From assembly GCA_013285735.1 (NCBI GenBank), contig JABDGZ010000008.1, positions 3,372 to 52,836 of the forward strand: DNA of 49,465 bases, written 5' to 3'. This document shows, in pieces, positions 1 to 49,465 of the stretch (position 1 is the first letter of the stretch; every line of letters starts with the position of its first letter). A program made the position numbers and the translations under genes. This stretch comes from Candidatus Omnitrophota bacterium (GTDB lineage Bacteria; Omnitrophota; Gorgyraeia; Zapsychrales; Fredricksoniimonadaceae). The notes below the pieces were generated by a model. That model did not search any database. It was given only the letters and a program-made list of their open reading frames with translations, and was not told the DNA's origin.

Positions 1-637
1 TTGTATTGCAGGAAACCCTTCTCTGCTTGTAAATTTCGTTAAGCAATTCTTCTGAGGTGCCGAGCTTCGGCGAACGCTCTAAAGCTTTTTTAATCATCTC
101 TTCTGCTTCTGCTTTTTTATACTGTAATTGCAATAAAATATGCAAGGCTTCTTCTTCAATATCACCCAGCTGGACTGATGGGCTCTGCACGGCCACACGG
201 TCACGCATTAAGGTAAACTTGCCCATCTTACCCTGCAACTTGGCTACAATTTCCTTGGCCTTTTGCTCGCCTATACCAGGAAGAGTTTTTAAATACTTGG
301 TGTCTCCCCGGTCAATGGCTTGGGCAATTTCACCAATCGCTTTATTCAAGGCTTTGACCGCAGCCCGAGGGCCTATACCGGAAACCTTGATGAACTCCAG
401 AAAAAAATCGCGTTCAATTTCATTAAGAAAACCCACCAAAACCGGCACACCGCTCGAGGGGGTCATCTGATAATAATGATACGTGATTAAACGTATATTG
501 CCATCGCTATCTTGATTTTCTTTTAAACGCTGCAAGACGGATATCGGTGTTAAAATCTCATAACTTAGCCCATTAGTCTCAAGGGTTATCGACATGTCAC
601 TCTGCTGTGCTATTTTGCCTTTAATAGCTGTGATCAT
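1..637 (-). CDS. ruvA: Holliday junction branch-migration protein RuvA (3' end outside window)
   Basis: RuvA binds the Holliday junction as a tetramer and loads the RuvB motor. Reading the minus strand from the ATG at 637 gives a protein beginning MITAIKGKI, with an N-terminal OB-fold, then two helix-hairpin-helix segments (FIKVSGIGPRAAVKAL and LKTLPGIGEQKAKEIV), then an acidic linker and the start of domain III (EEALHILLQLQYKKAEAEEMIKKAL), which contacts RuvB. About 212 codons are visible, so nearly the whole gene is present; the stop lies beyond the left edge. The start overlaps the TGA that ends the downstream portion of ruvC (ATGA), the usual ruvC-ruvA arrangement, and this supports the chosen start. 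Identification is secure from motif order and neighbours. Confidence 0.95.
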   Translation of the reverse strand, partial: MITAIKGKIAQQSDMSITLETNGLSYEILTPISVLQRLKENQDSDGNIRLITYHYYQMTPSSGVPVLVGFLNEIERDFFLEFIKVSGIGPRAAVKALNKAIGEIAQAIDRGDTKYLKTLPGIGEQKAKEIVAKLQGKMGKFTLMRDRVAVQSPSVQLGDIEEEALHILLQLQYKKAEAEEMIKKALERSPKLGTSEELLNEIYKQRRVSCNT

Positions 638-1119
638 ATTAATTTATACCGCATCATATGAGCCTGCCCCAGGGCCAACGCCAATGCATCACTAGCATCT
701 AATTTAAACGCTGCAGATTAGATATTCAACATTCTTTTGATAAATTCTTGGGTCTGGATCTTGGTGGCATTACCATTGCCCAACAGAGACTTACGGATAC
801 GTTTGACGCTTTGCTCTACAAGTTCTATTTTTTGCTGGGCCACACTTAAACAAATCACCCCGCGCACATGGCCCAAGGTAATGGCGGTGGCAGGGTGTCG
901 AGTGTGGGCGTATAATTTTTCTAAAACCACCACATCAGGATGATGGGTTTTGAGTATGGTTGTGATATGGAGATGTATTTTCAAAAGCCTTTGTTCGAAA
1001 GCCACCTTGGGGTCAGGTTCAATGGTACCCGCCTCAAGGATTGTGACGCCGCCGGCTTTAATATCAACGACGCCATATCCCGTGGTGATCAGACCGGGAT
1101 CGATGCCTAATATACGCAT
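634..1119 (-). pseudogene. ruvC: Holliday junction resolvase RuvC, interrupted by an in-frame TAA
   Basis: RuvC cleaves Holliday junctions held by RuvAB. The reading frame from ATG 1119 gives MRILGIDPGLITTGYGVVD with catalytic Asp7, then Glu67 in VVVLEKLYAHTRHP and the conserved LGHVRG, and stops after RMLNI at a TAA (718-720), residue 133. The same frame then continues without interruption through SAAFKLDASDALALALGQAH and ends at a TGA at 634-636 that overlaps ruvA. The second part holds the two C-terminal acidic residues (LDASDAL) that complete the RuvC active site. The frame is intact on both sides, so a single base change created the stop in a poorly conserved linker. Either the gene is a recent pseudogene, the stop is read through, or it is an assembly error. 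As terminated, the 133-residue product should lack nuclease activity. Confidence 0.85.
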
Positions 1120-1122
1120 AAA

Positions 1123-1875
1123 TTATTCTTCGGCAAGCTTTGCCATTTCTTCGTCAGAAATATCAAAGTTAGCGTGCACATGCTGAATATCTTCATTCTC
1201 TTCCAAAAGCTCAATAAGCCCCAACAAATTCTTGGCGTCACTACCTTCAACCTTGACGGTAGATGCAGGAATCATGGTGATTTCAGCAGTTACCGTGTCA
1301 ATATTCTTGGCAACAAACGCTGTCCTGACAGCTTCAAAAGCGGTTGGCTCAGTAAATATTTCAAATGTTTCGCCTTCGGTTTTTACATCTTCAGCACCAG
1401 CTTCAAGAGCAACTTCCATCACAGCATCTTCAGAAGCCTTAGCTTTCTCAACTTCTAAATAACCTTTTTTGGTAAACATAAAGGCTGTTGAACCAGCACC
1501 GGCTAATGAACCGCCCCGTTTATTCAATAGATTACGAACTTCTGCCGTGGTACGATTTTTGTTATCTGTTAATCCTTCAATCAAAAGCGCCACACCACCA
1601 GGGCCGTACGCGTCAAAAACAACATTCTCAAAAACAATACCAGGAATTTCGCCGGTACCTTTCTTGATCGCATTCTCGACGTTATTTTGAGGCATATTGT
1701 ATTCACGGGTACGTGCAATCGCGGCCCTTAAACGGAAATTGGTGTCAATATTGCGTCCGCCTTCCTTGGCTGCTGCTGTAACTTCCTTGCTCAATTTTGT
1801 AAACAAGGCACCGCGCTTGGCGTCTTCAGCACCTTTTTTATGTTTAATTTTTGCCCATTTAGAATGACCTGACAT
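1123..1875 (-). CDS. yebC: YebC/PmpR-family protein (transcription/translation regulator)
   Basis: The 250-residue protein starts MSGHSKWAKIKHKK, the hallmark N-terminus of the YebC/TACO1 family, and contains RGALFTKLSKEVTAAAKEGG and VENAIKKGTGE, as expected for the three-domain YebC fold. Family members act as DNA-binding regulators or help ribosomes translate difficult stretches such as polyproline; which applies here is not visible. An upstream start nine codons earlier is possible, but the ATG at 1875 has GGAGGT (1883-1888) seven bases before it and matches the family N-terminus. The gene sits immediately upstream of ruvC-ruvA, a very common bacterial arrangement, with a four-base gap to ruvC. 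Length is typical. Confidence 0.95.
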   Translation of the reverse strand: MSGHSKWAKIKHKKGAEDAKRGALFTKLSKEVTAAAKEGGRNIDTNFRLRAAIARTREYNMPQNNVENAIKKGTGEIPGIVFENVVFDAYGPGGVALLIEGLTDNKNRTTAEVRNLLNKRGGSLAGAGSTAFMFTKKGYLEVEKAKASEDAVMEVALEAGAEDVKTEGETFEIFTEPTAFEAVRTAFVAKNIDTVTAEITMIPASTVKVEGSDAKNLLGLIELLEENEDIQHVHANFDISDEEMAKLAEE

Positions 1876-1882
1876 TTCAAAT

Positions 1883-1888
1883 ACCTCC
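1883..1888 (-). promoter_or_regulatory. Ribosome binding site of yebC
   Basis: GGAGGT on the minus strand, seven bases upstream of ATG 1875. It decides between the internal ATG and the longer reading frame. Confidence 0.85.
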
Positions 1889-1893
1889 GTAAT

Positions 1894-1947
1894 AGGGGAC
1901 ACTTTAAAGTGTCCCCTCTATTAAGGGGACACTTTAAAGTGTCCCCT
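1894..1947. repeat. Doublet of identical perfect 24-bp palindromes
   Basis: Two identical perfect palindromes at 1894-1917 and 1924-1947, each built as AGGGGACACTTT followed by its reverse complement, are separated by six bases (CTATTA). The pair lies between the 3' end of the RNase P RNA and the ribosome binding site of yebC. The paired, head-to-tail palindrome layout resembles REP/BIME elements that REP-associated tyrosine transposases (IS200/IS605-like) mobilise. No transposase is present in this window. There is no T-run after either hairpin, so these are not classic intrinsic terminators, although a hairpin here could still protect or process the RNA ends. Confidence 0.9.
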
Positions 1948-1966
1948 ATTACTAATTAATAAAGCA

Positions 1967-2252
1967 GTCAATAAGCCGAGTTCTGTGTCCCTTGCGGGCG
2001 ATGACCATTTGACTAACACCTCGCATTTTTACAAGGTATCTGGCAGCCTACCCGAGAGTATGACGCGGCGGATCGCCCCGTGCGCTTCGCGGCTTCTCTC
2101 CTATTTGGCATTGCTCCATGCAGAGATTGCTCGTTTCACTCTCCCTTTGCAGGGAGCATCGTCACTGTAGCTCTAATCCTGATCTTGCGACCGTCCCGCG
2201 TTATCGGGATGCATTATCCTTTGGAGCTCGGACTTTCCTCACCAACGCTTTA
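1967..2252 (-). ncRNA. rnpB: RNase P RNA (bacterial type)
   Basis: Catalytic RNA that trims tRNA 5' leaders. On the minus strand the 5' part carries the conserved GAGGAAAGTCCGAGCTCC (about 2226-2243) and the 3' part carries ACAGAACTCGGCTTATTGAC (about 1969-1988). These are the universally conserved P3/P4 and 3' signatures. A short P1 can form from AAAGCG near 2247-2252 and TGCTTT near 1966-1971, so the gene is about 285 nt, shorter than the E. coli RNA. The 5' end falls on or within the stop codon of rnhA (2250-2252), and its promoter must therefore lie inside rnhA. Exact ends are estimates. Confidence 0.93.
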
Positions 2253-2669
2253 AGCATCGGCGCGGTCACCCTGACTTGCTTTTTTTAAAACCTGTCGAAC
2301 CAGCGCATCTGCTTCTGCGTTCTCTTCACGCGGCACATGCGTAATTTGAAAACTTTTAAAACCCGTAATCAAATGCTTCACTTGTTCAAAGAGCGGTTTT
2401 ATATTCTCATGCTTGACCGCGTAGCTGCCCGCCACCTGCTTGACCATCAATTCACTATCCGCCTTAACACTCACGTCATCCGCTTTTAGAATCAAGGCTT
2501 CCTGTAAAGCCACAATCAAAGCTGTATATTCCGCGATATTATTTGTCCCTTGGCCGATGGCACGGGACAAGGTCTTAACGGTCTTAGCTCCGTCTTTAAT
2601 AACCACTCCGATGGCTGCCGGCCCGGGATTTCCTGAACAACCGCCGTCGGTAAAAATCTGTAATTTCAT
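2250..2669 (-). CDS. rnhA: Ribonuclease HI
   Basis: Cleaves the RNA strand of RNA-DNA hybrids. The 139-residue protein begins MKLQIFTDGGCSGNPGPAA with the first catalytic Asp at residue 8, then Glu47 in NNIAEYTAL, Asp71 in KADSELMVKQV, and a C-terminal HVPREENAEADALV with the fourth acidic residue. The spacing fits the classical RNase HI fold; the short basic region typical of E. coli RNase HI is reduced. The stop abuts the 5' end of the RNase P RNA. The start at 2669 follows the TAG of the zinc-ribbon gene by three bases without a clear Shine-Dalgarno sequence, so translational coupling is likely. Confidence 0.93.
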   Translation of the reverse strand: MKLQIFTDGGCSGNPGPAAIGVVIKDGAKTVKTLSRAIGQGTNNIAEYTALIVALQEALILKADDVSVKADSELMVKQVAGSYAVKHENIKPLFEQVKHLITGFKSFQITHVPREENAEADALVRQVLKKASQGDRADA

Positions 2670-2672
2670 ATA

Positions 2673-3404
2673 CTAAAGATCATCAGCCAGATAAAGGATC
2701 CTGGCACATTGATCGCAGGCAATGATCTGTTCGTATTTTTTAAGCTCATTCATGACCTGTTCCGTCAAATGCATATGACAGCCGCCGCAGGCATGATTAT
2801 CTACTTTAACAATACCTAAGCCATCTTTATTCTTCAGCACCCGTTCATAACGGCTTAAATAATCTGGCCTGACTTCCGGAGCAATGCGTGAACGTTGTGA
2901 TTCTTTGACTTTTACCTGGTCGCCAATCACGGCCACATCATCATCGACCTGTTTTTTCTTGGCATTAAATTCTTTTTCGTATTGAAGGACCGTAACCTTT
3001 TCTGCTTCCAGGGCTTTGCGGGCCGCATCCACATCATCATAACCCAACAGGATACGTTCTTCGACGATTGATTTATCGGCCTTCAAATTCTCAATTTCAA
3101 GCAGCCTGGCTTGATATTCCTTATTCGTTTTTAAAAGGCTCAAAGAAGCGTCCGCTTTCGCGATACCTTCCTCTTTCATTTTAAGATCTAATTCCAGTTC
3201 TTTCTGTTGGACTTGAACAGTTTTTAATTTATCTTCTAGCTCTTTAAGTGTGACTTTTTTGGAATCAAATTCAACCTTTAACGCTTCAAGCTCAACGGGT
3301 TTCTCGCGCAATTCACGTTTGAAACGGAAAATTTCCTCGTCCATGACCTGCAACTCAACGAGTTTCCTAATCTGGTCCTTCAAATTTTGTCCTGTCACTG
3401 TCAT
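2673..3404 (-). CDS. Coiled-coil protein with C-terminal C4 zinc ribbon (DUF164 family)
   Basis: A 243-residue protein whose first ~190 residues form a long charged coiled coil (repeated K/E/L heptads) and whose C-terminus carries CGGCHMHL and, about 20 residues later, CDQCARILYL: two CxxC pairs forming a zinc ribbon. This layout is the DUF164 (zf-RING_7) family, widespread in bacteria and often beside rnhA, with no firmly established molecular function. The frame is open up to an ATG at 3425, but that ATG lies inside a dispersed repeat (3421-3454), while the ATG at 3404 has AAGGA six bases upstream; I take 3404. It is translationally linked to rnhA. Confidence 0.88.
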   Translation of the reverse strand: MTVTGQNLKDQIRKLVELQVMDEEIFRFKRELREKPVELEALKVEFDSKKVTLKELEDKLKTVQVQQKELELDLKMKEEGIAKADASLSLLKTNKEYQARLLEIENLKADKSIVEERILLGYDDVDAARKALEAEKVTVLQYEKEFNAKKKQVDDDVAVIGDQVKVKESQRSRIAPEVRPDYLSRYERVLKNKDGLGIVKVDNHACGGCHMHLTEQVMNELKKYEQIIACDQCARILYLADDL

Positions 3405-3420
3405 TAAGTCCTTTTCCCGC

Positions 3421-3454
3421 GTCATTGCGAGGAGCGCAGCAACGAAGCAATCTC
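3421..3454. repeat. Dispersed repeat, family B (full copy)
   Basis: Begins GTCATTGCGAGGAGCGC and ends GAAGCAATCTC; the ends are inverted repeats (ATTGC...GCAAT). A shorter copy lies inside priA at 33125-33152. Similar elements are dispersed in many bacterial genomes. It sits between the tRNA-Val gene and the zinc-ribbon gene. Confidence 0.75.
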
Positions 3455-3467
3455 TTTAAAATTTATC

Positions 3468-3544
3468 TGGTGGACTCAGTAGGATTTGAACCTACGACCT
3501 TCGCCATGTGAGGGCGACGCTCTAACCAACTGAGCCATGAGTCC
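3468..3544 (-). tRNA. tRNA-Val (anticodon CAC)
   Basis: Folds as a standard cloverleaf on the minus strand: acceptor GGACTCA/TGAGTCC, D arm GCTC/GAGC, anticodon stem TCGCC/GGCGA with loop CTCACAT (anticodon CAC), T arm GTAGG TTCAAAT CCTAC, discriminator A and an encoded CCA. It is 77 nt and lies 13 bases downstream of the second tRNA gene, so the two are probably co-transcribed. Confidence 0.95.
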
Positions 3545-3557
3545 GAAATTTTTCAAA

Positions 3558-3631
<74 letters not shown>

Positions 3632-3645
3632 CAAAGAAGTTTTCA

Positions 3646-3651
3646 ATATTA
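3646..3651 (-). promoter_or_regulatory. Possible extended -10 element for the two-tRNA unit
   Basis: Minus strand reads TGTTAATAT, a TGn-plus-TAATAT extended -10, about 15 bases upstream of the CAT tRNA 5' end. No good -35 hexamer is visible, so this is tentative. Confidence 0.35.
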
Positions 3652-3685
3652 ACATAATTTATATTTTATGGGTAGTAAAAATTTC

Positions 3686-4099
3686 TTACGAAGAAGGAGT
3701 ATTCCTTGGTAGATTTGAATATTCATCTGCGTCAGCACTGTCATCGCTGCTGCCGCTACCTTGGGCCTGATCCATTTGACTCTGCATAGCCCTCCACTCG
3801 CTTAATTGGTATGGCTTAAGATAGACTGATAGCTCTTGGGTCTCTTCTTCCTCTATCCCTTGCCTTTGGCTGTCAATAGCACTCTGATTCATATTACCAT
3901 CCGCAATGCTTTTTTGAAGATCCTGGAACGCTAACGCATATTTATCAATGATCGGTGTAATATTAGCCACCTGATCATCTTGTAGATCCAACTGTGTTTT
4001 CATTTTTGCGACTATATCGTTGGAGCTCAATGATTGCTGGGCAAAGGCAGGGATTATTGTCATAAATAAAATTATCAAAAATCCATAAATCACTTTCAT
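3686..4099 (-). CDS. Spy/CpxP-like small periplasmic protein
   Basis: A 137-residue protein with a clear signal peptide (MKVIYGFLIILFMTIIPAFA, cleavage before QQ) followed by a helical domain with two LTxxQ-like spots (LDLQDDQVANI near residue 40, LKPYQLSEWRAM near residue 103) and an acidic, Ser/Asp-rich tail. It is a recognisable paralogue of the protein at 14196-14618: NDIVAKMKTQLDLQDDQVANITPIIDKY aligns with the same region there. Family members (Spy, CpxP, ZraP) are periplasmic chaperones or stress sensors. ATG 4099 has AGGAGGAT six bases before it. A palindromic repeat abuts this ribosome binding site on its upstream side. Confidence 0.75.
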   Translation of the reverse strand: MKVIYGFLIILFMTIIPAFAQQSLSSNDIVAKMKTQLDLQDDQVANITPIIDKYALAFQDLQKSIADGNMNQSAIDSQRQGIEEEETQELSVYLKPYQLSEWRAMQSQMDQAQGSGSSDDSADADEYSNLPRNTPSS

Positions 4100-4102
4100 G
4101 TT

Positions 4103-4110
4103 ATCCTCCT
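4103..4110 (-). promoter_or_regulatory. Strong ribosome binding site of the Spy-like gene
   Basis: AGGAGGAT just upstream of ATG 4099; immediately preceded by a copy of repeat family A at 4111-4137. Confidence 0.8.
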
Positions 4111-4137
4111 GGATTCCCGCTTGCGCGGGAATGACAG
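4111..4137. repeat. Dispersed palindromic repeat, family A, copy 1
   Basis: 27-base element whose core is a near-perfect inverted repeat (ATTCCCGC ... GCGGGAAT) with a TTGC centre instead of the TTTC of the other copies. Intergenic, abutting a ribosome binding site. The other copies are at 23375, 28362, 31720 and 33882. Confidence 0.85.
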
Positions 4138-4150
4138 AATCTATTAATTT

Positions 4151-4184
4151 AAAAAACCCGCCAGCGGTTTCGCTGACGGGCTTT
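4151..4184 (-). terminator. Intrinsic terminator after the CxxC protein gene
   Basis: Ten-base stem (CCCGTCAGCG pairing with CGCTGGCGGG, one mismatch) with an AAAC-type loop, followed on the minus strand by TTTTTT. A shorter T-run on the other side makes it potentially bidirectional. It lies about 25 bases after the stop of the small zinc protein. Confidence 0.85.
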
Positions 4185-4210
4185 TGTGATCTTACAATGC
4201 CACTTGAAGG

Positions 4211-4387
4211 TCAGCGGCTGCTATCTTTATGCTTTGAAAAACAGTCCTTACAATAAACTGGACGATCTTCTCTAGGTTTAAAGGGAACTTCACACTCTTT
4301 CTTACAATCCGCGCAAACAGCTTTGTGCATTTCTCTCGGTCCTCTGTCATACCCACCACGACCACCTTGTCCACCCTGAAAACCCAT
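4211..4387 (-). CDS. 58-residue CxxC/CxxC zinc-binding protein
   Basis: A short gene in a different frame from the longer open frame at 4192-4374, which I reject. It encodes a Gly-rich start (MGFQGGQGGRGGYDRG) followed by MHKAVCADCKKECEVPF, KPREDRPVYCKDCFSKHK and a stop. The CxxC-x17-CxxC layout with VPFKP and RPVYC is a small zinc-binding family I recognise from many bacterial MAGs; its function is unknown, though the Gly/Arg-rich lead and zinc knuckle suggest nucleic-acid contact. ATG 4387 is preceded by AAGGAGAA (4393-4399). A terminator follows. A perfect 8-bp hairpin (4408-4426) stands just upstream. Confidence 0.85.
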   Translation of the reverse strand: MGFQGGQGGRGGYDRGPREMHKAVCADCKKECEVPFKPREDRPVYCKDCFSKHKDSSR

Positions 4388-4407
4388 GTAATTCTCCTTG
4401 TTATGAT

Positions 4408-4426
4408 CCCCTGCTCACAGCAGGGG
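4408..4426. repeat. Perfect hairpin between the TPR gene and the CxxC gene
   Basis: CCCCTGCT, three-base loop, AGCAGGGG. There is no T-run on either strand, so it is not a standard terminator. It sits nine bases upstream of the ribosome binding site of the 58-residue gene and could stabilise or control its mRNA. Confidence 0.6.
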
Positions 4427-4465
4427 ACGAATTAAAACGTTTGTTGGATTATCTTCTTAAAACTA

Positions 4466-5359
4466 TCATCTGTCTACTGCTTTTTTTATTACACCAACTA
4501 ATCCAGGATCAACGGCGTATCCTAATGCAGCAGCTTTCTGTAAATCACCCCACGCCTTCCTATATTCCTTCAACTGATAATAGACAATGGCCCGATCATT
4601 ATACGCCTGGGCTATCTGAGGATTTATTTCAATGGCTTTAGTAAAGTCATACCTGGCTTGAGCAAGGTCATCCTGTTCAACATAAACACTTCCCCGATTA
4701 GCATAACTTTCTGCATATTGGGGATTTAACTCAATGGCTTTACTAAAATCATTAATAGCGTCTATAAACCTACCTTGGCCCTCGTAACATATCCCCCGAT
4801 TATAATAAGCTTGGGCAAGAGCAGGATCTAATTCAATGCTTTTACTCAAATCAGCGATGGCTTGAGTTAAATCACCCTGTTTTTCCAGGGTGATTCCACG
4901 ATTGTGATAACTTTCCGCGTAATCAGGATTTATTCTAATGGCTTGGGTAAAATCAGAAACTGCTTGAACTGTATTGCCCTGGCTAGCAAAGGCAAGGCCG
5001 CGATTGTAATAGGTACTGGCGTCCTGGGGATTTTTTTCAATAATTTTATTATAGTCAGCAATGGCTTGTGTGAAATTATTTTGACTTATATAGGCACCAG
5101 CCCTGGCCTCATAAACCCCTAGATCGTCTGGGTTAATTTTAATAGCTTCGCTAAAATCAGCAATAGCTTTAGTGCTATTGCCCTGCTTCTGCCATAAAAT
5201 ACCACGATCATAATACGCATCTGCAGAACGGGGGTTTATCGCAATGGCCCTGTTTAAATCTTCTATGGTTGGAGGGTGATTATCATCGAAGGCAAAACCC
5301 CATGAAGCACTGAAGAAAACCATGGTTGCCAACAAAAAAGATTGCTGAAAAGTTTTCAT
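4466..5359 (-). CDS. Secreted TPR-repeat protein
   Basis: A 297-residue protein: signal peptide (MKTFQQSFLLATMVFFSASWGFA) then about seven consecutive 34-residue TPR units with the pattern AYYNRGxxxxxQGxxxxAIxDFxKAIxINP, covering residues ~30-275. TPRs form a superhelical scaffold for protein binding; in the periplasm such proteins often organise envelope complexes. The ATG at 5359 overlaps the stop of the upstream outer-membrane-factor gene (ATGA), so I prefer it to an in-frame ATG six codons earlier. It appears to be the last gene of the efflux operon, although its role there is unknown. Confidence 0.8.
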   Translation of the reverse strand: MKTFQQSFLLATMVFFSASWGFAFDDNHPPTIEDLNRAIAINPRSADAYYDRGILWQKQGNSTKAIADFSEAIKINPDDLGVYEARAGAYISQNNFTQAIADYNKIIEKNPQDASTYYNRGLAFASQGNTVQAVSDFTQAIRINPDYAESYHNRGITLEKQGDLTQAIADLSKSIELDPALAQAYYNRGICYEGQGRFIDAINDFSKAIELNPQYAESYANRGSVYVEQDDLAQARYDFTKAIEINPQIAQAYNDRAIVYYQLKEYRKAWGDLQKAAALGYAVDPGLVGVIKKAVDR

Positions 5360-6789
5360 TCCTGGGATGTTGTCCATCCTCCACCTAGATATTGAATGAG
5401 CAGCACACAGACATTGAAGCGTTCACCAAGAAGGGTAACATCGGTTTTTTCATTAGTCAATGCCGTCGCCTGTATGGTGATGACATCCAAGGCACTTACT
5501 GTCCCTGCTTTGTATTGATTGATTTCAAGCTCTAGGGCTTTCTGGGCGTCCTTGACAGCAGCATCCTGAACTTGTTCTTCTTGTTCTAATATACGAAGCG
5601 CTGCTAAATTATCTTCAACTTGTTGGAAAGCGGTTAACACCGTCTGACGATACGATGCTACATCCTGGTCATAAACAGCCTTGGCCTGAGACGTTTGCGC
5701 CTGCCTTAAACCCGCGTCAAATATGGTTTCAGCCAAGGCCGGCCCCACGGACCACAAAGGATTGGGTGAAGAAAATATTCGAGATAAATCTGAAGATCCA
5801 TAGCTGCCCGAGGCGCTTAAAGTCAACGTTGGGTAATACGCGGCTTCGGCCACGCCAATGAGGGCATTGGCTGAGGCCACAGTTCTTTCTGCAGCAGCAA
5901 TATCCGGCCTGCGTTCAAGAATCTCCGACGGTAATCCAGTAGGAACATCCGGGACGCGGCTTGGCAAACTTAAAGAGGGTATTGAAAAATCAGATGCTGG
6001 TTTTCCAATTAACAAAGCGATGGCATGCTCCATTTGTGAACGCTGCACACCAATATCAATCTCCTGGGCTTGGGTCGCTTCAAGCTGAGTTTTCGCTTGA
6101 ATAACAGCTGATTCAGAGACAACGCCAGAGGCATATTGATTCTTTGTCAAATCAAGAAATTTCTGATAGATAATAATCGTATCATCCAAAAGCTTTTTTT
6201 GCGCGTCCAATGAACACAGCTGAAAATAATCCTGGGCCAATTGCGCCTGGGCAGAAAGCTTGGCATTTTCCAAGTCAGCGCTAGAGGCTTGGGCCTGAGC
6301 CTTATAAGATGTTATCGTCTGACGGATCTTGCCCCAGAGGTCAACTTCCCAGGTAACATCAGCGCTTAACAAATTATTAGAGACAGCATAGTGTGAACTA
6401 GAAGAGGATCCGCCGTTACTGCCAGATGAACCATTGTTACCAGATGAGCCGCCATGTGACCGGGTATAAGAACCTGTTGTAGTTAAAATCGGAAAAATAG
6501 CTGACTTGGCTGCTTGTACTAAGGCATACGCTTGAGCATACTGCGCCTGGGCAGCCACTATGTTCTGGTTTGAAATATTGACCTGTTCTTCAAGAGCGTC
6601 TAATCGCGGGTCATTGAATATTTTCCACCACTCTCCCCTGATAATTTCATCTTGGGGTTGGGCTTTTTTCCAATCCTTTGATTCTTTATAGGCGGCTGGT
6701 ATCTGAGTTGTCGGCCTTACGTATTTAGGACCAACGGCACAGCCTGTGAAAAACATGAGCAGGCTTGCTATAAAATATGTTTTTTTCAT
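5356..6789 (-). CDS. NodT-family outer-membrane factor of the MdtABC-type pump
   Basis: Trimeric outer-membrane channel (TolC fold) that closes the RND efflux conduit. The 477-residue protein starts [21 protein letters not shown] with a lipobox (FTGC) for lipidation, then two OEP repeats. Recognisable NodT blocks include EVDLWGKIR, LLIGKPASDF, LPSEILERRPDIAAAE, ANALIGVAEAAYYPTLTLSASG and the terminal YLGGGW. Odd point: a Gly/Ser/Asn-only insertion (residues ~113-134) in the first repeat. The ATG at 6789 overlaps the TGA of the upstream RND gene (ATGA) and matches the other junctions of this operon; an ATG three codons earlier is the alternative. Confidence 0.93.
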   Translation of the reverse strand: MKKTYFIASLLMFFTGCAVGPKYVRPTTQIPAAYKESKDWKKAQPQDEIIRGEWWKIFNDPRLDALEEQVNISNQNIVAAQAQYAQAYALVQAAKSAIFPILTTTGSYTRSHGGSSGNNGSSGSNGGSSSSSHYAVSNNLLSADVTWEVDLWGKIRQTITSYKAQAQASSADLENAKLSAQAQLAQDYFQLCSLDAQKKLLDDTIIIYQKFLDLTKNQYASGVVSESAVIQAKTQLEATQAQEIDIGVQRSQMEHAIALLIGKPASDFSIPSLSLPSRVPDVPTGLPSEILERRPDIAAAERTVASANALIGVAEAAYYPTLTLSASGSYGSSDLSRIFSSPNPLWSVGPALAETIFDAGLRQAQTSQAKAVYDQDVASYRQTVLTAFQQVEDNLAALRILEQEEQVQDAAVKDAQKALELEINQYKAGTVSALDVITIQATALTNEKTDVTLLGERFNVCVLLIQYLGGGWTTSQE

Positions 6790-9700
6790 GCTGAACATGG
6801 TACAGCCTTTCGTTGATAATTCTTGCGCACAGATTCAAACCAAATCTTGAATCGCTCCATATAAAGATAGATCACCGGAGTGGTGTAAAGAGTAAGCATT
6901 TGGCTAAAAATAAGTCCACCAATAATAGTAATACCCAACGGACGACGCAGTTCAGAACCCATGCCAGTACCAAAAGCCAGCGGGACTGCACCCAATATGG
7001 CGGACATGGTTGTCATCATAATGGGACGAAACCTTAGAAGGCAGGCTTCATAGATCGAATCATGAGAATTTTTTCCTTCACTGCGTTCAGCTTCCAGGGC
7101 AAAATCCACCATCATAATTCCATTCTTTTTGACGATACCGATCAACAGGATAACGCCGATCATAGCAATAATGCTCAATTCTGTTTGAAAAAGAAAAAGG
7201 GCCAGCATCGCCCCTACACCGGCAGATGGCAGTGTCGATAAAATAGTGATGGGATGGATATAGCTTTCATATAAAATACCAAGCACGATATAAACAGCCC
7301 CCAGCGCCGCCAGGATCAAAAGCGGCTGATTGCTCAAGGATGACTGAAACGCTTGGGCTGTTCCCTGAAAACTGCCATGGATGGTTGTTGGCAGGTAAAT
7401 ATTATTCATCGCTGAATTAACAGCCCCTACGGCGTCACCAAGCGGCACACCAAGCGGCAAATTAAATGAGTAGGTGATCGCCGGAAATTCGCCTTGATGG
7501 GCAACAGCTAAAGATGTGGTTGATATGGAATAATGACAAAACGCACTCAGAGGCACCAAGGTCCCACTCGATGACGCCACATAGATTTCTTTTAATGTTG
7601 CAGGACGCTGCCAAAATTGCGGAGCAACCTCCATCACCACATAGTATTGATTCAACTCTTTATAGGTCGTCGACACTTCCCGTTGGCCAAAGGCATCATA
7701 AAGAGTACTATCGATTTCCTGGGGAGTAACACCCAACCGTGATGCGGTGACGCGGTCAATCACCAGATTAGTTTGAAGCCCATTACTTTGCTTATCGCTA
7801 TTGACATCAGTTAATTGCGGTAACTTGCTTAAAGCAGCCTGTATTTTCGGTGACCATGTCTGCAAATCTTTGTAATTATCCGACATCACCGTATACTGGT
7901 ATTGAGCATTACTCATACGAGCACCCACCGTCAAATCCTGCACCGATGTTAGATACGCCGGAGCGCCGGGTACTGCCCCCAATTTCTTACGCAACCTGGC
8001 AATCACTTGCTCTGATGAAACCTTTCGTACATCCAAATCCTTTAGAGAAATAAACATCCGTGCCGTGTTTGTCCCCCCTGTGAACGCTGTCACCGCATCT
8101 ACCGCAGGATCTTTCTTAATAATATTAACGACAGCCCTTAATTTCTTTTCCATTGCCTGGAAAGATATATCCTGAGAGGCCTGTATATTCCCGCTTAAAC
8201 GACCTGTATCTTGCTGGGGGAAAAAACCCTTGGGAACAATGATAAACAACGTAATGCTGGTAGCAAGTACTGCCAGCATCAAGGTCAACATGATCCCCTG
8301 ATGCCGCAATGCCCATAATAAAGTTTTCTTATAAAACTGGTGCATCGCATTAAATACACCTTCACTGGCATTATACAATCGGCCATGTTTGTGTTCACTA
8401 CTCGGTTTAAGAAGCATCGCGCACATCATCGGTGTCGTCGTCAACGAGACCACCATGGAAATTAAAATTGCCACGGACAAGGTCAGAGCAAACTCACGGA
8501 ACAACCGGCCCAAAACCCCTCCCATCAACAGAATGGGGATAAAAACCGCAACCAGGGAAATACTAATCGACAGGATAGTAAATCCAATTTCCCCTGCCCC
8601 CTTCAAAGCGGCCTCCTTAGGCGGCATGCCTTTCTCAATATAACGTGTAATGTTTTCGACCACCACAATAGCATCGTCGACGACAAAACCCGTAGCAATG
8701 GTCAAGGCCATCAATGAAAGATTATCTATACTAAAATGTAGAAGGTACATAATCCCAAAGGTGCTGACAATGGATACGGGAACAACAATCCCCGGAATAA
8801 TGGTTGTGCGCAGATTACGAAGAAAAAGAAACACCACAAAAACAACCAACAATCCCGCGATGATAATAGTTTTCCGTGCCTCATTGACGGAAGCTCGGAT
8901 GGTAGGTGATCTGTCAAGAACAACCGTAAGACTGATGGCTGGAGTAATAGCTGCCTTCAATTGTGGAAGCAAGGCACGGATAGTATCCACTGTCTTGATG
9001 ACATTGGCTCCAGGTTGACGAAATATGATCACAGGAATGGACGGCTTTCCGTTAACAAGGCCCATTTGACGCAGATCAGCCACTGAATCCTGCACATCGC
9101 CTACATCAGACAAGCGTACGGGAGAACCATTTAAATAGGTAACGATAAGGGGTCGATAATCACGGGCGACATAGAGTTGATCATTAGTTTGAATTTCCCA
9201 AGTCTTGCTGCCGTTAAAAAACTGCCCTTTAGGCCGGTCTGCGTTGGTACTGCTGATGGCCGTGCGCACCGTATCCAAACCAATCCCGTACTTGTTTAAC
9301 GCCATGGGATTTAATTCTACCCTTACAGCACGCGATGCTCCCCCGCCTATGATGACCTGTCCAACACCATCCACCTGAGATAATTTTTGAGCAATAATAC
9401 TGTCTGCCACATCATAGATGTCAGCTTTAGTTAACGTGTCAGATTGCATGGATAAAATAAGGATCGGAGCTTCTGATGGGTTGACCTTACGGTAGGAAGG
9501 ATGAATGGGAAGATCTGCTGGTAAATAATCCTGTGCCGCGTTGATCGCAGCTTGAACATCACGCGCCGCCCCATTAATATCACGGCTTAAATCAAACTGT
9601 ACCGTAATACTGGTTTTTCCCAGGCTGCTGCTCGACGTCATTTCTGTAACGCCCGCGATATGGGCAAGCTGACGCTCCAGTGGTGTCGCGATGGAAGAAG

Positions 9701-9878
9701 CCATGGTCTCCGGGCTTGCCCCTGGTAGGGACGCTGAAACGCTGATGGTTGGAAAATCAATTTGTGGCAAGGTGGACACAGGTAAAAAACCAACAGCAAC
9801 CAAACCGGCAAGGACCAACCCCACCGTCAACAAAGTGGTCGCAATAGGTCTTTCAATAAATGGTGTTGATATACTCAT
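6786..9878 (-). CDS. RND efflux transporter subunit, MdtC-like
   Basis: Inner-membrane proton-driven exporter of 1030 residues, the full RND length. It starts [20 protein letters not shown] (TM1), followed by a porter domain, the TM4 proton-relay pair in [20 protein letters not shown], a second porter domain, and the TM10 lysine in [18 protein letters not shown]. These match the MdtB/MdtC subfamily rather than AcrB. It is clearly paralogous to the gene upstream (9875-12976), from which it begins with a four-base ATGA overlap. In E. coli MdtB and MdtC form a B2C heterotrimer, so the same is likely here; substrates there include bile salts and novobiocin, but substrates here cannot be read from sequence. 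Confidence 0.93.
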
Positions 9879-12800
9879 TTATTCCCTGTTCCTTGACTCC
9901 CGCTAGGTTGTAACCCCAAACGTTTGCCTACCCGATCAAACCACAGATAAATAACCGGAGTCGTATATAGCGTGAGTACTTGACTGAAAATAAGTCCACC
10001 GATAATAGTTATGCCCAATGGTTGTCTAAGTTCTGCCCCCATGCCTCCGCCAAAAGCCAAAGGCACGGCACCGAGCATCGCTGACATGGTTGTCATCATA
10101 ATCGGACGGAACCGCAAAAGACAGGCCTGATAAATAGCATCCGACGGTGTTTTCCCTTCCTGGCGTTCGGCTTCCAAGGCAAAGTCCACCATCATGATGC
10201 CGTTTTTCTTGACGATACCGATCAAAAGGATGATGCCGATCAAAGCAATCACGCTTAAATCCGTACGGAAAATCAACAGAGACAAGATGGCTCCGACACC
10301 TGCCGATGGCAAGGTAGAAAGAATAGTGAGCGGATGAATATAACTTTCATACAAAACACCCAACACAATATAGACCGTGATCAGGGCCGCCAGGATCAAG
10401 ATCGGCTCATTACTTAAAGACGATTGAAAAGCCTGCGCCGTGCCCTGGAATTGACCACTAATACTGCCAGGCAAACCCATATTTTGGGTGGTCGATTGAA
10501 TAGCCTTGACCGCGTCTCCCAGCGATACCCCAGGCGCCAGGTTAAATGATAAGGTCACCGCCGGAAATTGCCCCAAATGGCCGACAACCAAAGGCCCCGT
10601 CGTATTCGTCATTTTGGAAATCACGTCGAGCGGTACTTGCGCACTTCCAGAACCGCGCACATAAAGATTGTGCAATTTATTAGGATTCTTTCTAAAATCA
10701 GGCTTTACTTCGAGAATGACCCGGTATTGATTTAACTGGGTAAAAATCGTTGATACTATCCGCTGGCCATAAGCACTATAAAGAGTACTGTCAATCACCG
10801 ACGGTGTTACACCAAGCCTAGAGGCGGTCGCACGGTCAATCACCAACGAAGCCTGCAATCCCTTGGCCTGTTCATCGCTGCCGACATCGCGTAACTGCGG
10901 CAAAGCACTCAGGGCATCAACCACCTTGGGCGCCCAATCATTAAGCTCGTCGCCATTAGGGTCTTCCAAGGTGTACTGGTATTGGGTACGGCTGACCGTA
11001 TCATCAACCGTCAGATCCTGCACCGGCTGCATATATAACGTGATCCCTTTGACACTCTTTAAACTTTCCTGCAAACGCCGGATAAGGTCAGTAGCAGAAA
11101 TTCTACGTTCGTCGACAGGCTTGAGATTGATCAATATCCTGCCGCTGTTAAGAGTGGTATTAGTTCCGTCGACACCAATAAATGTTGAAAGGCTGTCAAC
11201 TGCGGGATCTTTCAGGATCACAGCAGCCAATTGCTGTTGGCGCTTTGCCATCGCCGGAAATGATATTGATTGAGGCGCTTCGGAAATGCCCTGAATAATG
11301 CCTGTATCTTGGATCGGAAAAAATCCTTTGGGGATAAAAACATACAACAGCACTGTAAAAATGAGCGTTCCCAAAGCCACCATCAAGGTCAGGCTCTGAT
11401 GCTTCAATACCCATTGCAGGGATTGACCATACTTTTCAATGGTACGATTGAAGATCTTTTCAGACGCATGATAAAACTTTCCTTGTTTTTCCGGTGGAAT
11501 ATGTTTCAATAATTTGGCGCACATCATCGGTGTTAAGGTCAAGGACACGATCGCTGAAATGACAATCGTCACGCCGAGAGTCACGGCAAACTCACGGAAC
11601 AAACGCCCCACCACATCTCCCATAAACAGCAACGGAATAAGTACCGCGATCAAAGAAATACTCAAAGACATGATGGTAAAAGCCACCTGCGCCGAACCTT
11701 TAAGAGCGGCTTCGTGGGGAGACATCCCCTGCTCAATATACCTGGAAATATTTTCAATCATGACAATCGCGTCATCCACCACAAAACCCGTTGCTATAGT
11801 CAACGCCATCAAGGACAAATTATTGAGGCTGAAGCCCAACAGATACATCGCTCCAAAAGTCCCCACTAATGATACGGGGACCGCAATACTGGGAATGATC
11901 GTCCCGGCCAAGGTACGCAAAAATAAAAAAATGACCATCACGACTAAAGCGACGGCTAAGGTGAGCTCAAACTCAACATCCCTGACTGAGGCACGGATGG
12001 TCGTGGTCCTGTCGGTCAATACTGAAACCTGTACAGAGGCAGGAAGGGAAGATTCCAACTGGGGCAACATTTTCTTGATGCTGTCAACAACTTGGATAAC
12101 ATTAAAGCCAGGCTGACGTTGGATGTTAATAATCACTGCCGGAGTTTTGTTCATCCAGGCTGCTTCTTTGGTATTTTCAACGTCATCAATGACATCGGCA
12201 ACATCAGTTAATAATACCGGAGCTCCATTTTGATAAGCAACTACCAATTTCCGGTAGTCTTTACTGGATTTAAGTTGATCATTAGCGTTAATGATAGAAG
12301 ATTGTCGGGGTCCGTCAAAACTACCCTTGGCCTGATTGACATTGGCGGCACCAATAGCCGTACGCAAATCTTCCACGGTCAGCCCGTAAGAAGCTAATGC
12401 CGTCGGGTTAGCCTGGACCCTCACAGCTGGTCTTTGCCCGCCGCTGATACTGACAAGACCTACCCCTGACAGCTGGGAAATTTTCTGGGCCAAACGGCTG
12501 TCAGCCAAATCCTCAACCTGGGGTAAAGGCATGATATTTGAAGTCAAGGCCAAGGTCAGAATCGGCGCGTCAGCCGGGTTTACTTTACTATAAACTGGAG
12601 GATTGGCCAGGTCTGCCGGTAATAAATTAGCCCCCGCATTGATAGCAGCCTGTACTTCCTGTTCGGCGATATCAATATCCAGGCTTAAACTAAATTGTAG
12701 TGTGATGACTGAAGATCCGCCAGAAGAGGTGGAGCGCATCTGTTGCAAACCCGGCATTTGCCCGAATTGGCGTTCCAGAGGAGCAGTAATGGCGGTGGAC

Positions 12801-12976
12801 ATGACATCAGGACTGGCCCCAGGGTAAAAAGTAACTACTTGAATGACAGGATAGTCAACCTGAGGTAAAGCGGAGATAGGAAGTTGAAAATAAGCAACAC
12901 CACCGGCGAGAAGAATGGCCACCATCAATAAGACGGTTGCCACCGGCCGCATAATAAATATGCGGGAGGGGTTCAT
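9875..12976 (-). CDS. RND efflux transporter subunit, MdtB-like
   Basis: 1033-residue RND protein beginning [20 protein letters not shown] (TM1), with the [19 protein letters not shown] relay motif in TM4 and [20 protein letters not shown] in TM10. MdtB typically starts with the FIxRPVATxLLM block seen here. It is the first of two adjacent RND genes and partners the membrane-fusion protein upstream (overlap ATGA at 12973-12976) and the MdtC-like subunit downstream. All proton-relay residues appear present, so there is no sign that either copy is inactive. The assignment as MdtB versus MdtC rests on order and N-terminus, so treat those labels as approximate. Confidence 0.92.
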
Positions 12977-14193
12977 GCACCATCTCCAGGAGTTGATGTT
13001 CCTGAAGAAGGACTTTTATGTTTATGGGCAGAGGCCACTTTAACCTTGCTGCCCTCTTTTAATTTATCAGCTCCTTCAACCACCACCACCTCACCCGCTG
13101 ACAATCCGTCCTGAATAGCTATGTTATCTTCTTGGGTTGCACCAGGGGTAACTTCGCTCACCGTCACGGTATTATCTGCTTTGACAACAAAAACAAAACT
13201 ACCTTGAGGGCCTTGTTGTATCGCAGCCACCGGTACGATCACAGCACCTTTGTCGACATCGACGAGCAGATGAATATTAACAAACTGATTGGGAAACAAA
13301 GCATCATCTTTATTATCAAAAATCGCTTTCAGCTTGACTGTACCCGTAGTTGGATCAATCTGGCTGTCAACAGCAAGCAAATACCCCGTCGCTATTTTCT
13401 TTGTTTCTTCACGATTATAGGCTTCCGCGACTAATTTCTCTCCCGCTTGATATTTACTAAGCACTTGCGGAAGATTATCCTCGGGAATAGCAAAAACAAC
13501 GGTGATAGGCTGCAGTTTGGTAATGACGGCCAAACCAGTAGTATCGCTGGGGGTCACCATATTACCGGCATCTTCCAGACGTAATCCGATTTGTCCGCTG
13601 ATGGGCGCTGTGACATGAGCATAGATCAATTGCAGTTTAGCATTATCTACTTGGGCCCCATCAACCTTAACTGTCCCTTCATACTGATGGACTAAAGCAC
13701 CCTGGGTATCCAACTGTTGTTTGGGTATGGAATCCTGAGAGAATAAAACCTGGTAACGCGCCAAGTCTAATTTGGCATCATCCAGTAAAGCTTGATCATG
13801 GGCTAATTGTCCCTGGGCCTGGGCCAATTGTATTTCAAAGGGGCGGGTGTCAATTAACGCTAGTAAGTCACCTTGCTTGACAAGCTGTCCTTCATTAAAG
13901 AACACCTTCATTATTTGCCCACCAACGAGGTATTTGACAGTGACTGTATTAAGGGGAGTGACAGACCCTAGCCCATTAAGATAAATATTAATATCACCAA
14001 TCTTTGCCGTCGCTGTCACAATAGGCGAATCACTGGGGGCACGCCCACCTTTACCATGCTTGCCCGTTTGAGATGAGTCGGTAGATGCCTGAGGTCTGGG
14101 CCAAAACTTATAAGCAACAAAAGCAACCAAACAAAGAATAATCAAAAACCATATCCAACGAGAGGAATGCTTCTTAGACAATTTATTCTCCAA
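12973..14193 (-). CDS. RND membrane-fusion (adaptor) protein, MdtA-like
   Basis: Periplasmic adaptor linking the RND pump to the outer-membrane factor. The 406-residue protein has an N-terminal membrane anchor ([19 protein letters not shown]) without a lipobox, a lipoyl/barrel-sandwich half ([30 protein letters not shown]), a coiled-coil hairpin, the second half ([17 protein letters not shown]) and beta-barrel plus membrane-proximal domains ([19 protein letters not shown]). It starts with TTG at 14193: there is no nearby ATG, and GGAGG lies six bases upstream, within the Gly codons that end the preceding Spy-like gene. Three bases separate the two genes. Confidence 0.92.
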
Positions 14194-14195
14194 AT

Positions 14196-14618
14196 CTAAC
14201 CTCCGCCGCCATTACTACTGCCTTCTGTACCTCCTGAGCCACCACCTTCACCTGTGCCGTTATCGCTGCTTGGCCTATGCCGCATCTGCTTCTGCATTTC
14301 TTTCCATTGACTCATTTGATCTGCACTAAGCACTTGGGACAATTCTTGCCCCTCATCTTCTCTCAACTGTTTCATTTGACTGCGCATGCTGTCGCGATCG
14401 GCAGTCCCGTCTTCCATATTTTGCCGAAGCTCTTCACGCTTGGAAGAATACTTTTCAATGATAGGTGTAATAGCCGTGACTTGATCCTGGGTCAAATTTA
14501 ATTTGGATTGCATCTTCGCGACAATATCATCAGCGCTCGGCGACTGGTCTTGCGCCAAAACAGGCAATGTTGATAAACTCAACATCATCAGGCAAGCCCA
14601 GATCATCTTCATACCCAT
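14196..14618 (-). CDS. Spy/CpxP-like periplasmic protein 2
   Basis: A 140-residue protein with signal peptide ([22 protein letters not shown], cleavage before QDQ), a helical core with LTxxQ-like motifs ([11 protein letters not shown] and [12 protein letters not shown]) and a Gly/Ser-rich tail ending in GGGG. It is a paralogue of the protein at 3686-4099. The reading frame is open further upstream, into the end of the preceding spy gene, but ATG 14618 has GGAGAA eight bases upstream and begins the signal peptide. It lies between the two efflux systems, directly upstream of mdtA. Spy-family proteins bind unfolded proteins or metals in the periplasm and some act as stress sensors. Confidence 0.82.
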
Positions 14619-14658
14619 ATTATATTCTCCATTCTTAAATAATGATGATGATTTCAAT

Positions 14659-15210
14659 TTATTTTTCATCTTCTTCGTGTTCTTTATTGCCCCAATGCTT
14701 ATGACCATCTCCTTCTTTACCACACCCGTCCTTATGACCAAACCTACGATGCCCTTGCTTCATCAAATCTTCTGCTTTTTCCAGAGCCATGTACCCTGCG
14801 AATTGCTCAGGGGTCAGGAGCTTCTTGATATCCAAAATAAAACTTAAATGATTGTCAACCATCTGGGATTGAATAGCTTTTAGCTGAGCTTGAAGATCAT
14901 TGATCTTGGACATATCCGCTGTACTTTTGACAATTTCTGCTTCAAACGCTTCCCTATTAGCCTTCATCTGTTCAAAAATGCCTTTCTTGGCATCTCTTTG
15001 TTTTTGTTTAATATCCTTCAACTGCTTTGCTTGGTCTTCGCTCAGGTTAAGAATTTTGACCATCATATGTTCCTCGTGGGCCTGATGCCAATTACCTTCT
15101 TGAGGAGAAGCAACGGGAACAACTGCATTATCTGCCCAAACCAATCTTGGCGCAATCAACAACGCTGCTGTTGCCATCATTAAACCTAAAATCTTTGTCT
15201 TTGCTAACAT
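14659..15210 (-). CDS. Spy/CpxP-family periplasmic protein with His-rich tail
   Basis: A 183-residue protein with signal peptide (MLAKTKILGLMMATAALLIAPRLVWA) and a helical, charged core with two family-type motifs, LNLSEDQAKQLKDIK and LTPEQFAGYM. The C-terminal ~25 residues are rich in His, Lys, Gly and acidic residues, with one Cys (GHRRFGHKDGCGKEGDGHKHWG), suggesting metal binding as in ZraP/CnrX-type relatives. GGGGG lies seven bases before ATG 15210. It follows the AcrB-type pump genes after an 85-base gap and precedes the second Spy-like gene, so it probably shares their transcript and envelope-stress role. Confidence 0.85.
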   Translation of the reverse strand: MLAKTKILGLMMATAALLIAPRLVWADNAVVPVASPQEGNWHQAHEEHMMVKILNLSEDQAKQLKDIKQKQRDAKKGIFEQMKANREAFEAEIVKSTADMSKINDLQAQLKAIQSQMVDNHLSFILDIKKLLTPEQFAGYMALEKAEDLMKQGHRRFGHKDGCGKEGDGHKHWGNKEHEEDEK

Positions 15211-15295
15211 ATAAACCCCCTGTTTTTTTGTTCATTGCCTTTTTTGTTCTTCACTTACTTAGACAATAAACAACGTAAAAAAGTTTCACATTTCT

Positions 15296-16684
15296 TTATG
15301 AAGACCATCCGCCACCGAGGGCTTTATAAAGAGAAATAAGATTGGTCAGACGATCAACGCTCACCTGAATGAGATTTTCCTGTGCGCTATACAGGTCCTG
15401 CTGGGCTAAAAGGAGGGTCAGATAACTGTCAATGCCATTATGATACCGGGCGCCTTCTAAATCATACCGCGCCTGCTGAGCATTAACTAAATCCCGCTGG
15501 GCCTTGATTTGTTCATTTAACGTGTCACGGGCCACCATCGCATCGGAAACTTCACTGAAGGCAACTTGAATGGCCTTTTCATATTGGGCAATGGCAATCC
15601 GTTTGGCTACCTCGGCAGCATTTAAATTGGCAAAATTAGTACTTTGATTAAAAAGCGGCAAAGAAATTTGCGGAGAAAAACTCCAAACTTGAGACCCGGA
15701 AGTAAATAGTTTAGTTAATTTTACAGTAGCTGTCCCGTCAGAGGCAGTTAAAGTGAGACTAGGGAAAAATGCCGCTCGCACAGCACCTATATTAGCGTTA
15801 GCTGCTTTGAGTTGATGCTCAGCTTCCAAAATATCCGGACGACGCTCAAGTAGATCTGAAGAAAGACCCACGGGTAAATCTTCTATTAATTGTTGACTCG
15901 CAAGGGGCATCCCAGCTAAAAAATCGGAAGGTATAGGCTGGCCGATCAAAAGAACCAAAGCATCTTCGGCCTGAGCACGTTGACGTTCATCATTGGCAAT
16001 AGCAACTTTAACTGTTTGGACTTGGGTTTGGGCCAAACGTAAATCTAATGCAGAGGCATTTCCCAATTGATAACTTTTATCAATTAAATCATAATACGAC
16101 TCAACCGATTTAAGCGTCTGTTCTGATAAATCCAATTGTTCATCCAAGGCACACACCGTCAAATATTGAACCGCTACTTCTGCCACTAAGGTAATTCGAG
16201 CAGCGCGAAAGGCTTCTTCTGTCGCCAAATATTGTTCCAAGACCTGAGCCTTAAGGCTGCGGATATTCCCAAACAAATCAACTTCATAAGACGTGTTTAC
16301 ACTGGCCCCATAATTACGTAAATTGGCATAGTCATTATTAGTGAGCAATTCACGTTCACGGACACCAGAAGCATTGATTGCAAAACTCGGCAAAAAAGCA
16401 TACTGCACAATACGGTATTGGTCGCGGATCTGCTGTACATTTAAAAGGGCCACCCGGTAATCACGGTTATTATTTAAAGCCAGCTCAATAAGTTTCTGCA
16501 AACGCGGATCTTTAAAAAACTCCTGCCAGCCGATATCAGAAGCCATTGTCTTACCCGACGGAGTTTTGGAATTGGTGTAAGGAAATTGGGCCGGTACAGG
16601 TAAAGCTGGGCGGGTATAATGAGGAATCAAGGTGCATCCTGTTAATCCCAAACTCAAAATTATAGAAAAAATGAATTTATTCAT
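15296..16684 (-). CDS. NodT-family outer-membrane factor of the AcrAB-type pump
   Basis: TolC-fold outer-membrane channel, 462 residues. Signal peptide with lipobox (MNKFIFSIILSLGLTGCTLIP), then blocks typical of OprM/NodT proteins: DIGWQEFFKDPRLQKLIELAL, EVDLFGNIRS, LLIGQPIPSDF, LPVGLSSDLLERRPDILEAE, ANANIGAVRAAFFPSLTLTA and a C-terminal LGGGW. It starts inside the end of the AcrB-type gene (ATGA overlap 16681-16684), so pump and channel are co-translated. It is not especially close to the other OMF (5356-6789) and lacks that protein's Gly/Ser insertion. Confidence 0.94.
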   Translation of the reverse strand: MNKFIFSIILSLGLTGCTLIPHYTRPALPVPAQFPYTNSKTPSGKTMASDIGWQEFFKDPRLQKLIELALNNNRDYRVALLNVQQIRDQYRIVQYAFLPSFAINASGVRERELLTNNDYANLRNYGASVNTSYEVDLFGNIRSLKAQVLEQYLATEEAFRAARITLVAEVAVQYLTVCALDEQLDLSEQTLKSVESYYDLIDKSYQLGNASALDLRLAQTQVQTVKVAIANDERQRAQAEDALVLLIGQPIPSDFLAGMPLASQQLIEDLPVGLSSDLLERRPDILEAEHQLKAANANIGAVRAAFFPSLTLTASDGTATVKLTKLFTSGSQVWSFSPQISLPLFNQSTNFANLNAAEVAKRIAIAQYEKAIQVAFSEVSDAMVARDTLNEQIKAQRDLVNAQQARYDLEGARYHNGIDSYLTLLLAQQDLYSAQENLIQVSVDRLTNLISLYKALGGGWSS

Positions 16685-19600
16685 TTTGGTTTCTCTGTTG
16701 TCTTTGGCATAAAAACGCGCCGCACAGCGACATAAAATACGGGTACCATGAAAATAGCTAAAACGGTAGCTGTAAACATCCCGCCCGCGACACCTGTGCC
16801 AATGGCATGCTGGCTAGCAGAACCAGCACCTGTGCTTAACGCCAGCGGTGTCACTCCTAAAATAAAGGCGAACGAAGTCATCAAGATAGGACGAAGACGC
16901 AAATGCACCGCCTCAAGGGTCGCCTCGACTAATCCTTTACCTTCCTTTTGGAGGTCTTTGGCAAATTCGACGATCAAGATGGCATTCTTCGTCGAAAGGC
17001 CAATAATAGCCAAAAGGCCTACTTTAAAATAAATATCATTGGGCAGACCACGCATCGAGGCAGCTAACAATGATCCAATCACCCCCAAAGGTACAACCAG
17101 AATGACGGCAAAAGGAATTGACCAGCTTTCATAAAGGGCAGCCAGGGCCAAAAACACGACGATGATAGACAACGTAAAGAGCGCCGGGGCCTGGGCACCT
17201 GCCAGGCGTTCTTCATAGGACTGACCTGTCCATTCAAAACCGATCCCTGAAGGCAATTGCTTGATTAGCTCTTCCATGGCTTTCATAGCATCACCAGTAC
17301 TTTTACCGGGAGGTGCTGCACCGACAATCTCCACGGCTGGAAAACCGTTATAACGCTGCAATTGCGGGGAGCCATAGGTCCATTGGGTTGATACCAAACT
17401 GGACATGGACACCATCTGACCTTGACTGTTGCGTACAAATACCTTGTTGATGTCCGAAGGTAACATGCGAAAAGGCGCATCCAACTCGATAATCACCCTT
17501 TGCACGCGATTGCCATGCACAAAATTATTCACATAAAAAGAACCAAAGTAAGCTTGCAAGGCGGTATTAAGATCTGTTAAGGACACGCCTAAGGCGCTTG
17601 TCTTAGCTTTGTCGACGATGATTTTTAATTGCGCCGCATCTTCCAGGCCCTGCATGCGCACGCCCATGAGACTAGGGTCCTTGGCCGCCAAGCCCATCAA
17701 TTGATCACGCGCCGCCATGAGCTTATCATGGCCTAAACTGGCCTGGTCTTCCAATTGCAAATCAAAACCTGAAGAAACACCTAATTCCGGGATAGGCGGC
17801 AGGTTAACAGGAAAAATGATGGCGTCCCTGATCTGGGAAAAAGCACCAAAGGCCCGACGGATAATGGCCGGCGCCTTGTGCTCATCGCCTGGACGCTGGT
17901 CCCAGTCTTTAAGACGAATGAATGACAATGCCGAATTTTGCCCGCGGCCGTTGAAGCTAAAACCTGCCACCGTGATGATCTTATCCACCTCAGGCTGGGC
18001 CATGAAATATTTCTCTACCTTCTTTAATACCGCCAAGGTCCTCTCCTGAGTTGCCCCAACGGGCAATTGGATATTGGTGATAAAATATCCCTGGTCTTCT
18101 TCAGGCAAAAATGAGGTGGGCATACGCATATAAAAAATGGCCACGGCCGCGATGATGAAAAAATAAACTATAAAGTAGCGTCCGGTGGTTTGCAGCATGC
18201 GGCCTACCATGCTTTGATATTTATTGCGGCCAGACTCGAAGCCCCGATTAAAAGCACCGAAAAACCCTTTTTTCCCATCATGCTGCCCCTTGTTCACTGG
18301 TTTTAAAATAAGGGCACAAAGTGCTGGCGTTAACGACATGGCTAAAAAGATGGAAAAGAGCATCGAGGCTACCAGGGAGAGAGAAAATTGCTTATAGATG
18401 GCACCAACTGACCCGCTAAAAAACGCCATGGGAATAAATACCGCAGTTAACACCAGGGAAATACCAATCAAAGCACCTGTGATCTGTTCCATGGCCTTGT
18501 AAGCAGCTTGCTTAGGTGTTAGGCCTTCATCACGCATCAGGCGCTCAACGTTTTCCACCACCACAATGGCATCATCGACGAGAATACCAATAGCCAAGAC
18601 CATGCCAAAAAGGGTCAACACATTGATGGAAAAACCAAAGGCTTTCATCACTGTAAAGGTGCCCATCAAGGCCACAGGCACAACAGTGGTTGGGATGATG
18701 GTGGTGCGCATGCTTTGCAAAAATAAATACATGACGCAAAACACCAGGAAGATGGCAATCAGCAGGGTCTTGATGACTTCCTGCACGGAAATCCGTACAA
18801 AACGCGATTGGTCTAAAGGATAATCGACCTTCACCCCAGGTGGGAAAAACTTGGATAACTGTGTCACCTTAGCATGCACCGCATCCGCCGTGGCAATCGC
18901 ATTGGCTTCGGGCGACAATTTGATGGCCACCGCAGCCGACGGGTAACCATTGGTGCGGGCACGGGTAGAATAATCCAGACCACCGAGAGAAGTTCTAGCC
19001 ACATCGCGCAAATACACCCTGGAGCCATCGGGATTGACCCGCAAAATAATATTGTCAAATTCCTCCGGCGTACGCAAGGTGCTTTGGCCTTGCAAACTGA
19101 CATTAAGCTCCTGGCCCTTGACAAAGGGACGGTCGCCTAATTGGCCTAAGGGAAGTTGCACGTTCTGGTTGCTAATGGCATTGATGATATCATCAACGGT
19201 CAAATTATACGCATAGAGCTTCTGGGGATTCATCCAGATACGCATGGCATTTTCCGTGCCAAACATATTGGCCTCACCCACCCCGGAAACCCGACGGATA
19301 GGATCAAGCACGCTTGAGGCAATGTAATTGCCTAAGGAAATCTCATCCATACTGCCATTGGGTGTGGACAATGTAAAAAACATCAGATAATTGCGCGTGG
19401 ATTTAGTGACAGTGACCCCTGCCTGCTGAACTAACAGGGGCAAACTAGGAATGGCCAATTGCAATTTATTTTGCACCTGCACTTGGGCGACATCTGGATT
19501 GGTGCCTGGCTCAAAATAAATCATGATCTGCGACTGGCCAATGGAATTACTAGTGGAAGCCATATAAAGCAGATTATCAATACCACTTATCTGCTGCTCG

Positions 19601-19794
19601 ATGATGGAGGTCACCGTATTTTGCAGCACTTCAGCAGAAGCACCGGCGTAGGTGGATGTAATAGTAATAGAAGGCGGCGCTACACTAGGGTATTGGGCCA
19701 CCGGCAACTGAGAAATGGAAGTGATGCCAACCAAGACGATCAGCAAGGCGATAACGATGGCAAAAATAGGTCGATCAATAAAGAATCTAGCCAT
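16681..19794 (-). CDS. RND efflux transporter, AcrB/MexB (HAE1) type
   Basis: Inner-membrane multidrug exporter of 1037 residues, close to E. coli AcrB (1049). It begins MARFFIDRPIFAIVIALLIV, the classic HAE1 start, and has the AcrB-type IEQQISGIDNLLYMAS stretch, the TM4 relay [19 protein letters not shown] and TM10 lysine in IIGLSTKNAILIVEFAKDL. As a homotrimer it should export amphiphilic drugs, dyes, detergents or solvents to the adaptor and channel encoded on either side. The start codon shares one base with the stop of the adaptor gene (TAATG). Identification of type is secure; substrates are unknown. Confidence 0.95.
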   Translation of the reverse strand: MARFFIDRPIFAIVIALLIVLVGITSISQLPVAQYPSVAPPSITITSTYAGASAEVLQNTVTSIIEQQISGIDNLLYMASTSNSIGQSQIMIYFEPGTNPDVAQVQVQNKLQLAIPSLPLLVQQAGVTVTKSTRNYLMFFTLSTPNGSMDEISLGNYIASSVLDPIRRVSGVGEANMFGTENAMRIWMNPQKLYAYNLTVDDIINAISNQNVQLPLGQLGDRPFVKGQELNVSLQGQSTLRTPEEFDNIILRVNPDGSRVYLRDVARTSLGGLDYSTRARTNGYPSAAVAIKLSPEANAIATADAVHAKVTQLSKFFPPGVKVDYPLDQSRFVRISVQEVIKTLLIAIFLVFCVMYLFLQSMRTTIIPTTVVPVALMGTFTVMKAFGFSINVLTLFGMVLAIGILVDDAIVVVENVERLMRDEGLTPKQAAYKAMEQITGALIGISLVLTAVFIPMAFFSGSVGAIYKQFSLSLVASMLFSIFLAMSLTPALCALILKPVNKGQHDGKKGFFGAFNRGFESGRNKYQSMVGRMLQTTGRYFIVYFFIIAAVAIFYMRMPTSFLPEEDQGYFITNIQLPVGATQERTLAVLKKVEKYFMAQPEVDKIITVAGFSFNGRGQNSALSFIRLKDWDQRPGDEHKAPAIIRRAFGAFSQIRDAIIFPVNLPPIPELGVSSGFDLQLEDQASLGHDKLMAARDQLMGLAAKDPSLMGVRMQGLEDAAQLKIIVDKAKTSALGVSLTDLNTALQAYFGSFYVNNFVHGNRVQRVIIELDAPFRMLPSDINKVFVRNSQGQMVSMSSLVSTQWTYGSPQLQRYNGFPAVEIVGAAPPGKSTGDAMKAMEELIKQLPSGIGFEWTGQSYEERLAGAQAPALFTLSIIVVFLALAALYESWSIPFAVILVVPLGVIGSLLAASMRGLPNDIYFKVGLLAIIGLSTKNAILIVEFAKDLQKEGKGLVEATLEAVHLRLRPILMTSFAFILGVTPLALSTGAGSASQHAIGTGVAGGMFTATVLAIFMVPVFYVAVRRVFMPKTTEKPK

Positions 19795-20942
19795 TAGGTC
19801 CCTGTATTATCTATAAACGGCACGGGTTTGACAGTTGCTCCTGGCCGCACCTTTTGCAAGCCATCTACAATCACGGTCTCTCCTGCCTTTAGTCCGTCAA
19901 TCACGATCCATGAATCACCTACCGCCTGTCCTAATTTCAAAACTCGCGCTTCAACCGTATTGTCCGCCTTGACCACCATCACCGTTGCTGTGCCATCTCC
20001 TTGCAAGGCCACGGCCCGCTGCAGTACGCTGATAGCGTTTTGATTGATGGCTTCTTCAAATTGGACATTGGCAAACATGCCCGGCAATAAAATGCGGTCA
20101 GGATTGGAGAATTCCGCACGCAAGGTGACCATGCCTGTGGAAGGATCAACTGTCACATCCTTAAAAAGCAGCTTGCCTGGCTGGTTGTAAGTGCTACCAT
20201 CGTCCAAAACCAAGGTGACCTTGGCTTCATCCGTGGAAAGTTTTTGCAATTGCCCTTTATCAAACATGCTTCTCAACTTTAAAAGATCAGTGCTGGATTG
20301 TGTGAAATCAAAATAAATGGGATCAAGCTGCTGGATTACCGCTAACTGGGTAGCATCATTTTGGCTGACCAGGGCCCCTTCAGTGACCTTGGCCTCACCA
20401 ATTTTACCGGAAATAGGTGCTGTCACCGTCGCATAACCAAGATTTAAAGAAGCTGTCTCAAGAGCTGCTTGGGCAGTCTCGACATCAGCCTGGGCTTGCA
20501 AGGCAGCTGCATAGGCATCATCATAATCTTGCTTACTCACCGCGTTAATGGCCACCAACTGCTTATAACGATCAGCTTTTGCCTGCATCTGTGTCAAGGT
20601 CGCCTGGGCCCGGGCCAAACTTGCCTTGGCGCTGTCAAGGGCGGCTTGCAAAGGTGCCGGGTCAATTTGGAACAACACATCACCTTCATTGACCTCAGAG
20701 CCTTCTGTAAATGATCTTTTAAGCAGGATGCCTGTTGCCCTTGCCCTTACATCGGCAATTCGTTCAGGGTCGATTCTTCCAGGAAGTTCGACAGTCACAG
20801 GCATATTTTGGGAGCTGATTGTAATTACCCCCACTTCCGGTGGAGGCATCTGCATGGGCGCGCTTGGCTTAGAACTGCAACCAGCTAAAACTCCAAAAAA
20901 CAATACGAAAACTGATACTTTGAATGTTTTATAAGGTTGCAT
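19794..20942 (-). CDS. RND membrane-fusion lipoprotein, AcrA/MexA type
   Basis: Adaptor of the AcrB-type pump, 382 residues. Lipoprotein signal (VSVFVLFFGVLAGCSSKPS), then VGVITISSQNMPVTVELPGR, barrel-sandwich halves (ARATGILLKRSFTEGSEVNEGDVLFQIDP and YATVTAPISGKIGEAKVTEGALV), an alpha-hairpin of ~70 residues, and a beta-barrel domain (FKDVTVDPSTGMVTLRAEF). All are typical of AcrA/MexA. It follows marR by 28 bases. A 12-base palindrome ATAGTTAACTAT (20941-20952) overlaps the start codon, and the nearest purine-rich site, AAAGGA, is 11 bases upstream, so initiation may be weak or coupled. Confidence 0.94.
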   Translation of the reverse strand: MQPYKTFKVSVFVLFFGVLAGCSSKPSAPMQMPPPEVGVITISSQNMPVTVELPGRIDPERIADVRARATGILLKRSFTEGSEVNEGDVLFQIDPAPLQAALDSAKASLARAQATLTQMQAKADRYKQLVAINAVSKQDYDDAYAAALQAQADVETAQAALETASLNLGYATVTAPISGKIGEAKVTEGALVSQNDATQLAVIQQLDPIYFDFTQSSTDLLKLRSMFDKGQLQKLSTDEAKVTLVLDDGSTYNQPGKLLFKDVTVDPSTGMVTLRAEFSNPDRILLPGMFANVQFEEAINQNAISVLQRAVALQGDGTATVMVVKADNTVEARVLKLGQAVGDSWIVIDGLKAGETVIVDGLQKVRPGATVKPVPFIDNTGT

Positions 20943-20952
20943 AGTTAACTAT
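20941..20952. promoter_or_regulatory. Palindrome overlapping the acrA-type start codon
   Basis: ATAGTTAACTAT, a perfect 12-base palindrome covering the ATG and nine bases upstream. It could be an operator or a chance AT-rich palindrome. Confidence 0.3.
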
Positions 20953-20970
20953 ATCCTTTGTTGATATTCA

Positions 20971-21411
20971 TTATTTTGTATTCTCATAAATTTGATGTAG
21001 CACTGATTTACATGTTTCTATGTCCTTGATTTTAATAGACTTTTGAGCCTCAATAAGAGTTTTTTGGATGACTATAACCAGCTTTTCCTGCAAATCCTGG
21101 CCCTTTTTTGTCAGATAAATGAGCTTTTGCCGGCGGTCATTTTTATCCGGAATACGGACAACCAGGCTATGCTTCTCCATATTATCGATGAGACGGGTCA
21201 CACTGGTTTTATCCTTACAGATAAGCCCTGCCAATTCCTGCTGGCTTTGGCCATTTTTCTTACCCAAATTGACCAACACAGACCATTGCTCGCAAGTAAC
21301 ATCATAGCCTGCTTGCGCAAAATTACGGTTGACCAAGGCCCCTAATGAACGCGTGGCCCGGCCCATGGCGTAACCTAATGATTCTTCAAGTATGTATTTT
21401 TGTTGTGGCAT
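20971..21411 (-). CDS. MarR-family transcriptional regulator of the efflux operon
   Basis: A 146-residue winged-helix repressor. The central part shows the MarR pattern: TCEQWSVLVNLGKKNGQSQQELAGLICKDKTSVTRLIDNMEKHSLVVRIPDKNDRRQKLIYLTKKG, with the wing motif DKNDRR. MarR proteins dimerise, bind short palindromes, and release on binding small phenolic or drug-like ligands. It is the first gene of the AcrAB-type operon and its own promoter holds a palindromic site (21420-21433), so autoregulation together with the pumps is the natural reading. I choose ATG 21411; a TTG at 21432 is in frame but would sit on the transcription start. There is no clear Shine-Dalgarno sequence. Confidence 0.92.
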   Translation of the reverse strand: MPQQKYILEESLGYAMGRATRSLGALVNRNFAQAGYDVTCEQWSVLVNLGKKNGQSQQELAGLICKDKTSVTRLIDNMEKHSLVVRIPDKNDRRQKLIYLTKKGQDLQEKLVIVIQKTLIEAQKSIKIKDIETCKSVLHQIYENTK

Positions 21412-21419
21412 AATTTTTA

Positions 21420-21433
21420 GTTGTATATACAAC
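21420..21433. promoter_or_regulatory. Palindromic operator, probable MarR site
   Basis: GTTGTATATACAAC, a perfect 14-base palindrome that begins about one base after the predicted transcription start and ends nine bases before the ATG of marR. Size and position suit a MarR dimer that blocks the promoter. Confidence 0.75.
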
Positions 21434-21440
21434 CTTAAAG

Positions 21441-21469
21441 AGTATAGACCCTCCCGGTAATTTTGTCAA
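21441..21469 (-). promoter_or_regulatory. Sigma70-type promoter of the marR-efflux operon
   Basis: Minus strand: -35 TTGACA (21464-21469, consensus), 17-base spacer, -10 TATACT (21441-21446). Predicted +1 is near 21434-21435, directly against the palindromic operator. Confidence 0.88.
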
Positions 21470-21492
21470 CCTGTGATAAAAATAAATAAAAA

Positions 21493-21524
21493 GCCCCCCG
21501 CGTTGCTATAACAACACGGGGGAC
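21493..21524 (-). terminator. Strong intrinsic terminator after the DUF6515 gene
   Basis: A 13-base-pair stem on the minus strand (GTCCCCCGTGTTG pairing with CAACGCGGGGGGC, with T-G wobbles), six-base loop, then TTTTTATTTATTTTT. It ends the ion-channel operon and separates it from the marR promoter 24 bases further on. Confidence 0.93.
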
Positions 21525-21550
21525 TCTATTTTCAAAATCTTTATACTCTA

Positions 21551-22213
21551 TTACTTTGCGTACATCGCCTTAAGTTGCGCTACCGAAGGGAACGTTGCAT
21601 AAAATTCCCCTTGAGGACCGACGTAGCCATTTCCTGATCTTGTAATGACAATCGTTGTATAACTGCCATTACTATTAGGGATATTTACTGGAAAACTGCC
21701 TTGCGCGCTCACAGGTGCCGGAGGAGCAGCTACAACAACCTGTTGCGGCGGAGAGACAATGACCTGGTCTGGAATCAAAGGCTGGGGAACAACTTTATAC
21801 CCGCGATATTGAGTTAAAACATAATAAACCCCACCATCAGTATAATAAATTCTCCCGTTAATACTAACTGGCTGGAAATCCGAAGGAATTGCACCTACAT
21901 ACGCCCCTATGGGAGGATTCACGATCACATAATCCCCGTTGCCAGCGTAGGCATAATACAATCCATCATAATAAAAGTATCTAACCCCTCCTGCCCAAAC
22001 CGTGAAGTATCCGGGTGGCAGGTAATGGATGTGATAACCGTAATGAGGATGGTCATGCCATCGATAAAAACGACGGTCGTCATCATGATGGTACCCTGGA
22101 GAACCAACACCAATCCCGATCGACCAATCCGCGTAGGAAAATCTTGTGAACGCCAATAAGGTCAGCGTTAAAACACCAAAGAATATTTTCATTACATTGA
22201 CCCGACTTAACAT
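21551..22213 (-). CDS. Exported DUF6515-type protein, Tyr/His-rich
   Basis: A 220-residue protein with a signal peptide (MKIFFGVLTLTLLAFTRFSYA after a seven-residue lead) and a His/Tyr/Asp-rich segment (YHHDDDRRFYRWHDHPHYGY) followed by repeated YY/GG motifs (GGVRYFYYDGLYYAY, GGVYYVLTQYRGYKVV). That arrangement is the DUF6515 pattern known from surface or periplasmic proteins of unknown role. A Pro/Val-rich linker leads to a C-terminal small domain. ATG 22213 has AGGGGG eight bases upstream, better than the internal ATG at 22192. It is the last gene before the terminator of a seven-gene unit. The His-rich patch could bind metal, but this is only suggestive. Confidence 0.7.
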   Translation of the reverse strand: MLSRVNVMKIFFGVLTLTLLAFTRFSYADWSIGIGVGSPGYHHDDDRRFYRWHDHPHYGYHIHYLPPGYFTVWAGGVRYFYYDGLYYAYAGNGDYVIVNPPIGAYVGAIPSDFQPVSINGRIYYTDGGVYYVLTQYRGYKVVPQPLIPDQVIVSPPQQVVVAAPPAPVSAQGSFPVNIPNSNGSYTTIVITRSGNGYVGPQGEFYATFPSVAQLKAMYAK

Positions 22214-22235
22214 ACCGTATCCCCCTTATTGTTCA

Positions 22236-22631
22236 TTACATTTTGTTTTCGATAGATTCATCAGGCGGGGTTGTATCAATATCCCCATCCTTGAATCGTC
22301 CATTGTATTGCGTGCCGTCAGCATAGGTGATGCCTCCCTGACCACTTAACCTTCCTTCTTTAAATTGCCCCTCATATTTGCTTCCGTCGGTATAAAGAAG
22401 AATTCCCTGACCGTCAAATTTTCCATTTTTAAAATCACCCGTATACTGCCTTTGATCAGGATAGGTCAATGTTCCCTTACCGTCAAAAAGCCCATCTTTA
22501 AATTGGCCTTCATACACGGAACCATCTTCTTGTGTTGTTTTACCATAGCCGTTTTTGACATCTTGTGCCTTTGTTACGCCCGCACCAAATAAAACAAAGA
22601 CGATCATTAATACAGTCCATCTTTTGGTCAT
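22236..22631 (-). CDS. Exported MORN-repeat protein
   Basis: A 131-residue protein with a signal peptide (MTKRWTVLMIVFVLFGAGVTKA) followed by about four MORN units of ~23 residues with the pattern YEGQFKDGxFDGxGxLTYxDGxxYxGxFKNG. MORN repeats form flat beta-hairpin sheets; in bacteria they occur in envelope proteins of varied role. I take ATG 22631, which has AAGGGTG upstream; an alternative GTG lies two codons earlier. The ribosome binding site overlaps the end of the DUF190 gene, so the two are co-translated. No enzymatic domain is present. Confidence 0.8.
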   Translation of the reverse strand: MTKRWTVLMIVFVLFGAGVTKAQDVKNGYGKTTQEDGSVYEGQFKDGLFDGKGTLTYPDQRQYTGDFKNGKFDGQGILLYTDGSKYEGQFKEGRLSGQGGITYADGTQYNGRFKDGDIDTTPPDESIENKM

Positions 22632-22633
22632 GT

Positions 22634-22984
22634 TCACCCTTGCTTCGCCACTGGACTCGCACGATACATGATAACATTAACTTTCTCCAGGGTGATAAGT
22701 CCCTCGGCAACCATCTCATCGAGATGAGGCAAAAATGCCATAATTTTTTCTTCACTATCGACAATTTCGACAATCATCGGAAGATCCTCAGACAATCTTT
22801 CTAATTTTGCCGTATGCATATGGCTCTTACAACCAAAACCCATGCATCCTTTAATAACGGTGGCCCCAGCCATCTTTTCTTTTCTGGCATCATTAACAAT
22901 AGCTTCATACAACGGCAAGCCATGCCACTTATCCTGTTCACCAATAAAAATTCGTAATAATTTACCTTCTGCTGGTATTTTCAT
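22634..22984 (-). CDS. DUF190-family protein (fluoride-channel-associated)
   Basis: A 116-residue soluble protein beginning MKIPAEGKLLRIFIGEQDKWHGLPLYEAIVNDAR and including GATVIKGCMGFG and LPMIVEIVDSEEKI, the DUF190 family pattern, which resembles PII-like ferredoxin-fold proteins. DUF190 genes are commonly next to crcB/fluC, as here (one base separates them). The fold and pairing suggest a regulator of the channel, but the molecular role is not established. Two Cys (GCMGFGC) near residue 50 could be redox- or metal-sensitive. Confidence 0.88.
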   Translation of the reverse strand: MKIPAEGKLLRIFIGEQDKWHGLPLYEAIVNDARKEKMAGATVIKGCMGFGCKSHMHTAKLERLSEDLPMIVEIVDSEEKIMAFLPHLDEMVAEGLITLEKVNVIMYRASPVAKQG

Positions 22985-22985
22985 A

Positions 22986-23360
22986 CTAAATGATCTCCCC
23001 TAACAAAACCCCAAGCCTAAAAACAATAAAGCCCAGGATAACACTCAAGATAACGTTTAAAAATGCCCTTAATGTTTCTCCGTCTCTGATCAGATTACCT
23101 GTCTCGAGCATAAAGGTTGAAAAAGTCGTAAAGGCACCGCAAAAACCAGCCATTAAAAAAATCCTTAAAACAGGGCTAAAAAGAAATTTTTCCTGAAAAA
23201 TGGTGTCGAAAAGTCCAATTAAAAAACAGCCAATCAGATTAACAATCATGGTCCCATAAGGAAAATCCGTACCGATTTTCTGATAAACTGCCCCGGCAAG
23301 TATATACCGTGCGAGGGTCCCTAAAATGCCTCCCCCAATCAAATAAAACCATTTTTCCAT
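22986..23360 (-). CDS. crcB: Fluoride ion channel FluC/CrcB
   Basis: A 124-residue, four-helix membrane protein that dimerises in antiparallel fashion to export fluoride. Diagnostic motifs: GGILGTLARY near the start, GTMIVNLIGCFLIG in TM2, and GFCGAFTTFSTF in TM3 (the Phe box and Thr/Ser lining the pore). The frame is open to an ATG at 23381, but that ATG comes from a dispersed palindromic repeat (23375-23401); ATG 23360 fits the family start. I looked for a fluoride riboswitch upstream and saw none; only the repeat lies between this gene and its upstream neighbour. Confidence 0.94.
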   Translation of the reverse strand: MEKWFYLIGGGILGTLARYILAGAVYQKIGTDFPYGTMIVNLIGCFLIGLFDTIFQEKFLFSPVLRIFLMAGFCGAFTTFSTFMLETGNLIRDGETLRAFLNVILSVILGFIVFRLGVLLGEII

Positions 23361-23374
23361 ATAATTCTTCTCTT

Positions 23375-23401
23375 CTGTCATTCCCGCGAAAGCGGGAATC
23401 C
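23375..23401. repeat. Dispersed palindromic repeat, family A, copy 2
   Basis: 27-base element with the inverted core ATTCCCGC GAAA GCGGGAAT. Intergenic, between the four-helix membrane protein gene and the fluoride channel gene. It supplies a spurious in-frame ATG upstream of crcB. Confidence 0.85.
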
Positions 23402-23404
23402 AAT

Positions 23405-23920
23405 TTACCTAACTTCTATAACATCTACATCTATAATATCTCTTTTCCCCTGATTCCGCGAGTTTAAACTTAACAACCATTGGCTATAGAATCTCATCCC
23501 ATAAGTAAAGCAGATAAATAATGATAAATGCCCTGCAAAGGCCCAAGAACCTTTAAGTAAAGCCCCGGCGATAGCAATAGGTGCTAAAAACTGAAATAAA
23601 AAAGCCAAGAATATTCCCACCAGTCCAAAGGTTTTGATGACAAAGAAAAAAGACATCATCCATGTGGCAACCCCCAAGGCATGAGACATCAGATCAGCAT
23701 ACATCGCCAGAGAAGGCCTAAGATTCTTTAAAAAAGATGCTGGCAGGATACCCAAAACAAAAAGGATGATCAATGCATAGGAAAGGACTAACAATAGCGG
23801 CAAAAGCAATTCCACTGCCTTTGTTATCCCCCAAAAGAAAATGGATAAAAAAAGAACCACCCCTGCAATAAAAAATAGGGAAACCGCAAACCCTTTTAAT
23901 CCTGTGTATACCTTTATCAT
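23405..23920 (-). CDS. Small polytopic membrane protein of unknown function
   Basis: I do not recognise this 171-residue protein. It has about four hydrophobic segments (residues ~10-32, ~36-58, ~80-125 likely as two, ~128-148) and a polar C-terminal tail ending in DIIDVDVIEVR, with no Cys pairs or enzyme motifs. It starts with a four-base ATGA overlap with the Kir-channel homologue, so the two proteins are made together, and it may be an accessory subunit of that channel. The C-terminal tail after a cluster of basic residues (SRNQGKRD) is predicted to be cytosolic. Confidence 0.65.
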   Translation of the reverse strand: MIKVYTGLKGFAVSLFFIAGVVLFLSIFFWGITKAVELLLPLLLVLSYALIILFVLGILPASFLKNLRPSLAMYADLMSHALGVATWMMSFFFVIKTFGLVGIFLAFLFQFLAPIAIAGALLKGSWAFAGHLSLFICFTYGMRFYSQWLLSLNSRNQGKRDIIDVDVIEVR

Positions 23921-24822
23921 TTTACCGAAACCTGAAGCTCATGCAGGTCATGAATGCCTTTTAGATCAATATGGACCTTTTTATCATGCCATACAATGAT
24001 GTCTTTAAAACGTTTATTGTAGACAATATCTTCTATCGAATAGCTGTGGCGGGCAATGATAGGTTGTGAAAAAGTTTCATCAATACCGGTCAGGGACGCC
24101 AAGATACCCATCTGGGCTTCCCGCATTTTTCCTTCATCCATTCCCAACAGAGGACTCTTCTCATCGATATAATGCCGCACCGTCCAGCTTAAAGCAAATA
24201 AAGGCGTATGATCGCGCTCCAACTTAAGATCATAAAATTTGCGGGTAGATTCCCCCTCCAAGCTGACCTCATTTTTAGTCAAGTGAAGCGTCATATGTGC
24301 TTCAGCAATTTGATTTAAACGTTCATTAGCTATCCTGAAAAAATAGCATAATTTACCGTTATGTTGCCCGATAATCGCTTTATTGCTAAAAATAATCCTC
24401 GCCGTGGCCCTTGAAAAACGAGCGTAAAATAAACCTGTAATAACAGCCAGGGTCAGCAATCCTAAAAATGCCTGCATAGTCATTAAAATATGCGCCACGG
24501 CACTTGCTGATTCAACTTTACCAAAATCAACAGCACTCATATTTTCTACGCTAAAAAACACACACCGTAAAAAAGAAGCATACACCCCGCAAAAAAAATA
24601 CAAGACACCAAAAAACAAATTCATCAAAGTATAAATGGCAGCAACATGGATAAAAAATTTAGGCCAGGATAGTGAGAAGAAATAATGATAGAGGTCTGCA
24701 AAAGGATTCTGACGATCACGCGTACCGTGAACATTTATCCTTCCCTGTTTATTGATCAGGGCGCGAAAATGAAAGGATTGTGGATGTAATGACTTATGTG
24801 ATGAATCTGGATTTGAGGCCAT
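23917..24822 (-). CDS. Inward-rectifier (Kir/KirBac-like) channel homologue with altered selectivity filter
   Basis: A 301-residue protein with the KirBac layout: N-terminal slide region (NPFADLYHYFFSLSWPKFFIHVAAIY), TM1 (~54-78), pore helix plus filter (~87-102), TM2 (~108-133) ending in the conserved LFYARFSRATARIIFS, and a C-terminal IRK immunoglobulin-like domain (~145-297) that includes LCYFFRIANERLNQIAEAHMTL, LSWTVRHYIDEKSPL and YSIEDIVYNKRFKDI. In K+ channels the filter reads TxGYG; here the aligned stretch is S96-A-V-D-F-G-K102, with Ala, Asp and Phe replacing Thr, Gly and Tyr. The fold is therefore Kir-like, but K+ selectivity is doubtful. It is co-translated with a four-helix membrane protein. 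Confidence 0.88.
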   Translation of the reverse strand: MASNPDSSHKSLHPQSFHFRALINKQGRINVHGTRDRQNPFADLYHYFFSLSWPKFFIHVAAIYTLMNLFFGVLYFFCGVYASFLRCVFFSVENMSAVDFGKVESASAVAHILMTMQAFLGLLTLAVITGLFYARFSRATARIIFSNKAIIGQHNGKLCYFFRIANERLNQIAEAHMTLHLTKNEVSLEGESTRKFYDLKLERDHTPLFALSWTVRHYIDEKSPLLGMDEGKMREAQMGILASLTGIDETFSQPIIARHSYSIEDIVYNKRFKDIIVWHDKKVHIDLKGIHDLHELQVSVK

Positions 24823-24854
24823 AGGCTTTTTATTTACGGTTAGGGAAAAAGCCT
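24823..24854. repeat. Inverted repeat between the FeoA-like and Kir-like genes
   Basis: Perfect 9-base arms AGGCTTTTT and AAAAAGCCT with a 14-base loop. It spans the stop of the FeoA-like gene and ends at the Kir-like start codon. It could fold in mRNA and control initiation of the channel gene. Confidence 0.5.
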
Positions 24855-25097
24855 AACCTTGATATGATCTGCTTGCTGCTTGCATAAAGAAATAAAATAC
24901 CCGCGAATTTTAATCTCTATAGAATCTCCCGCAGGCGAAAAACACACAACCTCCAGCTGTTCACCAGGAAACACCCCCGCTTCCTGGGTACGTTCACCAT
25001 TCTCCGTATCAAAAGAAAAAGCAACAACCAAGGCCTTTTGTCCGATAGACAAACTGCTTAAAACAACTAACCCTTTGTCATTTTCCGATATATTCAT
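24840..25097 (-). CDS. FeoA-like SH3-fold protein
   Basis: An 85-residue protein whose C-terminal half matches the FeoA beta-barrel: RTQEAGVFPGEQLEVVCFSPAGDSIEIKIRGYFISLCKQQADHIKV, corresponding to the family pattern L...G..PG..v.v....pggdPi.i...G..i.L....A..I.V. Free-standing FeoA domains usually accompany FeoB ferrous-iron transporters, but no feoB is visible here; instead it precedes the Kir-like channel by 17 bases. It may serve as a cytosolic regulator in this operon. It starts with ATG 25097, with AAGGA-like purines (TTGCAGAGG) upstream. Confidence 0.78.
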   Translation of the reverse strand: MNISENDKGLVVLSSLSIGQKALVVAFSFDTENGERTQEAGVFPGEQLEVVCFSPAGDSIEIKIRGYFISLCKQQADHIKVRLFP

Positions 25098-25119
25098 GGC
25101 CTCTGCAAGGAAAAAAGAA

Positions 25120-25195
25120 TGGTGCCGAGTCCCAGACTTGCACTGGGGACGCCAGGATTTTCAGTCCTGCGCTCTACTACCTGAGCTAACTCGGC
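25120..25195 (-). tRNA. tRNA-Phe (anticodon GAA)
   Basis: Cloverleaf on the minus strand: acceptor GCCGAGT/ACTCGGC, D arm GCTC/GAGC, anticodon stem CAGGA/TCCTG with loop CTGAAAA, T stem CCCAG/CTGGG, discriminator A and encoded CCA. The T loop reads TGCAAGT, so position 55, nearly always T (pseudouridine), is G. The other two tRNAs in the window have normal TTC loops. 22 bases separate it from the FeoA-like gene. Confidence 0.93.
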
Positions 25196-25222
25196 ATAAA
25201 TTTGTGGCAGAACAAGAAACCT

Positions 25223-25250
25223 ATTCTACTGAAAAGCCCTGAATTGTCAA
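25223..25250 (-). promoter_or_regulatory. Sigma70-type promoter of tRNA-Phe and probably the downstream seven-gene unit
   Basis: -35 TTGACA (25245-25250, consensus), 16-base spacer, -10 TAGAAT (25223-25228). Predicted +1 near 25216 gives a ~20-base leader before the tRNA. The -35 overlaps the stop codon of the upstream galT-like gene. Confidence 0.8.
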
Positions 25251-26245
25251 CTCGAAGCTTCTCTTAAGTAACGGGCGGCATCTTGAGGGAAGGTGGGGAC
25301 AATATGTAATCCTGTTCCCCACTCAAAACCAACACTGCGGGTCAACTTCGGGATAATTTCGATATGCCAATGATAACACGCCATATTTCCATACCCGATG
25401 GGAGCCGTATGCAAATAATAATTATAGGAAGGGTTGCCTAAAACTTTTTTGACCCTTTTAAGCACATCCTGCAAAATTTGTGCCAAATGCGCCTGTGTCG
25501 ATTCATCGGCATTAGAAAAATCCGCACTGTGCCCTTTAGGGATGATCCAAGTTTCAAAAGCATAACGCGGTGCGTAAGGACAAAAGGCTAAAAAACTGGT
25601 ATTTTCCACGACGATGCGCTCTTTATCCTGGTATTCTTGAGAAATCATATCACAAAAAACACAACGGCCGCGGTATTGATGATAATGCTCCGCACCTTTC
25701 AATTCTTCCAGCACTGTTTTAGGGACCATGGGCAAAGCAATGATCTGACTGTGGGTGTGCTCAACAGTGGCTCCGGCAGAAGAACCATAATTCTTAAAGA
25801 TCATCACATATTTAAAACGCCTGTCCTTGGACAGATGACGAAAACGATTTTGGTACTGACTAATCACTGCCTGCATTTCTTCTGATGTGAATTCGGTAAG
25901 GTTTTTATCATGCTCTGGGCCTTCGATCAAAACTTCATGAGCGCCAATGCCGGTCATCTGGTCATAAATACCATAGCCTTCTTTTTGAAGTGATCCATCC
26001 GAACTCAAAACCGGAAATTTATTAGGCACTGTCCGCACCAGCCATCCAGGCGTATTGGCAAGACTATTAACGGGACGCACAGCGTCAACTTCCTGCGGTG
26101 TCTGATGCTCACGTCCGGGACAAAACGGGCAAATCGCCTGATGGGTGGGCGTATTATCATCTTTAGAAAAATCTAACGGCCCTTTGGAGTGATCATCAAG
26201 GATCATCCAGCGCCCGACAACCGGATCTCTTCTTAACTCAGGCAT
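25247..26245 (-). CDS. galT: Galactose-1-phosphate uridylyltransferase-like protein (catalytic copy)
   Basis: GalT transfers UMP between UDP-glucose and galactose-1-P (Leloir pathway) through a uridylyl-histidine. The 332-residue protein starts MPELRRDPVVGRWMI and shows zinc ligands C39-x-x-C42 and H112 (GPEHDKN), the conserved VRTVPNKFPVL, the active-site H163-T-H165-S-Q with nucleophile H165, and the C-terminal YHWHIEIIPKLTR. Length and order match the family. Its start overlaps the end of the second GalT-like gene by eight bases; ATG 26245 is chosen because it matches the family start and follows GAGAGG. Relatives of GalT also act on other sugar-1-phosphates, so the sugar is not certain. 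Confidence 0.88.
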   Translation of the reverse strand: MPELRRDPVVGRWMILDDHSKGPLDFSKDDNTPTHQAICPFCPGREHQTPQEVDAVRPVNSLANTPGWLVRTVPNKFPVLSSDGSLQKEGYGIYDQMTGIGAHEVLIEGPEHDKNLTEFTSEEMQAVISQYQNRFRHLSKDRRFKYVMIFKNYGSSAGATVEHTHSQIIALPMVPKTVLEELKGAEHYHQYRGRCVFCDMISQEYQDKERIVVENTSFLAFCPYAPRYAFETWIIPKGHSADFSNADESTQAHLAQILQDVLKRVKKVLGNPSYNYYLHTAPIGYGNMACYHWHIEIIPKLTRSVGFEWGTGLHIVPTFPQDAARYLREASS

Positions 26246-27212
26246 GAATATCAACCTCTCTTAAAAAAGCAGCCGTCATCTCCGGCGGGATAGGACAAAT
26301 ATAAAAACCAGTGCCACGCTCAAAACCAGCCACCCGCGTTAATCTGGGCATGACTTCAATATGCCAATGATAATAATCTTTAAACGAGGACGGATTTTTG
26401 ACCGGAGAGGTCTGTATCATATAATTATACGCAGGGTCGTTTAAGCCTATTTTAAAACGCAATAAAATATCTTTCATAATGGCTGCGAGTGAATCCTCAT
26501 ATCCTTTGATTCCCTCGGCAAAATCACAGTGATGATGCTTAGGAAGAATCCAGGTCTCAAAAGGAAAGCGTGAGGCAAAAGGAGTAATAACCAAAAAATG
26601 CTCGTTCTGGGCAACCACACGGTCCTTGCTCTTTAACTCCTGAGTGATGATATCGCAAAACAAACAGCGTTCATGATAATCAAAATATTTCTCAGCTCCG
26701 CTGATTTTATCCTGGACGCGCATGGGCAAAACCGGCACGGCCATGATCTGCGAACGGCTATGTCCTATATTACGGCTGCCGGCGGCAACGCCATAATTCT
26801 TATACGCTAAAATATATTCAATGAATGGATTCTTACGGTGTGTTTGCATACGCAAGGCGTAGGTTTGGAAGACCGCTTTGATCTGTTCTGACGACAAATC
26901 CGCCATGTTCGGAATATGTTCAGGCGTTTCTACGACGATTTCATGACTGCCGTAACTATGGGCCACATCATAAAGTCCGTGCCCGCGGCGCTCAAAAGGT
27001 TTGCTTTCATCTAAAATGGGATCATTGCTATTAATGACCTTCACCCCATGGGCTTCATAGACAGAGGGGGAATTTGTATCCTGACAATACGGACACTCCT
27101 TCTGGTCTGTGACGGTGGATTTAGGATCCACAAAGGCTGCTGGACGCCGGGCGCGTTCAGTCGCGACGATGGTCCAACGGCCAACTATGGGGTCTTTTCT
27201 AAGTTGAGACAT
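26238..27212 (-). CDS. GalT-like protein lacking the nucleophilic histidine
   Basis: A 324-residue tandem homologue of the gene below it: MSQLRKDPIVGRWTIVATER, C40-x-x-C43, H99 (TPEHIPN), YILAYKNYGVAAGS, and a C-terminal YHWHIEVMPRLTRVAGFERG. The active-site motif, HxHSQ in the partner, reads H151-S-R153-S-Q: the uridylylated His is Arg (codon CGT, one transition from CAT). The VRxVPNxFP block is also degenerate (VKVINSNDPIL). It should not form the covalent intermediate. GalT is a dimer whose active sites contain residues from both chains, so a heterodimer with the intact copy is one explanation; a different, non-transferase role is another. No Shine-Dalgarno sequence; a promoter lies directly at the start codon. 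Confidence 0.87.
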   Translation of the reverse strand: MSQLRKDPIVGRWTIVATERARRPAAFVDPKSTVTDQKECPYCQDTNSPSVYEAHGVKVINSNDPILDESKPFERRGHGLYDVAHSYGSHEIVVETPEHIPNMADLSSEQIKAVFQTYALRMQTHRKNPFIEYILAYKNYGVAAGSRNIGHSRSQIMAVPVLPMRVQDKISGAEKYFDYHERCLFCDIITQELKSKDRVVAQNEHFLVITPFASRFPFETWILPKHHHCDFAEGIKGYEDSLAAIMKDILLRFKIGLNDPAYNYMIQTSPVKNPSSFKDYYHWHIEVMPRLTRVAGFERGTGFYICPIPPEMTAAFLREVDIHA

Positions 27213-27219
27213 GAAACGG

Positions 27220-27228
27220 ATTATAGCA
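27220..27228 (-). promoter_or_regulatory. Extended -10 promoter giving a probably leaderless galT-like mRNA
   Basis: TGC-TATAAT on the minus strand with TATAAT at 27220-27225, and only seven bases between it and ATG 27212. Transcription should start on or next to the A of the ATG. No Shine-Dalgarno sequence is possible in that space. Confidence 0.72.
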
Positions 27229-27232
27229 TAAA

Positions 27233-28159
27233 TTAAATATTAAATGAAATTCCCGGTGCTATTTTATATCCTGCCACAAAACTAACGGCAGGCATCAGCT
27301 TACCTGCTTCGGGCTGGACTTCTTTAATTAAAAGGCCTTTATCAGAACAGGCAACAGTAAAACCGTTCTTATTGACGCCCATCACCTGTCCTGGACTATA
27401 CTTGCCAATATCCTCTGTTGTCATTTGCGCTTGGGAGATTTTAAGCGTTTTACCATTATACAAAGTATACGCTCCGGGCCACGGCTGAAGGCCTAGAACT
27501 TGATTGACGATTGACTGCGCCGACTTTTTCCAATCAATGCGACCCATCTCCTTAGTCAACTTGGGAGCATAGGTCACTTGAGTCGAATCTTGAGGAGATG
27601 TAGCGAACTGACCTTTTTCCAAAACCTTAATCAATAATTTAGCCCCCACCAAGGCCATGCGTTGACGCAATTGGGCGGCATTTTCATCGTCACCAATAAT
27701 CATCTTCTCTTGGGCAATAATATCACCGGCGTCGAGTGCCAGGGCCATTTTCTGAATGGTCACACCGGTTTCTTTATCTCCATTTAGGACAGCCCAATTA
27801 ACAGGAGCTGCCCCGCGGTACTTGGGAAGAAGCGAACCATGCACATTCATGCAGAGTATTTTAGGAATATCTAAAATTTCCTGAGTCAACAAACGGCCAT
27901 AAGCAACCACCACAAAAATATCCGCGCCATACAATTTCAAAGCATCGACGACACTACTGTCTTTTAATGAAGGAGGCTGTAAACATGGGATGTGATGCTT
28001 TATGGCTATCTCTTTAATAAGCGAGATAGAAAGCTTCATCCCACGCCCCTGCGGTTTATCCGGGCCAGTGACACAGGCCAACAGCTCATGGCCTGAGGAT
28101 AGAAGATGCTCTAGATGTAGGGCAGCAAAATCATCACTGCCGAAAAAAATAATACGCAT
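27233..28159 (-). CDS. fmt: Methionyl-tRNA formyltransferase
   Basis: Formylates initiator Met-tRNA using 10-formyl-THF. The 308-residue protein begins MRIIFFGSDDFAALHLEHLL, contains the folate-site motif SLLPKYRGAAPVNWA, then TGVTIQKMALALDAGDII, and a C-terminal OB-like domain with YAPKLTKEMGRIDW and GLQPWPGAYT. Length is typical. fmt normally lies beside priA and def; here a 4.2-kb exported-protein gene separates it from priA and no def is seen. It lacks a Shine-Dalgarno sequence and has its own extended -10 promoter next to the start codon. Confidence 0.96.
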   Translation of the reverse strand: MRIIFFGSDDFAALHLEHLLSSGHELLACVTGPDKPQGRGMKLSISLIKEIAIKHHIPCLQPPSLKDSSVVDALKLYGADIFVVVAYGRLLTQEILDIPKILCMNVHGSLLPKYRGAAPVNWAVLNGDKETGVTIQKMALALDAGDIIAQEKMIIGDDENAAQLRQRMALVGAKLLIKVLEKGQFATSPQDSTQVTYAPKLTKEMGRIDWKKSAQSIVNQVLGLQPWPGAYTLYNGKTLKISQAQMTTEDIGKYSPGQVMGVNKNGFTVACSDKGLLIKEVQPEAGKLMPAVSFVAGYKIAPGISFNI

Positions 28160-28168
28160 AATTATGAA

Positions 28169-28177
28169 ATTATAGCA
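28169..28177 (-). promoter_or_regulatory. Extended -10 promoter giving a near-leaderless fmt mRNA
   Basis: TGC-TATAAT with TATAAT at 28169-28174, nine bases from ATG 28159, so a leader of only about three bases is predicted. The ~20 bases around it (TATTTAATTT then ATGCTATAAT) are nearly the same as in front of the galT-like gene. Confidence 0.7.
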
Positions 28178-28195
28178 TGAAATTAAATACTTGCC

Positions 28196-31100
28196 TTAAC
28201 CTTGATTTGTTTGTGTTGATTGATTTAATCCCAGAAATCCAGAAAGGCTTTTAAGCGGCTCTATAGTAATGCTGCCAACGGTAAAACCTGGGGCATTCTG
28301 AAGTTGTCGAAGCATGGCAGGGGTGAGATGAAATTTAATACTTCCATTCCCATTACTCCCACTGTCATTCCCGCGAAAGCGGGAATCCATCACCTCAGTC
28401 TGTAAATTCATATTAGCTGGAGTTAAATCAATACCACCTTTTGTCCCCCAGCCTTGAGTAATTGTCGCCGTATGCGGTGTTCGAATCTGAGTATAAATAG
28501 ACAATGGCCTTGTCTCTTCTTTAATTCGACGGGCAAAATTGTCTAAATCTTTATAGAAAATTATTCCTTTTTGTCCTGGCTTACCTTTAATCTCAAAAGG
28601 AACTTTCATATATTTAGCTACTAATCTTTTATGCTCTCGTTTATTTATTCCTAGACTTTCTAACACCCAACGAATAAAAACTTCCTTAAAAAGTTTATCA
28701 CTAACCCCTGCATCGATAGTATCTGAAGAATCTTGGAACTTCTTATCCATAATCCTTAAAATCTTAAAAAACCCTCTGTAGGTCATAGGAATCTTATTGC
28801 CTTGTAACGCAGCAGCCATCATCGACAACTCGTTACGCGCGATGGCATGTGTCTCTTTTTCAACACTTTTCACTCTATTAGGACTGTAAGGATATTCTAA
28901 CCAAGCCCTATTTTCATGCATATCCCATCCCATTAACTCCCCCAATAAATGTGCAACAACATCGGCACCAAATTCACTTGCAATATTAGGAAGCAAATTA
29001 TGGCCGATTTCGTGCGCTAAAACTAGTATGAAATTCTTGTACGATAGATTATACATAAAATATGTATCCATTCTAAAATCAGCGAAGGCATTTTCATCAA
29101 CCATAAAATCGACCCTCGTTCCCAAAGTACGGACAGCTATTCGATTTATTTCATTTGTCAATTCAGGAAACTCTCCTTTAAGCACAGCCATAATTAAATG
29201 CATTCGTCGAATAGTCTCTTTAGTGACAGCAGCAGCTCCCTTTTTCTCATATAAGTGTTTTATATTAACTGGAATGCTTAAAGCTGCTTTAGCAGCCCTG
29301 ACAACCTGTGGTTGATTTTTAGCCGTTAAGAATGATTCTTTTTCAAATACATCCAAAAATCCAGGTACGTTGACCACATTGCTAATAAAGTTCGCAAATA
29401 GCTCCGGTTCATCAGAAACCATATCATCAAAAGTATTTTCACCGAAGATCCGACGTGCCTTGGTTACTGCGTCTTTCAAGCCTACAGCTCCCAATTGTTC
29501 CATGTGCCAAACCATCTCCGGTGGCACCTCTTTAAAGAAATTTTCACGAAAATCGTCATCAAAAAGCTCATCGAATTGTTTCAAGGTCTGTTGTAAAGTG
29601 CCACTTTTAAGAGAATGGCTATAACCACCACTAAAGTCCCCAAAAATCATCATCTCGACATCCTTTAAATTATCTCTGAAAAGAACATTGAATCTCGATC
29701 CAAAACGTGATCGTAGCATCTTAACTGCTTCATCGAAAGCAGCCCTTTTACTCGCTCCAAAATCATACATAAAACTTGACAGCTCCTCCGCATTATTTTG
29801 CACATGATGCATTAAAAGATCCCTACCAAAAATGGCAGTCAATTGTGTAAATACCTTCTCAAAGTCCCGGCTACTATCAAGAGTTCTATATTTAAAACGA
29901 AGCTCACGAAAAGATTTAGGATTATGTTCTGCTATTTTTCTTATCACGTCTTTTGTAAAAAAATCATCCATCCTTGAAATACGGCTTACAAAATCATTCG
30001 GCTTAGAATGACCGAAATCATAAATAAGGCCCATAAAGCTATCTAAATCTTTTTCAAGTTGACCTTGAATGACATCTTTCCCCAAAACTTCGGCTAAAAT
30101 CGCAAAAACTCTGTGGATATTGCCCTGCATTTCAGTAGGCGTCCCTTTCCCGGCAACCGTTGAAAGATGAAACAAAAGAGGAGCGAAATAATATTGATTA
30201 TTTTTTAAGGCACGCTCAACTCTTTCTTGACCAAAAAAGCGAAACATTTCAGTTAAAATAATTGACGACTCCTCAACCCCTATTTTTGCAATATTCTCTC
30301 TCACAGCACCATACCCATCGCCCCCATTCCGTTTTCCAAAATCAAACGTTGACTTTGAAAATGTCTTTTTCATAAAATCATCTACCGAAGAAACAGATGA
30401 TACGCCCTGTTGGATTACGAAAGATTTGCCTGCTGGCAATTGGTTTAAACGTTGCCCCAAAGCCGTCGTCGTGAATAGCCCCGCAGCAACAGCTGCCAGA
30501 ACCACGCTACGGACCACCATCGCTCCATCTTTTTCACCCTCATAGGTTTTAAGTTTTTCTTCCAAATATCTTACAAGTCTTCCTTCAGGGTCTGCTTGTC
30601 GCCAATCAAGATTTAGACTTGCAATATACATACCAATACAAAAAGGAATATCTCGCTGCCTAAGATTGTCAAAATCTATCGCGAAAGCACCAAAAATATT
30701 CGGTGCACTTGGAAGATGTCCTAACATAATATTCCTTGTCCAAAAATCAATTACAGCAATTTTATTATCAATGAGAAGATCTAAAATCTTTTCGACTGCT
30801 GCTATCTCATTAGGATTTAACGCCCTATTCTCTTCCGTTATCAATTTATGAACATCCCTTCCCTCAACTTTTTCGACTTGGATATATAGATTTCCTTCTT
30901 GTGTTTCTCTCGGCTCAGATAATAATCGAGGGCCAGCGCCTATTTTTCCTAATAAACGGGTAATCTTTAATAGTGACTTATCGTAATAGTCTATTCCACT
31001 AAAATTGATCCGAATAATCGACCCTAAATATTCAAAAACGTCATTATTCCCTCCATAGCCTATCGCTTTAATCGGAGGACTCTCATGCCCTGCTTTATCC

Positions 31101-32419
31101 CTAATAACAAGTGTTTTTGATTCAGAATCATAAATCAAAGTCTTACCGTTTAAGGAATTTTTTCTAACAACCGGTAGCCGCCTAACAGCTGACACTACCA
31201 AATTAATTTTCTTCATCAAAGCGGAAATGGAACCTGTCATAGCAACATCTGCATTAACCACCACTTCATTTCTCGATAGATCATCTGCAGGGACCTGCCT
31301 TTGATCTTTAATTTCGCTAAAAGCAGCTCCATCCATACCGTAATGTGACTCTGTCATATCCATTTCCAACCCACCGGAAAAATATTTCCTCGGGATTGTT
31401 TCCTGCGTTGCTGGATCAATATCTTCTTTGATATAATTAAAAACACCCTTCTTAAATGCTCTTAAATATTTCTGATAAATCCTTTCCTTCTCTTTGGGGT
31501 CATCAATATTAACGCCAGCTACCTTGCTCTTGTCCGCGTACACTTGCTCTAAAATACTGTCCTTGATTTTCTTTTTGTACCATGTTGCCAGGATAAGGCT
31601 GTTGTAGACTTGGCGGAGTTTGGCGAAATTCTTGTTTTCGTTAACTTCACGGGTCAGTTCGGGGATGACGATTTCGCGGACAATCTTGGAACCCAGAGAG
31701 CTAATGTCGTTCTTGTTCTGGATTCCCGCTTTCGCGGGAATGACAGTAGGAAAAGATTGAATGCCTTCATGTTTCTCAAGAGATAAATAATCCTGCTCAA
31801 GCATGACCTTAAGTTTGCTTTCCACCACATATGCCGCACCTATCTTGGCATTCTCATACACCACTGCCTTTTCAGGGATTATCCAGACTTTGTTGAATGT
31901 GTTTACAGGAATATTTGTCGTGCCGAATCTTTTTGCTGCTTCTTCGTAAATACGATTCCAAAATTTCTTACCTATTTCATCTTCCGGATAAATTAAAGAT
32001 GCTGTGATCTGCTTGAGCATATAATCTTCCGCCAGCAAGTCCCGGCCCATTTCGGTAAGACCAAAACTATTAGGAATGATACGGTCTTTTTCGTAAGGCG
32101 AGAGATTAACCCACAGATCATTCTCCGGAATGGTTAATGAAGCTAAAAAATATTTAACCAACGTTCTGGATTCATCTTTAAGCTGATCATTACTTAAGTT
32201 GTTATCACCTTTATCCAGAATAAATTCAAACTTGAATGGATTATCCGGATGAACCTTTATTCCTTTCAGTATTGGAGGGTCAAGCGGTGGACTTAAATGC
32301 ACCATGACTCCTGGTGCTGGAAGACGAAAATCTTGCGCTTGGGCAGTCGGAACAGAACCAAATGTATTGATTAAGAAGGCTGTGAGGACGAATATGTGGA
32401 CGACTGGGGTTCGTTTCAT
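28196..32419 (-). CDS. Giant exported multidomain protein: kinase-like fold plus zinc metallopeptidase
   Basis: 1407 residues. Signal peptide at 1-28. Residues ~30-400 form an N-terminal block (LPAPGVMVHLSPPLDPPIL onward) and the C-terminal ~80 residues another (GGIDLTPANMNLQTE, FHLTPAMLRQLQNAPGF); I recognise both from very large Omnitrophota proteins. Residues ~415-640 look like an aminoglycoside-phosphotransferase/kinase-type fold with a catalytic-loop-like D558FWTRN563 and D582FD584. A second hydrophobic stretch follows (~640-665). Around 1136 is HEIGHNLLPNIASEFGAD, a zincin motif with likely ligands H1136, H1140 and E1149. Two in-frame repeat-derived insertions lie near residues ~228 and ~1348. 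Function unknown; a secreted or envelope protease is plausible, and the kinase-like part would be odd outside the cytosol. Confidence 0.75.
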   Translation of the reverse strand: MKRTPVVHIFVLTAFLINTFGSVPTAQAQDFRLPAPGVMVHLSPPLDPPILKGIKVHPDNPFKFEFILDKGDNNLSNDQLKDESRTLVKYFLASLTIPENDLWVNLSPYEKDRIIPNSFGLTEMGRDLLAEDYMLKQITASLIYPEDEIGKKFWNRIYEEAAKRFGTTNIPVNTFNKVWIIPEKAVVYENAKIGAAYVVESKLKVMLEQDYLSLEKHEGIQSFPTVIPAKAGIQNKNDISSLGSKIVREIVIPELTREVNENKNFAKLRQVYNSLILATWYKKKIKDSILEQVYADKSKVAGVNIDDPKEKERIYQKYLRAFKKGVFNYIKEDIDPATQETIPRKYFSGGLEMDMTESHYGMDGAAFSEIKDQRQVPADDLSRNEVVVNADVAMTGSISALMKKINLVVSAVRRLPVVRKNSLNGKTLIYDSESKTLVIRDKAGHESPPIKAIGYGGNNDVFEYLGSIIRINFSGIDYYDKSLLKITRLLGKIGAGPRLLSEPRETQEGNLYIQVEKVEGRDVHKLITEENRALNPNEIAAVEKILDLLIDNKIAVIDFWTRNIMLGHLPSAPNIFGAFAIDFDNLRQRDIPFCIGMYIASLNLDWRQADPEGRLVRYLEEKLKTYEGEKDGAMVVRSVVLAAVAAGLFTTTALGQRLNQLPAGKSFVIQQGVSSVSSVDDFMKKTFSKSTFDFGKRNGGDGYGAVRENIAKIGVEESSIILTEMFRFFGQERVERALKNNQYYFAPLLFHLSTVAGKGTPTEMQGNIHRVFAILAEVLGKDVIQGQLEKDLDSFMGLIYDFGHSKPNDFVSRISRMDDFFTKDVIRKIAEHNPKSFRELRFKYRTLDSSRDFEKVFTQLTAIFGRDLLMHHVQNNAEELSSFMYDFGASKRAAFDEAVKMLRSRFGSRFNVLFRDNLKDVEMMIFGDFSGGYSHSLKSGTLQQTLKQFDELFDDDFRENFFKEVPPEMVWHMEQLGAVGLKDAVTKARRIFGENTFDDMVSDEPELFANFISNVVNVPGFLDVFEKESFLTAKNQPQVVRAAKAALSIPVNIKHLYEKKGAAAVTKETIRRMHLIMAVLKGEFPELTNEINRIAVRTLGTRVDFMVDENAFADFRMDTYFMYNLSYKNFILVLAHEIGHNLLPNIASEFGADVVAHLLGELMGWDMHENRAWLEYPYSPNRVKSVEKETHAIARNELSMMAAALQGNKIPMTYRGFFKILRIMDKKFQDSSDTIDAGVSDKLFKEVFIRWVLESLGINKREHKRLVAKYMKVPFEIKGKPGQKGIIFYKDLDNFARRIKEETRPLSIYTQIRTPHTATITQGWGTKGGIDLTPANMNLQTEVMDSRFRGNDSGSNGNGSIKFHLTPAMLRQLQNAPGFTVGSITIEPLKSLSGFLGLNQSTQTNQG
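28362..28388. repeat. Dispersed palindromic repeat, family A, copy 3 (inside coding sequence)
   Basis: 27-base element inside the giant protein gene near its 3' end, translated as DSRFRGND (third of the three readings seen). Confidence 0.9.
31720..31746. repeat. Dispersed palindromic repeat, family A, copy 4 (inside coding sequence)
   Basis: 27-base element inside the giant protein gene, translated as VIPAKAGIQ near residue 228, in opposite orientation to the copy at 28362. Confidence 0.9.
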
Positions 32420-32447
32420 ATCTATATTAAGTAAAGCATATAGATAT
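32418..32447. promoter_or_regulatory. Inverted repeat over the start codon of the giant protein gene
   Basis: Perfect 10-base arms (ATATCTATAT and ATATAGATAT) around a 10-base loop; the gene-proximal arm includes the first two bases of the ATG. No Shine-Dalgarno sequence precedes this ATG. It could be an operator or a start-masking hairpin. Confidence 0.45.
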
Positions 32448-32549
32448 CGAAATACAAGGCCTTGGAGGGATTTCTGAGATAGCGCTTTCTTGATAATTGT
32501 CCGTCGGAACTCTTAAATTTACTATAAATTTAAGGAAAATCGTAAAATA

Positions 32550-34349
32550 TTATGGATCTATATTAAGGGTGAGGATGATACGGCTGGGGCGTTTGATTGT
32601 TTGAAGGGTTGTCTTTATAAAAGCCACGGCTTGAATAACATGATTAGCTTGAACCATAACGTTAAAACGAAATTGACCACGCTTGCGGCCAACGGCATCA
32701 ACTAGCGGTGGAGTTATGCTGTAATCTTTCTCAGATAAAATCTTTCTCAAAGCATCGTACGCTTGGTTTGCGGCTTGATGAGTAGTTTTTTCTGTTTTGC
32801 CACGCCAGTTTAACTTAATCCAATGTTTAAACGGACTGAACCCAAATTCTTTTCTTAATTTTAATTCCTCATTATAGAAACTTTCTGTTTTACCCTTGGA
32901 AAGACTTTGAAGAACATAGTGATTAATATTTCGCGTCTGGATAAATACTGATTCAAGGGCCATGCTGCTGATATGCAGCGCCAAGCTAAAGGCATTGAAA
33001 GCAGAACGCATGTCTAAACGGTTTAATTCTGCGTCGAAATCAATGAGTGCTGCAACGTGGGCTTGCCAGCTTCCTTGAAAACGCAAGATGGCTGAGGTAG
33101 AAATTAGAATGTCACAATCGGGAAGAGATTGCTTCGCTGCGCTCGCAATGACACCCTTCTTTACTAATTTTGTAGTTCTTTCAAAAGACATAACTCTTGC
33201 TTGAGGGAAGAGTTTTTTTAACTCTGTTTGTAATTGCTCAACACCTATACCTAATGATTTCCAATGAGCTTTATGACATTTAGGACAAACTGTTTCTCCA
33301 GGTGCTGTGTAGGTGCAGTGGCGGCATAAAAATTTTCCTTCCACCCTTGAATAAATCAGCGGGCTATCGCAATGCTTACATTTTAAGACTTCTCCACAAT
33401 CGACACAACGGGTCAAGCGGTATGATCCTCTACGGTTTAAAACCAAGAGGCTCTTCTTACCTGCTTTCAAAGCTGCATCCAGCGCATCACGCACCGGTGG
33501 AGAAATCAATCCTGGAACAAATTTGTAATTGGTTAAATCAACTACTCTCGCTGCTGGAACATCGATGTTGGTCTCTTCAATCAATTTAACTTGCCCCTCA
33601 CGAACCATGGCCATCAACTCGACCGAAGGAGATACGCCCACAAAAATAATATCAAAGCCGTACATTCTTGAACGCGTCAAAAGCACCTGACGCGTTTCAT
33701 ACATGGGCATCTGTTCCTGCTTAAAAGAGTCGTCCTCTTCATCAATCATGACGACACAATCATATTGACCATCACATTCAAAAACTGAAGAACGTGTGCC
33801 TACCTTTACCGTGCTGCCTAACTTAAGCTGTTGAGAAAGCGTTTGGGCTCTGAAGGAGTCGGGGACTAAAATTAAAAAAATGGATTCCCGCTTTCGCGGG
33901 AATGACAGTGAAGGGTGCAAGGATGACAAGGACTTTATATATCCATCGATGATCTCTTGAATTTTAACTGCGTAGTGATTTGGGTGAGTTCTATATAAAG
34001 TTACCTGTGGCTTATGTTCCCGGCGGATCGAAGATTTTGAATCTGTCTTATTCCTCAACATCGTACCCAAGGCTTCTCCCAAACTACAACCATAATACGC
34101 AGAAAAATCTTGGGCAAAGGCTAAATCAAGGCTATTAAACGCCGGAGCATTATCAGCTGACGACAATACTGGCTTTAATTTAGTAATCGTACTCGATTCA
34201 AGAAGACCAACAACAAAACCCGTCTGCGGCCTGGGGCCAAAAGACACACGGACACGCCTGCCTACACTTACTTGAGCAATAAAATTCTCAGGAATCAAAT
34301 AATCAAACGGCCCATCCAGAGGGAGATCGAAAACAACTTGTGCAATCAT
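32550..34349 (-). CDS. priA: PriA-like primosomal protein with degenerate helicase motifs
   Basis: PriA restarts stalled replication forks by binding fork DNA and loading the replicative helicase. The 599-residue protein (E. coli: 732) keeps the N-terminal 3'-DNA-end-binding domain (VVFDLPLDGPFDYLIP, VGRRVRVSFGPRPQTG), VGTRSSVF (~184-190), and all eight zinc cysteines (315, 318, 324, 327, 342, 345, 355, 358). The Walker A GSGKT is absent (the aligned region reads YRTHPNHYAV), the DEEH box is DEED, motif V reads DILISTSAILRFQGSW, and the QxxGRAGR motif VI is lost. ATPase and helicase activity are therefore unlikely. Two dispersed repeats are inserted in frame (residues ~148-156 and ~400-409). 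It starts by ATGA overlap with a glycosyltransferase gene. Confidence 0.9.
   Translation of the reverse strand: MIAQVVFDLPLDGPFDYLIPENFIAQVSVGRRVRVSFGPRPQTGFVVGLLESSTITKLKPVLSSADNAPAFNSLDLAFAQDFSAYYGCSLGEALGTMLRNKTDSKSSIRREHKPQVTLYRTHPNHYAVKIQEIIDGYIKSLSSLHPSLSFPRKRESIFLILVPDSFRAQTLSQQLKLGSTVKVGTRSSVFECDGQYDCVVMIDEEDDSFKQEQMPMYETRQVLLTRSRMYGFDIIFVGVSPSVELMAMVREGQVKLIEETNIDVPAARVVDLTNYKFVPGLISPPVRDALDAALKAGKKSLLVLNRRGSYRLTRCVDCGEVLKCKHCDSPLIYSRVEGKFLCRHCTYTAPGETVCPKCHKAHWKSLGIGVEQLQTELKKLFPQARVMSFERTTKLVKKGVIASAAKQSLPDCDILISTSAILRFQGSWQAHVAALIDFDAELNRLDMRSAFNAFSLALHISSMALESVFIQTRNINHYVLQSLSKGKTESFYNEELKLRKEFGFSPFKHWIKLNWRGKTEKTTHQAANQAYDALRKILSEKDYSITPPLVDAVGRKRGQFRFNVMVQANHVIQAVAFIKTTLQTIKRPSRIILTLNIDP
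33125..33152. repeat. Dispersed repeat, family B (short copy, inside priA)
   Basis: Begins GAGATTGCTTCG and ends CGCAATGAC; shorter version of the element at 3421-3454. Translated in priA as VIASAAKQSL. Confidence 0.8.
33882..33908. repeat. Dispersed palindromic repeat, family A, copy 5 (inside priA)
   Basis: 27-base element translated in priA as LSFPRKRES, just after the eroded Walker A region. Confidence 0.9.
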
Positions 34350-35425
34350 ATTAAAGAGATGATATCAGCGACGGCATTGGGTTTGGATAATTCACTTAAA
34401 CGCAGGCGAAGCGCATCTAAATCTTTGGGATTGGCATTCCACTCATTAATTGTCTCAGCAATTTGATGCAAGGTGCTCTGGCCCTGACACACCTCGTAGC
34501 TGCTTAAAACCTTGATATTGTTGGTCTCTTGTCCGGGGATGGCGCTAAAAAATATCATCGGTAATTTTTTCACCAATGCTTCTGCAATGGATAAGCCTCC
34601 GGGCTTGGTCACCATCACATCAGCAACGGACATCAACTCATCCATATTATCAACCAATCCCAAAACATGTGCATTCTTGTTAGCCCGCGACTTTAAACGT
34701 TCATATAAATCATGATTATGCCCGCAGACAATCAGTAGTTGGTAGCTTTCCAGCAACTTCATAATTTCTTCTATCGGCCCCATGCCAAAGGAACCTGTCG
34801 CGATCAAAATGGTCATCCCGTCCTTAAGTCCTAATTTCTTCCTTAAAACAATAACATCAGGCTTTTGGGAAAACTTGGCATCGGTGGGGATACCCGTCGT
34901 AAAAATCTTTTCCGAGGGCACGCCTAATGCCATTAATTTATTTTTAGTATAATCACAGGCCCCTGTATAAGCATCGATCCCCTCATTGACCCAAATGCGA
35001 TGCACGTCAAAATCCGTTACTACACAAATAATTTTAGATTTAATTTTTCCTGTGCGTTTTAGATACGCACTGACTTCCGCTGACAAAAATTGAGTTGTGA
35101 TAACAGCATCAAATTGTTCTTGTATTAAAAATTTCTCTAAGGTTTGAGCATTAAATCCATTATACAAACGCCGTACCATATGCACCCCTGGCTGCATCCA
35201 GGGAATATCCAGCAATCCAAATAAAAATCCCCAGGCCCAGGGTAATTTGGTAACTATAAAAGAATAAAACCACGGATAGGTTATTTTAAAAAAAGGATTG
35301 GTATAATCAAGAGCATCGACCAGGCGGACATCAAAGCCGCCTTGGGCGTGAAGTCCATGAAAAATGGCCTCTGCTGCTTTTTTATGCCCGGCCCCGGCTG
35401 TTGCGTGGATGACTAGAATTTTCAT
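34346..35425 (-). CDS. MGDG-synthase/MurG-type glycosyltransferase (GT28)
   Basis: A 359-residue GT-B enzyme: N-terminal MKILVIHATAGAGHKKAAEAI (GxGH acceptor-side motif), DALDYTNPFFKITYPWFYSF typical of diacylglycerol galactosyl/glucosyltransferases (MGDG synthase, UgtP), FDAVITTQFLSAEV, and a donor-binding C-terminal domain with ATGSFGMG, VDNMDELMSVADVMVTKPGGLSIAEAL. It probably transfers a hexose from a UDP-sugar to a lipid acceptor at the inner-membrane face. Its start lies 44 bases inside the end of the gmhB-like gene, and its stop overlaps priA by four bases. The exact acceptor is unknown. Confidence 0.85.
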   Translation of the reverse strand: MKILVIHATAGAGHKKAAEAIFHGLHAQGGFDVRLVDALDYTNPFFKITYPWFYSFIVTKLPWAWGFLFGLLDIPWMQPGVHMVRRLYNGFNAQTLEKFLIQEQFDAVITTQFLSAEVSAYLKRTGKIKSKIICVVTDFDVHRIWVNEGIDAYTGACDYTKNKLMALGVPSEKIFTTGIPTDAKFSQKPDVIVLRKKLGLKDGMTILIATGSFGMGPIEEIMKLLESYQLLIVCGHNHDLYERLKSRANKNAHVLGLVDNMDELMSVADVMVTKPGGLSIAEALVKKLPMIFFSAIPGQETNNIKVLSSYEVCQGQSTLHQIAETINEWNANPKDLDALRLRLSELSKPNAVADIISLI

Positions 35426-35969
35426 TTTGGATAATTGAGACAGCTGCTTTCAAATCTTTGACGATGTGATCCGGCTTGACCGTCCATTTACGCATATAAC
35501 GGCGGTTTTCCCGTCCTGAAAGCACAAAAATAGTTTTGCAACCCGCATTATGCCCTGTCTTGATATCCCCTTCGGTATCTCCAACAAAAAAAGCTTTTTG
35601 CGCATGGACAATGGTTTTATTAAGAGACTTAAGGGCCTTCTTGAGTAACCCGATCCCGGGTTTACGGCAATCACAACCAGCATCCGAACGGTGCGTGCAA
35701 TAAAAACTTTTACGGATTTTGCCGCCGGCCTTTTCAACGCCTTTGGTCATCTTAGCATCAATGCGTTTAAGTTTATCTAAAGAATAAACACCTTTACCCA
35801 CCCCCGCCTGGTTAGAGATCACAAAAATCTTATGCCCGCTTTGGGTCAGGGCATGGATCGCCTCTATCGAACCTGGGATAAAATGAAAATCTTTAACCTT
35901 GGTCACGTAGGAACCGTTCCCAGGAAATTCGTTGATGACACCATCTCTATCGAGAAAAACAACCTTCAT
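35382..35969 (-). CDS. gmhB: D-glycero-D-manno-heptose-1,7-bisphosphate 7-phosphatase
   Basis: HAD-superfamily phosphatase of 195 residues in the LPS or S-layer heptose pathway. It has the nucleophile motif FLDRDGVIN (Asp7, Asp9), PGSIEAIHALTQSGHKIFVISNQAGVGKG (motif II), the zinc loop CTHRSDAGCDCRKPG with three Cys and one His, KPGIGLLKKA (motif III Lys) and FVGDTEGDIKTGHNAGC (motif IV). The C-terminal ~14 codons overlap the next gene in another frame. The start shares one base with the stop of the glycosyltransferase above (TAATG). GmhB precedes either ADP- or GDP-heptose formation. Confidence 0.93.
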   Translation of the reverse strand: MKVVFLDRDGVINEFPGNGSYVTKVKDFHFIPGSIEAIHALTQSGHKIFVISNQAGVGKGVYSLDKLKRIDAKMTKGVEKAGGKIRKSFYCTHRSDAGCDCRKPGIGLLKKALKSLNKTIVHAQKAFFVGDTEGDIKTGHNAGCKTIFVLSGRENRRYMRKWTVKPDHIVKDLKAAVSIIQNENSSHPRNSRGRA

Positions 35970-36748
35970 TAGATATAATATCCTTTTTCTTTCATTTCTC
36001 TGTATTTACTGTACGCGGCAAATTCATGAAAACCACTTAAGACTGCGGCCACGAAACCATAATAACCGTCCTTATATCCTTTTTTAGAAATAAATCGCCT
36101 AAAAAAACGGTCCCACGAACGCCACAAAGCCTTGCCTAAAGACATTTTCCGTCCATCTAGATACCATTTCGTTGCCTCTAGCCTCGAGTAACGATTGATC
36201 TTCGCAATAAAATCATCCACATTACGAAAACTATAATGAATGGTCTTGGCCTTTAAATTTCCCCCGCGATACCCTTCTGAATTTTTTATGCCTGGATGAA
36301 TGACATCAAAATCCGCCTCAGAAAATTTCACATAAATTTTATTATATAAACGGATATGCGGACTTGACCAACCGCCATGATTTAACTGCACATCCCCCAA
36401 ATAATTAATCTGTGGTGCCCAATAAGCAGTCACCTTAGGATCTCCCTCTTTGAGCGCCACAGCAATCTCTTCTTTAAGTTCATCTGTCAGACGCTCATCA
36501 CAATCCAAAAGTAAAATCCAGTCGTGCTTGGCCTTGGAAGCTCCAAAATTACGCTGCTTTCCCTCGAGGTCCATATGCCGGGTGAATATCGTATCTGTAT
36601 ATTTCAAAGCAATGGCACGCGTATTATCCGTGCTTTCATCATCCACCACTATAATTTCATCGGCAAAGCCTGTGATGCTTTCAAGGCAATCCTTGATCCG
36701 GCCCTGCTCATTTTTTGCGATAATAACGACACTCAACGCTATGGACAC
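35969..36748 (-). CDS. GT2 glycosyltransferase, WaaE/KdtX-like
   Basis: A 259-residue GT-A enzyme with SIALSVVIIAKNEQGRIKDCLESI, EIIVVDDESTDNT, and DWILLLDCDERLTDELKEEI (the DxD-type metal site), followed by KQRNFG and a long amphipathic C-terminus. This is close to the WaaE/KdtX family, which adds glucose to the first inner-core heptose of LPS, and that fits the nearby heptose genes. It starts with GTG at 36748, preceded by AGGAG seven bases upstream inside the end of the O-antigen ligase-like gene (10-base overlap). The acceptor assignment is tentative. Confidence 0.88.
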   Translation of the reverse strand: MSIALSVVIIAKNEQGRIKDCLESITGFADEIIVVDDESTDNTRAIALKYTDTIFTRHMDLEGKQRNFGASKAKHDWILLLDCDERLTDELKEEIAVALKEGDPKVTAYWAPQINYLGDVQLNHGGWSSPHIRLYNKIYVKFSEADFDVIHPGIKNSEGYRGGNLKAKTIHYSFRNVDDFIAKINRYSRLEATKWYLDGRKMSLGKALWRSWDRFFRRFISKKGYKDGYYGFVAAVLSGFHEFAAYSKYREMKEKGYYI

Positions 36749-38064
36749 AATGGCTCTCCTTTATTATTGGATACAAGAAGCTTCAGGCTTAATAAAAGCC
36801 CCATGAATAACCAACATAAAACACCTAGCTGTAACGAAGCCCAGGCAGTGTCCACAAGACTGTGGAGTATCCAAGCCAAGATCCCTGCTGATATGCCGCA
36901 TCCAAGTAAAAATAAATCCCGCTCACGAGAAATAGCATCTAACACATTCTTAACCTGAACCCAAAAAGCAGTAAAAAACCACCCATACAAAATCAATCCT
37001 GCAAACCCTAACTCTGCTGTAATATGCAATAAACTATTATGCGGATAATCCTCATGGACCGCATGCATATCTTTAAGCGTTTGTGTATACGCGCTATACC
37101 CACACCCAAACCATGGATAATGCCTGATGACATCTACAGATGTACTCCAGTAAGATTCGCGGCCGTTAGGATCAAAGAGTAATCCCAACGCATTAGAAGC
37201 AGAAGGCTGGTTAATTATAAGAGAACCCTGCTTGATGGGAAAATTATATATATCATGACGAGTATTCAGGCAATGCATACCAAACATCCCCAAAAATAAC
37301 CCCAGCGCCAAAACCATACCAATAACTAACTTATAATTTTTTAAATAAACCCCTAATGTAACCATACTAATTGCAAAAGCTACCCATGCCCCACGTGAGG
37401 ATGTCAGGCCAAGGGCGACAACCAGCAATAAAAACAATAATGAAATGACTACTCTCCCCATCCAAAGCGGATTAAAAGATTTGCACAGCAATGGTATCCA
37501 AATGCGGGAAGTAACGGTTAAAACTAATACTACAGGTAACACCGTCACGAGCAATGTTCCTAAATCATTAGGATGATTCATAGGGCCTGTCACCCTGCCA
37601 TAAATCAACGCGGTATGGTGAAAAATATCTTTACCCCCCATGCATTGGATCATGATATCCACGCTGACAATAAAAAACGTTAGTAACAACATGCTCAAAA
37701 CGCCATAGAGACGCTTGCGGTCATAAACAATTTCAGTAACCAAATACATTAAAAAAATTTGCTGTAAAAATCTTGTCACGAATTTTTTAAGACTCACGGC
37801 AGGATAATGGCTAAACGGTATTGTCAAAACGATCAACAAAGCAACGGCTGTTAATGACCATACCATGCCCGGAGAGATAAAATTAAGGCCTTGAGACGTC
37901 CTTTGCACGGGCGTTTTTCTTAATAAAAAAAACTTGAAGCCCCAAGCTACAATCATCGTTACCTGAAAAATTTCAATCAGCGCAAACGAATAAGGCAAAA
38001 AGAATACCGTCGCCAACAAGGCGCCGTACATCAACCGATCGCAAATGATCAATGATTTACTCAC
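36739..38064 (-). CDS. O-antigen ligase/polymerase (WaaL/Wzy-like)
   Basis: A 441-residue polytopic membrane protein with ~11-12 transmembrane segments and a large periplasmic loop. It has motifs of the Wzy_C/O-antigen ligase family: YGRVTGPMNHPNDLGTLL, LGLTSSRGAWVAF, RHYPWFGCGYSAYTQ and the conserved HNSLLHITAELGFAGLILYG. Such proteins join a polymer from undecaprenyl diphosphate to lipid A core, or polymerise repeat units. Gene order (between sugar aminotransferase and core glycosyltransferase) suits either function. It begins by ATGA overlap with the aminotransferase gene. Confidence 0.88.
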   Translation of the reverse strand: MSKSLIICDRLMYGALLATVFFLPYSFALIEIFQVTMIVAWGFKFFLLRKTPVQRTSQGLNFISPGMVWSLTAVALLIVLTIPFSHYPAVSLKKFVTRFLQQIFLMYLVTEIVYDRKRLYGVLSMLLLTFFIVSVDIMIQCMGGKDIFHHTALIYGRVTGPMNHPNDLGTLLVTVLPVVLVLTVTSRIWIPLLCKSFNPLWMGRVVISLLFLLLVVALGLTSSRGAWVAFAISMVTLGVYLKNYKLVIGMVLALGLFLGMFGMHCLNTRHDIYNFPIKQGSLIINQPSASNALGLLFDPNGRESYWSTSVDVIRHYPWFGCGYSAYTQTLKDMHAVHEDYPHNSLLHITAELGFAGLILYGWFFTAFWVQVKNVLDAISRERDLFLLGCGISAGILAWILHSLVDTAWASLQLGVLCWLFMGLLLSLKLLVSNNKGEPLCP

Positions 38065-39161
38065 AAAGATTTTGCAAGAGCCGCTGCCACGACCTCGATC
38101 TGTTCCTTGGTCATATGCGGAAACATTGGCAAACTCATAATATCAAGAGCAACTTTCTCAGATACAGGAAAATCCCCTCTTTTATAACCTAATTCCGCGT
38201 AAGCTTCTTGCAGGTGTAAGCCAATGGGATAATGGATAAGCACTCCAACTCCTTGGGCTTTCATAGCCTCAACGACCTTATCACGATGAGGCACAAGGAC
38301 AGCATAGGTTTGAAACACATGGGTACGGTCTGACTTGGTAATCGGAGTGACAACGTTCTTCAGCGGCTTTAAAAGTTCTGCATAATAAGCAGCATTTTTG
38401 GCACGCATCTCATTCCACTGGTCCAAATGTTTTAATTTAGCATTAAGGACCACGGCCTGAAGGGTATCTAAACGCGAATTGGTCCCCTTGATTTTATGTT
38501 CATAACGTCCTTGACGGCCGTAATCACGCAGCATCAGGGCTTTTTCATAAATTTCTTTATTATTGGTCACAATCATCCCCGCGTCCCCGCAGGCACCCAA
38601 ACTCTTGGTGGGATAAAAAGAAAAACAAGCCACATCCCCCAAAGATCCGACACGCTTGCCCTTATAACGTGAGCCATGCGCCTGGGCAGCATCCTCGACG
38701 ATCTTGATACCATGTTTACGGGCAATAACAACAATCTCATCCATATTAGCCGGCTGGCCGTAAATATGCACCGGGATAACGGCCTTGGTTTTCTTGGTGA
38801 TCGCGGCTTCGAAAGATTTAGGATCGATGTTATAGGTGTCCGGCTCAATATCCACAAAAACAGGTTTAGCACGGCAAAAAGAAACACACAGGGCGGTGGC
38901 AATAAAGGTATGTGTAGGGACAATGACCTCATCACCTTCCTGAATATCTAAAGCCATTAGGGCCAGATGAAGCGCGTCGGTGCCGGAGTTAACACCTACC
39001 CCATATTGAACTTCACAGTATTTAGAAAAAGCGGCCTCAAAAAGATGGGCTTGTTCGCCTAAAATATAATCACCTTTTTCAAATACTTTCTTAAAGCCTA
39101 AATCCACCTCACCTTGAATCAGACGATTTTGTTCTTTGAAATCAATAAAGGGAATACTCAT
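38061..39161 (-). CDS. DegT/DnrJ/EryC1/StrS-family sugar aminotransferase
   Basis: PLP-dependent aminotransferase acting on a nucleotide-linked keto-sugar. The 366-residue protein has MSIPFIDFKEQNRLIQ, SGTDALHLAL, IVPTHTFIAT, PVHIYGQPANMDEI, IVEDAAQAHGS (Asp157 contacting the pyridine nitrogen) and SFYPTKSLGACGDAG with the catalytic K186. It probably makes an amino-deoxy sugar for the glycan built by its neighbours, using Glu as amino donor. No dehydratase or epimerase partner is in view; it may lie beyond the right edge. It is flanked by four-base overlaps. Confidence 0.93.
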   Translation of the reverse strand: MSIPFIDFKEQNRLIQGEVDLGFKKVFEKGDYILGEQAHLFEAAFSKYCEVQYGVGVNSGTDALHLALMALDIQEGDEVIVPTHTFIATALCVSFCRAKPVFVDIEPDTYNIDPKSFEAAITKKTKAVIPVHIYGQPANMDEIVVIARKHGIKIVEDAAQAHGSRYKGKRVGSLGDVACFSFYPTKSLGACGDAGMIVTNNKEIYEKALMLRDYGRQGRYEHKIKGTNSRLDTLQAVVLNAKLKHLDQWNEMRAKNAAYYAELLKPLKNVVTPITKSDRTHVFQTYAVLVPHRDKVVEAMKAQGVGVLIHYPIGLHLQEAYAELGYKRGDFPVSEKVALDIMSLPMFPHMTKEQIEVVAAALAKSL

Positions 39162-40204
39162 AAGATACTTTGGACCTTTCTATAAACTTCTTCGACGGAT
39201 AGTTCACTCAAACAACTAATATGGCTACAATTGGCCATACGAAAACGACGGTAACAAGGCTGGCAAGGCAGGTGCTTTTGCACCACGGCATGGTTTGCCA
39301 TTGGATTCGGACCATACACCTGTGGATCTACGGGACCAAAAATAGAAACTGTTTTAGTACCAACAGCCACTGCTACATGCAATGGTCCTCCGTCGTTGAC
39401 GATAGCTGCCTTAGCGCGCATCAGCAAAGCGGCTAACCCCAACAAAGAGGTTTCCCCAACGGCACAATGTATAGGAAAATGGGCCAGGCTGACAACTTCG
39501 CGGCACAACTCCTCTTCTTTTTGATCTCCCAACAGTATAATAGCAGCGTCGAAATTTTCAATGATTTTATCTATTAATTGGGCATATTTGTGAGCAGCCC
39601 ATCGCTTGTTCTTGGCGGCTTTCCCCCAACTAGCTCCCCCACCGGGCAAAACGGCTATCAATGGCTTTTTTGAATCAATGTTATGCCCATTGATCCACCC
39701 CTCGGCCCATTGGATCTCTTGGGAAGGAACATCTAATTTCATCGTCATGGGTTTGACCGGTATTCCAAGTAAACGCAACAGATCCAAATAATATTCAACA
39801 ACATGCTTGTCTTCAAAACCAAGCACAGGCACACGATCAGTTAAAAACTGCCCACGCTTTCGATAGTCAAGTCCCACCCGTTTTTTGATGCCGCAAGCAG
39901 CGGACAAAAACCCAAAGCTACTATTAAGAGAGAAATCAAAAACCACATCAAATTTTTGTTGTTTGATGTTGTTATACAATTCCAGATATTTTTGTAACTT
40001 TCCCACAAATTCATCCCGCTCATAGACAAAAACCTGAGCTATGTCAGGATTAAATTTAAGAAAATCCGCGGTGCGGGCATTGGCCAGATACGCGATTGTC
40101 GCCTGTGGATACGCCAATCGCAGATTGCTGATAACCGGGGTTGTAAACAGCACATCCCCTATACCGTAAGGGTTAATGATCAAAATTTTCTTAAAATCCG
40201 TCAT
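39158..40204 (-). CDS. GT9 heptosyltransferase-family protein
   Basis: A 348-residue GT-B enzyme: ILIINPYGIGDVLFTTPVISNLR at the N-terminus, FDVVFDFSLNSSFGFLSAACGIKKRVG, VLPGGGASWGKAAKNKRWAAHKYAQLID, and the donor-site motif NDGGPLHVAVAVGTKTVSIFGPVDPQ. This is the ADP-heptose:LPS heptosyltransferase pattern. A Cys/His-rich C-terminus (CQPCYRRFRMANCSHISC) contains four Cys and could bind zinc or iron-sulfur. The presence of gmhB and a heptose-type nucleotidyltransferase in the same cluster supports heptose as donor. It starts with ATG inside the stop of the GT2 gene above (ATGA). Confidence 0.9.
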   Translation of the reverse strand: MTDFKKILIINPYGIGDVLFTTPVISNLRLAYPQATIAYLANARTADFLKFNPDIAQVFVYERDEFVGKLQKYLELYNNIKQQKFDVVFDFSLNSSFGFLSAACGIKKRVGLDYRKRGQFLTDRVPVLGFEDKHVVEYYLDLLRLLGIPVKPMTMKLDVPSQEIQWAEGWINGHNIDSKKPLIAVLPGGGASWGKAAKNKRWAAHKYAQLIDKIIENFDAAIILLGDQKEEELCREVVSLAHFPIHCAVGETSLLGLAALLMRAKAAIVNDGGPLHVAVAVGTKTVSIFGPVDPQVYGPNPMANHAVVQKHLPCQPCYRRFRMANCSHISCLSELSVEEVYRKVQSIL

Positions 40205-41040
40205 GTAATTCTCTCTTTAACCCGCTGCCCGGTTTTATACCTCAGGCGCACCCAAAAGACAGGATTCCACCATGATTTCCGTCGGATAATATCAAGATCT
40301 TCACAGCTTAATTGATGGTGCTCCACCAAACTTTTCATGACAGCGGGATGAGTGCCCAGGTAAGACGGGAAACGATTTAGGTCCCCATACCCACTGGCGA
40401 ACGAATTATTCTTGGACTTATCCATGAAACCTATTGTTGCCGCATTATCACAACGGTTTTGCATCGCTTCGTTAGAATTGACCCAGCCATAGTGATAAAG
40501 GTAAGCGTAGCTTAGGCGTGATCTTAGAGGTTTACCATCGATGCGTCTAAAGCCAAAGGCATCGCCATAGGATTCGATTTGACCATTATTACGGATAATC
40601 CGGTCCTGTTTTTGATACCAGCCAAAATCAATGCGATAGCGCCAGAAAGACCCATAAAAATGAAACCACCACAGGCGCAGGGCATCAACATCTTGTTTTT
40701 TAAGATAATACTGCATCCACCATTTTAATTTATTTAAATCCGCTTCATGGATGACTTCATCGCTTTGCAAATAAAAAGCCCAGTCGCCTCGACATGCTTT
40801 TAGCGCTATATTCGTTTGCTCAGAAAGCACGATTGATCCCTGCGTCATGTCCCATGAGGTTTGAATAATACGAATTTTAGGACTATCTATGGAACGGATC
40901 AACTCCAGGGTATCGTCCTCACTATCTCCCACATTGACAATGAATTCATCACAAATAGGCAGGATAGAACGTATGGCAGCGACCACCGGGTAATTAAATT
41001 TGACAGCATTACGGACTATGGTAAACCCACTAATTTTCAT
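40201..41040 (-). CDS. GT2-type glycosyltransferase
   Basis: A 279-residue GT-A fold protein beginning MKISGFTIVRNAVKFNYPVVAAIRSIL, then CDEFIVNVGDSEDDTLELI and FYLQSDEVIHE, where a SDE replaces the usual DxD metal triad. The rest has many Trp/Tyr (LWWFHFYGSFWRYRIDFGWY) and may bind sugar. Donor and acceptor are unknown. It lies between the heptosyltransferase-like gene (ATGA overlap at 40201-40204) and a GT-C-like membrane protein, so it probably extends the same surface glycan. Confidence 0.82.
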   Translation of the reverse strand: MKISGFTIVRNAVKFNYPVVAAIRSILPICDEFIVNVGDSEDDTLELIRSIDSPKIRIIQTSWDMTQGSIVLSEQTNIALKACRGDWAFYLQSDEVIHEADLNKLKWWMQYYLKKQDVDALRLWWFHFYGSFWRYRIDFGWYQKQDRIIRNNGQIESYGDAFGFRRIDGKPLRSRLSYAYLYHYGWVNSNEAMQNRCDNAATIGFMDKSKNNSFASGYGDLNRFPSYLGTHPAVMKSLVEHHQLSCEDLDIIRRKSWWNPVFWVRLRYKTGQRVKERIT

Positions 41041-41043
41041 ATC

Positions 41044-42675
41044 TTAATGAACTCGCCTATACACCCAATAGCTTGGTGTTTGCATTTCAATCACATAATG
41101 ATTATACAGAAATTGCATGATACGTTCGTGCTTAATACGGTTGGCAGGCACCAGAAAATAAGCTGTGTTGAAATAAAATGGCATCACCTTGTTGACTATC
41201 GCATACCTGGGAGGATTTTTTTCAAGCGCTGCCGTATACTCAGCAAACCAATCATCATCCAGCCAAGACAACGTGGCCACGGGGAAACGCCCTACCCAAG
41301 GCCTCTGGAGTATAAAATTCAAGGTACCAAGTTCCGGGTACATCCATACTGTTTCATGGACTGAAACATGTTCATCGACAAAATGTTTCAACTCCTCTAT
41401 ATCCTCCGTCTGCCATGAGGGAACCATCATATGCCTGATGCGTGGCAAATCAAGCAGACTAGCAGGTGATCCGTTGACCAAGGCTAGATTGCGTTGATCC
41501 TTGCCTTCTGCCAACTGATATATCCAAGAAAACCTATAAAATCTGGTTTTAAAACGGCCGACGCTGTATATCCCCGAAGATACGAACACGGCTGCGATCA
41601 ATACTATTCCCACCCACTTGAATCTCACAAACTTCTCCTGCGTCCATCCTACAAACTGCCCCAGCATAAAAAATAAAACTATTTTTTCAGGCTGCAAGGA
41701 CATCTCATATTCCGCTGCCCATAAATTACGAAATCCCGTCAAAAATAAGATCAGGCCATATACGGCCACGACCATAGCAGCCTGTTCTAAAACAGTGTTT
41801 TTCTTATTAAACATGCGCCAAAAATAAAAAGAGAAAAAAATAAAATAACAATACATCGGTGTGACTTGATAAAAACTTTTGTCCAAAGGAAAGAATATAG
41901 CGTGCAAAAACTTTGAAAGAGTATCCGGCACCGGATCGGTCTGCAAGAAAATCTTTCCCATATGGGTCACAACAATCCATTGGGCTTGCAAGTATTCACC
42001 CCAAGCATGCTGGCTTAGCAAATAAGCGCCATAAGGCACACTGACAATCAAAAATCCAACTAAAAAACCCCAAGCCTTTCGGCGGTATTCATGGTTTAAA
42101 ACGATGATTGATAAAAAAGAAATCAAGGTAATGACCCCGATCTCAATACTCGTCCACGCGCAAATCGCGGACAAAGCTCCTGCTGCCAGAAGCCAGCCAG
42201 GACGTTTGGATTTAAAAAACCGGATTAAACACCACACCGCGAGCAATCCCCAGGCATACCGCATCCCTCCCCAAAATGTAAAAACCACCCGGGGAAAGGT
42301 CCGTGTCACCAAAATCAATACAAAGGAATACAGCAAAAGTCTCTGTTGGACAAGTTCATAAGCAATGAGCACGGCTACAAGTATTGTCAGCACTGATCCA
42401 AGATAGAAGTAGGCCGCTAACACATCCGCCCTAAAACCGAAAATTTTCATAAAAAATGCCGGTGCATAAAGCTCAAATGGCCCGCGCAGATGAAAAAAAT
42501 CCCTGTAAGGCACCTGGCCCTGAGAAACAGCATCAATACCAGGCAAATATAAACCCCACTCAAACAGGTTTAACTCCTGATGAAGGTAAAGGGGATTCCA
42601 TATGATCGCAATGGCTATGATCATCAAACTCAAAAGTGTCATATGGTCGAATATAGATTTTCTTTGCATCTTCAT
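41044..42675 (-). CDS. GT-C-like membrane glycosyltransferase, copy 1
   Basis: A 543-residue protein with ~10-11 transmembrane segments. The first extracytoplasmic loop holds NLFEWGLYLPGIDAVSQGQVPYRDFFHLRGPFELY, the PYRDFF pattern of GT39/ArnT/PMT-like lipid-phosphosugar-dependent transferases (here Glu takes the usual acidic place). The soluble C-terminus (~370-543) includes PELGTLNFILQRPWVGRFPVATLSW. It is a clear paralogue of the 549-residue protein at 45291-46940; the pair flank an 867-residue membrane protein. It starts in a four-base ATGA overlap with that gene. Sugar donor and acceptor are not known. Confidence 0.75.
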   Translation of the reverse strand: MKMQRKSIFDHMTLLSLMIIAIAIIWNPLYLHQELNLFEWGLYLPGIDAVSQGQVPYRDFFHLRGPFELYAPAFFMKIFGFRADVLAAYFYLGSVLTILVAVLIAYELVQQRLLLYSFVLILVTRTFPRVVFTFWGGMRYAWGLLAVWCLIRFFKSKRPGWLLAAGALSAICAWTSIEIGVITLISFLSIIVLNHEYRRKAWGFLVGFLIVSVPYGAYLLSQHAWGEYLQAQWIVVTHMGKIFLQTDPVPDTLSKFLHAIFFPLDKSFYQVTPMYCYFIFFSFYFWRMFNKKNTVLEQAAMVVAVYGLILFLTGFRNLWAAEYEMSLQPEKIVLFFMLGQFVGWTQEKFVRFKWVGIVLIAAVFVSSGIYSVGRFKTRFYRFSWIYQLAEGKDQRNLALVNGSPASLLDLPRIRHMMVPSWQTEDIEELKHFVDEHVSVHETVWMYPELGTLNFILQRPWVGRFPVATLSWLDDDWFAEYTAALEKNPPRYAIVNKVMPFYFNTAYFLVPANRIKHERIMQFLYNHYVIEMQTPSYWVYRRVH

Positions 42676-45275
42676 GAGATCTCCGCATTAAAATCAATGG
42701 GAATATGTAAAAAACCAAAATTCAAGATCAACTGTACAGGTAGATTAATATCACCTTGGTGAATGATTATCGCTTCTAATGAGCCCCACGGCCTTATAGT
42801 CAAATCCCGATAAATCCTGCTAATATGGATATTAATAAAATCCTTATTACCCATAATCTTGACAGGAATACTTGCACATTGGTATAAATTTCTCCCTACA
42901 TGAAAGCTCGTTCTCAGGATATGCCCCTGCTGATAATTTTGTTTTAAAACCCACGTTAGCAGACCTGCCAGGTCTCTGGTATCGGAAAAAATATCTTCCT
43001 TGTACCCACGGCGTTGCATAAAACCCTGATGGTGATTATACATGATTTCCCTGGCAGGATTTTTCTTAAAACTAATCAAGGTCCCTTCCTGGGATCGTAC
43101 CGGTAAAAGGCCTTGGTCCAAAATAGCTTTGTAAGCATACGCGTAATGATACATACGCCCTGCCAAAGGATAAACAGTAAAGATGGAAGATGTATACTTG
43201 TTATCACCAATGTATCCCACTTGTGTTTGCCATTGCCAATGGCCAAAAGGAATCCCCCAGCAACTCACCCGTCCATGGACATAAGATTTAGTCGGTATAA
43301 AACTATCCGGCATTTGAGGAGATCTTTCCATGACAACGGGTAACCCTCGCTTCTTGTCAACCCATTGCTTGGCTTCCCATAAGGCCTTGGCAGCATAACT
43401 TGTCCCATCACTGTTGAGCTTAAATTGAATTAAATTGAAACTCTTGTCCCGAATAACAAAATAAAATTCTCCAAAATAAAAAATAGAAAATCCTTTGTAG
43501 GTGCCGATGAAATGGCCTTGGGCAAAATCCAAAGGTTTAGGAAAAACAGAATCCTGATAGATCAGGCGGTCATTGTGGATAATTTTCGGGTCGGGATCAT
43601 AATCCTGGGCGTACAATTCAAGGGCCTCCCCCTGAAAAGGATGATTCAATATTTTGACCCTTGAAGAATCCATGATCAAGGCATCGTATCTTTGGTCGTC
43701 GCTGGCACAGGGTTTATTAATTTTAAAAGAACGCGGGATTGCGCCCCCTAAAACACTCTCTGTGATATCGACCAACGGGCTAAACCCATCAAAATCATTG
43801 CGTAATATCCTTCCTTGCCAGCGATCCAAATAGGCAATAGGTTTTACATCCTGTACGCATAATGATGCATCCGATGGCTTGATCCCTTTCTGAATCAAAT
43901 CCGCCTTAATGACATGCGCATATTTTATAAAATCATAACTCCATCGGTAATCGGTTGTCCATGAAGACAGGCTTCGCAGATGAATGGCCCAGATGTTTGA
44001 AACCATTAAGATCATTAACCCTGCAGTTGCAAGAATCTTTATCCATTTCCATTTTAGCTCTTGCCATAGCAAGGCAAGGCTAAGAGCAAAAATTGGCGAG
44101 ACATAAACCAAGTACCTTGAGGAGATATCCTCACCTTGAGTAATTAGATACGGTGTGATAAAAAGATACCACACCAAAAATATTGATAAATCTTTTTTTA
44201 CAAGAGCTTGCCGTATCAAAAATAAAAGCAAAACAGCCCCCAACAGGCACCATCCCGTATGCGCCCATATCCCCTCAGGCAAAACCATGGGTTGCCAGCG
44301 CTGAAAAACACCTCTGCTTTCCACTGAAGTCATGGGCGCAAACCAAGTGTAAGAACAAAGACCCAGCGGGTATACAAAAAATAAAAGAATATACCAAGGC
44401 CGATGCAAAAAATATAATTGATTAGTCATAGTCTTTTTTAAAGCCAGCCGCAGTACGGCATATACCCCTAAGATGACCGCGGCCCACCCTGCCGCGACAA
44501 ACATGGCGCGGAACCATGTTAAATGCAATGCATGGCGAGGCAAGATCTTACTCAATACATCTTCTTGCTCTCCGAAGCAAATAATCATCACCTGATATAC
44601 CGTCAACAAATAAAAAACAGGCAGCCACCTACGGATTTTTTCGATTAACTTTAAAGTAGTATGATTAGTCAATACTAGGTGTGTAACTATCATCAAGGGC
44701 AGCACCAATATGCTAAACCGGTTGATTCCAGCGCATAACGCACCCACCAGCATCCACCCGTAAATCTTATCAATATTTTTATTTTCATCCAAATAACGGT
44801 CAGCGATCAGATAAAGGGTCATCATTACAAACGAAAGTAGTAAAACAAATTGATGATGAATGGCCATGGGCCAAAGATAGGCATGATAAGACCCATAAAA
44901 CGTCAGAAAAATTAAAGAAGCCAAAAGGCCTGTCACGGGGAGAAGACGTAGTCCCACGACAAGCAGGATAAAAAAAGCCAGGGCATTTAAAATATGCCCA
45001 ATAAAAGCTGCATACGCATAAACAGGAAAATGATGTCCGACAACAATGACAAAAAAAGAAAAATTGATGCCATCAAAAAGCGTCATCTCTGAAGTATGAA
45101 AAGCCCTTATCACGTCATAAAATGACTTCGTATGAAGGGTATTTTCAATGGAAGGGATAAACCACAACATATCATCTTCGAGATAGGTGGCACCCAGCCG
45201 TTGGGCAACCGCCAGCCACAGAAAACAGGCAGCTAAACATAGGCAAAAAAAACTAAGACGATACTTGGCCATCAT
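42672..45275 (-). CDS. Large GT-C-like membrane protein with C-terminal soluble domain
   Basis: An 867-residue protein: ~10-12 transmembrane segments in residues 1-440, with LEDDMLWFIPSIENTL in the first loop (acidic ExDD cluster like GT-C/PMT active sites), then a ~420-residue soluble, presumably periplasmic, part that I do not recognise (KIIHNDRLIYQDSVFPKPLDF, WGIPFGHWQWQTQVGYIGDNKY). N-terminal GT-C plus a large C-terminal domain resembles oligosaccharyl- or dolichyl-phosphate-mannose-type transferases. It sits between the two GT-C paralogues. The specific function is unknown; the four-base overlap at its 3' end indicates tight co-expression. Confidence 0.68.
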   Translation of the reverse strand: MMAKYRLSFFCLCLAACFLWLAVAQRLGATYLEDDMLWFIPSIENTLHTKSFYDVIRAFHTSEMTLFDGINFSFFVIVVGHHFPVYAYAAFIGHILNALAFFILLVVGLRLLPVTGLLASLIFLTFYGSYHAYLWPMAIHHQFVLLLSFVMMTLYLIADRYLDENKNIDKIYGWMLVGALCAGINRFSILVLPLMIVTHLVLTNHTTLKLIEKIRRWLPVFYLLTVYQVMIICFGEQEDVLSKILPRHALHLTWFRAMFVAAGWAAVILGVYAVLRLALKKTMTNQLYFLHRPWYILLFFVYPLGLCSYTWFAPMTSVESRGVFQRWQPMVLPEGIWAHTGWCLLGAVLLLFLIRQALVKKDLSIFLVWYLFITPYLITQGEDISSRYLVYVSPIFALSLALLWQELKWKWIKILATAGLMILMVSNIWAIHLRSLSSWTTDYRWSYDFIKYAHVIKADLIQKGIKPSDASLCVQDVKPIAYLDRWQGRILRNDFDGFSPLVDITESVLGGAIPRSFKINKPCASDDQRYDALIMDSSRVKILNHPFQGEALELYAQDYDPDPKIIHNDRLIYQDSVFPKPLDFAQGHFIGTYKGFSIFYFGEFYFVIRDKSFNLIQFKLNSDGTSYAAKALWEAKQWVDKKRGLPVVMERSPQMPDSFIPTKSYVHGRVSCWGIPFGHWQWQTQVGYIGDNKYTSSIFTVYPLAGRMYHYAYAYKAILDQGLLPVRSQEGTLISFKKNPAREIMYNHHQGFMQRRGYKEDIFSDTRDLAGLLTWVLKQNYQQGHILRTSFHVGRNLYQCASIPVKIMGNKDFINIHISRIYRDLTIRPWGSLEAIIIHQGDINLPVQLILNFGFLHIPIDFNAEIS

Positions 45276-45290
45276 GGACCTTCAAAATTT

Positions 45291-46940
45291 TTAAAATTTT
45301 CGCCGATATATTAAATAATTCGGCGTTTGCCCTACTACCACGTAATGACTATACAAAAATTGCATCATACGTTCATGCTTAATACGATTAGCAGCTACTA
45401 AAAAGAAAGATGTGTCAAAATAAAACTGCTTCTCCTTGTTAATAATAGCGTACCTGGGTGGATTTTTTTCGAGTGTAGCCACGTAATCAAAAAACCAACC
45501 ATCATCCATCCAGGACAAGGTGACCATGGGAAAACGTCCTACCCAAGGCCTGTTGAGTATAAAATGCAAGCCGCCAAGTTCTGAATACATCCATACCGCT
45601 TCATGCACCTGCACATGTTCATCGACAAAAGCCTTTAATTGCTCTAAATCTTGCGCTTGCCAAACAGGGATGATCATATGCCCCGTGCGCGGCAAATCTA
45701 TTGACGTGACCGAAGCCCCATCTATCAATGCCCTTTTCTCCTCATCCTTACCTACGATTAATTGATGAACCCAGGAAGATTTATAAAACCTCGCTTTAAA
45801 ACGGGTGGCACTATATATTACTGATGATATGATCACTGCAGCTAACAGTGCTGCCACGACCCATTGGAACCTTGTGAACTTTTCTTGTGCCCATACGATA
45901 AACTGCCCCAAAAGATAAAATAAAATAATTTTATCAGGTTGCAAAGCCATCTCATATTCCACAAACCATAAATTACGAAACACCGTCAAAAATGAAGCCA
46001 AGCCATACACCGCTACAACCAAGGCAGCCTGGTCTAAGGCAGTAATCTTTTTATTAAACATACGCCAAAAATATAAAGAAAAAAAGAACATGTACGAGTA
46101 CATCGGCGTCATTTGAAAAAAGCTTTTATCTGTTGGAAAAAATATGGCATGCAAAAAATTCGGGATAGTGTCCGGCGTCCTATCTATATGCAAGAAAGTC
46201 TTTTGCATATGTGTCACAACGACCCACTGGGCCTGCAAGTAGGGTTGCCATGCATGTTGGCTTAGCAAATAAATACCGTAAGGTAACGCTATGCACAAGA
46301 ATCCGGACAAGAATACCCATGACTGTCGACGGTGTTCACGGCTCACGGCCATGAGTGCCACAAAAGCAGCCAAAACAATAACGCCAATTTCAATGCTCGT
46401 CAATAGGCCAACCGCGGCCAAACACCCCCCAGCCCACAGCCAACCTGGACGATTACTTTTTAAGAATCGAATCAAACACCATACCGCCAATAATCCCCAC
46501 ACATAACGCATCCCTCCCCAACAAGTAAAAACCACCCGGGGGAAGGTCCTGGTCACGATAATCAATACAAAAGAATAAAGTAAGACCCTTTGCTGGATAA
46601 GCTCATATGCAATAATCACAGCCACGAGCATTGTCAATACTGTCCCAAAATAAAAATAAGTTGCCAAAACATCCACCCTAAAGCCGAAGACCTTCATCAA
46701 AAGAGCTGGAAGATACAGCTCGAAAGGCCCCCGCAGATGAAAAAAATCCCTGAAAGGCACTTGACCTTGAGATACGGCATCAATCCCAGGTAGATAAAGT
46801 CCCAATTCAAAAATGTTCAGGCATTGATGCAGGTAAGAAGGCTTCCAAAGCAGGAGCAATACCAACAAAAACAATAAAAAAATGTCTTTAGGTTGACGTT
46901 TTGCTTGAAGGAATTTAAACAATGGTCTTTTTGTAAACAT
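45291..46940 (-). CDS. GT-C-like membrane glycosyltransferase, copy 2
   Basis: A 549-residue multi-pass protein (~10-11 segments) nearly colinear with the protein at 41044-42675: NIFELGLYLPGIDAVSQGQVPFRDFFHLRGPFELY in the first loop, RTFPRVVFTCWGGMRYVWGLLAVWCL, and FILNRPWVGRFPMVTLSW in the C-terminal soluble part. Many stretches of 15-20 residues are identical or almost so, suggesting a duplication within the cluster followed by functional divergence. The start overlaps the end of the GT4 gene by 26 bases. Like its copy it is probably a lipid-linked-sugar-dependent transferase at the periplasmic face. Confidence 0.75.
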   Translation of the reverse strand: MFTKRPLFKFLQAKRQPKDIFLLFLLVLLLLWKPSYLHQCLNIFELGLYLPGIDAVSQGQVPFRDFFHLRGPFELYLPALLMKVFGFRVDVLATYFYFGTVLTMLVAVIIAYELIQQRVLLYSFVLIIVTRTFPRVVFTCWGGMRYVWGLLAVWCLIRFLKSNRPGWLWAGGCLAAVGLLTSIEIGVIVLAAFVALMAVSREHRRQSWVFLSGFLCIALPYGIYLLSQHAWQPYLQAQWVVVTHMQKTFLHIDRTPDTIPNFLHAIFFPTDKSFFQMTPMYSYMFFFSLYFWRMFNKKITALDQAALVVAVYGLASFLTVFRNLWFVEYEMALQPDKIILFYLLGQFIVWAQEKFTRFQWVVAALLAAVIISSVIYSATRFKARFYKSSWVHQLIVGKDEEKRALIDGASVTSIDLPRTGHMIIPVWQAQDLEQLKAFVDEHVQVHEAVWMYSELGGLHFILNRPWVGRFPMVTLSWMDDGWFFDYVATLEKNPPRYAIINKEKQFYFDTSFFLVAANRIKHERMMQFLYSHYVVVGQTPNYLIYRRKF

Positions 46941-48015
46941 CCAAAGTATATTCTGCCGTGGCTAAAAAAGAAAAGTCTTGAGCACGCTTTAGTCCTGCCT
47001 GACGTAGAGATTCCTTGAGCGTTTTGTCCGTTAACACTTGTTCCATGGCTTGGGCCATGGCCTTTGTGTCCTTGGGGTCTATCGTCAACGCTGCGCTGGA
47101 AGCAATTTCAATACAGGACGATGTCTGAGAGGCGATAACCGCAGCTCCGCAGCAAAAAGCTTCCAATATGGGAAAGCCAAAGCCTTCATAGAATGAGGGA
47201 AACACAAAAACTTCAGCCATATTATAAAGCTGGCGTAATTGTACGTCGTTGACAAAACCGGTAAAAATCACATCCTGATCAATCGCTAGTTTTTTAATCA
47301 GATCGCCGATAGTATCGAGCATCCAACCTTTCATGCCAACAACAACCAACTGCCCTCGAAAAATATTTTTTGACTTAAGCTGGGCAAAGCTTTCAAGCAA
47401 TCCTATTAAATTCTTTCTAGGCTCAATTGTCCCCACATACAAAACATAAGGCTTATCAATACCTAATTCCTTTAGCTGGTTTACCGCATTAAGGCGTTCT
47501 TGGGATGATAAAGGATAAAATAAAGCATGATCCACCCCGTTATGCACCACACAAGATTTCTCCATAGGTATATCAAAAAAAGAATGCAGGTCCCGACGGG
47601 TATTCTCAGAAACACAAATGATCTCATCTGCCTTTGCCACGATGTCCTGCATATACTTTTCAGTTAAGTCAATGGTTTGGGGGTTGTGCGCCTGGGGATA
47701 GGTTTTATAAATAAGATCGTGTATGGTAACGACCAATTTGCCTGAATACTTACCGATAAGATCAGGACAAGGATAGTGATAAATATCACACTTGCCGACT
47801 CCCGAATTAAAATAATCTGGGTATCTTTTTAAATTCTTAAAATTTAAAAAATACGGCAGGCATTTTTTAAAACTAAACAAACCTTGGGGGGCATGAAGGA
47901 TATATTCGTTATCAAGGTCGATTTGTCCTAAACTATCTACCAGATGGTAGGCATAGCGGCCGATGCCGGTACGCTGATTTGAAAGGATAGATCGCCCATT
48001 GATAGCTACGCGCAT
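46915..48015 (-). CDS. GT4 glycosyltransferase
   Basis: A 366-residue GT-B enzyme: MRVAINGRSILSNQRTGIGRYAYHLV, VVTIHDLIYKTYPQAH, ADEIICVSENTRRDL, the central VLYVGTIEPRKNLIGLLES and the EX7E-type donor site SFYEGFGFPILEAFCCG. It resembles mannosyl/rhamnosyl transferases such as WbaZ/WbdA relatives that build O-antigen repeat units. The 3' end overlaps the next gene by 26 bases. It is preceded three bases away by the PLP dehydratase-like gene. Sugar specificity cannot be read from this sequence. Confidence 0.9.
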   Translation of the reverse strand: MRVAINGRSILSNQRTGIGRYAYHLVDSLGQIDLDNEYILHAPQGLFSFKKCLPYFLNFKNLKRYPDYFNSGVGKCDIYHYPCPDLIGKYSGKLVVTIHDLIYKTYPQAHNPQTIDLTEKYMQDIVAKADEIICVSENTRRDLHSFFDIPMEKSCVVHNGVDHALFYPLSSQERLNAVNQLKELGIDKPYVLYVGTIEPRKNLIGLLESFAQLKSKNIFRGQLVVVGMKGWMLDTIGDLIKKLAIDQDVIFTGFVNDVQLRQLYNMAEVFVFPSFYEGFGFPILEAFCCGAAVIASQTSSCIEIASSAALTIDPKDTKAMAQAMEQVLTDKTLKESLRQAGLKRAQDFSFLATAEYTLDVYKKTIV

Positions 48016-48018
48016 GCA

Positions 48019-49212
48019 CTATACTGTATACCCTTTAGATTTAAGAAAATCTTCAACCACCTGGACAACATAATTCATTTGATCGATGCCCACGTCCTGA
48101 TGGCAACCAAGATGCGTACCGTGATCAGAACAGTATTCTGTTTGAGGGAAATCCCCTAGCTTATGCCCCATAAATGCGTAACTCGGCGTCTGTGTCGGGA
48201 TAGAATAAAATAAATTCCGTGAATCAACACCTTGCCGCTCTAAATACGTCACAAACTCATCTTTGGTAAAATTAACACCTGGTTTAAGAATGATCGAAAA
48301 CGCATGCGGGCCTAAAACTTCATGGTTCTCTTCTTTCAGGCACCAAAAATATTTATCAAACTTTGAAAAGAGTTTAATCAAGTGCCTCACGTTGGCGCGC
48401 CGTTTTTCTAAAATATCATGAAAGATTTCAATATTGCCTAAGCCCACCGCAGCCTCAATCTCATTCATCTTGGCCGAAAAACCAATGCGCTTGAATTGAA
48501 ATTTACCGTCGATACCATGATTACGCAAGGAACGGGCCACCTCAGCCATTTTCTCATTATTGGTGATGAGCATGCCTCCTTCGATGGTGGTCACAATATG
48601 TGCTGCGTACAGTGAAAAACAAGCCATATCACCGATGGCACCAATTTTTTGGCCCTTATATTCTGCCCCATGCGCTTCAGCCGCATCTTCGATTACATAA
48701 AGCTTATGTTTTTTGGCGATGCTCATGATTTCATCCATGGCCGCTGGCTTGCCCATCAAATGTACCGGCATAATGGCACGCGTGCGGGGGGTAATGGCTT
48801 GCTCAATTTTTTTAGGGTCGATATTTAAAGTCTCGCGTTCGACATCAACGAAAACAGGGGTGAATCCTGCCTGCAAAACTGCGTTGCCCGTGGCCACAAA
48901 GGTCAGGGCTGGTATAATAATCTCATCCCCGCGCTCGGCACCAAAATCATAAAGCACGGCACAGGCAATGGCATCAGCATCCGTACCGCTGGAAACCGCG
49001 ATACCATATTTGACGCCAAAAAGGGCAGCGAATTTCTCTTCAAACTCTTTGACGTATCGACCTTTAGTCAACCAGCGGCGTTCAATGGCCTCATTAATGA
49101 GTTTTTGAGCGTACGCAGTGATCGACACGGTCCCAAAAGGAACCTTGTATCCGGACTTGGATGCTTCCTGACCGTCGGTAACAGCCGTTGTTTTATTAAA
49201 ATCTGCTTTCAT
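48019..49212 (-). CDS. DegT-family PLP protein with His in place of the catalytic Lys (3-dehydratase-like)
   Basis: A 397-residue protein with the aminotransferase-fold motifs SGTDADAIACAVL, IIPALTFVATGNAV, PVHLMGKPAAMDEI and VIEDAAEAHGA (Asp176), but the Lys motif reads CFSLYAAHIVTTIEGG, with H205 aligning to K186 of the other DegT protein here (SFYPTKSLGACGDAG). In this superfamily His at that position marks the PLP-dependent sugar 3-dehydratases (ColD, and E1/DdhC), which use PMP/PLP without a Schiff-base lysine and give 3,6-dideoxy sugars. This gene could therefore make a 3-deoxy sugar, or be a non-transaminating variant. The first 20 residues are a variable lead. Confidence 0.87.
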   Translation of the reverse strand: MKADFNKTTAVTDGQEASKSGYKVPFGTVSITAYAQKLINEAIERRWLTKGRYVKEFEEKFAALFGVKYGIAVSSGTDADAIACAVLYDFGAERGDEIIIPALTFVATGNAVLQAGFTPVFVDVERETLNIDPKKIEQAITPRTRAIMPVHLMGKPAAMDEIMSIAKKHKLYVIEDAAEAHGAEYKGQKIGAIGDMACFSLYAAHIVTTIEGGMLITNNEKMAEVARSLRNHGIDGKFQFKRIGFSAKMNEIEAAVGLGNIEIFHDILEKRRANVRHLIKLFSKFDKYFWCLKEENHEVLGPHAFSIILKPGVNFTKDEFVTYLERQGVDSRNLFYSIPTQTPSYAFMGHKLGDFPQTEYCSDHGTHLGCHQDVGIDQMNYVVQVVEDFLKSKGYTV

Positions 49213-49213
49213 A

Positions 49214-49465
49214 TTATCCTTTTAACGATTTAAGATGTTCCTGCGCCCAGGAGAAACGCTCAGGTGTCCCGATATCAATAAAACGATTCTCCACTTCAAA
49301 TGCGTAAAAACCTTGACCCACTAAATGTGGAAAAAAATCATACTCAATCGAAAACCTGGACGGAGTTTCAACCAAAGAAAACACGTTACGATCAAAACAA
49401 TAAGTGCCAGTATTAATGAATGCCGAGGTGACCATCGGTTGTTTTTCTTTAAACGCTTCAATAGT
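49214..49465 (-). CDS. Sugar-phosphate nucleotidyltransferase, C-terminal part (HddC-like), cut by right edge
   Basis: The 84 visible residues (frame open to the window edge) include AFINTGTYCFDRNVFSL, FSIEYDFFPHLVGQGFYAFEV and FIDIGTPERFSWAQEHL, which match the C-terminal part of NTP_transferase enzymes and most resemble D-glycero-alpha-D-manno-heptose-1-phosphate guanylyltransferase. The N-terminal GxGxR nucleotide-binding half lies outside. Together with gmhB this suggests synthesis of GDP-heptose or a related activated sugar. The HddC assignment is an inference from the tail only; a mannose- or glucose-1-P nucleotidyltransferase is possible. It lies one base from the dehydratase-like gene. 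Confidence 0.72.
   Translation of the reverse strand, partial: TIEAFKEKQPMVTSAFINTGTYCFDRNVFSLVETPSRFSIEYDFFPHLVGQGFYAFEVENRFIDIGTPERFSWAQEHLKSLKG

Follow-up and report, generated by a model that had tools for sequence, protein, structure and literature searches.

Within a 49,465-nucleotide stretch of DNA from a Candidatus Omnitrophota bacterium (the window), we identified a gene for a protein of the inward-rectifier (Kir) fold in which the first glycine of the K+ selectivity filter is replaced by aspartate, as it is in every Kir-bearing genome sampled from the genus. The protein probably works like the NirBac channels, as a Kir-gated, Na+-permeable cation channel that is not selective for K+, a reading to which we give a probability of about 0.6.

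The Kir-fold protein and its filter

The open reading frame at 23917-24822 of the minus strand encodes 301 amino acids from an ATG start, with no internal stops, in a draft genome (G000) that is 71% complete. Its product matched the Pfam families IRK_C (PF17655; residues 143-297; E value 2.8e-28; 99.2 bits against a cut-off of 22.5) and IRK (PF01007; E value 1.1e-5; 25.8 bits against a cut-off of 22.7), and the presence of transmembrane IRK and cytoplasmic IRK_C domains in a single chain is the arrangement of the prokaryotic inward-rectifier (KirBac/IRK) fold. In a phmmer search of the PDB the nearest solved relative was KirBac3.1 (E value 1e-54), aligned across residues 22-293. By architecture, the protein thus belongs to the prokaryotic inward-rectifier family, as the first-pass annotation had proposed, and by its reading frame and alignments it is a full-length, undamaged member of it. 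An AlphaFold2 model built from four sequences had a mean pLDDT of 40 and was unusable in the pore region. The parts of the gene were placed as follows.

23917..24822, minus strand: Kir-fold channel gene with replaced K+ filter (open reading frame; PF17655 and PF01007; KirBac3.1 match)
24592..24705, minus strand: slide helix (residues ~40-50) and first transmembrane helix (~53-77) (KirBac3.1 alignment; low-confidence AF2 model)
24517..24534, minus strand: filter codons GCT GTT GAT TTT GGT AAA, residues 97-102, A-V-D-F-G-K (sequence; alignments)
24526..24528, minus strand: Asp99 codon GAT, at the first glycine position of TxGYG (alignment; codon comparison)
24400..24501, minus strand: second transmembrane helix, Gly hinge and Y-A-R-F motif kept (alignment; pN/pS ~0.06)
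23932..24399, minus strand: cytoplasmic Kir (IRK_C) domain (PF17655)

The slide helix, both transmembrane helices, the pore helix and the cytoplasmic domain all align with those of KirBac3.1 and KirBac1.1. Unlike those channels, which have TIGYG, the window protein reads A-V-D-F-G, and its pore-helix Thr and the Pro after TM2 are replaced by Asn and Ala. In the phmmer alignment ATIGYGK of KirBac3.1 pairs with SAVDFGK, and the codons at 24534-24517 bore out the earlier reading of the filter as A-V-D-F-G-K, to which the strand (minus) can now be added. The TxGYG signature of KirBac K+ channels was found neither in the window protein (A-V-D-F-G) nor in its clade ([AST]-V-D-[YF]-[GS]). Few residues of K+ channels are as highly conserved as the first filter glycine, and the backbone geometry of the stacked K+ sites is not expected to persist when an L-residue with a carboxylate takes its place.

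Columns invariant in five canonical Kirs (KirBac3.1, those of Synechocystis and Caballeronia, and two from Omnitrophota) served as the reference for how far the protein has diverged. It deviated at 9 of 56 such columns; the filter contributes 4 invariant columns to the 56, and 3 of these were among the 9 (hypergeometric P ~0.011). The clade of Asp-filter proteins as a whole was altered at only 4 of the 56, with one change each in the slide helix (L49F), the pore helix (T94N), the filter (G99D) and the segment after TM2 (P139A), and because so few of these columns differ clade-wide, the gating parts are kept. By these alignments, the fixed radical change that defines the clade is the replacement of the first filter glycine by aspartate at residue 99. 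The first-pass annotation had listed Thr, the first Gly and Tyr as lost; the exchange of Gly for Asp is indeed fixed, but the other two are not, since the Thr position varies among A, S and T in the congeners and the change of Tyr to Phe is restricted to the species of the window among the five. The Lys flanking the filter, which had been counted as odd, is ordinary: KirBac3.1 has TIGYGK, and for that reason we rejected the idea that this Lys signals a loss of K+ binding.

Conservation in the genus and relatives in the order

The genus was sampled with seven genomes, of which five carried a Kir gene (G000, G001, G003, G004 and G006; 51 to 94% complete) and two did not (64% complete). The five filters read AVDFGK, SVDYSR, AVDYSR, TVDYSR and AVDYGR. 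Homologues sharing the filter, the search for which had been suggested in the first-pass annotation, were thus present in 5/5 Kir-bearing congeners with the consensus [AST]-V-D-[YF]-[GS]-[KR], preceded in all five by the pore-helix motif S-[VI]-E-N-M. Asp99 was invariant, its GAT codon included, and the second filter glycine was also absent in three of the five species. That annotation had also named the pattern that would speak against it, relatives with TVGYG and a change in one genome only; V-D-[YF] was found in every one of the five instead, and a single-genome mutation was rejected on the same ground.

The congener proteins were 73 to 82% identical to the window protein, and synonymous sites were near saturation (pS 0.53 to 0.83). 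By region, pN/pS was ~0.2 in the pore helix and filter, ~0.06 in TM2, which was the most conserved part of the protein, 0.1 to 0.2 in the cytoplasmic domain and ~0.7 in the loop after the filter. Since the filter value is low against nearly saturated synonymous sites, the new filter is under purifying selection; such constraint alone is no proof of ion passage. The absence of stops, the purifying selection and the agreement of the five congeners uphold the earlier view that the gene is not decaying.

Profile searches covered 81 genomes of the order, even samples of the class and of the phylum (384 each, overlapping) and 49 genomes of the class of G110. Kir genes were found in 11 genomes. The Asp filter was present in five of these, a canonical filter in two and a shortened filter in three, and the remaining one (G032) had a fragment without the pore. 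The canonical filters were those of G036 (SIQTLATIGYGQ) and G110 (SVQTIATIGYGR), and a relative with canonical TIGYG exists in the same order. In the shortened type, the filter is four residues shorter (SVFTLN-GPFNPSG in G015, SVHLLN-GPFTPVG in G038 and SVQLFD-SAFTPSG in G068). These three loci (L007/L029, L008/L030 and L020/L031, respectively) belong to three families of the same order, and the remaining protein is intact in each. No match was found in the viral contigs searched, and the nearest relatives of the window Kir among the collections searched were canonical or shortened-filter Omnitrophota Kirs.

The Asp-filter proteins formed one clade (support 100/100), as did the shortened-filter proteins (100/99). 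Most Kir genes in the order have lost the K+ signature, in two different ways. The branching order of the canonical G036, Asp-filter and shortened-filter types was not separated (AU P values of 0.38 to 0.39), likewise after removal of the filter columns. As judged from these trees, TxGYG was abandoned once or twice, with two distinct filter designs as the outcome. Each genome held one Kir gene, including two that are 94% complete; a heteromer with a canonical Kir subunit was rejected, as a second Kir was found in no genome. The host also carries, elsewhere in its genome, a separate channel of the Ion_trans_2 type with a TTVGYG filter.

Gene neighbourhood and the iron-channel lead

On the minus strand of the window, the genes run in the order FeoA-like, Kir, 171-amino-acid membrane protein, CrcB, DUF190 and MORN. 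The immediate neighbours of the Kir gene are as follows.

24840..25097, minus strand: FeoA-like small protein, upstream of Kir with a 17-bp gap (PF04023, 1.5e-13)
23405..23920, minus strand: hydrophobic membrane protein of 171 amino acids, about four helices, no Pfam match (open reading frame; congener comparison)
22986..23381, minus strand: CrcB/Fluc fluoride channel gene, downstream (PF02537, 5.7e-29; TIGR00494)
22634..22984, minus strand: DUF190 gene, downstream (PF02641, 2.4e-41)

The ATG of the gene for the 171-amino-acid protein overlaps the Kir stop codon (ATGA), and the two genes adjoin in 5/5 Asp-filter genomes. The family also occurs in genomes without any Kir (G002, G005, G019 and G027), which led us to reject the neighbour as an obligate subunit; its members bear a conserved I-I-D tail motif. 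CrcB lies near Kir in four of the five Asp-filter genomes and DUF190 follows in three. Four congeners share a conserved run directly upstream of Kir (L024, L025, L026 and L027), made up of 2OG-Fe(II) oxygenase and ELM1-like genes and a gene for a protein of ~650 amino acids that falls in no Pfam family; all three are missing in the window. The FeoA-like gene is upstream of Kir in only three genomes (that of the window, G003 and G006), with three genes between in G003 and G006. Elsewhere in the window, inspection by eye picked out a single stretch (5356-20942) in which three large pump genes of the RND type are accompanied by their outer-membrane and periplasmic partners, a MarR-type regulator (20971-21432) and two tandem genes of the galactose-1-phosphate uridylyltransferase type in overlapping frames (25247-27212).

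FeoB_C was absent from all five Asp-filter genomes, compared to 15 of the 76 others of the order (Fisher P = 6e-4, for five genomes that form one clade and so are not independent). FeoB was found in the remaining 61 of the 76, including both congeners without Kir, and was retained in genomes with canonical or shortened-filter Kirs. The missing FeoB and the FeoA gene adjoining Kir together suggested a pore for divalent ions or iron. Nramp transporters, however, were present in 5/5 Asp-filter genomes and offer a simpler account of the absence of FeoB; this, with FeoA upstream in only three, weakened the idea of an iron channel replacing FeoB.

Proposed function and rival readings

We infer the tetramer, its conduction, selectivity and gating, and its physiological role. 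In a homotetramer, aspartate at the first filter glycine would contribute four carboxylates, arranged as a ring within or at the pore, and would prevent the stacked-carbonyl K+ sites from forming. Monovalent cations, Na+ included, would pass with little or no selectivity for K+, and gating would fall to three conserved elements, namely the slide helix, TM2 and the cytoplasmic domain. A Lys or Arg stands three positions after the Asp in all five congeners and could neutralise the ring.

A non-selective cation channel is the most likely function because of two precedents. NirBac1.1 and NirBac1.2 of Anaeromyxobacter, which lack TxGYG, are tetramers that pass Na+, K+ and Rb+ with little selectivity, and their flux is increased by POPG (PMC4607889); NirBac2.1 of Gemmatimonas has the filter TTGTD (PMC4607889). 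The window protein has the sequence features of this group, a P-loop without TxGYG in an otherwise retained Kir architecture. Conduction of another ion, which the first-pass annotation had raised without naming a precedent, is likely by analogy with these published channels. The window protein differs from them in coming from another phylum, in its filter (A-V-D-F-G versus TTGTD of NirBac2.1; NirBac1.1 and NirBac1.2 are compared by description only), in the retention of the Asp filter across a genus and in having relatives with a second, shortened type. The other precedent is the disease mutant G151E of human GIRK4 (KCNJ5), which is permeable to Na+ and Ca2+ (PMC10745636). There too, an acid replaces the first filter glycine of a Kir channel; G151E is the only alteration in a filter that is canonical in all other respects, whereas the change in the window is natural, fixed and accompanied by further filter changes.

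Loss of conduction is the alternative that we weighed most heavily, although we consider it unlikely. The scaffold would then persist to sense lipids or ligands, or to partner the adjacent 171-amino-acid protein, and the filter would serve tetramer packing only; a ligand-gated sensor had also been proposed in the first-pass annotation. The constant adjacency of that membrane protein, the highly conserved cytoplasmic domain and the sister clade with a filter four residues shorter and nearly all else kept are consistent with such a role. The filter would be expected to drift, however, yet V-D-[YF]-x-[KR] is fixed; the most conserved part of the protein is the pore-lining TM2; the 171-amino-acid protein exists without any Kir; and NirBacs without TxGYG conduct (PMC4607889). 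Gene decay, or an error of sequencing or assembly, is scarcely credible: every genome used is an incomplete draft or was assembled from a metagenome, but five species-level genomes agree, stops are absent and purifying selection is strong.

It is rather improbable that the four-Asp ring is a genuine new filter with selectivity for Na+ or a divalent ion, and hence a case of convergence with Nav and Cav channels. The Asp is invariant down to its codon, GIRK4 G151E lets Na+ and Ca2+ through (PMC10745636), and the layout of T-V-D-Y-S resembles T-L-E-S-W of bacterial Nav channels, with an acid at the first filter glycine position. In NavAb (TLESWSM), the ring of Glu177 lies two residues after Thr, and the change to TLDDWSD makes the channel Ca2+ selective (PMC10120453, PMC3629057). 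The likeness in the corresponding acid is one of layout only, extending over a few residues and without homology; NavAb and CavAb are voltage gated, and the filter of Nav channels is held by two pore helices, whereas one is expected in Kir. Ca2+ is, moreover, not passed by NirBac1.2 (PMC4607889). An iron-related divalent role would be a weak extension of selection by the Asp ring. Retention of a K+ preference through a differently folded filter seems very improbable. TbIRK of Trypanosoma brucei, likewise a Kir-type channel without TxGYG, is moderately K+ selective, with a pK/pNa of over 7 (PMC5429665), but its GGYVG filter is glycine rich and dependent on its glycines, whereas the window protein has Asp at the critical glycine and three of the five species have lost the second glycine as well.

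Kir channels without the K+ signature are already known as a class. Our literature search found no paper combining Omnitrophota with a potassium channel, and as far as the literature searched shows, the fixed acidic filter and the series of canonical, Asp and shortened filters within one order are new. An acid at the first filter glycine, which causes disease in a human Kir channel, is here naturally fixed in a whole genus. On the reading that we prefer, the NirBac idea would extend to a new phylum and to two further filter designs, and the canonical, Asp and shortened series may serve as a system for asking how Kir selectivity shifts or vanishes while the gating parts persist.
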